Origin: Psococerastis gibbosa
Taxonomy: Eukaryota > Arthropoda > Insecta > Psocodea > Psocidae
Reading direction: 5' to 3'
NCBI GenBank assembly: GCA_963971405.1
Contig: OZ020491.1
Coordinates: forward strand, 20,516,855-20,580,854
DNA length: 64,000 bases
The translations under genes were made by a program, and so were the position numbers. Shown piece after piece: positions 1 through 64,000 of this stretch. How positions within the stretch are numbered: the stretch's first letter is position 1; each line of letters starts with the position of its first letter. The notes beneath the pieces were generated by a model. It had not been told where the DNA came from. It saw only the letters and a program-made list of their open reading frames with translations, and searched no databases.

Positions 1-18
1 TCTTTCTTTTTGTTTCAG

Positions 19-209
19 GGGACAAATTAGTAGATTCGGAAGATGGGGAAACTCATCTGTTCACATACAACTTGGATGATCCTGAGATTGGAGACAATCA
101 AAAAAGTGCCAAAAACAGTATTACTGATATTGAAGACGCCGAAATACGCTTTATGCTAATTCCAACGAGGTGTTCTCATTCCAGACAAGTTACATTCTCT
201 GTAATGGAG
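19..209 (+). CDS. Copy 1, exon 4 equivalent (prodomain arm)
   Basis: Flanked by a tttcag acceptor and a gttagt donor. It is 191 nt, starts in phase 1 and ends in phase 0, as do the matching exons of copies 2 and 3. It encodes an arm-domain strand segment with one cysteine (PTRCS). Confidence 0.8.
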
Positions 210-2090
210 GTTAGTATTGCAGTTCCGTCTCTATTTTACCCAGTCACAGGTGAGGTGTCACGTGATGGTGTTAAAATATGTGCGGGAAATTCAAATTAAT
301 AAATGATTGGAATACAAGAGAATGGTTGAATTATTTACCAGCCGAAGGAAATATTTATTCTATGGGAAATACTAATAAACATTAAAATGTACAGGTAGAA
401 TTTTGAAATATAAAAAGAATTTTAATTAATCTGTCTACGTATCTAAGGGAGAAAAAAAAATGAAAACTCACCAATAATATTAATTTATCAATTTGAATTT
501 CCCGCGCATTTTGCACTTTATTTGTTTAAAACAATTGAATGAACCCCGGTATTATAATAATCCCAAATCGAAGGGGAATAGTGAAAGGAAGCTATGGAAA
601 AATGAAAGGAAATGTAACTGAAACCCGAGTCTCCGCATTGTGGTGGTACGTAGTGGCGTAGCCAAGGGGGGGGGGGGTCAGCTGAGTCTGGACCCCCCCC
701 CCCAAATTTAGCAAATTTTTCAGGCATTTATTTAAAAAATTACCCCGGGGAGATCCCAGTCATTTGTTTCCAGTTTTGTTATGAAAGTTATCGTCTGCAA
801 AATCAAAATTGTTCTGCCGACAAACTATTTTAGGACTATTTAAAAAAAAAAAAACATTCCCTGGGGTAGCCCCTGGGCCCCCTTGTTAGCTGTAATCACA
901 GAACAACATAATAATATTCTTCACATGCAAAATATAAACATAACTGTTTTCAAAGTGCGTAAATTCCACTCCAAATAATTCTCCCGGGGGAGACAACCTG
1001 GCCCCCCTGTCTTGCAGTAGGCCTACTATTTGGCTGTACAACCTAATAGTTATTAGGATACATTACGAGACGTATTTACACATCAAACTCCACAATTTCA
1101 AGCCTATTTTTTTTTCAAAACCCTTTCCCCTTCGGCCTCCCGAACCCTCGGGTGCATGGGCAAGGAAATTAAGATCATGGGTACCCCTAATTAGATTTCG
1201 GTTATAACGAGGAGGTTACCTCTTCAACCAAAGTTAATTTAATGTCAGTGTTATATATACCATATAATACTGCAATAGATTGTTTTTTACTAGCCTACCA
1301 CCGTCCCACAACTTTCCAGTCCCTATCAAACCAGCAAATCTCTGCATATCCCGACAGAGTTTTCGGCAGTCTCTATCATCTCTTTGAGGCCATCGAACGT
1401 AGGTAGCAACAGCAGGATGCACAATGCTCAGATTGTTCATTTCGACAAGCTGTTGCAAGTCAGAGATTCCATCAAGAAGCACTAAATTTTATGTCTCAAT
1501 AAGCTATGCTAGGCTTCTGTTCACATTACTGTATAAACTAATTCCAATCTTCTTCATTTTGTGAACAGGATGAGACAACGGTGGATGTAGATGCCTGCCG
1601 AATACGATGGGAATCCTTAAGCGTTCGCACCTTAAATCCAAGCACACGAACGCCGCTCACGGTTACCTGTAAAGACTGCGCTTCCAAAGGCGTCACCTAC
1701 TCAGCCCCGTACCTGAACGTCATCACATCGACTGTACCTAAAACACGTTCGCGAAGACGAGCCAAGAGGCAAAAAACTAACAAAAAAATACCAAAATGTG
1801 ACAGACAACCGCTTACGATCCGGTTTAAAGATATCAAAGCTTACTCACTCATTATGTCCCCCACCCAGGCCGACATTGGTATGTGTGCGGGGAGGTGCGT
1901 CGCGCCGCTATATGCCCATAATGCACATACAATTCTGCATTATGCGTTGTTCAAAAAAGGTTTTGTTAATAAGAGACCGTGCTGTGCGCCTTACGAATAT
2001 GAGAACTTGGAGTATTTGTATAAAAACGGGACGAAGTTAGCTCAGGGAGTATGGGAAAACGCCATTGCAATTAATTGTAGTTGTCAGTAA
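19..2090 (+). CDS. TGF-beta superfamily ligand-like gene, copy 1 (5' part outside window)
   Basis: Secreted cystine-knot growth factor precursor, presumably acting outside the cell through TGF-beta-type receptors (family inference). Only the last two exons are here: 19-209 and 1569-2090. The first codon is split (phase 1), so earlier exons lie left of the window. Exon 19-209 encodes a prodomain arm segment (AEIRFMLIP, QVTFSVME). The last exon encodes the arm end (DVDACRIRW, SAPYLNVIT), a furin-type RRAKR site, then a mature domain with seven cysteines: one before the fold, GMC and AGRC, the CC pair and the terminal CSC. The canonical GW.DWI motif is replaced by an AYSLIMSP segment. YKNGT and NCS are possible N-glycosylation sites. 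It matches copies 2 and 3 exon for exon, but its arm exon is 33 nt longer. Which subfamily it belongs to is not clear. Confidence 0.85.
281..508. repeat. MITE-like element in copy 1 intron
   Basis: Imperfect inverted ends (a tgcgggaaattcaaatt type start and its reverse complement near 490-508). A homologous block in the same orientation is at about 41,905-42,203, where longer outer inverted ends are preserved. Confidence 0.55.
640..1030. repeat. hAT-like repeat relic with G/C homopolymer runs
   Basis: Starts with the dispersed end motif gtggcgtagcca followed by poly-G and poly-C runs and a 'gacaaactattttagg' internal block. The block is shared with 22,387-22,690, 23,660-23,990 and other sites. 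Confidence 0.5.
1190..1275 (+). repeat. SINE 3' body fragment
   Basis: The ggttataacgaggagg...caaagttaattta...tactgcaat block recurs at 35,028-35,100 and 60,862-60,950, next to tRNA-like heads. Here only the body survives. Confidence 0.5.
1569..2090 (+). CDS. Copy 1, terminal exon (prodomain end, RAKR site, cystine-knot domain)
   Basis: Begins after a gtgaacag acceptor with GAT GAG and runs to TAA: 173 codons plus stop. It contains prodomain cysteines (DAC, TCKDC), a strongly basic stretch ending RRAKR, and the seven-cysteine mature region of about 100 residues. Confidence 0.88.
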   Translation, partial: DETTVDVDACRIRWESLSVRTLNPSTRTPLTVTCKDCASKGVTYSAPYLNVITSTVPKTRSRRRAKRQKTNKKIPKCDRQPLTIRFKDIKAYSLIMSPTQADIGMCAGRCVAPLYAHNAHTILHYALFKKGFVNKRPCCAPYEYENLEYLYKNGTKLAQGVWENAIAINCSCQ

Positions 2091-3118
2091 TCATCGCTTG
2101 TTTCTATGGCCAAAATGCAGTAAGTCATTAAGTAAGATTATCTACTCAAGAATGACAATACAGTGGAGTACCTACGGTATATAAACCAATGCTATAGCCT
2201 ACCGTAACGGTGGGCGTAGTTAGGATTGGATCCTGAGGGGGGACAGGTGAAGTGAAAAAGTTCGATTAACTCGATTGCTTTTCGCGGGTTAATTTGAATT
2301 TTTTAAACAAATATAAACATTACCGTAGATCACATTTAAATTACTTTAAATTTTCCGCACTGTTTTGTATTGTGTACATTCATTAAATAAAACCCAATTC
2401 TATCTAGTGTTGCCCCCTTGTCAAATCTTTGGGGGGGTCCCCCCCTGCAACTCTCTAGCTATGTCCATGACCGTTTAATGTATGGCAATATGTAGGGCCT
2501 ACGTCATCACAAATCAGCAGTACTGGTTGTCTGATGCAGTTAATTTTTAATTTATTTTAACAATTACTAGGTACCGAATTTATAAGTCAGAGAAAAATAA
2601 CAATGTCAATATCAATATCCATTGATTCACTGACACGAATAATGTAGACCAAACTGACACAGGCCTTAGAACTACTCATACCATGCACAATAATAATTAT
2701 CACATCATAATTTCTTCCAGCATTCTTTACATTTTCATCTACACTAAAGCAACATTGTTAAATTTTTATAACTGTTTATAATTTTGAATAAATTTATTAT
2801 CTATATGTAATTTACGGAATCTTATTAGCTTGTTTATTTTTTTAGGCCTGCCAACTCTTATGTATTCAACCTTCACCATTACAATAGATTGATAAATTCA
2901 TACTACCCGAACACTAAGTTTATTCGAAAACTTGCATATTAAATCGGAAGTTTATTTGATTTTTATACGTTTCAAATGTCACTCTATCGTGGTCGGGTAG
3001 TAAATGTTTGTGATGTGGGTCAGGATTATTCCAGATGGTACTTGGTATATGAGAATTACTAGACCGCATGAAATGTACATCAATATAAACGTTTAATGTA
3101 CGGTACAGTACATGTACA
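2091..3118. other. 3' flank of copy 1 and intergenic AT-rich DNA
   Basis: Holds the putative 3' UTR of copy 1. Candidate AATAAA signals are at 2386-2391 and 2787-2792; the first lies within a G/C-run repeat. I see no coding exon. Confidence 0.4.
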
Positions 3119-3335
3119 GGTCAGGGCATGTAGAGTAGTGGTACGGACTCTGACTTTCACCCGTAAGGTTGTTGGTTCGAGTCCTACTCTGGCTACATTT
3201 TCTGGCCATGCTTCTGAGGGCATGTACAGCGGGCAGTCCCGGGTCTTCCTTGTTGAGTGTAAGAGCCTATAGCCCTAACTCCGCTATGTTGGCTAAGTAA
3301 TAGAACAAAAAGTCAATATTTATTTATTTATATTT
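3119..3335 (+). repeat. tRNA-derived SINE
   Basis: Has A-box-like tagagtagtgg (3131-3141) and a perfect B-box ggttcgagtcc (3174-3184). These are followed by a non-tRNA body (ggccatgcttctgaggg...ccctaactccgc) and an aatatttatttattta tail. Relatives are at 7,798, 10,064, 13,655, 47,697 (minus) and 60,315 (minus). Confidence 0.75.
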
Positions 3336-3539
3336 CAGAATATATTTTTAAAGGGGGCAAGGAAGGATTTTTTTGAGTTCCGGTTGTAAGAGGGAAGGGA
3401 GGATTTCTAAGATTCATTAGGAAATGAGACGGTATTAGGCTAAAACTACGAGTAGACTTAGGTACAATTTAACTCAATATTGTAGGTTGCTTTTTTATTT
3501 ATCACGGTCATTTGTTTCTTCCTGTGACAATTTAGTTAT

Positions 3540-4418
3540 TGCTTTCCAATTTATACGTAGTATAAGGAAAGCTTTGTGATGGTCGAAATTTTCGATTCCG
3601 AGATTTCAACGGATTTATACGTTTTAAGGTCCCAGGAACCCAAAAAAGTGTTTTTTTTTTTTTTTTTTAAAGAAATGTCCGTCTGTCTGTCTGTCGTTCT
3701 GTCTGTCTGTCGTTCTGTCTGTGCGTCGATTTCCAGGCAAACTACTCGGTCGATTTTGATGAAATTCGGCATTTAAGTTCACAAAAATCATACCTCGGAT
3801 CAATTTTTTTTATTTGTGGCTAACTTAATTTGAGGGGTTTTATTCTCAAAAAACTCCAAAAAACGTCTAAAAACATTATTTCTCAAAGACGGCTCCAACG
3901 ATTTCTTTTAAATTCACACATATTGTAGTCGTTATTAATGCTAACGAAATGCGGGGGGTCGCTTGCCCCTTGATAGGTTGCTTCTGGGGGTAAAAAAATA
4001 AAAATAACTAAAATTTAATAAAAAATGGCTGAAAAATTATTTTTCTGCTAAACCTTTCTATCGATGATTTCCACCTTCAGGTATGTTTTAGGTGTTAAAT
4101 TGAGTAACGAAACCGGACAGGTTGCTTTCCCAGAAAGTATTTGGTTTTGTAAAAAAAAATGTTTTTTTGAAAAAATGATAGAAAATTCACGCTCAAATGC
4201 ATTGCGTGCCTGCCAGTATTGCTGTGTGGTAATGTGTTGGTCTGACCTATCTAGAATTTACCTCACCTCCAGTGACGTCAGGTGGACAACCCCCCCCCCC
4301 CCCCCCGACATACCGGAAATTTAACCATAGAAAAATTATTTACCATGAAATTACTCATTTTCTCTATCTATTAATTTTGATAAATTGGAAAGCATGTTCG
4401 AGTAAACTCGGACCGGTT
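3540..4418 (+). mobile_element. Family A non-autonomous DNA element, + copy
   Basis: Begins ttgctttccaatttatacg and ends near ataaattggaaagca, followed by a conserved ggaccggtt. The ends form short terminal inverted repeats. It contains a (gtct)n tract and a poly-C run near the 3' end. It shows no coding capacity. An inverted partner is at 4,883-5,755, and other copies are at 19,116, 32,744 and 32,967. Confidence 0.7.
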
Positions 4419-4882
4419 ATATTCTAATTCCTACGAATTTTGGAGGGGTATAACCCCTTAGACACAGATGCATGTTTTAAACTATAGAAACTACTTCTCT
4501 CAAAATTTCTTTCAACTGTGTCTGTAAGAGAATAGGCCTAGTTAATAATTTTGATAATAATAACGCAGAATAATAACCCATCTTCTTCCTCTTCTTCTTC
4601 CCTCTTAATGCCCTACTTGTTATAACTTCGCGTGATAAAGCTTCCGGGCTGCTTCTTCTTCTTCGAATGCCTTTTCTATTGGAGATTGGCGATCATCATG
4701 TCAATCGTAGATACCGTTCTTCAGACTCCCCAAAAGGAAATCAAGTATGGAGAGTTCGTATTGAATTTACTTAGTCATGATAACTGTACTAGGGAATTGT
4801 AATGCAATGGTTTCCTTCTGCATCCTTATGCCGTTGACTCTTCATTAAGTTCCTCCACTCTCGAGACCCAACCCTAGGAAAG

Positions 4883-5576
4883 AACCGGTCCGAGTTTACT
4901 CGAACATGCTTTCCAACTTATCAAAATTAGTAGATAGAGAAAATGAGTAATTTCATGGTAAATAATTTTTCTATGGTTAAATTTCCGGTATGTCGGGGGG
5001 GGGGGGGGGGTTGTCCACCTGACGTCACTGGAGGTGAGGTAAATTCTAGATAGGTCAGACCAACACATTACCACACAACAATACTGGCAGGCACGCAATG
5101 CATTTGAGCGTGAATTTTCTATCATTTTTTCAAAAAAACATTTTTTTTTACAAAACCAAATACTTTTTGGGAAAGCAACCTGTCCGGTTTAGTTACTCAA
5201 TTTAACACCTAAAACATACCTGAAGGTGGAAATCATCGATAGAAAGGTTTCGCAGATAAATAATTTTTTAGCCATTTTTTATTAAAATTTAGTTATTTTT
5301 ATTTTTTACCCCCAGAAGCAACCTATCAAGGGGCAAGCGACCCCCCGCATTTCGTTAGCATAAATAACGACTACAATATGTGTGAATTCAAAAGAAATCG
5401 TTGGAGCCGTTTTTGAGAAATAATGTTTTTAGACGTTTTTTGGAGTTTTTGAGAATAAAACCCCCCCAAATTAATTTAGCCCCAAATAAAAAAAATCGTT
5501 CCGAGGTATGATTTTTGTGAACCTACATGCCGAATTTCATAAAGATCAACCGAGTAGTTTGCCCGGAAATCGACGC

Positions 5577-5609
<33 letters not shown>

Positions 5610-5755
5610 ACGACAGACAGACAGACACGACATTTCGTAAAAACCACTTTTTTGGGTTCCTGGGACCTCAAAACGTGTAAATCCGTTGAAATCTCGGAAT
5701 CGAAAATTTCTACCGTCACAACGCTCTCCTTATACTACGTATAAATTGGAAAGCA
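4883..5755 (-). mobile_element. Family A non-autonomous DNA element, inverted copy
   Basis: Reverse complement of the copy at 3,540-4,418, nearly full length, including the (gaca)n tract. Together the two form a long hairpin-capable inverted repeat with a spacer of about 460 bp. Confidence 0.7.
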
Positions 5756-5944
5756 AAAAGAGTTGCGTAGTAGTGGTTGCTAATTTAGTAGTGGCAACTA
5801 TTCGCCTCTAGATAAGCCTGCGCCACCTAGATTTGCCACCACACCCTCCAATTATGCCGCTGCTTCGTCGGGGACTGCTTATTCGTTATAAAATAATAAA
5901 TAAATATTGAATTTTTTTGTTCTATTACTAAGCCAACCAATGGG

Positions 5945-6275
5945 GTTCATTTGTGGCGTCATTTTGTAGATGGCCGCACCAGTTGCAATGATATCAAAGC
6001 GTTGATTTATCGATAAGCCTCAATACTATTTTAAAATGATTTTCAATTACGTATTATTTTAAAGTGATATTTTTCTATAAATCATGGAGAATATATATAT
6101 ATTAAATTATATGCAGCGAAATAAGGTCCAGACATAGTAAAAATATTATAAAAAATATTAAAAGAATTAATTAGATGCTAAGAGTTTTCGCATGCAAACG
6201 GTGGCCATTTTGAATAATATGGATATCGGTTTGTCGTCAGCGAACCTAGTGACCAAAACTGTCCCTACAGAACCT
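5945..6275. repeat. Dispersed repeat H (LINE-associated 5' region)
   Basis: The part from about 6,035 is closely repeated at 52,850-53,095. The part at 5,945-6,030 matches, in reverse complement, the leader before an ORF1-like start at 48,240-48,340. Confidence 0.55.
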
Positions 6276-6309
6276 CATTAAGCACAGCACAAAATGGCCA
6301 TGGAAAATG

Positions 6310-6390
6310 TAACAAGAAAGGGACTCGAACCAACAACTTCTCGGCTGAAAGTCGGAGTCTGTACCCCTACTTTACAAGTCCTGACTTTAT
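6310..6390 (-). repeat. tRNA-derived SINE head fragment
   Basis: Reverse complement of the SINE head: gggactcgaacc is the inverted B-box, followed by gaaagtcggagtctgtacc. Confidence 0.5.
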
Positions 6391-6579
6391 ATTCGCGGCT
6401 AGCCACCATATCTGGTGAAATTTTCTCTATAGGCCACCTGCAACCTGGAGCCCAGCCCTTGCCGGGCTGCTTACCGCCCTGCCATAGGCCAGGCGCAGAT
6501 TTAGAAATACATTGCAGGCCTACATATAAATACATAAACTTCAGAGTTAGACTGTAACTGCAGCCACCCTCAAGGCCGT

Positions 6580-6870
6580 AGCTATAGATTTGTGACGGGG
6601 GGGGGGGGGGGGGGTATGGGATAAGCTAGCCTAAGGCCCGAGGCTACCATAGTAGTGTATACCGAGCTTAAGAAAGCAAAAATTAATTTCGGTAAATACA
6701 ACTAATGAAACATAGAAAGAACAGAACAAATTCATTTTTTATTAATTTAAAAACTACATTTTGAAGGTACTGGCAAAGAAAGAAAGTGTATGGTAATACC
6801 TTGTGGATGATGGAATTTTTCACGACGGGGGGGACCCCCTGGATCGGGGCCCCCCTATAAATACGGCCTT
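6580..6870. repeat. G/C-run MITE relic
   Basis: Poly-G at about 6,597-6,614 and a cggccttggccacc end close to the ends of the 35,518-35,750 element. Internal sequence is degenerate. Confidence 0.35.
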
Positions 6871-7312
6871 GGCCACCCTTCTTCTATCCATAATTAAGAT
6901 AGACGTATTTTTGAGAAATCAAGCTGGTCGTTAAGTAGGAAGTAGGCTATTAGAGAGAGTTTTTTTTATTAAGTTTGTATTATACTGTGGGGACCGGGGA
7001 GCAGCTAAATGGGAATTAAGAAACTAATGATGAAGTAATTTCCGCATTACCAATACAATAATACTAGGCAATTAATCTACAACATGCATTTGTTTAATTT
7101 TTCAGCACCGCGACTAATTAGTACTCTGCCTTCTTTCTATAGAGACATTATAAAATACAAATTACAATATGTATATTGTGTGTATAATATGTATACTATA
7201 TATTGTCTTTAAAGCGTAACCTACATTAAAGCTAGAACAATTAGCTTAATTACTTTAAAATATTCCCTTCCTGGGTAAGGTAATAATAAGAGACTATATT
7301 GTTACGAAGGAC

Positions 7313-7320
7313 TTATAAAT
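7313..7320 (+). promoter_or_regulatory. TATA box, ligand copy 2
   Basis: TTATAAAT lies 65 bp upstream of the signal-peptide ATG. Its placement is comparable to the TATA boxes of copy 3 and the micro-exon gene. Confidence 0.55.
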
Positions 7321-7377
7321 ATTTGAGTTAGAAATTATAGGCCACCCATTTACTTCTAGTAACTCATCGCTGAAAGT

Positions 7378-7455
7378 ATGCAGCTTAAGCTAATTATTTT
7401 GGTCTCGTACCTTGTATTAGCAACTGTTGCTGGGAGGAAGCACAGCAAGCATGAG
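7378..7455 (+). CDS. Copy 2 exon 1, signal peptide
   Basis: 26 codons from ATG: a lysine, then a hydrophobic core (LIILVSYLVLATVAG), then a basic tail, ending at a gtaaat donor in phase 0. Confidence 0.8.
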
Positions 7456-10400
7456 GTAAATAATACAATAATATACTATATTGGTAAAAAAGTAACAATT
7501 AAACTGAGGTTTTGAAATATTTGGTACATATGGGGAAATATTGTTCTTTCAGTAAGCTAAAGTAAAATACAGGGGGTCTTAGAAAAAATATGAAGACATG
7601 GTAAAATGGGTGGGAACGCGATTCGAAATAGTTTCCATCTATTTTTCCATATCTTCTTTCCTCAAATGCCTGTAGACTGCTTTGTACAATGTTGAATAGA
7701 AATGAAGGAAGAAAATTGTAGGCTATTTATTTTTCACATAGGCGAATTTTTGAAAATAATAGGTACTCTGTACCTCTAATTTATTGTTGAATGATAATAT
7801 ACGACATGTAGAGTAGTGGTATGGACTCCAACTTTCACCCGAAAGGTTGTTGGTTCGAGTCCTACACTTGGTACATTTTCTGGCCATGCTTGTAAAGCAG
7901 GCGGTCCCGGGCCTTCCTAGTTGAGTGTAAGAGAGGGCTTTATAGCCCTAACTCCGCTAGGTTGGCTTAGTAATAGAACAATAAGTCCTTGTTTATTTTT
8001 ATTTTATTTATTTATACGAGGTTCATGCATGACGTCCCTATATATCATCCTTTGGATATCAGTCACTATATAATGGCGACTTTCTACAGCTAGGTAGGCG
8101 GTTAATAATGCGGGGCTGTTGACAGAGTGAAGGCCCCATAAAATCACCCTCCCCAAAATGTTTGTAATAATGTGTAAAAAAAATTAGCGAAAGTTCTGAA
8201 AATTAAAGCAATTAGCTATTAAAAATTAGATTTTTGATCGACGGCCCCCTTTGTCTGAAACCCAATGCTACCTACACACCTGTGCAACAAAGGAGAGGTC
8301 AAAATTGCTTAGCGTTAATTGGAGAGAGGGGGGAGGGGGAGAGAGGGAGGGGGGAGGGAGGGAGGGAGATTCCCACGTTTGGGCCAGAATAACAGAATAA
8401 GAGACTCCCGGTTTAAGTTACAAAATTCAGACTATATATAGTACCCGACATGACAATTATTAATGATCATGATCATTTTCCTTTTTACAGGTCTTTACAG
8501 ATGAAATTGTTCGCCTCACAGCACATTTGAAGCATTTATTAGATGTACCGGTGAGTTATTTTTAAAAAGGTTCTTACCCCAGCAAAGATATAAAATAGAT
8601 ATAGAAATAGCGCCTGACCAACCATAACCATAAGCTAAGTAAGGCCCATAGTGGTGAACGCAATGGTAAATTAGGGGAAATGTCCAAGATTGTCAAAAGA
8701 GATGTGACCGAGTTTGTTGGATCCCAGAATAAAAAAGAAAATTGCTGAAAATCAAGAACAAATGTACCAGCAAGCAGATTTGCCAACAGAACAGAAGCTT
8801 CTGCGCACTTAACTCGAAATCTAAATAGCTTTATTATTACGGTAATTTGGTTACGACGAGTAATCCAAGATGAATCAGGCACAACTTTTTGCCACTTCAT
8901 TGTTTACGCTGCGAACGACCATCGTATTCGCTTCTGCAACTACAATCAACATATATATATTGTGTATACAGGCTAATTAAAAATTTAGACAGCAAATAGT
9001 AATAGAAAGTAGACAACCCAAACTTTAGTTCTCTATCTTCATCATTATTGTCTACAAGACTTTTCATGTGGGATTTGGGTTCATAGCAGAACCTTAAATA
9101 GCATTATCTGTAATATTGTAGGAGAGTTCAGACTGTATTAGGTAAATACGATACAGTATAATAGTTAAATAAACCTCTTTTTTCAGACTAACATCAGTCA
9201 GACAGAATATTATTCGAAACACATTTCGTTCCATAAACGAAGCCGAAGAAATACTATTAATGCAAATAAAGCTGCGGGTATAAAATATAAAAGAGTGCCG
9301 AGAAATCTCATCAATGAATTTACTCCTGTTGGTAAGACTATGAATGAACTAGGTTGAGTAGACTAAAGTTAAATACGTTAACCTTAAATGCGACAACCCA
9401 ATCAACACGTTTTGTTTTGGTTAAACAGACGATATGGAGGTAAAAAGCAGTTTAAAGTTTACTATTTTATGTTCTGAACAAAGTAAGTAAGCGGTGCGCG
9501 GTGCTGACCTCGTGTTGTAGAAGAGGGTCAGGGACGGATCCAGCCCATTTTTGGGGGGCCCAACTTTGTTAAATTGTAAATTAATTCATTACGCTCTGAT
9601 TTTATCGATCCTACATAGGTTTTTCCTATTTTGACCCACAACTGCCCCCCCCCAAAAAATGGGCTGGATCCGTCCCTGACCCTCTTCTACAACACGAGGT
9701 CAGCACCGCGCACCGCTTACTTACTTTGCCGATTGTTATAGCAAAAAGGGCATCGTTGGCGCAGTGATCCCCGAGTGTTGAATACATGTTAAAACTTAAC
9801 AGCCGTTACGCAAGAAAATATAGTAAATAAAGTAATAAATAAAACTAAAAGTTAAAAGAATCAGTTGAATAATTAATTGACATATTTTCCAACAGATGCG
9901 CAATCACTGGATCGAAACACTGATGAATTTACTTATCATGTAAATCTCCCAATAAAAAACAGACGTGTGGAGGATTCCGAGTTACGATTCATGATCATTC
10001 CGGGGAAATGTTCAAGAAAGCCTCGCCAAGTTACTTTCTCAGTAATGGACCAGGTTAGTAGACAGGACACGTAGAGTAATGGTACAGACTCTGATTTTCA
10101 CCCGAAAGGTTGTTGGTTTAAGTCCTAGCTACACTTGCTATACATTTTCTGGCCATGCATCGGAGGGCATGTGAAGCAGGCAGTCCCGGGTCATCCTAGT
10201 TAAGTGTAAGAGAGAGCTTTATAGCCCTAACTCCACTAGGTTGGCTTAGTAATAGAATACGGTAGTACGGCGGCCTATGTACAGTAAGATTATTGATCAA
10301 TTCAACACATACAATACTTGAAATTCCTTCTTCTCGAGCTGCAATCTATATGGATTGGATTGCAGCGAATGTTGTATTCTTCTCTTCCACTCTTGTCTGT

Positions 10401-12533
10401 TTTGTGCGGTCCTTTTCAATCCTTTATATAGGTGCCGGTACTCCTTCCTCTGTCGTCCTCTTGAGTTGGTGCCTTCAACCATACCCTCAATGATGTTCTT
10501 GAGGAGCCCTTCGTGCATCAGAATATGCCCCATCCATTTGCCTCTTTGAAATATAAAGCGAACGTTTGACCCGTGATGGGTTCTCAAATCAAGTTTTTCC
10601 TTATTACCCATGATTTTTGTTACCATTTTGCTTCCTTCATTTTAGTTACAATTCATAGGCATTGAACGAGGATGAAGCATTAGAACCCGGGATGATATGC
10701 CGTGGTTGATCTGAACAGTAGAACTGGTTAGATTTAAATAATATTGTATAGACTACTGGCAACTGAGTTGCTGCTGAGCTTCCGAGTTCCTCTGAAGATG
10801 TCAACCGCAGATGTTGACGAATTATTAGGAAGTACGCTTTCACATCGACCACGACCTATCATCCCGGATTCTTCTGCTTCATCACGTTACTCCGGCCATG
10901 AAAGCCTTTGTAATTATATTCAACGAGGAATCTCCATTTTTGGTCCCATGTTATGTATTGATTTGAGACAAATGTTTTACTGGACCTCAGAGGAAACCAT
11001 TCTCCAGATATTAGATTTTCAATGACTCGCAAGATGAAAGGCCTTAGCCAATTTTAACACAGTAGAAAAAGACACGACTATCGTGAAGTAATACTAAAAA
11101 TCCCTTTCGGCTCTGGCCGATCAGGTGTATAGCTAGTTTCCGCAGATCTTGCTTTTCATCTACGCTACCCACGCTATGTATGTAATAAAAAATAAAAAAT
11201 ACTTCATTATTTTCCCAACCACAACATCAACACACAAAACACTCTTGTGTTCCAAATTTCGAACCACAATGCCGACTATGAACTTTTACTTATCAAATTA
11301 TTTTCACTTTTACTGGACGCCATCTTGAAATGTTTGATTTGTCGTAAAAAGTGTTGAAACCATTATTGTAGATAATAATACCGGCTTTCAGGCAAATTTT
11401 ATTTCATTCCTCTGCAACCAATATTAACTGAGAAATGAATTATGTAAGGCTTTAATCGGCCGCCATCTTGTAACTAAACAGTGGATCTAGTTGGTTAACG
11501 AACTCGATCAAGACATTTGTATGATCAATTTTTGTGCCAAGTTTAATTAAAATCGGATAATATTTACGGAAGTCAGAGTGTTTCCTAAAATCGATATACA
11601 TACATACATGCAAATAACATTTTGAACGGAGGGTGGTTTTAGACTCAGGGGTTCATGATGAAAAGTTGTGAAGAAATTTTCCGGAAGTCGAACATTGGTC
11701 ACCATCTCAGTAGGTAGATGAATCTCCCTTCCAGGATAGTTGATTCTCGATGGCTCACACAACGATATTTTGGAAACATATTAATTAGACACCACCTTTT
11801 TCTCCGTGTTCAATTAGCCCAAAACATCCAAAAGTTTGAACTATCCTTCAAACACTGGAACATTGATGAATGATGATCATAGATTCCTTAACCTATACCC
11901 GCATTTCCTAGTCTTATAGACAAACCAAAAATATCAAGTACACCCTAGTTACAATGTCACCAGTTGCAGTACCATATTTCCAACTGATGCAGTTACGATT
12001 CTCAAAAAATTAATTAATTACAGGAGGAGGTCACATTGGACGTGGACGCCTGCGACCCTCGTTGGGACTCAATACGTATTCAATCGCTGAAACTCAAAAG
12101 CCAAACTGTTATCAAGGTGCACTGCATCGACTGCGCAGATCAATATGTGACCTATTCGGCGCCATACCTCAACATCATCACATCATCGAAACCGCGAATA
12201 AAAATGATCAAGCGTGGAATGATACCTAAACACCAGCACTGTAATCTCCATGAGCTAGACATGGTGTTCGGAAAAATTTCAATGTACGCAGGAATTGTGT
12301 CACCCTCTCACATCAACCTAGGGATATGCAAAGGCACGTGCGTATCGCCTTTACACGCCCATAGTGGTCATACCCTTCTCCATTATGCTCTATTCAGAAA
12401 GCGGAAGGTCGACCAGAGGCCTTGCTGTGCACCCTATGAATACCAAACTTTCGAATTTCTTTACAAAAATGGATCGAAATTAGGACAAGATAAGTGGATA
12501 GGTGCCGAAGTTCTTAATTGCTCATGTCAATGA
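7378..12533 (+). CDS. TGF-beta superfamily ligand-like gene, copy 2 (complete, five exons)
   Basis: Exons 7378-7455, 8491-8550, 9187-9331, 9896-10053 and 12024-12533 join to 951 nt (316 aa). Exon 1 is a signal peptide (MQLKLIILVS...). Exon 2 is a helical segment like the prodomain alpha-1 helix. Exon 3 is basic and ends with VPRNLINEF, recalling the 'P.yMldLY' element of TGF-beta prodomains. Exons 4-5 give the arm domain (SELRFMIIP, DVDACDPRW, SAPYLNIIT). The dibasic MIKR stands where a cleavage site belongs but is not a full RXXR. The mature region has all seven cysteines (QHC, GIC, GTC, CC, CSC). Phases (0, 0, 1, 0) match copy 3 exactly. It is a secreted ligand by family; receptor and role are unknown. 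Confidence 0.88.
7798..8020 (+). repeat. tRNA-derived SINE
   Basis: tagagtagtgg A-box, ggttcgagtcc B-box, the shared body and a taatagaacaataag...tttatttat tail. It lies in intron 1 of copy 2. Confidence 0.72.
8315..8370. repeat. GA-rich low-complexity tract
   Basis: A run of gaga and gggag repeats between a G/C-run repeat and exon 2 of copy 2. Confidence 0.6.
8491..8550 (+). CDS. Copy 2 exon 2, prodomain helix
   Basis: Exactly 60 nt between a ctttttacag acceptor and a gtgagt donor. It encodes an amphipathic helix ending LLDVP, and has the same length and phase as exon 2 of copy 3. Confidence 0.8.
9187..9331 (+). CDS. Copy 2 exon 3, SQTEYY / VPRNLINEF segment
   Basis: 145 nt, with a ttttttcag acceptor and a gtaaga donor, phase 0 to 1. 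It contains SQTEYYSKH, a basic RSRRN patch and VPRNLINEFTP; both ends are conserved in copy 3. Confidence 0.82.
9480..9727. repeat. Foldback hAT-like MITE with about 80-bp inverted arms
   Basis: The left arm starts aaagtaagtaagcgg and the right arm ends ccgcttacttacttt. Inside, the hAT-like termini CAGGGACGGATCCAGC and their reverse complement face each other around a short AT-rich centre. It lies in intron 3 of copy 2. Confidence 0.75.
9896..10053 (+). CDS. Copy 2 exon 4, arm-domain segment
   Basis: 158 nt, ccaacag acceptor and gttagt donor, phase 1 to 0. It encodes DEFTYHVNLP, SELRFMIIPGKCS and QVTFSVMDQ. Confidence 0.85.
10064..10262 (+). repeat. tRNA-derived SINE
   Basis: Same family as 3,119 and 7,798, but the B-box is decayed (ggtttaagtcc). 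It begins immediately after exon 4 of copy 2. Confidence 0.7.
10325..10620 (-). mobile_element. LINE reverse transcriptase C-terminal fragment
   Basis: The minus frame reads WMGHILMHEG, IIEGMVEGT and RGRQRKEY. These are typical of the region after the catalytic core in many non-LTR retrotransposons (W.GH, G..eG.R.rGR). It is only a fragment. Confidence 0.65.
11098..11560. repeat. Dispersed repeat, left copy of a pair flanking copy 2 exon 5
   Basis: Shares a long similar block with 12,984-13,440 in the same orientation (ggctctggccgatcagg..., cggccgccatcttgtaac..., tttttgtgccaagttta). The two copies bracket the terminal exon of ligand copy 2. Confidence 0.65.
11625..11765. repeat. Short dispersed repeat J
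   Basis: The tagactcaggggttcatgat...aacattggtcaccatctcag block recurs near 62,205-62,300. Confidence 0.45.
12024..12533 (+). CDS. Copy 2 exon 5, prodomain end and cystine-knot domain
   Basis: Starts after aattacag with GAG GAG and stops at TGA: 169 codons plus stop. It holds prodomain cysteines (DAC, HCIDC), the MIKR dibasic site and the seven-cysteine mature domain with YKNGS and NCS. Confidence 0.88.
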   Translation, partial: EEVTLDVDACDPRWDSIRIQSLKLKSQTVIKVHCIDCADQYVTYSAPYLNIITSSKPRIKMIKRGMIPKHQHCNLHELDMVFGKISMYAGIVSPSHINLGICKGTCVSPLHAHSGHTLLHYALFRKRKVDQRPCCAPYEYQTFEFLYKNGSKLGQDKWIGAEVLNCSCQ

Positions 12534-12833
12534 TAACTTTAAGTTTGGATTCAATTTCTCTGGAATGGTTGAAATTATATTCTTTGAATGTTTTGTATTT
12601 AATGCATTACAAATCTGAGTTATACTGCAGAATTTGTTTCTTATCCCTGCTCAGTCTTTAGATGTAAACGTAATAATAATGGCTGCTGCGGTACCAATAG
12701 AGTAAATATAAAATTACTTAAGTCAAAACTGATATCCAGAACCACGAAGTTAAAGATATATAGGTACAAAACCCTTTTAAGACCGGCTGAAACATACGAT
12801 TCGTACCGCCAAGGACACCAATGAACTCCGAGT

Positions 12834-12839
12834 AATAAA
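12834..12839 (+). terminator. Candidate polyadenylation signal, copy 2
   Basis: AATAAA about 300 nt after the TGA of copy 2. No other signal is closer; processing is inferred. Confidence 0.35.
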
Positions 12840-12983
12840 ATGAAATGAAATAAAAAACGACTTTATTGCAAATAAACAAAAGGCGAACAATAAGACTATA
12901 AAGTCTTGTTTTCATGCTAACACTAAAAAACTAAAACTTTGTATATTGATGAATGGTTAAAATTAAATAGAGAAAAAAAACCT

Positions 12984-13592
12984 TTTGGATCGGGCCGATC
13001 AGGTGTATGGAGATTCCGCAGACCCTGCTTTTCCTATACGCTACCTACGCTATGTAGGTCTATGTAATAAAAAATAAAAAATGGTACTTCATTATTTTCC
13101 CGACCACAACATAACACACAAAACACTCTTGCGTTCCAAATTTCGAACCACAATGCCGACTATGACCTTTATTTATCAAATTATTTTCACATTGACTGGA
13201 AGCCATCTTAAAATGATTGATTTGCCGTAAAAAGTGTTTATCGCCATTATCGTAGATAATAATACGGGCTTTCAGTGAGATATTTATTCACTCCTCTGCG
13301 ACCAATATGAACTGAGATATGAATTATATGAGGTTTCAATCGGCCGCCATCTTGTAACTAAACAGTGGATCTAGCTGGTTAACGAACTCGATCAAGGCAT
13401 TTGTGTAATCAATTTTTGTGCCAAGTTTAAGTAGTTTGCTCGGAAATCGACGCACAGACTGACAGACATTTCGAAAAACCACTTTTTTGGTTCCTGGAAC
13501 CTTAAAACGTGTAAATCCGTTGAAATCTCGGAATCGAAAATTTTGACCGTCACAAAGCTTTCCTTATACTACGTATAAATTGGAAAGCAATA
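12984..13592. repeat. Composite repeat: right copy of the pair, ending in a family A terminus
   Basis: Similar to 11,098-11,560 up to about 13,430. It then continues into the reversed 5' end of family A (cgcacagactgacagac..., tactacgtataaattggaaagc). Family A and this element therefore share a terminus. Confidence 0.6.
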
Positions 13593-13654
13593 ATCTGAGT
13601 TATGATGCAGAATTCGTTTCTTTACCCTGCTCAATCTGCAGATGTAATAATAAT

Positions 13655-13860
13655 AATAATAATTACTGACTTTCGCCCAAAAGGCCTTTGCTTCGAGTCC
13701 CACACCGGCTACATTTTCTGGCCATGCTTCTGAGGGCATGTATAAAGCAGGCGGGCCCGGGCTTTCCTAGTTGAGTGTAGAGAGGGCTTTATAGCCCTAA
13801 CTCCGCTAGGTTGGCTTAGTAAAAGAACTAAAAGGTCCTTATTTATTTATTGTTAAGTTT
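13655..13860 (+). repeat. tRNA-derived SINE, head truncated
   Basis: Keeps the degenerate B-box (cttcgagtccc), the ggccatgcttctgaggg body and the aacttcgctagg-type 3' part, but lacks the A-box region. Confidence 0.6.
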
Positions 13861-14254
13861 TGATACCACATATTCAGTAGTCCAAGCAGTAGACTATATT
13901 ATTATTTAAATACGACAAAATACGACGAAGTGTCAGGATTGTAATAAATAAGTAACTTCTTTGCGAAGAAGAAGAAGTTCAAGTTACAGCCGGCTGTCTG
14001 GTTGGCAGCAACATGTGGCATCGATGCCTCCACCCCCTCCTTTCTGAAGAAGAATTCTAATTAGGCTATATTGTATAATGTAAATTATGCATCTTTTATA
14101 AAGAGGGGGGGCAGGAGGTTATATTTTTCTCCATAAAATAATCATTGTTAACCAAAGACACATTTTTCTGTACTATAGAGTTTAGATCAAGCTAGTAACT
14201 TAATTACCGCAGTATTCTGTTAAATAATTTAGCCTATATTTGGTTTACTATTTA

Positions 14255-14760
14255 TACATAGCATAAGGAAAGCTTTGTGATGGTCAAAATGTTCGATTTC
14301 GGGAATTCAGTGGATTTACACGTTTTGAGATCTCAGGACTTTCTTCTTCTTCTTCCCCCTTAGTGCCGCGTGTGCAGCATGGGGGGTCACCCCGAACCCA
14401 TTTCCAGAACTCGCCCCGGTCGGACGTTAACGCCTTGAGCTCAGCCATTGTTTTCCCTCAGGACCGTTTTTTTATATTTTGACCTAACTCAATTTTGGGG
14501 GGTTATACACTCCAAAAAAACGTCTCAAAAAATTCTCCAAAATGACTCCAACTATTTTTTTTAAATACTCACATAGGCCTACATTGCAGTCGTTATTAAT
14601 GTCAACAAAACCCAATCATGTCGCTTGCCCCTTGATAGTTTGGCTCATGAAACATGACTACAAAAATAATTCTTCTGCGGAACATATCCTCGGTAGTATA
14701 CAAGCGCCTTCCCCAGTGGTGGATTTACCAATAGGCAAATGAGGCAAATGCCTATATCGG
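14255..14760 (+). repeat. Degenerate family A copy, interrupted
   Basis: Opens with catagcataaggaaagctttgtgatgg. After an insertion of other sequence (14,340-14,460) it resumes with the gacctaactcaattttgggg internal block. Poorly preserved. Confidence 0.45.
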
Positions 14761-16130
14761 CGCGCGCGGAGTGTCCGTACATAAAAGATTTTGTGTGTGC
14801 ATATTATTGAATAATTATCAGATATTAAGGCAAATTTTTTCAAATATATGCGCGCTTTTACTTATTAAATAACAAATAGTGGTTTTATTATTTATTAGTG
14901 AACACCCCCCCCCCCCCCAATATACATACAATGAATTATTAATGTCCGCGACAAGGGCAGTGCCCATATATCCGCACAAAGCCAAATCCGCCTCAGGCCT
15001 TCCCCCGTACCACTCGAAAACGTTTTGGATTTTTATTATACTAATATAAAAATAATAAGAACAAATAATAAGAACAAATAGAACATTTCTAGACAAAAAT
15101 AGACAAAATAGACAAAAATAATCAACTATGGAACCGACACTGAAGACACGTTAAGTATAGTCCACGCAAAATTAGAAAAGTATGGACATGGAATGTTTTG
15201 ATCCTGTGCAACACTAAAAATATTCCATGCACCATTTTGTGTTACCTTGTTGCATTGGATGCAAGGCATAACAAAAATTGTACAAAGAATATTTTTACAG
15301 TGTTGCACAGGTTCAAAACATTCCATGTCCATACTTTTCTCATTTTTCGTGGACTATATCAAAATTATAGAGTAATAAATCCGAACAGGTTGCTATCCCA
15401 AGCAAATTCTTGGTTTTGAATAAATAAAAATATTTTTTGAAGAAATTGTTGTTGTTGTTTCTAACGCCTGCTTTCAGCATTTCTGCTTTCTTAAATCCTA
15501 CATTAATATTAAGCTACCAGGAAGTACATAGGGCTACTCCCCGGTAGTGATAGACTAGAATGAAACTGAAGGCCGGACTCGATTGATATCGAAATTGCAG
15601 TAGGCGTAAATATTAGGCGGAGTGAACAGATTAGGTAGTTATATCATGAATGTATATATTAAAATATGGAGTGAGCAGGCTCATCGGAGTCCGGACCGTA
15701 GGCTTACAGATTTCCGACTGTGTCGATGCTAGGCGAGGTTGAAGATCTAGGGAGTAGTTGGATTGCACCCTGCAGGTTTCCCTTCTTCCCCCTGGCCCCA
15801 AGGGCACAGGGTATTTAGGCCATATTCCTATATATATATATATATATATATAAGCCTTCTTCAGGCTCATTGGGTACTGAAAGATATGCACATTTTTCTT
15901 TCACAAATCGGAATCTTCCTTCCGCCTCTTAGTTTTTACTCCAATCTCCTTGGGATTCTACTCTCGCCACGGACATTCGAGATAAACAGAAAAACAGTCT
16001 CCCTTACCACTTGGGAAAAAGATTGTAGATAAAAAACTGCAGTCAAAATTAAACTCGAGTAAGTATTACAATGAAATTATGGACATTTCTAAAAATACAT
16101 TTTTGTTTAAAATAAATTCCGCCAATTTTA
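14761..16130. other. Spacer between ligand copies 2 and 3, no gene seen
   Basis: Contains a (ta)n microsatellite near 15,831-15,852, a poly-C run at about 14,906-14,919, and AT-rich DNA. The reading frames present lack recognisable domains or splice-supported continuity. Confidence 0.4.
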
Positions 16131-16136
16131 GAATTC

Positions 16137-16440
16137 CTGATTTTACTACACGGGGGGATTGAGTCTGAGTTTGTAAACTTGAGGCACCCTATAAGGGCAG
16201 ACTCATTCACATCGGGGAAAGGGGAGTTGCCTGACAGGGTGGACCTCCTGATATTAGTGGATTCGGAACTACTTGGGGAACATGGTAAAGTCACACGATT
16301 AAATCGGAGGGGACCAGGACTCGACACGCACGTAGACGGACTGGTATAGTCTCAGTGCGTTATCATGTCCCACCATGTTCCCCTGTCAACGCTGTGCACA
16401 CTACCAAGTTTGTCGCAGTTTGAAACATTCTGTGATCTAA
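16137..16440. repeat. Dispersed repeat E
   Basis: gagtctgagtttgtaaacttgaggcaccc ... ggattcggaactacttgggg ... cgctgtgcacactaccaagtttg. Shared with 27,650-27,930, 46,790-47,096, 59,255-59,545 and, inverted, 61,265-61,400. Class unknown. Confidence 0.6.
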
Positions 16441-16730
16441 TGGATTCAACATGGTAAGGCCGTTGGCAATTGAAGAAATTATGGAAAATTCCCAATGATA
16501 GTTTGGTTCAGGGAGTAAGAAACTAAAAATGGCTGAATTTTCATGAGGGATGCCCACAAATAACAATGTTTCTGATGAACCTTTCTATCAATACTTTATA
16601 ACTTCTGTTATGTTATACGCAGGTGCAAAACCGAATAGGTTAATTTCCAAAGCGAGGTTATGGGTATGAAGAAATAATGAATTTTATTTGTATGCGGTCC
16701 CAGACCTCATAAAAGGGGGAGGCACTTGTC

Positions 16731-17095
16731 AGTGGCGTAACGATAGGTTTTCGAAGGTGTATAATTTGGCGCCTCTCCACCCAATTGCATAAAAGTTGCT
16801 CAAGAATGAATCAATTATGGACTAGGGGGGCCCCGGCAGCAAATTTTTGAAAAAATAGGGCCGAAACGGTGAAGTTTTACGCATTTTGAGAGCAATAAGG
16901 CTTATATATTAGAAGGAATCTATATAATTGTGGAAAAGGGGGGCCCGGGGGTCTGCCCCGGGAGAAAAGTTTAGAAAATAGGCCTGAAATAGTGAGGTTT
17001 TGCGCATTTTGAGTGCAGTAATACTTAGAGGCAAAGAATATAACTGCTATCCAAAGGGGGGGGGGGGCAATTGCCCGCAGTGCCGGTCGCTGCGT
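16731..17095. repeat. hAT-like MITE relic (cagtggcgta end)
   Basis: Begins cagtggcgtaacg and holds several poly-G runs and the same gcatttt...gcaataa internal pattern twice. Ends are degenerate. Confidence 0.45.
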
Positions 17096-17506
17096 CCGCC
17101 TACCCACTCTACACTAGACAATTGTGACATTCGCTTTACGATAGGAAAAATCTATATGCAGTTGATATTTAACCATGGTACAATGATTAATCACGAAACT
17201 ATTACAGTACCTATCCTAATTAATAGTAAAGCATATGTACGGGTTAACACGTACCGGTTTTTTACAGTGGTTTTCCTCATTCCAAGTATAAGAAAAAATG
17301 TCTTTGTTTATCCGTGTAAGCCAAGGCTACAGAAAAAATCGAAAAGGAACAAAGGTTATTTTATTAATATCGCTCATTTCCTCTTTCTTATAGGCATTTG
17401 TCGGTAAATAATTAAACGGCCGTACCTAACAATCGTTAATATTGTTCTATTAGTATTTAGGCCCATTTATTACCAATACAAAGGAGCAGTCTATTCAAAA
17501 CGGCAC

Positions 17507-17516
17507 TATATAAAAG
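17507..17516 (+). promoter_or_regulatory. TATA box, ligand copy 3
   Basis: TATATAAAAG, 99 bp upstream of the signal-peptide ATG at 17606. Confidence 0.65.
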
Positions 17517-17605
17517 GGTCCCCCATTAATTCAATTCAGCTTTTGGGCCCTGAGTAACATAAAAGTTACAACATTTGTATTTATTTAATTTTAAGCCAGT
17601 TCATC

Positions 17606-17680
17606 ATGATACTAAAAGTTTCCTTATTAATGATTGGACTTATATCATTGGCTAAAACAACTGCATCAAAACGAAATCAG
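17606..17680 (+). CDS. Copy 3 exon 1, signal peptide
   Basis: 25 codons with the hydrophobic core LLMIGLISLA, donor gtacct, phase 0. About 14 of 20 aligned residues equal the first exon of the micro-exon gene at 31,308. Confidence 0.82.
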
Positions 17681-20600
17681 GTACCTACTCTACAAAAATA
17701 TGCTTTGTAAAGTAAAGTAAAAATAAATTTATTACATGTTAAGAGTGTACGTCCCGTAGGAAATAGTTATCGCAAAATCCGTTGTTTTCACAGGCTTCTT
17801 ATTTTTATTTTATTAACAGAGCAAGATTTTAAATATTTGGCTCATTTCAGTTGTTTCTGCTAGATTCTTCGTAAAATTTAATTTATTTACTATAGTATGC
17901 CTACAGTTGTATTAAGAGTGTACGTTTCGTAGGAAATAGGTACCCCAAAGTAGTTTTTATAGGCTTCTAATTTTTTATTTATAATTAACCAAGCAAGATT
18001 TGGCTCATTTAAATTGCAGAAGACTACTTCCTGCATCATATGATATGGTATTTTTAATTTTTGGTACCGTATTTTTTTCATAAAAATGATTGAGGGAGTA
18101 AATTTCGCGTAAAATAGATACCATAAAAAAACTACAAACCCAAAAATTAATAATACCCTATTATATGATGCATAAAGTAGTATTCTACAACTTAAATGAA
18201 GCAATATTTTAATAACTTGCTTAGTTAATTAAAATGAAAAAAAGAAGTATGAATTTCCAGTTGGCCGATTTCCCATAGGCGCCCATTCCACCGACCGGCT
18301 ACGGCTATTTACAAAAACAGTGACGTGACTGACGTGGTAGTAGACATTCAAGACTTAGGCGGGGTTTCCACCGACCTCGCATTGCAGAATTGACGGAAAT
18401 GTTTATTTTCCTCTATGCCATAGTTAAAATTGATCAATGATCATACAGTAAAATCACAAACAAACTAAAATTAAAAAATGGCGTCATGGGATATGTTAAG
18501 TACCAACATTTTAATAGATTTCTATAAAAAGAAAAATTCTAATTTCCGTCAATGTCATTTGCATTCGGCAATGCGAGGTCGGTGGAAACGCCACCTAAGT
18601 CTTGAATGTCTGCTACCACGTTACCGTTTTTGTAAATAGCCCTAGCCGGTCGGTGGAATGGGCGCCATACGGGACATACACTCTTAGTATTATATTAGTG
18701 GTTCAGAAGGGCACCGTTGGGATTTTCCCGTTAAGGGCTGTGATTATTGTTTGAGAGAGAAATGAATAGCTGTCTAAATGAAAGTTTCTATTACGGTATT
18801 GCCCAATGAGTATGAACACAGATACTTGGGCAATTTTTCACTATTACTTATCAATATAATATAATCATAGAATATACATTTGTGATACAAAATAAAAAAT
18901 ACCGTGGACCCGGTAGGCCGTGGCCCGTGATGGGTCCAGAACAACTGTTGTTATTCTTAATAATAATAATAATAATAATAGTTAATATTCAATCCAAACG
19001 TGGAAAGCTATTTTCATTAATAATTAATTCTAAAAAGAAATTAAGTGGGTTAATTGCTTCAACTTTTTCAACTAGGTACCTATTTCACAATTGAAGCGTA
19101 GGTAGTTTTGGTTTATTGCTTTCCAATTTATACGTAGTATAAGGAAAGCTTTGTGACGGTCGAAATTTTCGATTCCGAGATTTCAACGGATTTACACGTT
19201 TTGAGGTCCCAGGAACCCAAAAAAGTGGTTTTTACGAAATGTCTGTCTGTCGCTCTGTCTGTCTGTCTGTCTGTTCATCGATTTCCGGGCAAACTACACG
19301 ATTTTGATTAAATTTGGCATGTAGGTTCACAAAAATCATACCTCGGGACCATTTTTTTTATTTTGGGCTAACTCAATTTGGGGGCGTTTTATTCTCAAAA
19401 AACTCCAAAAAAACGTATAAAAAATTTATTTCCCAAAAACGGCTCAAACGATTTCTTTTAAATTCTCATATATTGTAGTCGTTATTAAAGTTAATAAAAT
19501 GCGAGGGGTCGCTTGCCACTTGATAGTTTGCTTCTGGGGGTGAAAAATAAAAATAACTAAATTTTAATGAAAAATGACTAAAAAATAATTTTTCTGCGGA
19601 ACCTTTCTATCGATGATTTCTATCTTCGGGTATGTTTCAGGTGTTTAATAGTGTAACAAAACCAAACAGGTTGATTTCTCAAAAAATATTTGGTTCTATG
19701 CAAAAAATTATTTTTGAAGAAATTATGGAAAATTTACGCTCAAATACATAGCGTGCTCTGTCATTGTTACGACTGTTACAATGAATTGGTGTGTTCGTTC
19801 CAGAATATGCAATCGAGGTTCAAGGGGTTTTTAATATGTGTAGGTGCCCCCCCCCCCCGGGATCCGGAATTTAACCATAGGGAATTTATTTACTATGCAA
19901 TTATACATTATGTCTATTTACTAATTTATAAATTGGAAAGCATTTTCATTTTCTTGTAACAAGAAATTTTTGAAGAGACCTTGAACATGCTTAAACGGTT
20001 TAAACATTAAAATCCATTTTTCGGTAACTTTCAGTGTTCAAGTGGTTTTTTGAAAATGGCAATTTAAACGCCATTGGATCACGAGATTACCCTTTATTAG
20101 ATTCTCCTCCGGAAGTGTTAAATGTTCGAATATGACAAAAATATGTAATTTTCTTTTTACAGAACTATGACAAAGCTGTTGATTTCTTCTCTGCACACTT
20201 CAAAGATATACTAAATGTACCGGTAAGTAGTTCTATTATCGCCATAAGTATAGTTTTGGGTAACACAGTGCTTCTTATTGGAATCTACAATATGACTAGC
20301 AGCAGCCCGTCAAAGTTAACAAACTGAACACTGTGCATCCTGCTGCTGGTAAATTCTCTCTAAGAGCCTCTGAGAGCCCTGAGAGCTCCGCACCTTCTGT
20401 ACCTACTCATATTTATATTATAACATCGCCTGGCTACGTCACATGAGTAGGCTTTCACGGACTGTACCGAAGGCGCGCTGCTAATTCAGCACTCTTCTAG
20501 CACAGACCGTATAGAAAGCAGTTCATTGTCAGCTATAGAGATAGATACAGAATGTGCCAACAACTAAACCGTAATATACGGTGCCTACAGGCAGGTGCCT

Positions 20601-23600
20601 GGAGCACCTGACAGTGCTGACACTATACATTATTGACATTGCCAAAAATCTATCAGCATGAGCAAATACTTTCTGATTTGATTGAGGTTGGTAAGTTTGT
20701 GAGGCGGTTGTAGGAGAAGAGCATGGATAAAACAAGCCGAACCCTAGCTTTAAAAAATAGTTCTATTTTTTATGCACACTACAAGGCCGTTGATTCCGTT
20801 TGATTCCGGGTGGGGGGGGGGGGGGCTTATCGGGCTGCAGCCCCCCCCCGGAATCAAAAGTTGAGAATAAAATAAATCTAGTGTGGTATAACATCCTCAA
20901 CTTCCTCAGTAAATTATAAACTTTACTGCTGTTAAAATCGTAAAACCCCACTATTTCGGGCCTATTTTGTCAAAACAGTTCCCCCGGGGGGCCTCCGGCC
21001 CCCGCCCCTGACTGTAGCAATATAAATATGCAACAAATATCCCCCGCGGGGAAGACCACCGGACCCCCCTCTTGGGGTTAAATGCTATATATTATCTTTA
21101 TGTGTAAGCTTTGTAAAATCTTTACTTTACTGTTGGTAAAATGCGTATAACCCCACTGTTTTGCACTTATATTTTCAAATAATCCCTCCCCTCGGGTTAG
21201 ACCCCCAGGCCCCCCTCTTGGGGTTTGCCATTAGCTAAGTTCAATACTTTTCTACACTACTCAAAGAACAATAAAACTTAATCTTCTACTCATGAAAACG
21301 TTCTATACGGAGAAGACAATTTGGGTATTAAATTGTAATTTTTAATTAATTTATCATGAATGTAACAATTAATAGGCCCACCAATGGAATATTTTGATAA
21401 AATAAAATTACATAATATTGATGGATTAGGAAATATATATATTTTTTCAATATTTGAGGAGTTTTGTACTTCGGACATGAATCCTTCCGATGTTCGTAGA
21501 ATCACCAGCCTAAGCTATCATATATATAAGAGTAACACCATAACCTCTAAAGATACAATTGAATTCTCAAGAAAAAAATTTACACTAGATGGGATCACAA
21601 CACCCCCGAAAAAAAATCCTGGCTAAGGGCTTGGCACACTACTCGAATTAATAAGCCGATCAATTGAGACTATTGCTTCAATTCTGATACGTTATTTGTG
21701 AAAGGCAAAATCTTAAGGATGCGATAAGATACTTAGCCTATGAGCCTTGGTGAGATATGATGGTCCTATTTCTCGTTTCAGACAAACGTCAGCCAAACCG
21801 AATATTATTCGAAACATACGATGTTCTTCAAGAAACAAAGACAAGCCAATATTAGACGCTTATTAGACGCAGGAGAAAAGGCCCGCGGAGTGACAAGAAA
21901 GCTTATAAACGAATTTACCCCGATAGGTTAGTATTTCTTCATTTAGGCGCATATTCCACCGACCTGCTAGTGCTAAATACAAATACGGTGACGTGGTAGC
22001 AGACATTCAAGACTTAGGCGTGGTTTCCACCGACCTCGCATTGCAGAATTGATGGAAATGTTTATTTTCCTCTATGCCATAGTTAAAATTGATCAATGAT
22101 CATACAGTAAAATCACAAACTAAAATTAAAAAATGGCGCCATGGGATATGTTAAGTACAAACATTTTAATAGATTTCTATAAAAAGAAAAATTCTAATTT
22201 CCGTCAATGTCATTTGCATTCTGCAATGCGAGGTCGGTGGAAACCCCACCTAAGTGCTGAATGTCTGCTACGACGTCACCGTATTTGTATTTAGCACTAG
22301 CAGGTCGGTGGAATATGCGCCTTAACATTACAGTACCAGGTAGACCGGACATAAATATAGGCTGGTGTAGTGAAAATAGCCATCCCCAGTGGCGTCGCCA
22401 GAATTTGGTTTGGGAGGGGTCCAGTTTTCATCATGTTTGCCCACTTACGATAGGTTTTCGAATCGGGTGATGTTTCATTTGGCGCCCCCCCCCCCGGATT
22501 GTTTTTTAAAAGATAGGCCTGAAATTTTGATTTTGCAGACGATAACTTATTAACAAAACTGGAAAAAGGGGGACCGGGGTCTCCCCGTCGCATTTTGTTT
22601 GATAACTATCTAAAAAAATTGCTATTTTGCTATATTTTGGGGGGGGGGGGTGTTCCTGACCCCGCTGACCCCCCTATGGCTACGCCACTGGTCATCCCCC
22701 TCTTCTTTTAATGCCTCTTCTATCGAAGATTGGCATGGCAACTGGAAACTACTGCTATGAAAAAGGGCAGTCGAGCTCTTGGCAAACAACAGTCTCAGGT
22801 TTTTCAACCAGGATGCTTTTCTTCTGCCGGGAGCCCTCAGTCCTTCTATCTTCCCATGGATTATTACATGCAGAAGTTAATACTCTCCGTTCCTCATCAC
22901 AAGGCCGAAGTGTGTTAGTTTCCATTAAATAGGCTATTTAGGCTATAAAAAAATTATTTCATGAAGATATATTTCCTTACCCTACGGAGGAAATGGGCGA
23001 AATCGCTGGGAAAGTACGAGCGAATCCAAGTGTTCTAGATGGCATTTAAGGAGAGTAATAACTTATCTTCATACTTTACGCATGCTCGCTGATATTCAGT
23101 TTAAGCGGTATGGATGAATACAATACAATACAGCACAAATATTATAGTCCCCGACCAGCCAGAGCCCGACGAACCGTGTCACAAAATGCAGTAAGTAGCA
23201 AGTAAATAATAAAAATAATAAAAATGCCCCCCCCCCCATTATATTAAACCGTCCAGTTCCTCGTATCGGATCGTACTCAGTCAGGCTATGGAGAGTCACG
23301 TCAATAAATGGGTCCTTAAAATGTATCCTAAAATGGCTAATGCTAATGGCATATTATCATATACAAGCGGGCCTCCCTTACGCCTGCGTCTGCAGCTCAC
23401 CCCTTCGGAGCCTCGCATTAACGTGGTTCCATTGGGCATTACACAGGTCGCCCCTTCGGGGCTCGCATGACACTGCACGGAACAACCCAACGATTATCAA
23501 CTTCAATTTCCAGAATTTTTTAATTTTCCGCGCAATTTTTTAAATTTTTTCTGTCATAAAAACCTTCTCCTGACAGTAACAAACACAACAACAAAAAAAT

Positions 23601-26509
23601 AGTGAAATTGGTCCAGCCGTGACATAGGGAAATAGGGATTCATTTTTATATATAGTAGAGATAAACGGTGTTCAAGTGTCCGGTAGGAGTCAGCGGGGTC
23701 CGGACCCCCCCCCCCCCAAATTTAGCAAAATAGCAATTTTTTTTAGATATTTAGCTTTTAAAAAAAATCGCCGGGGAGACCCCGGTCCCCCTTATTCCAG
23801 TTTTGTTAATGAAGTTATCGTCTGCAAAACCAAATTTTTTTGCCGACAAACTATTTCAGGCCTATCTTTTAAAAACAATCCCCGGGTGAGCGCCAAATGA
23901 AACACCATCCCATTCGAAAACCTATTGTAAGCGGGCAAACTTTATGAAAACTGGACCCCCCAAAAAAAATTCTGGCTACGCCACTGGTCCCTAGAGTTGT
24001 TCAGGAGACACCTATACTAGGAACATCAAGCCCTCCCAACGAGCGTGTTTAGCTATGAAGAACGGTTTGTAGAGAACTACAATGTTTCCACGATTACGTC
24101 GTAAATTCGTATGTACTACCCGACTAGGATGGTACTTGGAAGACTTATAAACTCGGTGTTCCGCTTATGCAAGTTTTTGAATAACCCTTAAGTGTTGCAA
24201 GTGGCATCCTATCGTGATCTGCTTTATTCTTTTAGACGTCCAATCATTAGATGACAACACTGATGAATTCACATATAATTTAAAGCTTCCCAAGAACACC
24301 AGGCATGTGGAGTCGGCCGAGTTACGTTTCATGATAATTCCGGGGAGTTGCTCAAAAAATTCTCGACAAGTCACTTTCTCATTAATGGACCAGGTAAGTT
24401 TGATATTGTTTGCTAATTTTACAGCATACGTGGCCAGTCGAATTAGGACTACGTATATTTCAGGTAGCTCCAGGTAGCCTTTTCAGTTATCGGATGGGTC
24501 CAGACCAAAATCGGTTACCCTAACCTAACGGACACCTTTCATGCAAAAGTTTTATTTTCAAGGAATATGCTAAATAAGGATGGCTTACATAATGTATGAC
24601 GTAAATCAGAGGATATAGAAATATTAGGACTAGGCTATTTAACAAGGGGTTAGTTGGACTTATACATTGCCTGTGTGTGGTAATAGTCATTACAGGCATG
24701 GACCTCACAGTCATCGAACAATTAGGGCGAAGCCAAATGTCAGGAGAAGGGGGAGACGTTTCTGGAGTGGGTGCTTCTCCCATCATCAGGCTAAGTCCTG
24801 AGAAGGACTGATAATTTCTGGTCAATTGACTCATTGCTCTTATATTCTACTCTGAATTACTGAGTAAATCCGAACTACCGTTCTCCTGATTGAAATGCAA
24901 GCTCTCTTAACCACTCGACCGCTTCCCTCGCCAGAGTATACTAGTTTAAAACTTCTACTTGAACTTCACTTTTTTTCCTAACCAATGGCAACCATATCGG
25001 GTCTAATGTCAGGCTGGGCTGACTTTTAGGATCAGGATCAGTATTCAGGACCATGACTGTTGCTTCTTTTAGCTTCCTCTGCTTGAAACCTGTCTCCCTA
25101 AGAATGATCCTTGCTAATGGACTTAACGAGATTCGAACCCATCGTCTTAGTCACTACCCCTCTAGATCCTCAAATTTTGGTTATAACGGGCACCTACAAG
25201 TTAGTTTAATGCCAGTGTTATTTTATCTATGGGTACACCATATATAATGCTAAAATATAATAAATTTATGAGTTTGACTAATAAAGGAAAAGATTCTATT
25301 GTACTATGCTTCTGTAAACTTTTCTCATCAACATCATTATTTTCTCCCACTACCTTCAAGAGTGTTCAGTCCGTAGGAAATTGGCAGCCCAAAATTGAAC
25401 ACTTTTTATTTTTTATTTAATTAACTAAGCAAGTTATTAAAGATTTGGCTCATTTAAGTTGTAGAAAACTACTTCATGCATAATATAATAAGGTATACCG
25501 GTATTTAGTTTTCAAATTGTAGTTTTCTTTATAAAATCGATTATACGTGAAAAATTATTGTTTATAAAATATTATCATGTATATGAAAAAACTACTACTT
25601 TTTAAAACTCCTACTTTTTATTTCTATCGAGGAAATGCTTCTTTTCATGAATTCTACTCATTATTATATACAGGAAGAGGTGACATTGATGGTCGTGGAT
25701 GCCAATGAAGCTAGTTGGGACTCATTTTAACATCAACCTTTCCCTCAACTCCTTTATTTTCTCCTACTTTTTACTACTATCGAGGAAATGCTTCTTTTCG
25801 TGAATTCTATACTCATTATTATTTACAGGAAGAGGTGACATTGATGGTCGTGGATGCTAATGAAGCTAGCTAGGACTCATTTTAACATCAACCTTTCCCT
25901 CAACTCCTTTATTTTCTCCTACGTTTTACTTCTATCGAGGAAATGCTTCTTTTCGTTAATTCTACTCATTATTATTTACAGGAAGAGGTGACATTTGATG
26001 TGAATGACTGCGAGCCTCGTTGGGACTCAATACGCACTCAGAAACTAAAAATCAAAAGCCGAACTGCCTTCAAGGTACGTTGCATCGACTGCGCTGACCA
26101 AGATGTAACCTATTCGGCACCATACCTCAACATCATCACAACATCGAAACCAACTGCAACTGATATGATGAAGCGGGCTCCCCCTAAGAGGAAGCCAAAG
26201 CGCCCTACATACGAGTGTAGGCGTGACCCACTAAATTTTCATTTTAGCGACTTTAGATCGTACTCTCTGATAACTACACCATCTGAATTTGATATCGGTA
26301 TATGCGCAGGTCGGTGCAAACCGCCTTATCAAGCTTATAACACTCATACTATCCTACACTATTCACTGTACCGAAAAGGATTCACAAACAAGTTACCATG
26401 CTGTGTACCGCGTTTCTTGAATGATATAGTATACATGTACAAGAATGGAACAGAGTTAGTGGAAGGCGTGTTTGGAGAGGGATTAGCAGAATCTTGCGGG
26501 TGTCGCTGA
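17606..26509 (+). CDS. TGF-beta superfamily ligand-like gene, copy 3 (complete, five exons)
   Basis: Exons 17606-17680, 20163-20222, 21782-21926, 24236-24393 and 25982-26509 join to 966 nt (321 aa). The layout equals copy 2: signal peptide, 20-codon helix exon, SQTEYYSKH exon ending LINEFTPIG, arm exon (AELRFMIIPGSCS, QVTFSLMDQ), then a final exon with DCEPRW, VRCIDCADQD and APYLNIIT. A basic KRKPKR cleavage-site candidate precedes a mature domain with the seven cysteines (YEC, GIC, GRC, CC, CGC). The C-terminus CGCR is closer to canonical TGF-beta ligands than the CSCQ of copies 1 and 2. Two decayed duplicates of the last acceptor precede the real one. It is the most 3' of the three ligands. 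Confidence 0.88.
17731..17900 (+). repeat. Family I fragment (agagtgtacgtcccgtagg)
   Basis: Starts with agagtgtacgtcccgtagg, then the caagattttaa...tttggctcattt block typical of the family I foldback. It is truncated on the right. Confidence 0.5.
17912..18690. repeat. Family I foldback element, interrupted by a Harbinger-like MITE
   Basis: Left end ttaagagtgtac, right end tacactctta. The two halves are inverted copies (ggctcatttaaat... against its complement). The MITE at 18,278-18,666 sits inside, flanked by ATA on both sides. Confidence 0.65.
18278..18666. mobile_element. Family B foldback MITE, Harbinger-like
   Basis: 389 bp of near-palindrome running GGCGCCCATTCCACCGAC ... GGTCGGTGGAATGGGCGCC. 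It is flanked by ATA on both sides (18275-18277 and 18667-18669), consistent with a TWA target duplication. No coding capacity. Confidence 0.8.
18955..18980. repeat. (aat)n microsatellite
   Basis: Simple trinucleotide run of taataataat type. Confidence 0.7.
19116..19942 (+). mobile_element. Family A element
   Basis: ttgctttccaatttatacg start, (gtct)n tract, poly-C near 19,849-19,858 and an aaattggaaagcat end. It lacks the final ggaccggtt seen in other copies. It lies in intron 1 of ligand copy 3. Confidence 0.7.
20163..20222 (+). CDS. Copy 3 exon 2, prodomain helix
   Basis: 60 nt between ctttttacag and gtaagt. It encodes an amphipathic helix ending ILNVP, parallel to LLDVP in copy 2. Confidence 0.82.
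20800..21235. repeat. G/C-run repeat relic
   Basis: Alternating cccccgg, cgggg and 'actgctgttaaaat...aaccccactattt' blocks shared with 62,640-62,720. No coding content. Confidence 0.45.
21782..21926 (+). CDS. Copy 3 exon 3
   Basis: 145 nt, tcgtttcag acceptor and gttagt donor, phase 0 to 1. It starts TNVSQTEYYSKH and ends RKLINEFTPIG. Confidence 0.82.
21946..22321. mobile_element. Family B foldback MITE
   Basis: 376-bp near-palindrome GGCGCATATTCCACCGAC ... GGTCGGTGGAATATGCGCC with TTA on both flanks (21943-21945, 22322-22324). It lies just downstream of exon 3 of copy 3. Confidence 0.8.
22387..22690. mobile_element. hAT-like MITE (CAGTGGCGT ends)
   Basis: 304 bp with ends CAGTGGCGTCGCCA and TGGCTACGCCACTG as terminal inverted repeats. 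It contains poly-C and poly-G tracts. An 8-bp target duplication is not evident. Confidence 0.65.
23660..23990. mobile_element. hAT-like MITE, left end decayed
   Basis: The right end ctggctacgccactgg and the internal gttatcgtctgcaaaacc block match 22,387-22,690 and 655-1,030. The left end starts within gtcagcggggtccgg. Confidence 0.55.
24236..24393 (+). CDS. Copy 3 exon 4, arm-domain segment
   Basis: 158 nt, ttctttttag acceptor and gtaagt donor, phase 1 to 0. The same length as copy 2 exon 4, with DEFTYNLKLP and AELRFMIIPGSCS. Confidence 0.85.
25622..26001 (+). repeat. Tandem triplication of the copy 3 exon-5 acceptor region
   Basis: Three units with a period of about 154 bp. Each contains tctatcgaggaaatgcttc, an ...atttacag-like acceptor and the exon start gaagaggtgacatt. 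Exon-like starts are at 25674, 25829 and 25982. The first two hit in-frame stops after 18 and 14 codons and lack the conserved cysteine, so only the third is usable. Confidence 0.85.
25982..26509 (+). CDS. Copy 3 exon 5, prodomain end and cystine-knot domain
   Basis: Follows atttacag, opens GAA GAG GTG, and has 175 codons plus TGA. It holds prodomain cysteines (NDC, RCIDC), the KRKPKR patch, and the seven-cysteine mature domain with YKNGT. Confidence 0.88.
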   Translation, partial: EEVTFDVNDCEPRWDSIRTQKLKIKSRTAFKVRCIDCADQDVTYSAPYLNIITTSKPTATDMMKRAPPKRKPKRPTYECRRDPLNFHFSDFRSYSLITTPSEFDIGICAGRCKPPYQAYNTHTILHYSLYRKGFTNKLPCCVPRFLNDIVYMYKNGTELVEGVFGEGLAESCGCR

Positions 26510-26854
26510 GAAAATAATTTGCGCTAGCTCCAATGTCACGTGTATTGTACCTATCAAATAATTATACATGTGTTAATGTACCCATATGATGTTTTTATTG
26601 TTATTACGTAAGGTGCCGGATTTATATTTTTTATGAGTGTAGGCCACTTTATTTCCGCCGTCCCATGTACATACCTTTCTGAAATAATAATTTTCCCTGA
26701 GCAGTAAAGGAGATTTATTGAAAGTATAAAACACCATGAGAAAACCAGTGGACGTGATTGGCTTTTATCCTCTGAAATCTGCCGCCCCTAGGCCGCGGCC
26801 TATACGGCCTATTCATCAATCCAGAACTGAGATAAATTATCTTAATTTTCATTC
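26510..26854. other. 3' flank of ligand copy 3
   Basis: AT-rich, with aaataataattttc near 26,682 but no canonical AATAAA close to the stop. No gene seen. Confidence 0.35.
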
Positions 26855-27589
26855 GGCGGGTATTCCACTGGTCAATTTTACTTCAAATTTGATTTGAGAT
26901 TTTTGTTTCACTCTATGACATTCACCATTGATCAATGATCATAGAGTAAAATCACGTGTTGCAAACAATAACAAACTAAAATTAAACAATGGCGTCGTCT
27001 AGAGATTATAAATAATTTAAATTAATTTCTTGAGAACGAACGAATTATTTCGTAGTTTAGGCTAAATCATAAAATTTCTTGTAGGCTAGCGCTAGATTAT
27101 AAAATTAAAAGAAAAACGTCTGGCAAACTTGCAAATTTGGAAAAAATTGAAAACAAAAATGATCTTGATTTTGAACAAAAGGCAAAAGATCAGCAAAAAA
27201 CACCGGGGGAAATTCCAGTCAAATCACAACAGAAACTGAAATCGAAATGGCAATTGCCCTTGCTGGGGGGAAGGTGACGAAGAATATTGATGGCTCGTTG
27301 CATTCAGTGCAACATAAACGGCTTAGCAAATGAAGAGGAACTAAAGATCTTACAAGGGCAGTGTAACCTTTTATATTAATATATTCAATCGAAACACCAA
27401 TTGGCTCGGTGGGCGTATAAGCAAGCCCTAACTTGCAGTCGCCCTAAAATCAATAAAAAAAATATAAACAAATGATCAATTGTTGAAAAAAAGTGGAATG
27501 TGGTGTAAAAATAAATAATGCAACACTGATGATTTTCCGTCAATGACAAAATCAAATTTGATGTAAGATTGACAGATGGAATAGCCGCC
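26855..27589. mobile_element. Long family B relative, Harbinger-like
   Basis: 735 bp, with ends GGCGGGTATTCCACTG and gatggaatagCCGCC, flanked by TTC on both sides. The interior has an AT-rich stretch with degenerate lysine-rich frames, so this may be a longer deletion derivative of an autonomous element. Confidence 0.6.
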
Positions 27590-27649
27590 TTCTATAGCCA
27601 TACACTCCGGTTATTTATCCAATTATTTCACGTGTTCGGTGGCATGGTG

Positions 27650-27930
27650 GTATACGCTAGCGTTCTTGTCATTGTGCGGGTCTCTAACACCATGCGATCG
27701 GTGACCTGCCCCTAGTAGTATGGTTGGACATAGTCCCAGGCCACGGTGTGGGCCCATCATAGGACAGGGGACCTCCTGATTATAGTGGATTCCGAACCAC
27801 TTGGGAAAAACAGTGAAGTCACACGATTAGTTCGGAGGTGACCAGGACAAGTCCTACCATGTTTCCCTACCGGCACTGTGCACACAACCAAGTTATCTGC
27901 ATCTTTGAACCTGCTCTGGTCCGCTGACCT
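27650..27930. repeat. Dispersed repeat E copy
   Basis: Contains tatagtggattccgaacc, gtcacacgattag and cactgtgcacacaaccaag, as in 46,900-47,096. Confidence 0.55.
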
Positions 27931-29359
27931 GCCCCTAACAAAACACAATTTTATGTTACTTGCCTTTGTTGGATCTAGGCTTGAATACAGTAAGTAAAAA
28001 GTAAATATAAATTAATTTCCTTCAAATCAAAACAGTTTTACAATAATTTAAGAGGTATATCAGTTGGAGGGGACCCTTTAAGACGAGCCTGTGCTGGCCG
28101 CTGGGCCCCCTTTACTGTAGCTAAGAGCTAATAGCTGAACCTAAAACTAAAACTAGAAACTAAATATAGGGCTGTAAGAAAAAAATAAGCCAATAATAAT
28201 AATGATAGTAAGTTGCAATAACTTGTGAATGAAACATATGCTGACATTCTGGGTGGCTGTTACTATAAAAGATTGTTTTTGTAGATTTCAGGGCATTGGC
28301 TGAGTTGTTTTTATTTTAGTTTTAAAATATACTTTTTTAGTATGGGATTCTAATATAGCTAGCAGATCTGCCTCAATGGAAAAGGTTCAAAAACGTTTTT
28401 TGTGTTATCTCTACTTTAAGAAATTTGGCTTAAATAAATAAATATATAATTTTGTTAAATTATAGGCCTACAATACAAGTAATCAACAAGTAATTGACTA
28501 GAAAGTATAAAGTAAAATCGTCAAAATATCGTCAAAATCAGGTAGTTCTGTCATTGTCATTGTGCTAGTGCCTCTGCCTCAGAGAGTCTATAAGAGATGG
28601 TTTCTAAGCAATTTAATTAGGGAAGTTAGTAGCATTTCTCGCTGCTCTCAGTTCAATCGGGAGTTTTCTAATAATGTAGGCGAAACCTTGTAGTATAGGA
28701 TCCAGTCGCTCGCACTTGGCTGTCCGTGGTGCTGGCCTTTTATTATAATAATAATTATTATTTAGAGTGTTGAGCTGACATAGGTCTGGGGACCCTTTGA
28801 ACAGCATAATTATTGGGATCACATCCCAATCATTCAAACTATGCCCTTAGCCAATTAATTAGCTGTTGAAAAACAGCAGCTTAACCTTGTTTGCAAAGAC
28901 AACTATGTCCTTCAATGGCAAGTCAATCAGATCGACTTTGTCGATGTAGGCAGCCCCAAAACAGTCCAACCGCGCCCGCCATGGTGCTGGCCTTACAAGG
29001 TCTCCCCTTTGCCTCATGTAGGTTTTTTTTTAATTCCCTCCACGCCTCAGGCTTAAAGATATACACCGTTACATTTAAAGACTTGGCACTGTCATGATTT
29101 TTAATGTTATGAAGTGAGAGCGACAGCTGACACGAAGTCCCAGTTTTAGCAAGTAGCGGACTCCCCTCTTTTGGAGTCTGTGTACAGCGTCCATATTCCT
29201 TACATCCCATAGGAAATTGGCAGCCCGAAATTTAATACTTTTTATTTGGCTCATTTTAATGGTAGAAGAGTACTACTACTAAATCCCTGAGTGCGCATTC
29301 ATCACACTACCCTGTTTTCATTCATTCTTTCTTTCTTATCATAGTCCAAATCCATGTGC
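27931..29359. other. Spacer, no gene recognised
   Basis: Open frames on both strands around 28,613-29,210 carry no domain I can name. A family I fragment (cataggaaattggcagccc) lies at about 29,205-29,280. Confidence 0.3.
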
Positions 29360-29810
29360 CAGGGGTCGGCAACGCGAGGCTCCCGAGCCGCATTCTGCTC
29401 TTTGGCTCATTTGGTGCGGCTCTTCCCTACAACACTGGTTCTACACACTATAAAATTAAATTAAATGAACATAGCACATCCTTTTACTTTTTAAAGTGAA
29501 TTGGTATTAACAACTTATCAACCAGTAGGGTGTTTCTTAGGCGGGGATTCCACCAACGTCAAACGTGATAGTAAATGTAGTTTTGACGTGGTAGCCGACA
29601 TTAAAGACATACTAAAAATGTCTGCTGCCACGTCAAAACTACATTTACTATCACTATAGACGTTGGTGGAATCCCCGCCTTACTAAGTTGATTGAAATAC
29701 ATTTTGTGTTTTTATTTTTTTGGTTCGGGATGTGTGGCTTTTTTAACTGATCTAAATCGAGTTATTTCGAAATTTGGCACAGCTGCTAAAAAAAAGGTTG
29801 CCAACCCCTG
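29360..29810. mobile_element. hAT-like element with nested MITE
   Basis: Ends CAGGGGTCGGCAAC and GTTGCCAACCCCTG match at 13 of 14 positions as inverted repeats, typical of hAT ends. A 140-bp palindromic MITE sits at 29,540-29,679. No clear 8-bp target duplication. Confidence 0.65.
29540..29679. mobile_element. Short GGCGGGG palindromic MITE
   Basis: GGCGGGGATTCCACCAACG ... CGTTGGTGGAATCCCCGCC, nearly perfectly self-complementary, with TTA on both flanks. Shares the GGCGG...TTCCAC end with family B but not the interior. Confidence 0.78.
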
Positions 29811-30015
29811 TCCTAAACTACGGTAACGGGACTATGCCGGACTCATCAAACAGAATAAATAGCGCACCTCATAGGCTCTAGTGAAAAAAATAGTAGTAGA
29901 TTCAGACAAAATCTGCTGGCATTACGAGCACATATACTGTATATAGCCTACTTGACGTTCCCTGATCCCAAGAAAGCGGGGTAGGGGTTAAACGGTCGAT
30001 AGGGTACACACCAGA

Positions 30016-30186
30016 CAAGGGCGGATTTTACGGGGGTCAGGACCCCCCAAAATAAAATGAACTTACACCATAGATAAAAATGGGTTTACAGTGGGTATTA
30101 AAAATAATAATGTTTTAATTATGTTATAATCTACTGAATTTGCCTGCTGACCCCCCCCCCTAAATTAGGGGCAAAATCCGCCCTTG
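30016..30186. mobile_element. Small MITE (CAAGGGCGGATTTT ends)
   Basis: 171 bp with terminal inverted repeats CAAGGGCGGATTTT / AAAATCCGCCCTTG around a poly-C run and AT-rich centre. Confidence 0.65.
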
Positions 30187-30489
30187 ATACTAGCCATGAT
30201 TGATCAAATTCAAGGTACTTTTCAATTAAATAAACAACTTCATTGGCCAGGTGGTAGCGTGCTTGTGCTTGTACGAGTCCATGCGATCGGAGACGTGTCG
30301 TAACTAAACACGAGTACTAACCTACAGAGGCGACTGAAGAGGTCGGTTGGATACATTCATTAAATTGTTCGTATGCGATAATAAACCCATTAAAAAAGAT
30401 AAAGATAAAAAATAGAACACTTCCCACTTTTTCAATCTTGTATGTAGGTACGTATAGACACTTACAGTAACTAGTAAGTGTTGACCTAA

Positions 30490-30879
30490 GGCGGGGTTTC
30501 CACCGACTTCTCAGTGCAGAATACAAAGACATTGACGTGGTAGTAGACATTCAAGACTTAGGCGGGTATTCCCCCGACCTCTCATTGCAGAATGCAAATG
30601 ACATTGACGAAAATTTGCATTTTTTTTTTAGAGAAATCTATTAAAATGTCTGTACTTAACATATTCCATGACGCCATTTTTTAATTTTAGTTTGTTTGTG
30701 ATTTTACTCTATGATCATTGATCAATTTTAACTATGGCATAGAGTAAAACAAAAATTTCCGTCAATGCCATTTGCATTCTGTAATGAGAGGTCGGTGGAA
30801 ACCCCGCCTTTATTAATGATATCTGCTACCACGACCCCGTATGTGTATTCTGCACTGAGAGGTCGGTGGAAACCGCGCC
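30490..30879. mobile_element. Family B foldback MITE
   Basis: 390-bp palindrome GGCGGGGTTTCCACCGAC ... GGTCGGTGGAAACCGCGCC with TAA on both flanks (30487-30489, 30880-30882). Confidence 0.8.
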
Positions 30880-31201
30880 TAACAGTCTCCCTTACTCCAT
30901 CACAAGGTATTTACGATCTTTCAAAGTTGGGGGGGGGGGGAGTCAAAAGCTCTGGAGCCTCTCTCGACCAACAAAATTCCGCGTTTAGGTCAGTATAGGC
31001 CTAGACATAAGCGAGCTTTTGAGAACATGCTGCATGCAATTCCAAAAGGTCACCATGCAAGGTCTCCACGCTAATTATACGACGGGCACTTCCTCATTTA
31101 CAGGACATTAAAACTGCAGCTCTAAGTTGACCGTATCGCAGCAATTACTGATACCACTACAACAGGAATTGAAAAAGTTATTCAGCATCTCAAAAAGTCT
31201 C

Positions 31202-31210
31202 TATATAAAG
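31202..31210 (+). promoter_or_regulatory. TATA box, micro-exon gene
   Basis: TATATAAAG, 106 bp before the ATG at 31308. Sequence and spacing are close to the TATA of ligand copy 3. Confidence 0.65.
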
Positions 31211-31307
31211 AGACTGCGTAATTAGATCCCCACCACTTCTAGCCATATATACTGTACGAAAGCTTGACAGTTAAACTATTTTCAAACTTTAAATTTAAAC
31301 GAAGTTA

Positions 31308-31382
31308 ATGATGAATCTAAAATTGAGTGTTCTAGTGATTGGCCTCATATCGTTGGCTATAGTAACTGCAGCAAAACAAAAG
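31308..31382 (+). CDS. Micro-exon gene exon 1, signal peptide
   Basis: 25 codons starting with two ATGs, core VLVIGLISLAIVTA, donor gtataa, phase 0. Homologous to exon 1 of ligand copy 3 (shared LK.S.L.IGLISLA..TA.K). Confidence 0.8.
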
Positions 31383-34300
31383 GTATAAAGTTTTAAACAT
31401 TTTCAGGCCAAGAGTTAAACAATAAGGATTTGTTCCATTAAAATCCAACCATGACTTTGACAAGATATTGTACTGTATATCCTACACAGCACATATGTAG
31501 CTAATAAACCGATAAACATTTTAAAATTATTAGCCTAAACATTTTTGGTTAGTTACTATTCATTAAGAACTTTTCATGGACCCATTTATAGTGGCCCATA
31601 GGTCGATTGCCAATGACCCCATGGAATTCGGGCATTACTTGCATTGTTTCCCTATGAATTTTTGGCCATTGACAAACTGGCATACGTTCTCGATGTCAAC
31701 CTACACCGGCTTCAAGCGATAATGCACAAGCTGACCATTAATGCAATGAAACAGGCGAAAGCATGACTTAACCAAGTACAGTACAGTCTTTTTTGTGCAA
31801 AAATTTTAAAAAAATTAAAATGCCTGGAAACAATTTAATTTTTAAAATATATAGTCTTGTAAATAATCAAAATACGTGCAGGGACATCATCTCTCTATCT
31901 ATCCTACTAGGTGTACCTATAACTTTAAATCTGAGGAGTGTCCAGCCCGTAGGAAATTGGCAGCCCGTAATTTAATACTTTTTATTTCTTATTAAATTAA
32001 CTGAGCATGTTATTAAAGATTTGGCTCATCAAAGTTGTAGCAAAGTTGTAGAAGACTACTTCATGCATAATATTATAAGATATTTTTAATTTTCGAAATT
32101 GTAGCTTTTTCAGAAACATGCAAATATTGTATAAACAATAACTTTTCACGTATTATAGATTTTATAAAAAAAAACTACAATTTCGAAAACTATAATTACC
32201 TTATTATATGATGGATGAAGTAGTCTTCTACCACTTGGATGAGCCATATCTTTAATAACATGCTTAGTTAATTAAATAATAAATAAAAAGTGTTAAATTT
32301 CGGGCTGCCACTTTCCTACGGGCTGTACACTCTTAATTTTAATTATTATTTCTAATTTTCCTAACTGTTGTTTCTATTTCCAGAGAGCAAGAATTGGTCA
32401 GCATCAAGTAAGTACAAAAGAGAAAAAAAAACGTTAATTCGTCTTGTTTTGAATTAGTAGGCTATTACATGTAAAAAAAAAATAATAATAATAATAATAA
32501 TTGCAGATTATACCTCAATCAGTCACTTGAAATTTTACATTCAAACCACTGCCATTGCTAAGTAATACGTACTGCAAGTTGTATAGGCCCAGTAATGCAT
32601 TAGTAATTCACAGTACATAAGCTCCCACTTATACAATATAGGCGTTGTTTTACATATGAAAGCCAGTTACAGGAATATTTGTAAAAGTTAATAATTTATA
32701 TGTTTATATAATAAATATAATTTATATAATATACATATAATTTTTGCTTTCCAATTTATACGTAGTATAAGGAAAGGTTTGTGATGGTCGAAATTTTCGA
32801 TTCCGAGATTTTACCGGATTTACACGTTTTGAGGTCCCAGGAACCAAAAAAAGTGGTTTTTACGAAATGTCTGTCTGTCGGTGCATCGATTTCCGGGCAA
32901 ACTACTTGGTCGATTTAGATGAAATTTAGCATGTAGGTTTACAAAAATCATACCTCGGGACCATTTTTTGCTTTCCAATTTATACGTAGTATAAGGAAAG
33001 CTTTGTGATGGTCGAAATTTTCGATTCCGAGATTTCAACGGACTTACACGTTTTGAGGTCCCAGGAACCCAAAAAAGTGGTTTTTACGAAATGTCTGTCT
33101 GTCTGTCTGTGCATCGATTTCCGGGCAAACTACTCGGTCGATTTTGATGAAATTCGGCATGTAGGTTCACAAAAATCATACCTCGAGACCATTTTTTTAT
33201 TTGGGGCTAACTCAATTTGGGGGGGGGGGGGGTTTCATTCTCAAAAAACTCCAAAAAAACTAAAAAAAAAAATTATTTCTCAAAAACGGCTCCAACGATT
33301 TCTTTTAAATTCACATATATTCTAGTCCTTCTTAATGTTGATAAAATGCGGGGGGTCGCTTACCCCTTGATAGTTTGCTTCTGGGGGTAAAAAAATAAAA
33401 ATAACTTAATTTTAATGAAAAATGACTAAAAAATAATATTTCTGTGAAACTTTTCTATCGATGATTTCTACATTCAGGCATGTTTTAGGTGTTAAGTTGA
33501 GTAACGAAACCGGACAGTTGGCTTGCTCAAAAACCTATTTGCTTTTGCGCAAAAAATTTTTTTTAAAAAAATGATAGAAACTTCACGCTGAAATGCATTG
33601 CCTGCCCTGCCATTATTACTGTGTTGTAATGTGTTTTAAATATATTGAGGTTACCTCACCTCCAGTGACGTCAGGTGGACACCCCCCCCCCCCCCGAGAT
33701 ATCCGAAATTTAACCGTAGGAAAATTATTTACCATGAAATTATTCATTTTCTCTCCCTACTAATTGATAAATTGGAAAGCATGTTCGAGTAAACTCGGAC
33801 CGGTTCTTTTATTTTGGGCCAATTCAATTTGGGGGGTTTTATTCTCAAAAAACTCCAAAAAACGTCTAAAAAAATTATTTCCCAAAAACGGCTCAAACGA
33901 TTTCTTTTAAATTCTCATATATTGTAATCGTTATTAATGTTGACAAAATGCGAGGGGTCGCTTGCCCCTTGATAATTTGCTTCTGGGGGTAAAAAAATTA
34001 AAATAAGTAAATTTTAATGAAAAATTACTAAAAAATAATTTTTCTGCGAAACCTTTCTATCGATGATTTCTACCTTCAGGCATGTTTTAGGTGTTAAATT
34101 GAGTAACGAAACCGGATAGGTTGCTTTCCCAAAAAAATATTTGGTTTTGCACAAAAATTTATTTTTTGAAAAAATTCGCGCTCAAATGCATTGCATGCCC
34201 CGTCATTCTTGCAGTGTGGTAATTAATGTGTTGGTCTTATCTATCTAGAAGTTATCTCACTTCAAGTGACGTCAGGTGGACAACCCCCCCCCCCCGAGAT

Positions 34301-37300
34301 TTCGGAAATTTAACCACTGGAAAATTATTTACCATGAACTTACTCATTTTCTAATGTCTCTACTAATGTTGATAAATTGGAAAGCATGTTCGAGTAAACT
34401 CGGACCGGTTCTTTATAATATTATGTATAATTTCATGAAGTGAGCAAATTTACGATGTAGTAGTCACGTCATTTGTATAATATACTGCACATCTTCGATA
34501 ATTTTTCACAAATCTCAAATTATGTTTACAATTTCATACAGTATGCAACTGCAAAATACCGTAAGCACAATACAAATTATTTAATACTAAATCATTATTA
34601 ATTAGGCTACATTAAATTTAATCTGTTTTATGTTCAGTTCCATCGACCCTCATCCATTGCAGCACCACCTATAGTAAGTACATAAGCAAGACTCTTAAAT
34701 AATTATGTCTTGACATTAATACAATATACTGTAGTTCTTTGATAATATTTCACAAATCTCAAATTAAATTTTCCATTTCATACAGTATGCAATGCAAAAT
34801 ACTGTAAGCACGATTCAGTTCTTATAAATTATTTAACAACAAAAAATTATTATTAATAATAACCAAAATTAGAGAATATGGAAAAAACTGGGCTTGGCGG
34901 GATTCGAACCCACGATCTACGCCTAACCAGGGCGTCGTCTGGACGCTATGACGACGCCCCGGTTAGGCGTAGATCGTTCGAATCCCGCCAAGCCCAGTTT
35001 TTTCCATATCCTGTATGTGCAATGTCGGTTATAACGAGGAGGTTACATCTTCAACCAAAGTTAATTTTATGTCAGTGTTATATATACCATATAGTCTAAT
35101 ACTACAATGCATACAATAACCTTAAATTTAATTTGTTTTATGTTCAGTTCCAACCACCCTCATCAGGAATTAATCCGGGACCACCTGAAGTAAGTAGCCT
35201 ATGGGCAATACTTTTAAACCTATGCAGTAAAACAATAACCTAATTTTACCCCGTTTCCCCACAGAAAAAAAATCTAAGATTTTTCTTTAGAACGATACCC
35301 GGAATGTTTATGTTTAAGTATATGATTTAAATCTGTATTTAAGTATTACACTTTCCAATTTTTCTTTTTCCCTTATTTATTGAATCGCTCCCATATTCGA
35401 GTGTGTAATAGAGGGGATTAGGCACGGTACATTGTCACAGTAACTAAGTTCAAGTGCCCAGCTTTTGAACCGCCCAGTGCATTGCAAAACCTGCTGTATT
35501 ACTAGTATTACTGTATTCAAGGCCGCAGCCAAGGTGGGGTTCAAACCCCCCCCCCCTCCCGAAATTAAATGGCTTGATACTAACTTAGATAGAATCGGAT
35601 TTTGAGAGGAAAAAAAACACTATGTAGTAGTAGAATGGTTGGACAAAGTCCCAGGCCACGGTGTGGGCCCGTAGGACAGACTATGTAATATCCAATGAAA
35701 TTTCTGAACCCCCCCCCCCCCCCCGAAAAAAAATCCTGGCTACGGCCTTGATTGTTTCTTTTCTCTTTTCACTTTTCTTGATGCGAACTGTACTAACTAC
35801 AATGGGTTTAGGCTTGTCCTTATTTTTTGAATCGATTCTAAAGCAGCATTCTTCAATATCCACATTTGCCAAAACAACGCCCAGCTCTTTTGTAACACAT
35901 TGTATTTTCAGCTGTAATAAATCATTGTCTTCGTCTTCACTTTGCGGCAGGTTGTGGATTTCAATAATTTTCACACGGGCTTGCTGTTGAAGGTCTTGGA
36001 GCTCGTTTTCTAATCTCTTTATTTTATCATCCCTCTTTACTAAGGCACTATATACCCGGGCATTGTCATCCGCCATTTTGTATCCTATAATTCCTATATG
36101 GTAAGTATTATAAGAAAGTAAAATATTAAAAATAACGAAAACACGTTTTAGTATTTTTTTTATTCAGCATTTCCCTAATTGGTAGAACGTTTGTTTAAAA
36201 TAATAATAAATAAACAACGATAAATTTCTAAAAATAAATAGGTAAACACCCAATGCTTTGCTTATACACCAAACTTAAAATTGATACAAAATGGCGGTTG
36301 ACAATACCTGTCTAATATAGACTCTTATATCTCTATATACTCTTTACCAGTTCCTTTGCCATTGTATTCATGAAACATTCTAGGAGTTTGCTCATTCTGC
36401 CTTGCCACTGTAATAGCTTGTCTATCTTTTCTTCCGTAGATATTTGTTCGTTTTCCTCACGCTCTGATGCAGACCCATTTCTGTTTTGCATCTTTAGACT
36501 TTGCTTTGTACGTTCTCATGGATAGATTTGAACATTCTAGATGATACGCACCGCCGCACTTTCCTTAGGCGCCCATTCCACCGACCGGCTAGGGCTATTT
36601 ACAAAAACGGCGACGTGGTTGCAGACATTGAAGAATTAGGTGGCGATTCCACCGACCTCGCATTCCAGAATGCAAATGACATTGACGGAAATTAGAATTT
36701 TTCTTTTTATAGAAATCTATTAAAATGTTTGTACTTAACATATCCCATGACGCCATTTTTTAATTTAAGTTTGTTTGCTTGTGATTTTACTGTATGATCA
36801 TTGATCAATTTTAACTATGGCATAGAGGAAAATAAACATTTCCGTCAATTCTGCAATGCGAGGTCAGTGGAAACGCCACCTAAGTCTTGAATGTCTGCTA
36901 CCACCTCACCGTTTTTGTAAATAGCCCTAGCCGGTCGGTGGAATGGGCGCCATAGCATCGTACTAGGATGGCCTCATCATGGATTCCATCTTTACATCGC
37001 CTACACTTCATTGTATAGGCAGTTATTGTGTAGTGTCGGTTAAAATTGAAGTTGAAATTGCTGCTTTTCACGTAAGTTTAATTTACAATACCTTTACGGT
37101 TGAGAATTTCACTCCTTACTTCACTGTATACTGTTTCGGCGAAAAAATATATAGTCTACAAAACGTATGACTTGCACACAGCGGCCATTTTTTATAATAA
37201 TAATAATGTATAGGTACCGTAATAATAATAAATATTTAATGTAATAAGATACTTTTTTCCAGTTATTCACTCCTTCGATTTACGATGAAGAATATGAGGA

Positions 37301-40300
37301 GGATGAAGATCGATATGTTCCTCCGATTGGATCGGGTCCTTTTGAAGTATGTAATACAATAAGATATAATATTATTATTTAGGCTCAAACCGCTTAAATT
37401 TACTATTTAAATAATGAACTCATGCTGGGCCAAAATTACCATAGGTTTAACGTGTACGGCATGTTTATTGTACTGATTACTTGGGATGCATTGTATACAG
37501 TCCAACTTGGTTAAAACAGTTTCTTGTATAAGATTTAAACCAGTACTGTATAATATACGTGTACGGCATGTTAATTGTTATACTGAATACGTTGGATACA
37601 TTTTACAGTATAATTTGGTTAGTACTACAAAGTTAAAACCGTTTTTTTTTTGGGGGTACTAAGATTTAAACAGTACTGTATAGTATACAGCAGTACATGA
37701 CTACGCATAACTTTAACGAGTCGCAATATAATCATTGTTTTAATTTCATTTTTTAACAGGCCGAATTGACTCCTGCTGAGCTTGCAGTAAGTAAAAATTG
37801 AAAAATTCAAGTCATAGGCATAAGATAATAAAACACAATATTAACTTAATAGACAACCTTATTGTCCTTATGTAAGGATCAAATCTAAAAAAAATAAGAC
37901 CAAAATGAACGAGAGACTGAGAGTGGGCTCTGCTAACCTTTCTAGACTCTTGAGTGTAGACTGCTATTCCGATATATCTCCAAATCGTCGTGTTACGCCT
38001 CTTCTTGGCCTAGGCTCAGGGCTGAGGACAGACGACAAACTTCTGCTGTGTAAATGTTATATCGGTCGTCACGTATGTCCTTAGCCATAATGTATAAATC
38101 ACGAACCTTGGGTTCGAAGAAGTATAGAGTCTAGAGAGAGTGTGGAGAGTCTAGAGAGAGTCCAGAGTGAGAACTACGTAGACAGAACTGATTCACTGTG
38201 TGAGTTGATACACGGTGCAAGTAGGAGTAAGCTCCTATGGATGTATGAGTAAGTACGTTATCATGTAGCCCTTATGTAACTAAGTTGCCCCCCCCCCCCA
38301 AAATTCATTATGTTGTCCCTTGTCCCTTAAGTCCTTCCTAAGTTATTATGTAGTATTAATGTTAAGTGTATTAATATAATATAAGGTATTTGGTACTTTG
38401 GTACCATCCTATAAGCTTATATATAATTCCCCTCTCATAAGTCAACTCTGAATACTCTAATCTATAGAAGGTCCCAATTAGTGGTATTCGGAGTGTGACA
38501 CGTCGCTAAACCCAAGTTCAATCAATCAAATTTGAAATTTTGTCAGTCATACCATAAGAGTCAGACCACTACTGAAATAGTAATGTTTTTAGGCGGCTAT
38601 TCATTCCATTTGTCAATATTCCGTCATTTGTGCATAAATAATCGATGAGATTTTGGTTTTTATTAGGCCTATATGTTTTTAGTACCTTTAGTATAGAGTA
38701 AAAAAAACTCATCAATTATTGAAGCACAAATGACGGATTATTGACAAGTGGAATAGCCGCCTTAGCAAGAGATTAGACTAACCAAATTATTAATTTTATT
38801 GTTTTCCATTCCTCGCAATTGGGTACCTAATCATACACTATTCTCGTAGTTTTTTAAACCCCGACATGATTAACAGTACGAGTAATATACTGTGTGTAGG
38901 GTATTAATAAATAATTCTCATGTCTACAGAAATACTGCAAGTTTGTACCATTCGACAGTGTTTGTGGAAAAAACAAGAAGGTAATTATGTGACTAAAATC
39001 AATTCATTAGCTATAAATTTGTACGTTAGGTACTCGTAGGCTACATGTTTATTGCTACAAGACTAATAAGTAAAAAAACGTATGAAACAAACAAGCATAT
39101 TTCAAGCCAAAAGGTATGGTGCGGTTCTATAGTAAATATCATATCATATCAACAATTCCCAACCCCAAATGTTCCTGAGAATGTGCTTGGGGAGGGAACA
39201 TACCATAATAGACTAAATTCAATTCCATAACAATAACAAATGGATAGGATATTGCAAAAAAGGAGAAATAGATAAGTAGTTAATTCAGAAGATTACATGA
39301 TATACCTATTTGCTAATATTTGGATTTGAGTGATTACTTTTAGGGTGTACAGCCCGAAATTTAATAGGACGTTAATGCACGTTAATTAAGATGGCCGCAT
39401 TTTTGCCTGCTCCATTTAGTTTATTTAATAACGACGGCAGTTACTCTTCTAATGAACAAACCAGCACAGTGCCATCTGCATAATAACGCACATTGCTGAC
39501 AAGTTCTCCATTGACTTGCGTCTTCTGCACGTTAATTAAGATGGCCGCATTTTTGCCTGCTCCATTCAGTTTATTTAATAACGACTGCAGTTACTCTTCT
39601 AATGAACAAACCAGCACAGTGCCATCTGCATAATAACGCACATTGCTGACAAGTTCTTCACTGACAACAATGCCTGTCATCATCCGCTCAGCATACACGT
39701 TGAACAGGGTAACTGACGACAGTAACACACATCCCTGCCTGACGCCCCGCTTAATGAGTATTTGATAGGAGTTAACTGTTTAATTATCGTATCATTCGGT
39801 GCACAGAGCGTCTACACAAGTTTCCACTAGAATAGGTAATCAATCAGCCATACGACAATTACAAAATATCGCATGGTTTTTTGCTTTCAGAGGCTTAGCG
39901 GTCCCATTAACATTAACGCACACAGGCGATTCATCGCAAAAGTAAGTAAAACTATGAAATACGGTCACAGCTTCTTTTTGAAATTTAGACTTTATTTGCC
40001 ACACCGCCCCCCCCCCCCCTCTCCCTCCTTTGGACGCCCGTGATCACCTATTGTAGGTTTTTCAAAAATTCAAAATAAGGCTAGCCTACATTAAAGTAAC
40101 TTGTCGACCTTATCGCCTTAATAAATGTTTTTCCGGGGTATATTTGAAAACATTGGGGATCTCGCCAAGAGAATTTTTTTAAAATTACTACACATCAAGA
40201 AACCATAGATTTTTTGGCCCACTTTTTTAATAAAGTAACCACGCAATCGAAGTAGGGAGGTTTGACGCATTTTGCAAGCAGGTCTCCCCCGAAGAAAAAT

Positions 40301-41442
40301 TTTGAAAAAATAGGTCAGAAATATTGGGGTTTTAATAAGCATTTTGAGTAATGTATTTTTGTGAATGTACTCGGTCAATATGTTGATTTTCTTCATGTAA
40401 AATAAGCAAACTAAGAATTAATGTCCCTTTCATCATTGTGAATACTATGACTTTAGCCTCCAAAACGTCTTTGTCACCAGAAATCCTGGGGGGGGGGGCT
40501 ACGGGTGGACCCCTAGGACCCCCCTATTTACGCCAATGAAAGGAAATTATATAAGTTTTGGCACAGGATCTAGCCATTGCTCATTTACACATTGTATGGC
40601 CGGCAATACAAATAAATTAAACCCTGTCCGTTATTTTATTTTAATTGCGTTATTATTTTTCTTCCAGATATTTTGCATTATATTTCCATCCATCACCTAC
40701 TGCAGTCCCCACGTAAGCAAGTTTTTAAATGTGTGAATTCACAGACGTGTGCGGTAGACTAATTCTTGTTGGTTAAAAATGTTTCCGTTGTGTCCACAAT
40801 AAGGGCAGATTTAAAAAGAAAAGAAATTACGACTAAGGTAGGCTACTTGGCACCATACTGGCCAGAGTTCTTGGCTAGTTCACGCATCAGCTGCTAGATG
40901 ACAGTTACCAGTTTTTAAAAAAAAAACTACATCATGATTCTACAGTAGGCCTACATGGGTATTAATGTGGACCCTACAGATCTAGTTTGCGGTCGGAGAC
41001 GTGTCGCAACTCGACACAAGTACCTATTAGGTGACTTAGTGAGGCGATTGAAGAGGTTAATCGGATACATTCATTTTGAATTGTTTGTATGCGATTTAAC
41101 CTTTTTTTTAAATAAAAAAATAAATAAAGTTTACTTCCTAATTGTTTAAAATATTAAAATGCATAGTAAATTATCAAACCAGTAAGGTATATACAAGATC
41201 AAACTGAAATTGTAAGTGATACCAACTTATTAATTTTTAATTTTCCCTTAAAATTGCGCCCTTTGGACTTGGTCATGACCTAGGTTGTCCTAATGGGAAA
41301 TCCGTATCAGCGGATGGCCTTGGTCAGTTTATGACAGATATGTCTATAATGGGGCCATTGGTATAGTTTTAGAAGATTGAAAAGTCTGAGAATTTTTATG
41401 TAATAATGGAAATATCATTTCTTACAGGAAAAACCGTTCTAA
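31308..41442 (+). CDS. Secreted micro-exon gene (ten phase-0 exons, 149 aa predicted)
   Basis: Proposed exons: 31308-31382, 32384-32407, 34638-34673, 35148-35189, 37263-37346, 37760-37786, 38930-38980, 39891-39941, 40668-40712 and 41428-41442. Every coding length is a multiple of three, every junction is phase 0, and every acceptor and donor is canonical. Most acceptors have good pyrimidine tracts and most donors read gtaagt. The product is a signal peptide (core VLVIGLISLA), a short basic piece, two Pro/Ser-rich repeats (FHRPSS, FQPPSS), an acidic stretch (EEYEEDED), then two C-x3-P-x4-C segments (Cys 99/108 and 133/142). It ends EKPF-stop. No homologue is recognised. The architecture resembles schistosome micro-exon genes; a role as a secreted variable peptide is inference. 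Additional or skipped exons are possible. Confidence 0.72.
31933..32334. repeat. Family I foldback element
   Basis: Starts aggagtgtccagcccgtagg and ends with its complement cctacgggctgtacactct. The interior is inverted around tttataaaa. It sits in intron 1 of the micro-exon gene. Confidence 0.7.
32384..32407 (+). CDS. Micro-exon gene exon 2 (24 nt)
   Basis: Between tttctatttccag and gtaagt; encodes RARIGQHQ. Confidence 0.65.
32744..34410 (+). mobile_element. Family A element split by another family A copy
   Basis: The host copy consists of 32,744-32,966 and 33,807-34,410. The left part stops in the poly-T after cctcgggacca and the right part resumes with ttttattttgggcc, the next block of the family. 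The inserted copy is 32,967-33,806. Confidence 0.7.
32967..33806 (+). mobile_element. Family A element, inserted copy
   Basis: Full-length copy from tgctttccaatttatacg to actcggaccggtt, with (gtct)n and two homopolymer tracts. Nested in an older family A copy. Confidence 0.7.
34638..34673 (+). CDS. Micro-exon gene exon 3 (36 nt)
   Basis: Between tttatgttcag and gtaagt; encodes FHRPSSIAAPPI. Duplicated relative of exon 4. Confidence 0.7.
34876..35009. repeat. Palindrome of two tRNA-like 3' halves
   Basis: 134 bp. The left arm is the inverted and the right arm the direct copy of a tRNA-like 3' half (ggcgggattcgaac, gttcgaatcccgcc). Relatives with a fuller tRNA shape are at 60,645 and 61,092. 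Followed by a SINE body at 35,028-35,100. Confidence 0.7.
35148..35189 (+). CDS. Micro-exon gene exon 4 (42 nt)
   Basis: Between tttatgttcag and gtaagt; encodes FQPPSSGINPGPPE. Lies exactly 510 bp after exon 3 with duplicated flanks. Confidence 0.7.
35518..35750. mobile_element. MITE (CAAGGCCG ends) inserted in LINE ORF1
   Basis: 233 bp, with inverted ends CAAGGCCGCAGCC / TGGCTACGGCCTTG and paired poly-C runs. Its right end abuts the truncated LINE ORF1 on the minus strand. Confidence 0.65.
35751..36076 (-). mobile_element. LINE ORF1-like fragment
   Basis: The minus frame from ATG 36076 reads MADDNARVYSAL, then a coiled-coil stretch (KIKRLENELQDLQQQ), then IEIHNLP ... DIEECCFRI ... KPKPIVVSTVRI. 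This resembles the coiled-coil plus RNA-binding ORF1 proteins of L1/Tx1-type non-LTR elements. It is interrupted by the MITE at 35,750. The upstream 36,085-36,325 segment is repeated at 53,096-53,310 and looks like its leader. Confidence 0.65.
36568..36951. mobile_element. Family B foldback MITE
   Basis: 384-bp palindrome GGCGCCCATTCC ... GGAATGGGCGCC with TTA left and ATA right. It lies in intron 4 of the micro-exon gene. Confidence 0.78.
37263..37346 (+). CDS. Micro-exon gene exon 5 (84 nt)
   Basis: Acceptor acttttttccag, donor gtatgt. The acidic exon, with YDEEYEEDEDRY and a Pro/Gly end. Confidence 0.72.
37760..37786 (+). CDS. Micro-exon gene exon 6 (27 nt)
   Basis: Acceptor cattttttaacag, donor gtaagt; encodes AELTPAELA. 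Confidence 0.7.
37991..38500. mobile_element. Solo LTR with 5-bp target duplication
   Basis: 510 bp starting TGTTACGCC and ending GTGTGACA (TG...CA). The direct repeat CGTCG is on both flanks (37986-37990 and 38501-38505). Internal TATA-like tgtataaatc and an agagtctagagagag tandem are present. No internal coding region remains. Probably from a Ty3/gypsy-type element; the class is inferred only from size and target length. Confidence 0.75.
38592..38761. mobile_element. Short GGCGGCTATTC palindromic MITE
   Basis: 170 bp, GGCGGCTATTCATTCCA ... gtggaatagCCGCC with TTA on both flanks. Its end is the same as 26,855-27,589. Confidence 0.75.
38930..38980 (+). CDS. Micro-exon gene exon 7 (51 nt)
   Basis: Acceptor ctcatgtctacag, donor gtaatt. 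Encodes a C-x3-P-x4-C unit (CKFVPFDSVC) followed by a basic tail. Confidence 0.72.
39377..39760 (-). mobile_element. LINE reverse transcriptase fragment with internal duplication
   Basis: The minus frame shows GVRQGCVL and RYYADGTVL, the positions of the fingers/palm motif and the YADD box in non-LTR reverse transcriptases; here the catalytic box is altered. A 150-bp unit is repeated in tandem (39377-39526 and from 39527). Confidence 0.65.
39891..39941 (+). CDS. Micro-exon gene exon 8 (51 nt)
   Basis: Acceptor ttttgctttcag, donor gtaagt; encodes RLSGPININAHRRFIAK, basic and Cys-free. Confidence 0.7.
40000..40530. repeat. G/C-run MITE relics
   Basis: Poly-C at about 40,007-40,019, poly-G at about 40,489-40,498 and the gcattttg...tttgaaaaaataggtc internal block seen at 16,800-17,000. 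Confidence 0.45.
40668..40712 (+). CDS. Micro-exon gene exon 9 (45 nt)
   Basis: Acceptor tttttcttccag, donor gtaagc. A second C-x3-P-x4-C unit (CIIFPSITYC). Confidence 0.7.
41428..41442 (+). CDS. Micro-exon gene exon 10, terminal coding part
   Basis: Acceptor catttcttacag, then four codons (EKPF) and TAA. A candidate AATAAA lies at 41,656-41,661. Confidence 0.6.
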   Translation, partial: EKPF

Positions 41443-41450
41443 CATTCACT

Positions 41451-41738
41451 CTAATTTATTGCCCCACCCTCTAATATTTCGGTCACGAAAAAGAAATCCG
41501 CTTCGGGCACCAGTTTGGGTGCCGGTACATATTGACCCAACAGACAATTAGCCCGTAATTTGATTAGGGCTGCAGCATTATTTAAACTTGCAGTGGGTAA
41601 ATTGGCTATTTTCTCAAACTGTTCAGGACGTAATATGCCGGGGTTGATTTTAATTAATAAATAATATTGGTAAAATTGTTTTAGAACCGTCATGATCATG
41701 CCTATGACGGCATCAGAACTAGATACTTCGAGTCGCAC
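41451..41738 (-). CDS. Unidentified 95-aa reading frame
   Basis: Continuous frame on the strand opposite the micro-exon gene 3' region, with a hydrophobic first half (VIGMIMTVLKQFYQYY) and no recognised motif. It could be a mobile-element remnant or chance. I see no splice or promoter support. Confidence 0.2.
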   Translation of the reverse strand: MRLEVSSSDAVIGMIMTVLKQFYQYYLLIKINPGILRPEQFEKIANLPTASLNNAAALIKLRANCLLGQYVPAPKLVPEADFFFVTEILEGGAIN

Positions 41739-41858
41739 GTAAGTAATTAAAAATAAACTAAAATGTACTTGGATCTCGCGTGAAAATATCTAATAAACTG
41801 TTGGTAAATACAGTCTTATAAAGGTTTCGACAAACAACTCAAATTATGAATCTGCAGT

Positions 41859-42203
41859 CCTATTATGGCGATTTGGGATTAACATAATACCGGGGTTTAA
41901 TTTTTAATACCACGTGACGGTGTTAAAATACAATAGATTAATACATTACGGTATTGCCATGCAAGAGAATGGCTGCAATGTTTTATAATTGAAGGAAATG
42001 CTACACTAATGAACATTAAAATGTACGTAATTTTGAAACACAATAACAATTTTAATTAATGTGTCTATAAGGAAGAAAAAAAATTGAAAACTCAGTAAAA
42101 ATATTAATTTATTAATTTGAATTTCCCGCGCATTATGCACTCATTTGTTTAAAACAATTGAATAAATTCCAGTATTAAGCTAATCCCAAACCGCCATAAT
42201 AGG
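41859..42203. mobile_element. MITE with ccTATTATGGCG ends
   Basis: 345 bp. cctattatggcgatttggg and its inverted copy near 42,180-42,203 are the ends. The interior matches 254-575 in ligand copy 1's intron. Confidence 0.65.
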
Positions 42204-42399
42204 GCTGCTGCAGGCAAATCTGATTTTATTTATTTTATAGCTGGACAGAAGGAAATATCTCAATCAAAGGAATATAGGTAGATACCGTACTTAAATTTTG
42301 GCTTATGCCTCACGCGTTGTTTCCCATAATCTAATCAGAAAGATAATATGTAAATGAAAGAAATATAACACAGTGCATTTAACGGTTTTCAATTCCTAG

Positions 42400-42525
42400 T
42401 CAGACAGAATATTATGTACATATTATTGAGTATTTTTTTTCAGCACAAAAAGGAGATATAAATGCGGGGAGCTTTAAAAAAAAATTGGGTACCTCCACGA
42501 AAAAATGTTCTCATATTCGCAGGTA
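42400..42525 (+). pseudogene. Relic of ligand exon 3
   Basis: tcagacagaatattat (SQTEYY) follows an ag dinucleotide, and INAG lies further on, as in exon 3 of copy 2. The rest diverges and the conserved VPRNLINEF end is missing. A gtaaat follows at 42,522. Likely a decayed duplicate downstream of the micro-exon gene. Confidence 0.4.
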
Positions 42526-42707
42526 AATTTTCTACTCTATCCCTATAAGGAATATAGTAGGTAGATAAATAAAAGGTTTAAGCTCCTAGGCCATTTAGGG
42601 GAATTGCGATATAACTTCTACATTATATAAGCTGTAGCATGGACTGCCCGTGTCAATGTTTTGCGCCAAAGTGAACGCAACTACAGTAAAATGTAGTAAT
42701 CCCATTA

Positions 42708-42960
42708 GTTAAGAATGCACATCCCGTGGGAAATGGGCAGCCTGAAATTTAATACATCTTATCTTTTATTTAATTAACTGAGGAAGTTACTAAAGATTTG
42801 GCTCATTTAAGTTTTAAAGACTTACCTCATGCATCATAATAACATCGGTTTTTTTTTGTAGTTTTTTCATGGTATCTATTTTATGTGAAATTTTAGCCCT
42901 CAACCGTTTTTATGAAAAAGCTATGGTACCAAAAATTAAAATTCCCTAGTGACCCCACTA
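42708..42960 (+). repeat. Family I fragment
   Basis: agaatgcacatcccgtggg, then ttaattaactgagg and tttggctcatttaag, as at 25,360 and 31,933. Confidence 0.5.
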
Positions 42961-45115
42961 AAAAAAAAAAAAAAAATTGGACAAACTCTAATTTATATGA
43001 ATTACCGATCACAGAGCCATAAATGAGAGAAGCAGAAGCAATCCTCTATATTTTGTACATAGTGTGTAACCGATGCTAACACCGTTTAGCCAGTTTATTC
43101 ATCTAACCTTTCATTTCATTCACATCTTCAGTATTTCATTTGTGGCTCAATATTTCACGAGAAATTCTACTTTGCGCAAAAAAACGCATAGCGGAGTGCC
43201 AGATTTTCATTTATACAATTGTGTTTTTTTTAGGACAGATGCGGTGTATTGCCCAAATGATATGAAAAATTCCTGCGCCAAAAAAATTAAATATTCTGCC
43301 GAGATGACGCATTTTCTTTTAATTCATTAGGTACCTGTTCACCGCTGGGCTCGTTATTTGAGTAAAACATTATGATTATCAAAACACGGTGTATGTACGA
43401 TTAAAGAGTCAATAGGACCTCCACATGCTCCGCACTATCTATTTTTTTGTACAAAGTCAAATGGAGCCAACCGTAAAGCAATTGTTCAGACATTATAGGA
43501 AAGAAGAATTGGGAGTTCGTATAGATGGGGAGGGCCCTGCAATACAGAGATGGCTGGAGAATTGGTGTAGAGCCTAGTAACAGCTGAACAGCAAGACGAG
43601 GAAGTAGTATTTCTCTACATTTTGATAAATACTTAATACTATAGGCACTTCACTCACATCGATGGACCACAGTTCTGTTATTATTTCCACCACAGCCGTC
43701 AAACTGCCTGCTATTAAATCAACTGTGTACAATCGATGTTACTTACGGCCACAGACTATGCTTCATAATTTAGAGAATCAATTCTTCTTTCTGCATCTTA
43801 AGGGGAATATTTCCAAATTTTTGAAAAATAAAATGGCTGAGTGCAAAATTATTTATTTCTCGATCAAGAGCCACTATAAACTGTAGATGCATAAAAGAAC
43901 ACCTATTAAAATCTATAAACTGTGATAATGCACAATATAATTTTTTGGCTATCGTTAATCTAAACAATTCGATTAAGTCCGGAGTTTCAGATTATTGTTT
44001 TATTAATTAATAATAATACGTAAGTAAATGCAACCACGGTAGAACGCGAAACTAATTAATAATGATGTTTCTCAAAACTTTGGAAAGATTCCCCCTAATT
44101 ACAGCTCTACCTATATGACTTGTATGTTATCGATTTTTCATGCGAAATTTGATTTTTTACACCTTCAAAGTTTTTCATTTACGTCACCGTAATATAGCAA
44201 TGAAAAACAAAGCATATCTATCGCCTATACAAATTTGCGTACTTAATAGCAAGATTATTGGGTAGACCTTCAATAAGAAATCACGAATTCGTTAAGAAAT
44301 AATTTAATTTGGTTCTTTTCAGACAATAACAAAATAAATTAGTCCTTTTATAAGTAGCCAGTGCCTTTGATTTGTTTTCAAAATTTTTGAAAAATAATCC
44401 TCCTCCCCTCGCCTCTAAAAATTCGGTGATAATAAAAAATGATAATTTATTTATTATTTCATTTATTATAAAATAATAAATTTACTTGGTGGAGTAACCA
44501 ATTTATTTTAAAGGGTACAATCCTGCGACAACCTAAGCAATCACAATTCCTCATCTGAAATGGCGGCGTAAATGACGATGGATCTGTTTGTTTTTTTTGT
44601 GGCAACACTCTGATTTTATCTTGCATACCGTTTTGTTTTTACTGTTTTCTTGCACTTGACGATAACTAAGTAATTTATTCACAATGAGTGACAGCAAGTT
44701 TTACAAAGTTAATAAGGAGACTATTATGTGTATGAGTATAACTCATCCCGTGGTTGGAAACCGTTATCAATATGGCTGCTAGTGTAGCCTGCACAAGATA
44801 AGTACGCAATTTGGCGGGGATACCAGTGATAAGTGTAGCTTGCACTAGCTAAGTACAGAGTTTTTGACCTGGTCTAGGTATCCGTTCTGCTATGCTGCAA
44901 TGTGTAAGACTTTGATATTTTTTGCGTTGGTACTTATCTCTGATAGTTGGCTTATGGTTAACGGGTGCCTCGTAAGGTTTATTATGGCTCCCGCCGCTCC
45001 AGTTAATGTATCTTTATGGTATAACTGCTTTTATCCCTTGCGACTTCCACGTTTAATTTATACCTAATTGGCGAGCAAAATACATGAATAAACAACAAAA
45101 AAACATTACTTAAAA
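42961..45115. other. Spacer between convergent genes, no gene recognised
   Basis: Poly-A tract at 42,960-42,976 and AT-rich DNA. A short open frame from ATG 44,684 has no domain. This separates the micro-exon gene (+) from the ANGEL-like gene (-), which converge here. Confidence 0.3.
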
Positions 45116-45290
45116 CTAAGAACTTCTGCTAGTGAGATGGAAGGTGGCACAGAGTGGTAAGTGGTCGCTGCCACACGCTTCATTGGGTAATTCGCGGAGT
45201 ACAAGACTCGCTTCGTCACTCGTAGGAAGACCAATTCGCGAGACCAACTTGAGTTCCCCTTCCTCCCGATAACCTCGTCTAACCTTTTGA
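45116..45290 (-). CDS. ANGEL: ANGEL-like gene terminal exon (SDHLPL)
   Basis: 175 nt after the acceptor cctcttgcag, to TAG; IGLPTSDEASLVL ... GSDHLPLCATFHL. A longer open frame overlaps it in another register but makes no family sense. Confidence 0.85.
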
Positions 45291-48200
45291 CTGCAAGAGG
45301 AACATATACAATTAGTCTTCTTTCGCTGCTAGGCTCGTATTTATCCAAAATGGGAAGTATAATCAAATTATCCGGCTGTCCGCTTGGGTCCTAGACATTA
45401 CCGAGCAAGAAATTCCACAGTACTTTTTCGTTCTCTTGGCAAACCAAATTTTTCTTATTGCACTCCATAACTTGAACCGGATTCTACTACTTCGTCACAT
45501 TATTATTACAGTTCTATTGGGATTCTTTCGAAGGAATTCAGCACTTTTTTCTATGGTTTGATTGCACTTTTCTTAATTCAGGAATCTCAACTAAGTCCTT
45601 ATTGTTTTGCTTCGCTATGGTTCGGATATTCCTTTCCTACCACAGCGGATCAACTCTACAACCGCCCCACACAATTACTTAGTCTAGTCTGCCTAGTCCC
45701 CCTAGTCTGACAGGTTACTGGTAGTACCTATCATGTACAGGGCTATTGCGAACATAGAAGTATATCGGTTGCACAGTGTTCAGTAAAAAAAACCCGTATT
45801 TTTTGGGGATTTTCTGAAAAAATATATAAAAATTTAAAAAAGCTAATTTAACAAAAGAAAATGAAAGTTTAGGCCTAGTGAAATTGCAAAAAATTGTAGG
45901 GGGGCCCCACCACAGCGCTGTCATGCGTAAATTTGTAATGCCACTGGCTATTCAAGATTACCAATGTGAAAAGCACTGTTTCCACGGTCTATACCGTTGG
46001 CTGCTGTCAATACCTAGGGTACAGACCAATACGTATTGACTCCAATTCATTCGCAGGCCACTAGCAGTACTTTCCTTGGGTTCAATTACAGCACAATACG
46101 ATCAAATTTTTAATTCGAAAAGAGCACGGCCTCGTGAAGCAGATTGGTTTTAATGCATAAACAGATAGTTCCAACGAAAGTTGAAACTTGACAGAAAATT
46201 ATTACTCACTTGGTAGTCAATAAATAAATATATGCATACATCTGTTAAATTATATAATCGACAAGAAAGTATAAAGTAAAATGGGCAATTCTATGAATTA
46301 AAAAAACTCAGCAAGAAATATTTCTGGAGAATATAATAGGATCGGGTGTACACTATTGACCGGGTTTGATGATGATGTTGGTATTAATACAAGAACTGTA
46401 TTATTACTTATAATGGAGTTTTTATGGGCGTAATGTTGGCCTATAACTTGTAGTGACCCATTGTACCTTGCCAATTGATTTTCCGGACAATATTTGTGTT
46501 GTTTTCGCATGAATTCGGGCCGTAAACGCACACCAGCTACAAGCGACAATGGACAAGCTATGATATGCTTACTACATTGACACAATGTAACAGACGTAAG
46601 CGAACCTTTTAACCACGCATAGCATATATCGCGCGATAGAACTTTTCAACGGGCAGTTTTCTGTTAGATTCGTCTTAAAACTTAATTCATTTACTATAGT
46701 AAGTTATAATAACAGTGAGAGAACTTTCTGACAGTTACAAGGCATAAAACAACAATAATTAAAAAACTGTTGTTGTTTCCAACGCCTGCTTTCAGCATTT
46801 CTGCTTTAAGCAACCCTGTCAGCCTGGCGGGGGGAGTGAGTCTGTTTGTAAACTTGAGGCACCCTAAGGGCAGACTCCTTCACCTCGGGGGAAAGGGGAG
46901 TTGACTAACAGGGTGGACCCCCTGATTATAGTGGATTCCGAACCACTTGGGGAACATAGTAAAATCACACAATTAAATCGGAAGTGAACAGGACTCGACA
47001 CGCACGTAGACTGGCTGGTATAGTGTTAGCGCGTTATTATGGCCCACCATGTTCCCCTGCCAACGCTGTGCACACTACCAAGTTTGCCGCAGTTGGAATT
47101 ACTAAATTATTGAATAATTAAAAAACTACAAATGGTGAAAGAAATAGGTAGTCTCACCATACAAGAGTTCTGTTATAAGATAGGTACATTAGCCAGTGTA
47201 AAAAAAACACCGTAATATATAGTTCAACCCATCAACCCTTAAGATTGGGCTATGAATTTTGGGCGCGAAAAAATCTCAAATATTAAAGGCGTAATAACAA
47301 TTTTTCACGCCCAATTTTAAAAATAGAAAAGAGACTTACCTGTAGAAAATATAGTCAACCGTTTGCCACTCGTCTTGATGGGTGGTAGCTTCGGGCAAGC
47401 CATTCCGAACATGACGATAAGCACTTCCCAGATTTAAGCCGTGTGACAGAATACCGGTTTCAAACTGACTATTATCTCTGAAATATTTTCAAAAAGTATG
47501 ATTGCTGGTTCGGAGGGAATTTAAGCAGTTGGTCTTAAATGTTGAGGCTGTTGGGATCAAACTCAACTAAGGTCGTCTAATAAAAAATCAAATTAATTTT
47601 TTATACTGGACCCCTTGGGTCCTATGCCCTCAGTGCATTAAATCACCCTAAGCGAAGTACTGGAGAATAGAGAGCACTAAGAGCTTAGCGCTCTAATAAA
47701 TAAATAAATATTAACTATTCTATTAGTAAGCCAACCTAGCGGAGTTAGGGCTGTAAAGCCCTCTCTTACACTTAACTAGGAAAACCCGGGACCAACAGCT
47801 TTACAGGCCCTCCGAAGCATGGCCAGAAAATTTCGCAAGTGTGGGACCCGAAACAACAACCTTTTGGGTGAAAATCAGAGTCTGCATCACTACTCTACAT
47901 GTCCTAGTAATGCCATTCATGCACCGGCTGTAAATAAAGAAAAACTGTTTCTAGGATTTCAACTCCAATTTAGGCTCTATGGGCTGTAAATAGTCTGGAT
48001 ATGGATTTATTTATAATAGTTTCCTGTATTATATTCACCTGGCTTGAACACTGTCAGCAAACTGGCAACTGTCAGTGACTCCGAGAGACGGCGGTAATAA
48101 TCTCCTTTTGAGGATTTGTACATCAGTCTTGCCCTCATACCCCAGGATGCCGTCCGTCACAAGCCTGTACACAGCTGAAATAAAAAGTCGCAGTGACTGA

Positions 48201-51200
48201 GTTTGCTTAGGAAGTAAGGCACTAAATACCCGGGTATTGTCATTGTTTGTCATATTATTGAGGCTTATGGAAAAATCAACGCTTTGATATCTTAGCAACT
48301 GGTGCTGCCATCTATAAAATGACGTCACAAATGAACCTCATACATACCATATAGGAATTATTATAGGATACAAAATGGCGGATGACTGTTGGAATACAAA
48401 CCTAAGATCACGTTTGGAAAGTGCGCCAAAAGTATCAGTAGAATACTTAACGTGGAAGAAGAAATGATGACACGGAAGTCGGTACTTTCTGTTTTGAACT
48501 TGTTTTGGATAAAAGGATGAATTTTTTGATTATGAAGAAAAATAAAGTTATTATATATTATTAATGTATTATTAATGAATATAGTCATGGTTAAGAAGAA
48601 AGAACACTTTTTAGTATAATATTCAACAGGTTATGGGCCCAGAACCCAGACACCCGATCAGCTAAGTATAATTTAATATACATGAAAATGATGAAGCCAC
48701 ATGGTGGGTATGTGCTTAACCCTTTTAATGGGTCAACGAATTTCAGTAATTGGAAATTCAGAATGGAACAAATTCTGGAGGAGAATGGTGTTATGGATGT
48801 TGTCAACAATTTAGAAAAAGACAAAAATAAAGAAGCAAAGGCACGGAACTTGATTGTGCAAGGACTGGATGACCTAATACTTGAAAGTGTTATGGGGAAA
48901 TCAACGCCACACGAAATGTGGGAAACCTTAAAAACTACATACGAGCAAAAAGGCTTGCAAGGCCAATTAACTTATAGAAGGAAGCTTCATACGGTGAAAA
49001 TGGATGAATGTAATGATATGACTACACATCTTCACAAGATAGAAGAAAGTGTAAGGCTCTTGAAGGAAGCAGGAGGCAAGATAGAGGAAGACGAAATAAT
49101 TTGTGTTATTTTAAATAGTTTGCCGGAGCAATATCAAACAATAGTAACAGTTATTGAAAATACAACGCCTCAAATAAAGTTAGAGAAAGTAAAGAATAAA
49201 TTAAGAATTAAATACGAAAAGGTGAAAGATCATGGAACAGAGACTGTAAGTAATTCTAATGCATTTAATTGTTGGACCTGTAATGGACCACATTTAGCAC
49301 GTGATTGTCCGATAAATAAGAATCAGATGCAAAGTTTTCAAAGAGGTGGAAATATAAATAGACCGTTTCGTGGTAGAGGGCGTCGAAATTTTAGAAGTAG
49401 AGGAAGTAACCGTGGGAGTTACGCAAAGTCAAGTGTATCTGATGGCATAAGCTTTATAGCATTGAATAATAAATGTATGATAGCTAAAGAAGAAGACAAT
49501 GTGACATTTTTACTAGATTCTGGTAGTACAGACCACTTGGTTGGTGAGGTGTATGAACAGCTGATGACAAATATAATAAAATTACCACAACCAATAGAAA
49601 TTGTTATTGCTAATGGTCAAAAACTTATAGCAAGAAAGAAAGGGAATCTGAAATTAGAATATAATGGAAGAATGATTGATTTACAGGCAATTGTAGTGAA
49701 TGGTTTATCGCACAATTTATTATCTGTTAACCAACTAACCAGAAAGGGAATTAAAGTTATTTTTAGCCATGATGAAGCACAGCTACTGAGTGAATCAGTT
49801 AATTTCAAATTTAAGAAGATTGGAAAAGTTTATAAGATGGTATTTCAGCAACCAAGCAAAAAGCAGTCAGAGAAGTACAATAATATGCAGGTAAATGCTA
49901 ATTTTACGCTGAAGCGCAGTAAATACAATGAACAGGAAGCAAGTTTGTGGCACAAACGCATGGGACATTTAAATAGACGCAGTATGAAGTTATTAAATCT
50001 ACCCGTTGAGGAGAAGGTATGTGAGACATGTATTAAAGGGAAGATGACACGTTCACCATTTACTTCCTGTGCGAAGCCGAGATCATCACGAATTGGTGAA
50101 TTATTACACACTGACTTGTGTGGACCTATAACTCCACCCACGAGGAATGGAGAAAAATATTTTCAGGTCATTGTGGATGATTATTCTCATTTTTTAGTTA
50201 TGTACCTACTTAAAAATAAAAGTGAAGCAGCCGGAAATGTTATAGACTTTATAAAAAAGTTAGAAGCTAAACACAACACAAGAGTACATCGCATAAGATG
50301 CGACCAAGGCAGAGAGTTTATTAATAAAACGCTGTTGACGTTTGCAAGTCGACATGGAATTAATATACAAAAGAATATTGCTTATTCTAGTGCTCAAAAT
50401 GGAGTCAGCGAGAGATATAATAGATTAGTGCTTGATGTAAGCAGAACTTTAATGTGTGAAACTGATTTAGAAAAAGAATTTTGGGGTGATGCTGTACTTA
50501 CCGCCGCTTACCTATTAAATCGGCGACCCTCGAGAGTAATAAATAATGAGACACCAGCAAGTATCTGGCATGGTACTACTGATCTTAAGAAAATACGTAT
50601 ATTTGGATGTAAATGTTACTACACACCGCTACCAAGAAAAAATAAATTAGACGAAAGAGGAAAAGAAGCACGGTTTATCGGCTACACTGACAATGGTTGG
50701 CGATTGTGGGACATCAGAGAGAAAAAATTAATTTCTGCTCGGGATGTTAAGTTTATAGAAGAAGAAAAGAAGATTAATCCATTAATCATAATAGCGCCTA
50801 CTCATGGTGAAAAGGAGAAATCTCCTGAATTAAGTGAAGACGATGAAGATGTAAGCCAGAAATACAGCCCAGGAAGTGACGATGAATATGTACGTCATTC
50901 GAGTGGATATAGCAAGCAGAATACGCCAGAGAGATGTCAAAAGCAAGATGCAAATTCAGATAGTGAAGTTTATCAGCGATCAAGGAGAAATGTCGTGATA
51001 CCACGCAAGTATGACGAATACGAATTATATATGGCATGCAATGCAGTAATTTATGACATACCATACGCAGTTCAAGATTTACCTGATAGAGAAGACTCAA
51101 AAAAATGGTACGATGCAATGAAAAGGGAAATGCATTCAATAGAAAAGAATAAAACATGGATTCCAGTGAAAAAGCCAGAAAATAAGAAAATTATTGATAT

Positions 51201-54200
51201 GAAATGGGTGTTCAATTTTAAAGAACATGAAAGCCAAGACATGAGATATAAAGCCAGGTTAGTGGCAAGAGGTTTTATGCAAGAAGAACAATTAAGCTAC
51301 GGGGAAATATATTCTCCAGTTGCAAAAATGAACACATTACGTACATTACTAGCTATTGGTAATCAACGAAAATATTATTTTCACCAGATAGACGTGAAAA
51401 CAGCATTTTTGAATGCGAATATAAAATCAGATGTGTATGTGTATCCGCCGGAAGGATTTAAAAGAAATGATAATTGTGTATATAAATTGGAAAAAGCCAT
51501 TTATGGATTAAAGGAGGCAAGCCATGCATGGAATCAGAAATTCAATGAAGTAATGATGAAGTATAATTTTGAAAGGTCTAAAAATGACAATTGCTTATAC
51601 AAGAAAAGAGAAAATAATGAAAGTGTTTACATTTTATTATTCGTCGATGATGCAATAATTGCATCAAATAAATTGAAAAATATTGAAGAAATCAAATCGC
51701 AACTTACAGCAGAATTTGACATGAGTGACAAGGGAGAGTTATCAATATTTTTAGGGATGGAAATTGACTATGATAGAGAAAATGGAATTATGAAAATTCA
51801 TCAAACTGAATACGCAAGAAGAGTATTATTGAAATTTAATATGCTTGGGTGCAAACCAGTAAGAATACCTATAGAAAAATGTGAAAATCTTACTAGTCTT
51901 GAAGAGACAGAAGAAGAATTAAATATAAGAAAAAAGTGCAGAACCGCTCTTGGATGTCTACTATATGCAGCGATGCTAACAAGACCAGATTTATCTTTTG
52001 TAGTGAGTTATCTATGAAGATACCAAGATAAAGGAGGAAGTGCTTTATTTACAGCAATTAAAAGGGTATTAAGATACCTAATGGGTACGTACAATTATGG
52101 ACTTTGTTATAAAAGAATAAGTGATGAAGATTACAATCAATTGAAAATAGTGGGATTTACGGATGCCGACTGGGGCAATGATCCAGTAGACCGGAGAAGT
52201 ACTTGTGGTTACGTTTTCTACGTGATGGAATCACTTGTATCATGGGGATCAAAGAAGCAGACATCAACGGCACTTATTTCGACAGAAGCTGAGTACTACG
52301 CGTTGAGCATAGGAGCCAGTGAAGGAAGTTTTTTGAAGAAATTATTAAAAGACTTTGATGAAATTACACAGTGTATTGGTATACTAGTCGATAATCAATC
52401 AGCAATGAAGATAGCGGAAAGCCCAGATCAGAAGAGGCTGAAACACATTGACATAAGAATTCACTATGTGAAAGAATTGATTACTAATGAAGAATTGAAA
52501 CTCAACTATATTCCGTCAGAAGATCAAATAGCCGACGTGTTAACGAAGCCAGTACCAATATCAAGATTTGTCCAGCTACGACAGAGCTTAGGTTTGAAGG
52601 AGGCTGTTGGAATACAAACCTAAGATCACGTTTGGAAAGTGCGCCAAAAGTATCAGTAGAATACTTAACGTGGAAGAAGAAATGATGACACGGAAGTCGG
52701 TACTTTCTGTTTTGAACTTGTTTTGGATAAAAGGATGAATTTTTTGATTATGAAGAAAAATAAAGTTATTATATATTATTAATGTATTATTAATGAATAT
52801 AGTCATGGTTAAGAAGAAAGAACACTTTTTAGTATAATATTCAATAATATTTTAAAATTATTTTATTTATGTATTATTTTAAAGTGATATTTTTCTTTAA
52901 ATCATGGAGAATATAAATTATATTAAATTATATGCAGCGAAGTAAGGTCCAGGCATAGTAAAAATATTAAAAGAATTAATTAGATGCTAAGAGCTTAGTT
53001 TTCACATGCAAACGGCGGCCATTTTGAATAATATGGATATTTGTTTGTCGTCAGCGAACGTAGTGACCAAAACTGTCCCTACAGAACCTCATCGTAAGAA
53101 AGTAAAAGATTGAAAAGAACGAAAGCACGTTTTAGTATTTTCTTTATTAAACACTTCCCTAATGGGTAGAACGTTATTTTTAATAATAATAAATAAACAA
53201 CAATAAATTTCTAAAAATAAATAAGTAAACACCCAATGCTTTGCTTATATACCAGACTTAAAATGGATACAAAATGGCGGTTGACAATACCTGTCTAATA
53301 TAGAGCCATACTAGGAAGTAAACTAAGATAATATAATATAAATAGGGCAAAAGGAGTATGCATTTGTCAAATCGTCGGGGAGGAAATATATCCAGGTTGT
53401 AGGGTAACAAACATAAAAAAGAAAATATCGAAAAATGTGAACAAATTACTTGGTCAACAAGCCGGGCAGACAGCAGAAGTTCTGCACACTCCACCTGAAT
53501 CTTAATATGTAGCTTGGTTTTGACTCTATTTGGTTTATAGGAAATATGCTTCATTGACTGAGCTGTAGATGGCCATGTCACCAGCATCAACAACACTGCA
53601 TCTGTTTGAATATTGGCGGGAAAGCCGAACAACGTGAGTAGAATTATTGCTTAGTCGAGTTTTGAGGTGTTCTTATACCCGGTACACACGTCACACGGAC
53701 GATTCTCCAGTCACGATTTGCCGACGTCTTTTCCATTGTAGCCATACGGCAAGCAGAAGCCGACCGCACAAAAGTGCACGGTTTTCCCCAAGACACGCCA
53801 GATCATAGAAATCTTTTGAGTTAGACACTGGACAAAGCCTTATCCCTACAATGGAAAAGACGTCGGCAAATCGCGACTGTGTACTTTGTTTCTCAAAAAG
53901 ATTAACAAATAGTCTATAAAATAGGTTTATTGCACTTTATTGAGTTTTACATATGTACACGTAATAATATTTCAGAAGAGAAAATGTAAGTTTCCTTCGA
54001 AAGCTTGCATTTTTTATGAATTTTTTATCGAACCACTTTCATAAATTTGCAGATGTGGAATGAAAAATTGATTAAATTCGTCAAAAATGCACGGAAATTT
54101 CTTGTTTACAAAATATTATGAAATGTCTGCCTTAAAACATAACTGCGAAGGATATTAATTTTTTTTAAACTTGGATTTAGTAATTTATATTGTAGCAAAC

Positions 54201-57200
54201 ATTGTGTACATAAAGTGAACAATAAGCCAATAATGTTACTGGGTGCATATTATATTCCGTCCTTAGTTAACTTTTTTAATTTGTAATCTTAATTTTTTTC
54301 AGTGAATATTATTTATTTGAGAAAAAACAACAACAATGTAACAGGTCTTGATCGCGTGCGGGCTTCTAAAGCCCAGTGATAACAATTCTATTGTAATGTG
54401 CATATAAACTGTATATTGTATTAGAAATACATTCATTCATTCACTAACAGCCCACCACAAACAGTTTCAGACTCCCTTTTTCTTTTTTGCTTTATTTCCG
54501 ATGACTCAGGTTGTACTTACCAGAAGCAGGCGTATAATTCATATCACCAGTGAATATGACAGGGCAATACTCGCCGCACCTATTGTTCGCCACTCTTTCA
54601 ATTTCCGCAAGCATTATTTGCGTCTGCGTCAACCGGATGTCACTCCTGCGTGGATTGTACAGAAGGTGAGTGGTTGCTACCACTAACTCCCCCGCACCTG
54701 GCCACAGACCTTTCAAGCGAAGAATCACACCAATGTTGTCTCTATCTGTAATTTAAAAGCGACCTATAAAATACTAACTTGCAAAAGCCTTATCGAGCAA
54801 CACATGGTTCTTAGGCTCCCTGGACACGATGCGTTTTTCCCAAGCGTTCAGGATAAACGTTGCGTATTAACGTGCATATACACGCACCCAGTGAGAAAAC
54901 GCACCGGTAAAACGCTTGGACGCGCTATTTGGAATTCGAAATGAACCGATATCTTGGAGCATGCGTTTCCTCCCGGTTAGGCGGGCAATATGAGTCATGA
55001 CAAACATAAAATCCCTGTCTATTTTGCTATTTTTGCTACTAAAAATGTCTGCTTCCACGATTTGTTTACTATCAAAAGAGACAAAATGGCGGAGCAACTA
55101 CAACAAGATATTTTGTCTGAATTTTTTGATCCGTTTGAGGTTTGAGTCATTTCCGTGCCTCAGGCACACGAAACATTCCAATTATTTTAACAAAATTAGG
55201 AAAAATTACTTGGCATTAACTGTAGCTCCTTAATAAGTCTAACATGGGAGTAATTGTACTTACATTTAGTAAAAATCGTGATTTAACTTATTGCCTATCA
55301 TGTCGTTGCTCTTCTTCGAGCTTCATCTGTAGAATTAGGAGCATTGCAGGAAATAGAGTATTTTTTCTTCTTCCTTTTGGTCTAGGCATGTTAAAAAATT
55401 AGTTTTGCATTGTATTTTTAAGCAAAAATAACAATAAACCAAAATGGCGGACTAACGATTTAACTTCGGGAAAAACGCATCGTGTATTGTACCCTTCCCT
55501 GCGTTAAAACTATGCGTTTTGACCTTGGTAAAACGCACCTAGAACGCTTGGGAAAAACGCACCGTGTCCAGAGAGCCTTAAATGCCACTGAGAAAACCCA
55601 CCAGCAGCCTGATCGAGGCGATTATAATACCGGTATTTATTTAATCCTCTGGTAAATAAGATAATTTTATAATGGAAAGTTCTATTCAAAATTTGTTTGT
55701 TTACAGTTATAATCCTAGGGTATTTATTTAACCCCGTTATTATAATCGCATCGATCAGGCTGCAGGTACTATGCCGTTTAGTATTCACTTAATCTGGGGG
55801 TTAAAAATGTAATCAGAACAATTTTAAATAGCACTTTCCATTAAAAAGGTATCTTGTATCCGAGAAGGTTTTGGATGGCATATTAAATTTAGATTAAAAT
55901 CTTCCGTCTGTTTTAATTCCTCTTACATCGAAGATTGGCGATCATCATGGCAATTTGTGCCTTGGAGACTGCTGAAAAGGAAAGCCGTGCGCTTCAATCA
56001 GGATGGTTTTCTTCTGCCGGGAGCCATGAGTCCTTCTATATTCCCATGGCTTTTAACATGCAGAAGGCGATATTTTTCGTTCCTATCGTTCGTTGGTATG
56101 TTAAGTTTCCGTTTCTTAACTGTCAGCAGCAACTCTACTTTTGTATCCATTCGCTTCAGGACCTCAGCATTAGGGACACAATCTCTCCAAGATAGGCACA
56201 GCATTCATACCTGTATGTATATCCACATTTCAAATGCACTGATTCAGTTCTCCATACCATATACAACGATTGGGAACAAATAACATTTCACAGTATTCCG
56301 GCACCGAAGTGAATAGCCGCCATCAATTCATTCCTCACTTTGGTTATATTATTGAAATTACAATAGCATGAATAATAATAGCCAAAGCAAAAAGAGAACA
56401 GCTTACCTAAAAGTTTGACCTCGTCTTTAAATAGTTCCACATATTGCAGGTCAACTACCGTGAATTTGTCTGCTCTGTAGAAGATAGCACAGCCGTCAAT
56501 TTTACCTCCAGTCCGCTGCTTGTACACTCCCCTATAACCACGTCTTGACAGCTCTGGTTCAAAAAATTCAACAAAGTGGCCAGCTTCAACCTCTTGCAGA
56601 CAGAATATCTTAAATAAAAATATTTTTTCATGTATAGACCATAGGTAGATTTCCGACCGATTATTTTGCGTTTTGCCATCCTGTTGATTTGGGCTGCCAT
56701 CTTTAATTTTATAATAAAATTGGCGCCGTAATTTAAAAAATTCCCCTAAATTGGGATCTTTTCGGACATGCGCCAGAATTTCGCTAGCAGGCTAAGAAAC
56801 GGGAAGTATAGTTCGTAACAAAGAAATAGTAATCGATCATAAGATCCTTTAAATTTTCTTTTAATTTAAAATAGTTACATTGACCCCCAATCAGAGGAGG
56901 GCATTTTGCCACATTGTTTTTATTTTTTTATGTATTTTTTTTTCTACGGGAATGTATTAGTGACTTGTATATTTAAATATTTTTACTAATAAGCACTTAC
57001 ATCAGCATTAAGGAGGCGCAATTCTTCTCGCAACCGGCTTCTTCTCGACCGCCACGGCAAAACCCGAGAATCGCAATTTCTATACAAATGATCATGCCTG
57101 GCAAGTAGAGTTTGCGCCAGCACATTATAGGATACAACAGTCACAAGTTCCTGCCTGCAACCTGTAGCGTAAAAGACTTGTTTAAAATAGTGCATTAACG

Positions 57201-59192
57201 CCGTACCCCATGGAGGGTTCTTTGTCAACAACATTCCCCAATGCAGCACGGTCCAAGGCGTGGCGCCTCCATCCACAAATTCCCAGCTGCCTGATATCTA
57301 CGCTCACTACATGCTCCTATCCCAGTCTCGGCCTTCCCAGGCAGCGGCGTCCTCCAAGACTCTGTGTCCAGACCTTCCTCGCCTTCCTCTATGCCATAGT
57401 TAAAATTGATCAATGATCATAGAGTAAAATCACAAACAAACAAACTAAAATTAAAAAATGGCTTCATAGGATATGTTAAGTACAAACATTTTAATAGATT
57501 TCTATAAAAAGAAAAATTCAAATTTCCGTCAATGTCATTTGCATTCTGTAATGCGAGGCCGGTGGAAACCCCGCCTAAGTCTTGAATGTCTGTTACCACG
57601 TCACCGTATTTGTGTTTAGCCCTAGCCGGTCGGTGGAAACCGCGCCGTTTCCTGGTGGCCTGGCCACCGAATCCTGCTTCTTTTCTAACGCTCTGCTATG
57701 GTTGGTTCACCATACAACAGGTACACCTCTCTGTTAGGCGAGGTTTCCACCGACCGGCTAGGGCTAAATACAAATACGGTGACGTGGTAACAGACATTCA
57801 AGACTTAGGCGGGGTTTCCACCGACTTCGCATTGAAGAATGCAAATGACATTGACGGAAATGTTTGTTTTTCTTTTTATAGAAATCTATTAAAATGTTTG
57901 TACTTAACATATCCCATGACGCCATTTTTTAATTTTAGTTAGTTTGTTTGTGATTTTACTCTATGATCATTGATCAATTTTAACTATGGCATAGAGGAAA
58001 ATAAACATTTCCGTCAATGTCATTTGCATTCTGCAATAAGAGGTCGGTGGAAACCCCGCCTAAGTCTTGAATGTCTGTTACCACGTCACCGTATTTGTAT
58101 TTAGCCCTAGCCGTTCGGTGGAAACCCCGCCTTACCCCTAACCCTCCAGTGACCGCTCTCGGGCCCTGGAAAAATTTTCCTCAGCACTACACGTAAACAA
58201 GCCCAAGCTTGTAGTCGCCCATAAGATAATTATATAAAAAAGTCCCTTCTATTAAATTTAATTTTCTGGTTGAGACTTACTAGGGTTATTGACGATAGAC
58301 CGCCCATAATCTGTACAGTCGAGGTACCGGAAAGTGAATAGATTTTGTGCCACTTTGCTAAGCAAATCTTCTTCGACGTCATTATTGTAAGAGCGGGAAT
58401 CCATGTCTGTGGACAAACATACAGTATATCTTATTACAGAGATGGTGTTATGGTAACGTGAATATTGTCTGTCCGAGTGCTTCATAACGTGAATATTGTC
58501 TGTCCGAGTGCTTCATAACTATAGATAACACACATTATATAAGCCTGAGCCGGATTGACTGCATGCATAGCACCCATGTTAGATTCCTCTGCAAATAGCT
58601 TAACACATATTCAGAACTTTTTAACCGAGCACGACTGTCTGCAGTCCCATTTCCGTATACTCCACCTAACCGCTCTGCGACTCCGGAGAGATGGATGCCC
58701 ACCCCCTCACCAAGAGCCACCCCCAAAAGTGTCCTTCCTTGGCATGTACTTGTGGTTTCCCAATATATCCACATAGAATCCACTACTCCTGTCTTCTTCT
58801 TTATGGTAAGGTCCACAATCTTTTGTATAGTGTATTTCGGTGTTATATGGTACTTCAGATTCACCCTGACCTCTGCATCTGAGGAATCATACGACACCTT
58901 TTTCCCTTCCGATTGCTTCTGAATTCCTCTGAGCTAACCTGTTTCAATCACGGGCTGGTTTTCTCGCCGTTTAGTACTCGGGAAGTTAGATTTTTTAAGG
59001 TCCAGAGACGGCGGCAATCCATTCACTGCGTCCAACAATCGACGGCGAGTATCTGAAACAAGGAATTGAAGGTATAATCGCGACATTTGGGTCAGGTACA
59101 GGAAAAAACCGCTGGGGTCCACAACTTGACGTATCAACGTAACCTATCGGCTTTAGACCTGAGGACTGGTGGAATGGACTGGTCCTCTTACT
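45116..59192 (-). CDS. ANGEL: ANGEL-like endonuclease/exonuclease/phosphatase family protein
   Basis: Exons on the minus strand: 59192 upstream (start not found), 59052-58939, 58878-58711, 58406-58281, 57290-57001, 56608-56407, 54745-54521, 48174-48039, 47477-47340 and 45290-45116. Phases agree at every junction. Diagnostic elements in order: VVSYNVLAQ, ILCLQEVE (metal-binding Glu), GGKIDGCAIFYR, RDNIGVIL, ATTHLLYNPRRSD, FTGDMNYTPAS, SLGVTDSCQ, TVDYIFYS and GSDHLPLC (catalytic SDH). This is the order of the CCR4-related ANGEL proteins, which have 2',3'-cyclic phosphatase or RNA-processing roles in animals. The exons before 57290 encode about 150 residues I do not recognise. They may be a variable N-terminus or belong to another gene. 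The large intron 54,520-48,175 contains a copia element. Confidence 0.85.
46790..47096. repeat. Dispersed repeat E copy
   Basis: gtctgtttgtaaacttgagg ... tggattccgaaccacttgg ... tgtgcacactaccaagtttg. Best-preserved member of the family. Confidence 0.65.
47340..47477 (-). CDS. ANGEL: ANGEL-like gene exon (VDYIFY)
   Basis: 138 nt, atttcag acceptor, gtaagt donor, phase 2 to 2; GILSHGLNLGSAYRH ... EWQTVDYIFY. Confidence 0.85.
47697..47910 (-). repeat. tRNA-derived SINE, inverted
   Basis: Reverse complement of the family at 3,119; the decayed head is at about 47,845-47,910. It lies in an ANGEL intron. Confidence 0.65.
48039..48174 (-). CDS. ANGEL: ANGEL-like gene exon (VYRLVTDGIL)
   Basis: 136 nt, tttatttcag acceptor, gtgaat donor, phase 1 to 2; VYRLVTDGILGYEG ... 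LPPSLGVTDSCQF. It follows GDMNYTPASG as in the family. Confidence 0.8.
48205..48386. mobile_element. Two LINE 5' ends head to head
   Basis: 48,272 to about 48,205 (minus) reads MTNNDNTRVFSAL, a relative of the ORF1 start at 36,076. The sequence 48,346-48,386 (plus) is the same leader followed by ATGGCGGATGAC, cut after four codons by the copia LTR. Confidence 0.55.
48387..48628 (+). repeat. 5' LTR of the copia element
   Basis: 242 bp, starts TGTTGGAATAC and ends ATTCAACA. Confidence 0.9.
48629..48644 (+). promoter_or_regulatory. Primer binding site, initiator-tRNA anticodon type
   Basis: ggttatgggcccag directly after the LTR is complementary to the anticodon region of metazoan initiator tRNA-Met (CTGGGCCCATAACC). 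This implies priming by a half-tRNA, as known for Drosophila copia. Confidence 0.75.
48682..52623 (+). CDS. Copia gag-pol polyprotein with one in-frame stop
   Basis: Single frame from ATG 48,682 with a TGA at 52,015-52,017; the same frame is open again to 52,621. In order: a gag region, zinc knuckle CWTCNGPHLARDC (about residue 197), aspartic protease DSGS (about 278), integrase zinc finger (LWHKRMGHL ... CETCIKG), integrase core (TDLCGP, VIVDDYSH, AQNGVSERYN), reverse transcriptase (YKARLVARG, VDDAI) and RNase H (TDADWG, STEAEY, DNQSAMK). The stop lies between the reverse transcriptase and RNase H parts. Without readthrough the product lacks RNase H. Confidence 0.92.
52605..52844 (+). repeat. 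3' LTR of the copia element
   Basis: Near-identical to the 5' LTR; preceded by ggtttgaaggaggc (polypurine tract). The last bases are attcaataat rather than attcaaca. Confidence 0.88.
52850..53310. repeat. Repeat H and LINE leader copies
   Basis: 52,850-53,095 matches 6,035-6,275. 53,096-53,310 matches 36,110-36,325 (LINE leader). Both lie in the ANGEL intron beside the copia element. Confidence 0.6.
53686..53884. repeat. Foldback repeat with about 35-bp arms
   Basis: cagtcacgatttgccgacg ... cattgtag on the left and its inverted copy ctacaatgg ... cgactgtg on the right. Confidence 0.6.
54330..54480 (-). repeat. Possible LINE 3' tail
   Basis: On the minus strand a gggctttagaagcccgc hairpin and a tctcaaataaataa end look like a non-LTR element tail. 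Weak evidence. Confidence 0.3.
54521..54745 (-). CDS. ANGEL: ANGEL-like gene exon (THLLYNPRR, GDMN)
   Basis: 225 nt, aaattacag acceptor, gtaagt donor, phase 1 to 1; RDNIGVILRLKG, VVATTHLLYNPRRSD, PVIFTGDMNYTPAS. Confidence 0.88.
54814..55577. mobile_element. Harbinger-like DNA element, 764 bp
   Basis: Ends GGCTCCCTGGACACG and CGTGTCCAGAGAGCC form inverted repeats that continue over about 35 bp (atgcgtttttcccaagcg). TTA lies on both flanks (54811-54813, 55578-55580). A short + frame begins ATGGCGGAGCAACTAC near 55,085 and ends after about 19 codons. It sits in an ANGEL intron. Confidence 0.75.
56407..56608 (-). CDS. ANGEL: ANGEL-like gene exon (LCLQEVE)
   Basis: 202 nt, tttatttaag acceptor, gtaagc donor, phase 0 to 1; ILCLQEVEAGHF, RRGYRGVYKQRTG, CAIFYRADKF. 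Confidence 0.85.
57001..57290 (-). CDS. ANGEL: ANGEL-like gene exon, start of nuclease domain
   Basis: 290 nt, gtaagt donor, phase 1 to 0. It contains VVSYNVLAQTLL, HDHLYRNC and LRLLNAD. The chosen acceptor (atatcag) is weak; an alternative ctacag acceptor at about 57,162 would shorten it. Confidence 0.7.
57384..57646. mobile_element. Family B foldback MITE, left half truncated
   Basis: Begins inside the family (ctctatgccatagttaaaa) and runs to the GGTCGGTGGAAACCGCGCC end. A complete copy lies 90 bp away. Confidence 0.7.
57737..58131. mobile_element. Family B foldback MITE
   Basis: 395-bp palindrome GGCGAGGTTTCCACCGAC ... GTTCGGTGGAAACCCCGCC with TTA on both flanks. In an ANGEL intron. Confidence 0.8.
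58281..58406 (-). CDS. ANGEL: ANGEL-like gene exon (N-terminal extension)
   Basis: 126 nt, tgtccacag acceptor, gtaagt donor, phase 1 to 1; NNDVEEDLLSKVAQN ... LDCTDYGRS. Confidence 0.6.
58455..58516. repeat. 31-bp tandem duplication
   Basis: Two copies in a row of a unit starting aacgtgaatattgtctgtcc, in an ANGEL intron. Confidence 0.75.
58711..58878 (-). CDS. ANGEL: ANGEL-like gene exon (N-terminal extension)
   Basis: 168 nt, attcctcag acceptor, gtgagg donor, phase 1 to 1. It contains YHITPKYTIQKIVDL and WIYWETTS. The preceding intron would be only 60 nt and removes an in-frame TAG. Confidence 0.5.
58939..59052 (-). CDS. ANGEL: ANGEL-like gene exon (N-terminal extension)
   Basis: 114 nt, cttgtttcag acceptor, gttagc donor, phase 1 to 1; RRRLLDAVNGLPP ... 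VIET. No known domain. Confidence 0.5.
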
Positions 59193-59252
59193 TGACCATT
59201 TCTTTCCTTTTGTATTCTGTTTGTCAGCTTTAGCTTGCTTCAGGATGGTCGT
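59192..59252 (-). CDS. ANGEL: ANGEL-like gene, possible upstream exon (5' limit unknown)
   Basis: Lysine/glutamine-rich (KQAKADKQ ... GKKWS), ending in phase 1 at a gtaaga donor. Its upstream side runs into repeat E, so its true start is unclear. Confidence 0.35.
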
Positions 59253-59545
59253 GTTTTGTTTTCCAACGACTGCTTTCAGCATTTCTGCTTTAAGCAACCC
59301 TGTCAGCCTGGCGGGGGGAGTGAGTCTGCTTATTAACTTTAGGCACCCTAAGGGCACACTCCTTCACCTCGGGGAGAAGGGGAGTTGACTGATAGGGTGG
59401 ACCTCCTCATTATAGTGGATTCCGAACCACTTGGGGAACAAGGTAAAGTCATACGATTAAATCGGAGGTGACCAGAATTCGACATGCGCGTAGACTGACT
59501 GGTATAGCCTCAGCGCATTATCATGTCCCACCACGTTCGCCTGCT
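59253..59545. repeat. Dispersed repeat E copy
   Basis: Same blocks as 46,790-47,096, starting with ttccaacgactgctttcagc. Confidence 0.6.
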
Positions 59546-59884
59546 AAGTAACCTAATAGGTAATTGTCTCGAATTTGACACGTACCCCTCTTATCGCAAG
59601 GTGTGTAGAGATTCGCACAAAGGTAGAAGTACCTCCTTGCCACTGAAGAAAATTTCAGTAATCCACGTATCAAAATCGATTGAGTGTTCAAATCACGCTG
59701 CCAACTGGTGCTTGCCGTGTGAGCACACCCTTCACAACGATTAGTCAAATTGTATTCCACCCATAAATGATAGCGGCTATCGCCAAAACCAGACGAAAAA
59801 ATGACGTGAACATGCACGCATCGCAATGCTGACCCCTAGGTTAAAGTCATGCCCCAAACTGATGATTAACTCTATTTCCTATAG

Positions 59885-60031
59885 GCCCAGTACATCCGTA
59901 AATCTGGTGACCTAAGATATCAAGGTGAATCACTCAATTGTTACATCAGACAGATAGCTGACAACATTGAAAGGAAGCACGCAGACACTTCAAAAATGTA
60001 TAAAGTGATGAGTAAAGTTCCAAATTTTTAA
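59885..60031 (+). CDS. Possible terminal exon, product unknown
   Basis: After a tttcctatag acceptor an open frame runs 48 codons to TAA (AQYIRKSGDLRYQGE ... KVMSKVPNF). Composition is protein-like, but no upstream exon or family is identified. Confidence 0.25.
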   Translation, partial: AQYIRKSGDLRYQGESLNCYIRQIADNIERKHADTSKMYKVMSKVPNF

Positions 60032-60314
60032 AAAAGATTTACCTCCGTCATAACAGCCTCTTATCGGGTCAAAGAACGGAGACATTTATTCCAAACTCTA
60101 ATGGTAGAATGCTCACCTTACAGGCAGTATATTGTAGTATATAGTAACAGTAAAGCACAGTACCATCTGAAACCCCCAGTTAAATATTTAAGATTGTATA
60201 AGCATGGTGGACATTCATGAACGATGACCAAATTCTGCTCCATGGTTAGGCTCGACGGGAATTTATTCCTTTCAAAATTACTGACAGTAAGGGTTATAAA
60301 ACACACAACTAGGC

Positions 60315-60430
60315 CAACCTAGGGCCACCTGCTTTATATGCCCTCCATAGCAAATGTAGGAAGTGTGAGGTTTGAACCAAAAACCTTTCGGATGAAAGTC
60401 AGAGTCCGTACCACTTCTCTCTTCATGTTC
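60315..60430 (-). repeat. tRNA-derived SINE fragment, inverted
   Basis: ggtttgaaccaaaaacctttcgg ... gaaagtcagagtccgtacc is the inverted SINE head. A shorter fragment is at 61,195-61,262. Confidence 0.55.
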
Positions 60431-60539
60431 TTTTAAATTCTCAACTAGATCGGCCTTGCGCAGATTCCATACCCTCCCACCACTGCTTTACTCATTTCAG
60501 CTACAGTCAGAAAATAGAGGGAAGTATGGAATTCGACAC

Positions 60540-60840
60540 ATTATTGCAGTATTATATGGAGTATATAACACTGACTTTTAAATTAACTTTTGGTTGAAGA
60601 GGCAACCTCCACGTTATAACTGAAATTAGAGGATAAAGAAAAACTGGACGTGGCGGGATTCGAACCCACGATCTACGCCTAACCGGGGCGTCGTCTTAAC
60701 CGCTCGACCACAAGCCCGCGCAAGAACAGCTAATGAATATCCTCTACTTGTATGCTCGTATTTTGACATGATTCGTAATGTTAGACAGGTTAGCACAGCT
60801 ACACAACTAGCTAACCAACAAGTCTGTGAGCTTACTTAAT
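60540..60840 (-). repeat. SINE with tRNA-like head, inverted arm
   Basis: Contains a tRNA-like segment at 60,645-60,717 on the minus strand (B-box complement gggattcgaaccc) with the SINE body to its left. It forms an inverted pair with 60,965-61,170. Confidence 0.65.
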
Positions 60841-60861
60841 TTTTTATTTATCCTCTAATTT

Positions 60862-60955
60862 CAGTTATAACGTGGAGATTGCCTCTTCAACCAAAAGTTA
60901 ATTTAAAAGTCAGTGTTATATACTCCATATAATACTGCAATAATATGTAAAGCAT
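60862..60955 (+). repeat. SINE body copy between the arms
   Basis: tcagttataacgtggag ... tactgcaat; the same body as at 1,190 and 35,028. Confidence 0.55.
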
Positions 60956-61091
60956 TGCCTTTTTGGCATTAAGTAAGCTCACAGACTTGCTCGGTTAGAT
61001 AGTTGTGTAGCTGGGCTAACCTGTCCAACATTACGAATCATGTCAAAATACGTGCATATAAGTCGAGGATATTCATGAGCTGTTCTTGAGC

Positions 61092-61164
61092 GGGCTTGTG
61101 TTCGAGCGGTTAAGACGACGCCCCGGTTAGGCGTAGATCGTGGGTTCGAATCCCGCCAAGTCCA
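61092..61164 (+). repeat. tRNA-like SINE head with near-complete cloverleaf
   Basis: 73 nt. The acceptor stem GGGCTTG/CAAGTCC has 7 pairs counting one G-T. There is an anticodon-like stem ACGCC/GGCGT with loop CCGGTTA and a T arm GTGGG/CCCGC around TTCGAAT. The loop has C where U33 is expected, and the unit is repeated and embedded in a SINE, so a functional tRNA is unlikely. Confidence 0.6.
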
Positions 61165-61264
61165 GTTTTTATTTATCCTCTAATTTCAGTTATGGAATTC
61201 GATTCGAGCCAAAAACCTTTCGGGTGAAAGTCAGAGTCCGTACCACTTATCTCTTCATGTTTCA

Positions 61265-61400
61265 ACAGCCAACGACCTTACCATGAGGCGAAGGTGTCTG
61301 CCCTTAGGGTGCCTCAAGTTAACAAACAGACTCACTCCCCCAACCAGGGTGACAGGGTTGCATAAAGCAGAAATGCTGAAAGCAGGCTTTGGAAATAACA
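61265..61400 (-). repeat. Repeat E fragment, inverted
   Basis: Reverse complement of the cagcatttctgctt ... cttgaggcaccctaaggg block. Confidence 0.5.
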
Positions 61401-61639
61401 ACATGTTCTCAACTAGATCGGCCTTGCCCAGATCCAGATCCCTCCCACACTGCCTTACATATTTTAGATACAGCCAGAAAATATAGGATTCGAGCTCCCT
61501 ACCTACTAACTTAGTGAGAGGCATAAATAAATCACCAGTGTGTACCCTTCTTTTTCTAGCAACTTCCAGTTCCGTTACACCAACAGAAAAAAACTCATGG
61601 TATATTGCAGAGAATCCAGTGACCACAATTTAATTAATG

Positions 61640-62520
61640 GGTTGGATAATGGAAAATAAGAAGCTGACAAGATAATTAGATGAATACCACCAGGGGACTA
61701 TCTATATTGTAAAAGTTGTCGTTTTGTTTGTCTAAGAAAAGCCCTTGAATCTCCCCAATTGCGGGAAATAACCGGTGTCACGTGTAAACAACAGCTATTT
61801 GTTGAGGCAATAAGGTTATTCACGTTATTGGTTCAATTCATTTTTAAGTAAATCCCAAGTAAGCAATCATGTTGATGTATGATAATAAACAAATAAGCCT
61901 ACTGTATTTAAGACAATCCAGTAAGCACGAGGTTGGGTCTGTACTGATATAAGCAGGACCAAACTGGGATTGAGCTCTAGATACTGCTAATAACCGGAAT
62001 GCTTTGGGTAATATTTAAGGAGGTATGGCTAATGAGAGATGGCCGGTATCATCTGTTATATTGATGCATAATAAGGAATGAACTTCCGATAAACCCTTTG
62101 TTGGTAACTAGCGTCCAAACATTAATTCTTTTTCTGTTCATTTGTTCTGTTAGTTATTAAACGTAAGTCAGAGCTTCCTCGGGATTTGTACAGGGTGTCG
62201 TGTTAGACTCAGGGGAAAATGAAATGTTATGAAAAAAATTACCGGATACGGAACATTGGTCGCCGTCTCAATATGTAGATGAAATCCCCATAACAGACAA
62301 TCGCAGCGATTAACGGTAAGTTATGTTTTGACATGACTTATTTCGTTTTCGATATCTGATGATGGATAGTTTTCGAAACCGGGCAAGTCAATAAATCATT
62401 ATACTGTTGATTATTGCAATTGTCATTTGGCAGCACATATTTTTGATCATTTTCGCACCATTGCTTCAATTTGATTTGTAAATTGCCTTATCAATCTTAG
62501 CCTCTTTGACACAGAGTCAA
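61640..62520. other. Spacer, no gene recognised
   Basis: AT-rich. Short repeat J (tagactcaggggaaaatg ... gaacattggtcgccg) lies at about 62,205-62,300. Confidence 0.3.
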
Positions 62521-62529
62521 AACTGGTAG

Positions 62530-62960
62530 CGTTTTAAAACTAAAACTCAACCTCCCCCCCCTCGCAATTTTTGTCGCTTGGCCTAACGTTTTGTATCAAG
62601 AAATGAAAAAGGGAGGCTTCCGAGGCCCCTGTTTTCTATTTTGTTTATAAGTCTTCTTCTGTAAAATCGAAACGTTACTGATACTTAAATGCGTATACCC
62701 CACTATTTCGGGCTCATGCTTTCAAAAATTTCCAGAGGGAGAGACTCCGGTTTTCAGTATTAATAAGTCCTCGTATATGTAAAATATTTTTAAAGTATTT
62801 TGTCTGTCAAAATGCTTCACAAAACAACTTTCAACAAATAAAATCCATAGGGGAACACACTCTGTTTAGTTTTATTAATAAGTATTAGTTTGTAAAATGT
62901 AAATGTTTTTGTAGTCAAAGTGAGTAAAACCTCAAATAGGCCTATTGGCTACTACCGTAC
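62530..62960. repeat. G/C-run repeat relics
   Basis: cctccccccctcg and 'taaatgcgtataccccactatttcgggc' resemble 21,120-21,170. Degenerate. Confidence 0.4.
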
Positions 62961-64000
62961 CCACTTAGCGAAAATTCCATCCTTTCGCGTAAGACTAGGA
63001 TAGTAGGCTATATCAATCAGTACCAGTAGTCAAGTAGAAATCAAGCTAAATAGGTTCTCGAAGCTGAATGCTCACGGAATAAAGAAATATATGTCTTAAG
63101 TGCCCCGTTAGTTGTTAGACCGCTATCACATGGGGAACCCCATAAGACTCATACACCGCGAGGAAAAAGGGGGGGGGGGGGCCTGCGTTCTAATGAAAAA
63201 ATTGTGGATGGGAATTGCTAATTTTTGTTAACACGGCTGAGATAGTGTTCCCTTTCCCTCCAGAAAAATTGCCCAGCGCCACAAATGCGCATAAGACTAC
63301 AATTAAAGTAAACCTTAAAGTTTCGTAATGCTAATATCGATCGAAGTGACAGGCTTATGGTGAATTTTAAAACGTAAATGTTACTTACAAGGTGGCCTAG
63401 TAGCAAAGTTTTTGCAGTTTAGTCTAAATGCATTTTCACAAGGTTTCGACCATAGGAAATGGCTAACTTCTTCGAAGCAGCTGATTAGGTGTTTACGAGA
63501 GTACATTCTCGCGGAATAATGAAACAGTGACTGACACCGAAGAGGATGCAGTAAGGTCAACTGAACAAGCAACTAAGCAAGGTTAAGTGGTAGCAGACGG
63601 CCACTTCCTTCAAATCGGCACCTAAACATTATGATAAGTCAAACCTTTTACGGTAATTATCATAGTAATAAGTTAACACATACGAGATATTTATTGTTAC
63701 CGCGAAATTTTCATCTTCATGACAGAAATCAGAATTCTTATTACAAAGAATTAAAATTAAGTCCAACACGTTTACATGTTTATGTTTTATCTTATCATAT
63801 CCTTTAAATAGATCATACACTCCTCATGTGAGGAAAATATTTAAAAAAAAAGTGATGACAGATTCTTAGTTATTAGTTTTAAAAAATAACCTATAATAAT
63901 TATATTTTTATTATTAATGTATTTGCAAAATATAACACGTTTGGACGTCATTTGAAAAAATATCGGTTCTACAAAATGTTTGCGCCAAAATTTAAAAAGT
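62961..64000. other. Right end of window, no gene recognised
   Basis: Poly-G at about 63,170-63,181, then AT-rich DNA without splice-supported frames. Confidence 0.3.

Follow-up and report, generated by a model that had tools for sequence, protein, structure and literature searches.

The vertebrate SCPP genes (enamel, casein), which are mineralisation genes descended from the SPARCL1 lineage, have phase-0 introns throughout, short exons and a signal peptide. The micro-exon genes (MEGs) of schistosomes are described as secreted, with a signal peptide, 10–20 tiny exons mostly of lengths that are multiples of three and introns of 0.1–5 kb; most of the exons are 15 bp long, and a hydrophobic/aromatic motif, FL..F-X6-W-p-K/H/R, follows the signal peptide (PMC10526429). 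The aphid KQY/KHI effectors are reported to combine a common secretory-signal cassette with a novel coding sequence of miniature exons, and KQY1a, from a multigene family, to contain 33 exons no longer than 15 bp among its 37 (PMC7495047). Bicycle genes are characterized as secreted and fast evolving, with paired Cys motifs and many small exons of one phase, almost all of them phase 2 (PMC9168663, PMC13041983). In the antifreeze glycoprotein (AFGP) derived from trypsinogen, the signal-peptide exon is described as kept and the coding part as replaced, with growth from an amplified 9-bp segment (PMC9122973). Judged by titles, the literature on micro-exon families gave no family that we recognised beyond MEG, bicycle and KQY/KHI, and that on TGF-beta clusters no account of the arrangement presented below.

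The locus lies in a 64,000-nucleotide stretch of DNA (hereafter, the window); all features listed are on its + strand. A TATA box TATATAAA (31202–31209) stands 106 nt upstream of the first ATG. Predicted exon 1 (31308–31382) encodes the signal peptide MMNLKLSVLVIGLISLAIVTAAKQK from an ATGATG start and closes with a phase-0 donor, gtataa. It is followed by predicted exons 2 (32384–32407, 24 nt, RARIGQHQ), 3 (34638–34673, 36 nt, FHRPSSIAAPPI), 4 (35148–35189, 42 nt, FQPPSSGINPGPPE, the tandem duplicate of exon 3), 5 (37263–37346, 84 nt, acidic LFTPSIYDEEYEEDEDRYVPPIGSGPFE), 6 (37760–37786, 27 nt, AELTPAELA), 7 (38930–38980, 51 nt, KYCKFVPFDSVCGKNKK, with a C-x3-P-x4-C loop), 8 (39891–39941, 51 nt, RLSGPININAHRRFIAK) and 9 (40668–40712, 45 nt, IFCIIFPSITYCSPH, with a second C-x3-P-x4-C), and by the predicted terminal exon 10 (41428–41442, EKPF and a stop). 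On inspection of the sequence, all ten predicted exons have canonical GT/AG borders, and their lengths (15–84 nt) are multiples of three, all eight internal exons being phase 0; joined, they make 450 nt encoding 149 aa. The predicted introns measure 413–2230 nt, and GC content is 0.42 in the coding sequence versus 0.35 in the introns. A candidate polyadenylation signal, AATAAA, lies at 41656–41661. The short exon 10 could also give way to another 3' end at 41685–41738, an uncertain candidate phase-0 exon NRHDHAYDGIRTRYFESH with a weak acceptor and a perfect GTAAGT after it, which could splice to a terminal exon at 42241. The architecture proposed in the sequence-only reading, namely a ten-exon phase-0 chain with canonical borders between a TATA box with signal peptide and a short stop exon, is confirmed as sequence.

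Candidates in the scan were non-overlapping, 12–120 nt long and open in phase 0, with a YAG acceptor preceded by at least 10 pyrimidines out of 15 and a donor with at most one mismatch to GTAAGT. By this rule nine phase-0 micro-exon candidates were found in 31383–41427 (+), eight of them coinciding exactly with exons 2–9, and none in the antisense of the same span; elsewhere in the window the scan gave eight candidates in 54 kb of the + strand and 12 on the − strand. Five hundred dinucleotide shuffles yielded 1.4 candidates on average and 6 at most. Under all seven threshold settings applied, candidate density per 10 kb was higher in the span than in the remainder of either strand, the weakest contrast being 13 versus 5.2 (+) and 7.4 (−). 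The ninth candidate (34786–34803) was rejected as an exon, as it is placed inside a tandem duplication and its twin there has no matching donor. The chain is confirmed as a real feature of the sequence, its exons being predicted ones. The +1 frame is also open in 8 of the 10 predicted exons, so that the frame depends on exon 1 and on reading the exons jointly, and the RNY index showed no preference for the proposed frame. The GTATAA donor of exon 1 is weak; an in-frame alternative, GTAACT, occurs at 31362, and it was this donor that the scan for signal first exons credited.

The gene resembles schistosome MEGs in having a signal peptide, then short multiple-of-three exons and long introns, and the sequence-only reading had pointed to such genes as a known parallel. 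However, a length of 15 nt is found in one exon of ten (the last), the product has no Trp and hence lacks the motif, and exon 1 has its homologue in the first exon of a TGF-beta-like gene; with both the 15-bp majority and the Trp motif failing, membership of that family was rejected. With KQY/KHI genes, as described in the source cited above, it shares a secretory cassette joined to miniature exons, but the signal has no KQY (by eye), just the one exon measures 15 nt, and there are ten exons in an apparently single-copy gene whose likely cassette donor, a growth-factor gene, is visible. Like bicycle genes it is secreted in prediction, probably changes fast and has many small exons of a single phase; its four Cys, in two C-x8-C pairs, may compare with the CYC motifs of bicycle proteins, which have a saposin-like fold. 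Unlike bicycle genes, it has phase 0 in all eight internal exons rather than phase 2. The published bicycle classifier, used with its printed coefficients, gave eta −33.5 (p ~3e-15), p being 0.94 were the gene all phase 2, and the gene was not accepted as a bicycle gene on both the phase rule and the classifier. The likeness to AFGP would lie in an old signal-peptide exon retained before a new coding part, which here is a phase-0 micro-exon chain and not an amplified 9-bp segment. With the SCPP genes, the predicted gene has uniformly phase-0 introns, short exons and a signal peptide in common.

Upstream of the gene, a TGF-beta-like array is arranged on the same strand. Copy 1 is represented by its last exon with the ligand domain (1569–2090), and copy 2 by a predicted signal exon MQLKLIILVSYLVLATVAGRKHSKHE (7378–7455) and the last, ligand-domain exon (12024–12533). 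Copy 3 comprises a 5' unit (17495–17683: the TATA region with its TATA box at 17507, 5'UTR, signal exon and donor), prodomain exons p1 (20163–20222, 60 nt, phase 0/0), p2 (21782–21926, end phase 1) and p3 (24236–24393), and the last exon with the ligand domain (25982–26509); it is predicted to use the signal exon MILKVSLLMIGLISLAKTTASKRNQ at 17606–17680, the homologue of exon 1. A + strand scan of 0.2–42 kb for signal first exons pointed to five places, namely 7378 (copy 2), 17606 (copy 3), 31308 (the micro-exon gene) and the unassigned 21082 and 40596, and the starts at 7378, 17606 and 31308 stand in head-to-tail order, which fits a tandem array.

The copy 3 homologue came to light in a tblastn search with exon 1. 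Smith-Waterman comparison of 31190–31385 with 17495–17683 scored 95 (500 shuffles: mean 26, maximum 53), the alignment extending from 12 nt 5' of the TATA box through the donor with the TATA boxes and donors in register; in a MAFFT global alignment of the two 5' units the TATA boxes were out of register. The homology core is 94 bp at 73% identity (blastn E 3e-11 when one stretch is compared with the other, 9e-10 when the window is searched). The 20-nt segment up to and including the TATA box (31190–31209) agrees with the copy 3 promoter at 17 of 20 positions, a level reached in 0 of 300 shuffles, and the next best of the six TATATAAA sites on the + strand agrees at 13 of 20. Homology was seen neither above the promoter (Smith-Waterman 25, shuffles 22) nor in intron 1 (39, shuffles 37). 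Elsewhere in the 64 kb the exon-1 unit scored at most 41, versus 95 here, and a profile of the copy 2 and copy 3 signal exons retrieved exon 1 at E 4.6e-5, the next match being at 0.97. Between the signal exons of the gene and of copy 3, dN is 0.28 and dS 0.54. As a counterpoint, the copy 3 unit used as query scored up to 56 at other places and also matched 12934–12977 (48 bp, 81%). The signal exon of copy 2 has no DNA homology with that of copy 3 or of the micro-exon gene, and the direction of duplication is therefore deduced from parsimony. A genome search with 31200–31900 listed 41 matches besides the gene itself, all starting in intron 1; considering this and the low score of the next place in the window, the shared first exon was rejected as a dispersed repeat. 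The genome-wide search for the shared first exon gave no second place, its reach being limited, since the 73% copy at 17.6 kb was missed as well. Earlier the gene had been placed merely beside a TGF-beta-like cluster: the adjacency stands, yet the gene is more than a neighbour, since promoter and signal exon both have homologous counterparts in the adjacent TGF-beta-like gene.

After exon 1 nothing TGF-beta-like was detected: the TGF exon profiles other than that of the signal exon had no match inside the micro-exon gene, DNA and profile comparison gave no similarity by which the micro-exons could be degenerate TGF-beta exons (an idea that was rejected), and, with no Pfam match for the 149-aa product, neither the Cys-knot ligand domain nor the prodomain exons of that family were recognised. 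About 1 kb past the stop, at 42398–42469, there is a borderline candidate relic of prodomain exon p2 (SQTEYY...). It matched the p2 profile at E 0.0038 (next 0.5) and has an exact 18-nt match to copy 2 (0 of 1000 shuffles). It was weaker with the three-copy profile (E 0.028, an unrelated p1 match elsewhere having 0.04), and as a gapped alignment it scored 36, shuffles of other exons reaching 39. Profile search found no relics of p1, p3 or the ligand exon.

Exons 3 and 4 arose through tandem duplication of an exon with its upstream intron, unit A occupying 34463–34706 and unit B 34707–35230 (outer limit approximate), the latter interrupted by a tRNA-like repeat at ~34859–35093. One exon is two whole codons longer than the other, and the splice sites are retained in each. 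By hand count, eight of their nine nucleotide differences fall in residue-changing codons, and dN is 0.36 with dS 0.17, a rate test based on nine substitutions.

The mature part of the product is predicted to have ~128 aa after loss of ~21 residues. Its N-terminal part is rich in Pro and its middle acidic, and exons 7 and 9 contribute one C-x3-P-x4-C loop each; it contains four Cys, as two C-x8-C pairs, and no Trp. Of composition shuffles, 1.6% gave loops of equal spacing and 0.03% the full pattern, which had been noticed before it was tested. With basic sites where exon 1 meets exon 2 (KQK|R) and exon 7 meets exon 8 (KK|R), proprotein cleavage is plausible. The 149-aa prepeptide matched nothing in Pfam or NCBIfam, and a PDB search gave only a chance match (E 0.35). 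In a protein search of the organism's own 409-Mb genome all six places matched were the gene's own exons; a second copy was not found at the limited sensitivity of this search.

Taken together, these results suggest, with a probability of roughly 0.6, that the secreted micro-exon gene is the fourth and last unit of the head-to-tail TGF-beta-like array, in which the secretory start was kept and new micro-exons were added. A TGF-beta-like gene would have had its promoter, 5'UTR and signal-peptide exon duplicated, as the homology with copy 3 indicates, and the growth-factor exons of the duplicate may have been lost or never copied, the possible prodomain relic downstream being suggestive of this. 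Behind the ready-made secretory start, phase-0 micro-exons would have been assembled into a new coding sequence, at least one of them gained via tandem duplication of an exon plus intron (exons 3/4), and the product would be directed into the secretory pathway. As the internal exons are all phase 0, exons could be gained, lost or skipped without a frameshift; this uniformity would explain the possible growth of the gene and permit isoforms, and peptide variants made by exon skipping may be speculated upon. As the core promoter is common to both, an expression pattern similar to the donor gene's would be expected. The fuller picture of a newborn gene beside its parent, i.e., a head-to-tail TGF-beta-like duplicate with retained promoter and signal exon and decayed growth-factor exons, whose freed secretory cassette took up or gave rise to phase-0 micro-exons now encoding a fast-changing 128-aa protein, is proposed tentatively, at somewhat less than even odds.

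The lack of detected homology between exons 2–10 and the TGF exons, and the differing signal exon of copy 2, would also suit an older independent micro-exon gene that swapped its first exon and promoter alone with the TGF-beta-like neighbour, exons 2–10 having a separate history. We consider this unlikely, as it requires a precise exon exchange, and as the head-to-tail starts fit a tandem array, a possible p2 relic lies downstream and the genome search, within its sensitivity, gave no other copy. Elevenin is a known disulphide neuropeptide, and the two equal loops and the KQKR, KKR and HRR sites are consistent with a neuropeptide-like precursor of disulphide-bridged signalling peptides, exons 7 and 9 giving one C-x8-C cyclic peptide each; but no mature peptide is repeated, the dibasic sites have no Gly directly before them, profile matches are absent from Pfam and NCBIfam, and the Cys pattern was seen first and tested later, so that this origin appears quite unlikely.

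A duplicated TGF-beta-like promoter followed by splice-like sites strung together by chance, or by a gene now dead, could be read from the weak exon 1 donor, the second open frame in most single exons and the possible TGF exon relic nearby, which suggests decay. It is nevertheless improbable, since 8 or 9 candidates occurred in 0 of 500 shuffles, exons 3 and 4 kept their sites while diverging by whole codons, and dN is below dS in the signal exon. A salivary or gland effector diversified against a host, like aphid KQY/bicycle proteins or schistosome MEGs, would have a similar architecture of signal exon and tiny-exon chain, in line with the fast change of exons 3/4 and with the cassette structure described for KQY genes in the source cited above. 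However, effector families are multigene and this gene is single copy at the sensitivity of the search, the bicycle phase rule does not hold and the MEG motif is absent, which makes such a role distinctly improbable.

Micro-exon secreted genes change so rapidly in sequence that their origins are difficult to follow; in this gene, promoter and signal exon still indicate a probable parent next door. With the probable parent adjacent, birth order, exon gain and selection could be deduced directly from a comparison of sister species. Since the gene starts in common with a growth-factor neighbour and then encodes a different secreted protein, it may show gene birth. If true, a concrete route by which micro-exon effector-type genes are born would be at hand, the cassette being donated by a signalling growth factor, and a growth-factor locus would have given rise to an unrelated secreted protein that its promoter controls.

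The chain of ten phase-0 exons that the sequence-only reading had drawn at 31202–41442, following a TATA box and signal peptide and adjoining a TGF-beta-like cluster, was upheld as a sequence feature: all exons of the predicted micro-exon gene (31308–41442, plus strand) are GT/AG-bordered, their lengths (75, 24, 36, 42, 84, 27, 51, 51, 45 and 15 nt for exons 1–10) are multiples of three, and joined they form a single 149-aa frame; these predicted micro-exons are presumably spliced. A scan independent of the earlier exon list, applying a fixed acceptor and donor rule with an open phase-0 reading frame, returned nine non-overlapping micro-exon candidates within 31383–41427 on the plus strand, eight of which were exons 2–9 as first noted, and none on the opposite strand of this span. 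Dinucleotide shuffles (n = 500) gave 1.4 candidates on average and six at most. Outside the span, 12 candidates were found on the minus strand and eight in 54 kb of the plus strand, the latter including two 60-nt p1 exons (TGF-beta prodomain) and one stretch within a TGF last exon. The enrichment was kept at 7/7 thresholds, the density per 10 kb being 5 versus 0.19 elsewhere at the best contrast and 13 versus 5.2 (other strand, 7.4) at the worst. Exact GTAAGT closed a relaxed phase-0 micro-exon at 8 of 27 sites on the plus strand of the window and at 2 of 16 on the minus strand; the eight on the plus strand comprised five from the first-noted list, one TGF exon p1, one that overlaps the copy 1 ligand exon at its end, and a new candidate exon, 41685–41738. 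The donor of exon 1 is GTATAA, a poor match.

The +1 frame is also open in 8 of the 10 exons; such short exons are only slightly informative on frame, which is fixed by exon 1 and the joint reading. Joined frame 0 contains no internal stop, the other two having nine (eight of them within exon 1) and ten. Frame 0 is not favoured by the RNY index, and G+C is 0.42 in the coding sequence versus 0.35 in the introns. All nine introns are in phase 0, compared with four of seven in neighbouring genes as read by eye (0,0,1,0 in TGF-beta-like copy 3; 0,1,1 in an ANGEL-like gene), hence phase 0 is frequent at the locus, yet not universal. The candidate phase-0 exon at 41685–41738 (plus strand), with its perfect GTAAGT donor, and a candidate terminal exon LDRRKYLNQRNIGRYRT at 42241–42294 (plus strand), which has a good acceptor and lies past AATAAA, may form an alternative 3′ end. 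At 40596–40712 (plus strand), the open frame of exon 9 extends 5′-ward as far as an ATG and a hydrophobic stretch, with a TATA-like site 48 nt upstream of that ATG, so that an alternative internal start is conceivable.

The stretch 36–26509 (plus strand) contains three TGF-beta-like ligand genes arranged head to tail, their exon sets (signal, prodomain p1, p2 and p3, ligand) being complete or partial. Copies 2 and 3 have the same intron phases, 0,0,1,0, and the last exon of copy 1 has its best PDB matches among the BMP, GDF8 and GDF15 types, before TGF-beta2/3. In a ~155-bp tandem repeat (25608–26000, plus strand; 2.5 copies), the acceptor of the copy 3 ligand exon recurs together with the exon's first codons, which provides spare acceptor sites. 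On the other side, at 54492–57297 (minus strand), lies a gene which we take to resemble ANGEL (CCR4-type endonuclease), one exon of which weakly matches Exo_endo_phos (E 2.7e-4, below the curated cut-off); vertebrate TGFB genes are also found near ANGEL genes. A Copia-type LTR retrotransposon at 48595–52623 (plus strand) has a long gag-pol frame with one stop before its last part.

Searching the window with exon 1 (31308–31382) by tblastn revealed a second signal exon, 62% identical, at 17603–17680, which by position and phase (next exon, 20163) belongs to copy 3. Judged by alignment, the micro-exon gene and copy 3 have a common 5′ unit. At the DNA level the two signal exons are homologous (73% over 94 bp, E 3e-11, 5′UTR included), and Smith-Waterman alignment of 31190–31385 with 17495–17683 scored 95, versus a mean of 26 and a maximum of 53 in 500 shuffles; the best scores elsewhere in the window were 41 with the micro-exon gene unit as query and 56 with that of copy 3. 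The alignment runs from 12 nt upstream of the TATA box (31202–31209) to the first donor bases, with TATA boxes and donors in register; in a global alignment of the two units the TATA boxes are not in register. Over the 20 nt up to and including the TATA box, 17/20 positions are identical, which none of 300 shuffles reached (maximum 16), versus 13/20 at the next best of the other TATATAAA sites (six on the plus strand in all). Above the TATA box and in intron 1, similarity is at shuffle level. The copy 2 signal exon (7378–7455) has no detectable DNA homology to either of the two, and its protein-level likeness to exon 1 (11/22 aligned positions) is not significant (E 0.9). When hydrophobic first exons ending in a phase-0 donor were sought on the plus strand between 0.2 and 42 kb, five places emerged, namely copy 2, copy 3, the micro-exon gene (with the alternative donor) and two unassigned ones, 21082 and 40596; the scan and the positions indicate that three signal exons (7378, 17606, 31308) open three successive units in the same direction.

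Profiles built from the copy 2 and copy 3 exons were searched over 26.5–48.6 kb, which includes unit 4, the array position after copy 3 that the micro-exon gene occupies. The signal-exon profile matched exon 1 (E 4.6e-5; next match 0.97), and the p2 profile matched 42398–42469 (plus strand; E 0.0038; next match 0.5); p1, p3 and ligand profiles had no match there. Within 42398–42469, a run of 18 nt is identical to copy 2 and lies in the same codon frame, a length reached by none of 1000 shuffles (maximum 16). After a third p2 copy was added (that of copy 1, 6 kb upstream of the window), the match weakened to E 0.028, with noise in another region at 0.04. The gapped alignment of 42398–42469 scored 36, shuffles of other exons reaching up to 39. 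These similarities are suggestive of a relic p2 exon. Beyond the window, ~19 kb of downstream sequence yielded no additional TGF-beta-like exon.

Exons 3 and 4 (34638–34673, 35148–35189) are products of a ~244-bp tandem duplication that takes in upstream intron, a tRNA-like repeat having been inserted later into the second copy, before exon 4. Such repeats lie at 34859–35093, in the intron preceding exon 4, and at 60553–61193, partly as inverted pairs (two tRNA-Thr GGT calls and one weak Rfam tRNA). Intron 1 carries a genome-wide repeat (31540–31800, plus strand; at least 41 other matches, 2041 candidates), and the intron between exons 4 and 5 a 160-aa open frame (35681–36163, minus strand), by eye of retroelement ORF1 type, near which are stretches that recur at 48340–48386 and 53095–53304. 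Exon 4 exceeds exon 3 by two codons; in a codon alignment by hand they differ at nine nucleotides, eight in residue-changing codons and one silent (dN 0.36, dS 0.17, a tiny sample). The signal exons of the micro-exon gene and copy 3 display the opposite relation (dN 0.28, dS 0.54), as expected for a conserved secretory start before a fast-changing product.

With the cleavage site placed by eye, MMNLKLSVLVIGLISLAIVTA is the predicted signal peptide, and the mature part would be ~128 residues long, with 18 Pro and 4 Cys and no Trp; its N-terminal third is Pro-rich, its middle (exon 5) acidic and its C-terminal third more basic. C-x3-P-x4-C is present in both exon 7 and exon 9; among 200,000 composition shuffles equal Cys spacing arose in 1.6% and the full pattern, spotted before the test, in 0.03%. 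The 149-aa product matched nothing in Pfam or NCBIfam and only at chance level in PDB (E 0.35). In its own genome (409 Mb, 68 contigs) six places matched, namely its own exons 4, 5, 1, 7, 8 and 9; since this search missed exons 2, 3, 6 and 10 even at their own locus, as well as the copy 3 signal exon (17.6 kb), a diverged relative may escape it.

The likeness to schistosome micro-exon genes proposed earlier holds for the layout common to both, but most exons of the schistosome genes are 15 bp long, and their Trp-containing motif (PMC10526429) is absent here. Aphid bicycle genes (PMC9168663) likewise have small exons of a single phase, but phase 2 instead of phase 0; the printed classifier gave eta −33.5 for the micro-exon gene, and p 0.94 if the same exons were phase 2. 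Nearest in concept are aphid KQY genes, in which new miniature exons are combined with a common cassette for secretion (PMC7495047). The antifreeze glycoprotein/trypsinogen case (PMC9122973) resembles the micro-exon gene in that the signal exon was kept and the remainder replaced. A growth-factor gene as cassette donor was not found in the literature consulted on these four systems. The micro-exon gene is therefore regarded as structurally convergent with these families and not a member of them.

The simplest account of its origin is that a TGF-beta-like gene was duplicated, the promoter and signal exon were retained, the growth-factor part was lost and phase-0 micro-exons accumulated; the duplication would have run from the TGF-beta-like gene to the micro-exon gene. 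The micro-exon gene may be expressed much as its donor is, its product may be cleaved at basic sites on exon junctions, and its exons may be skipped.
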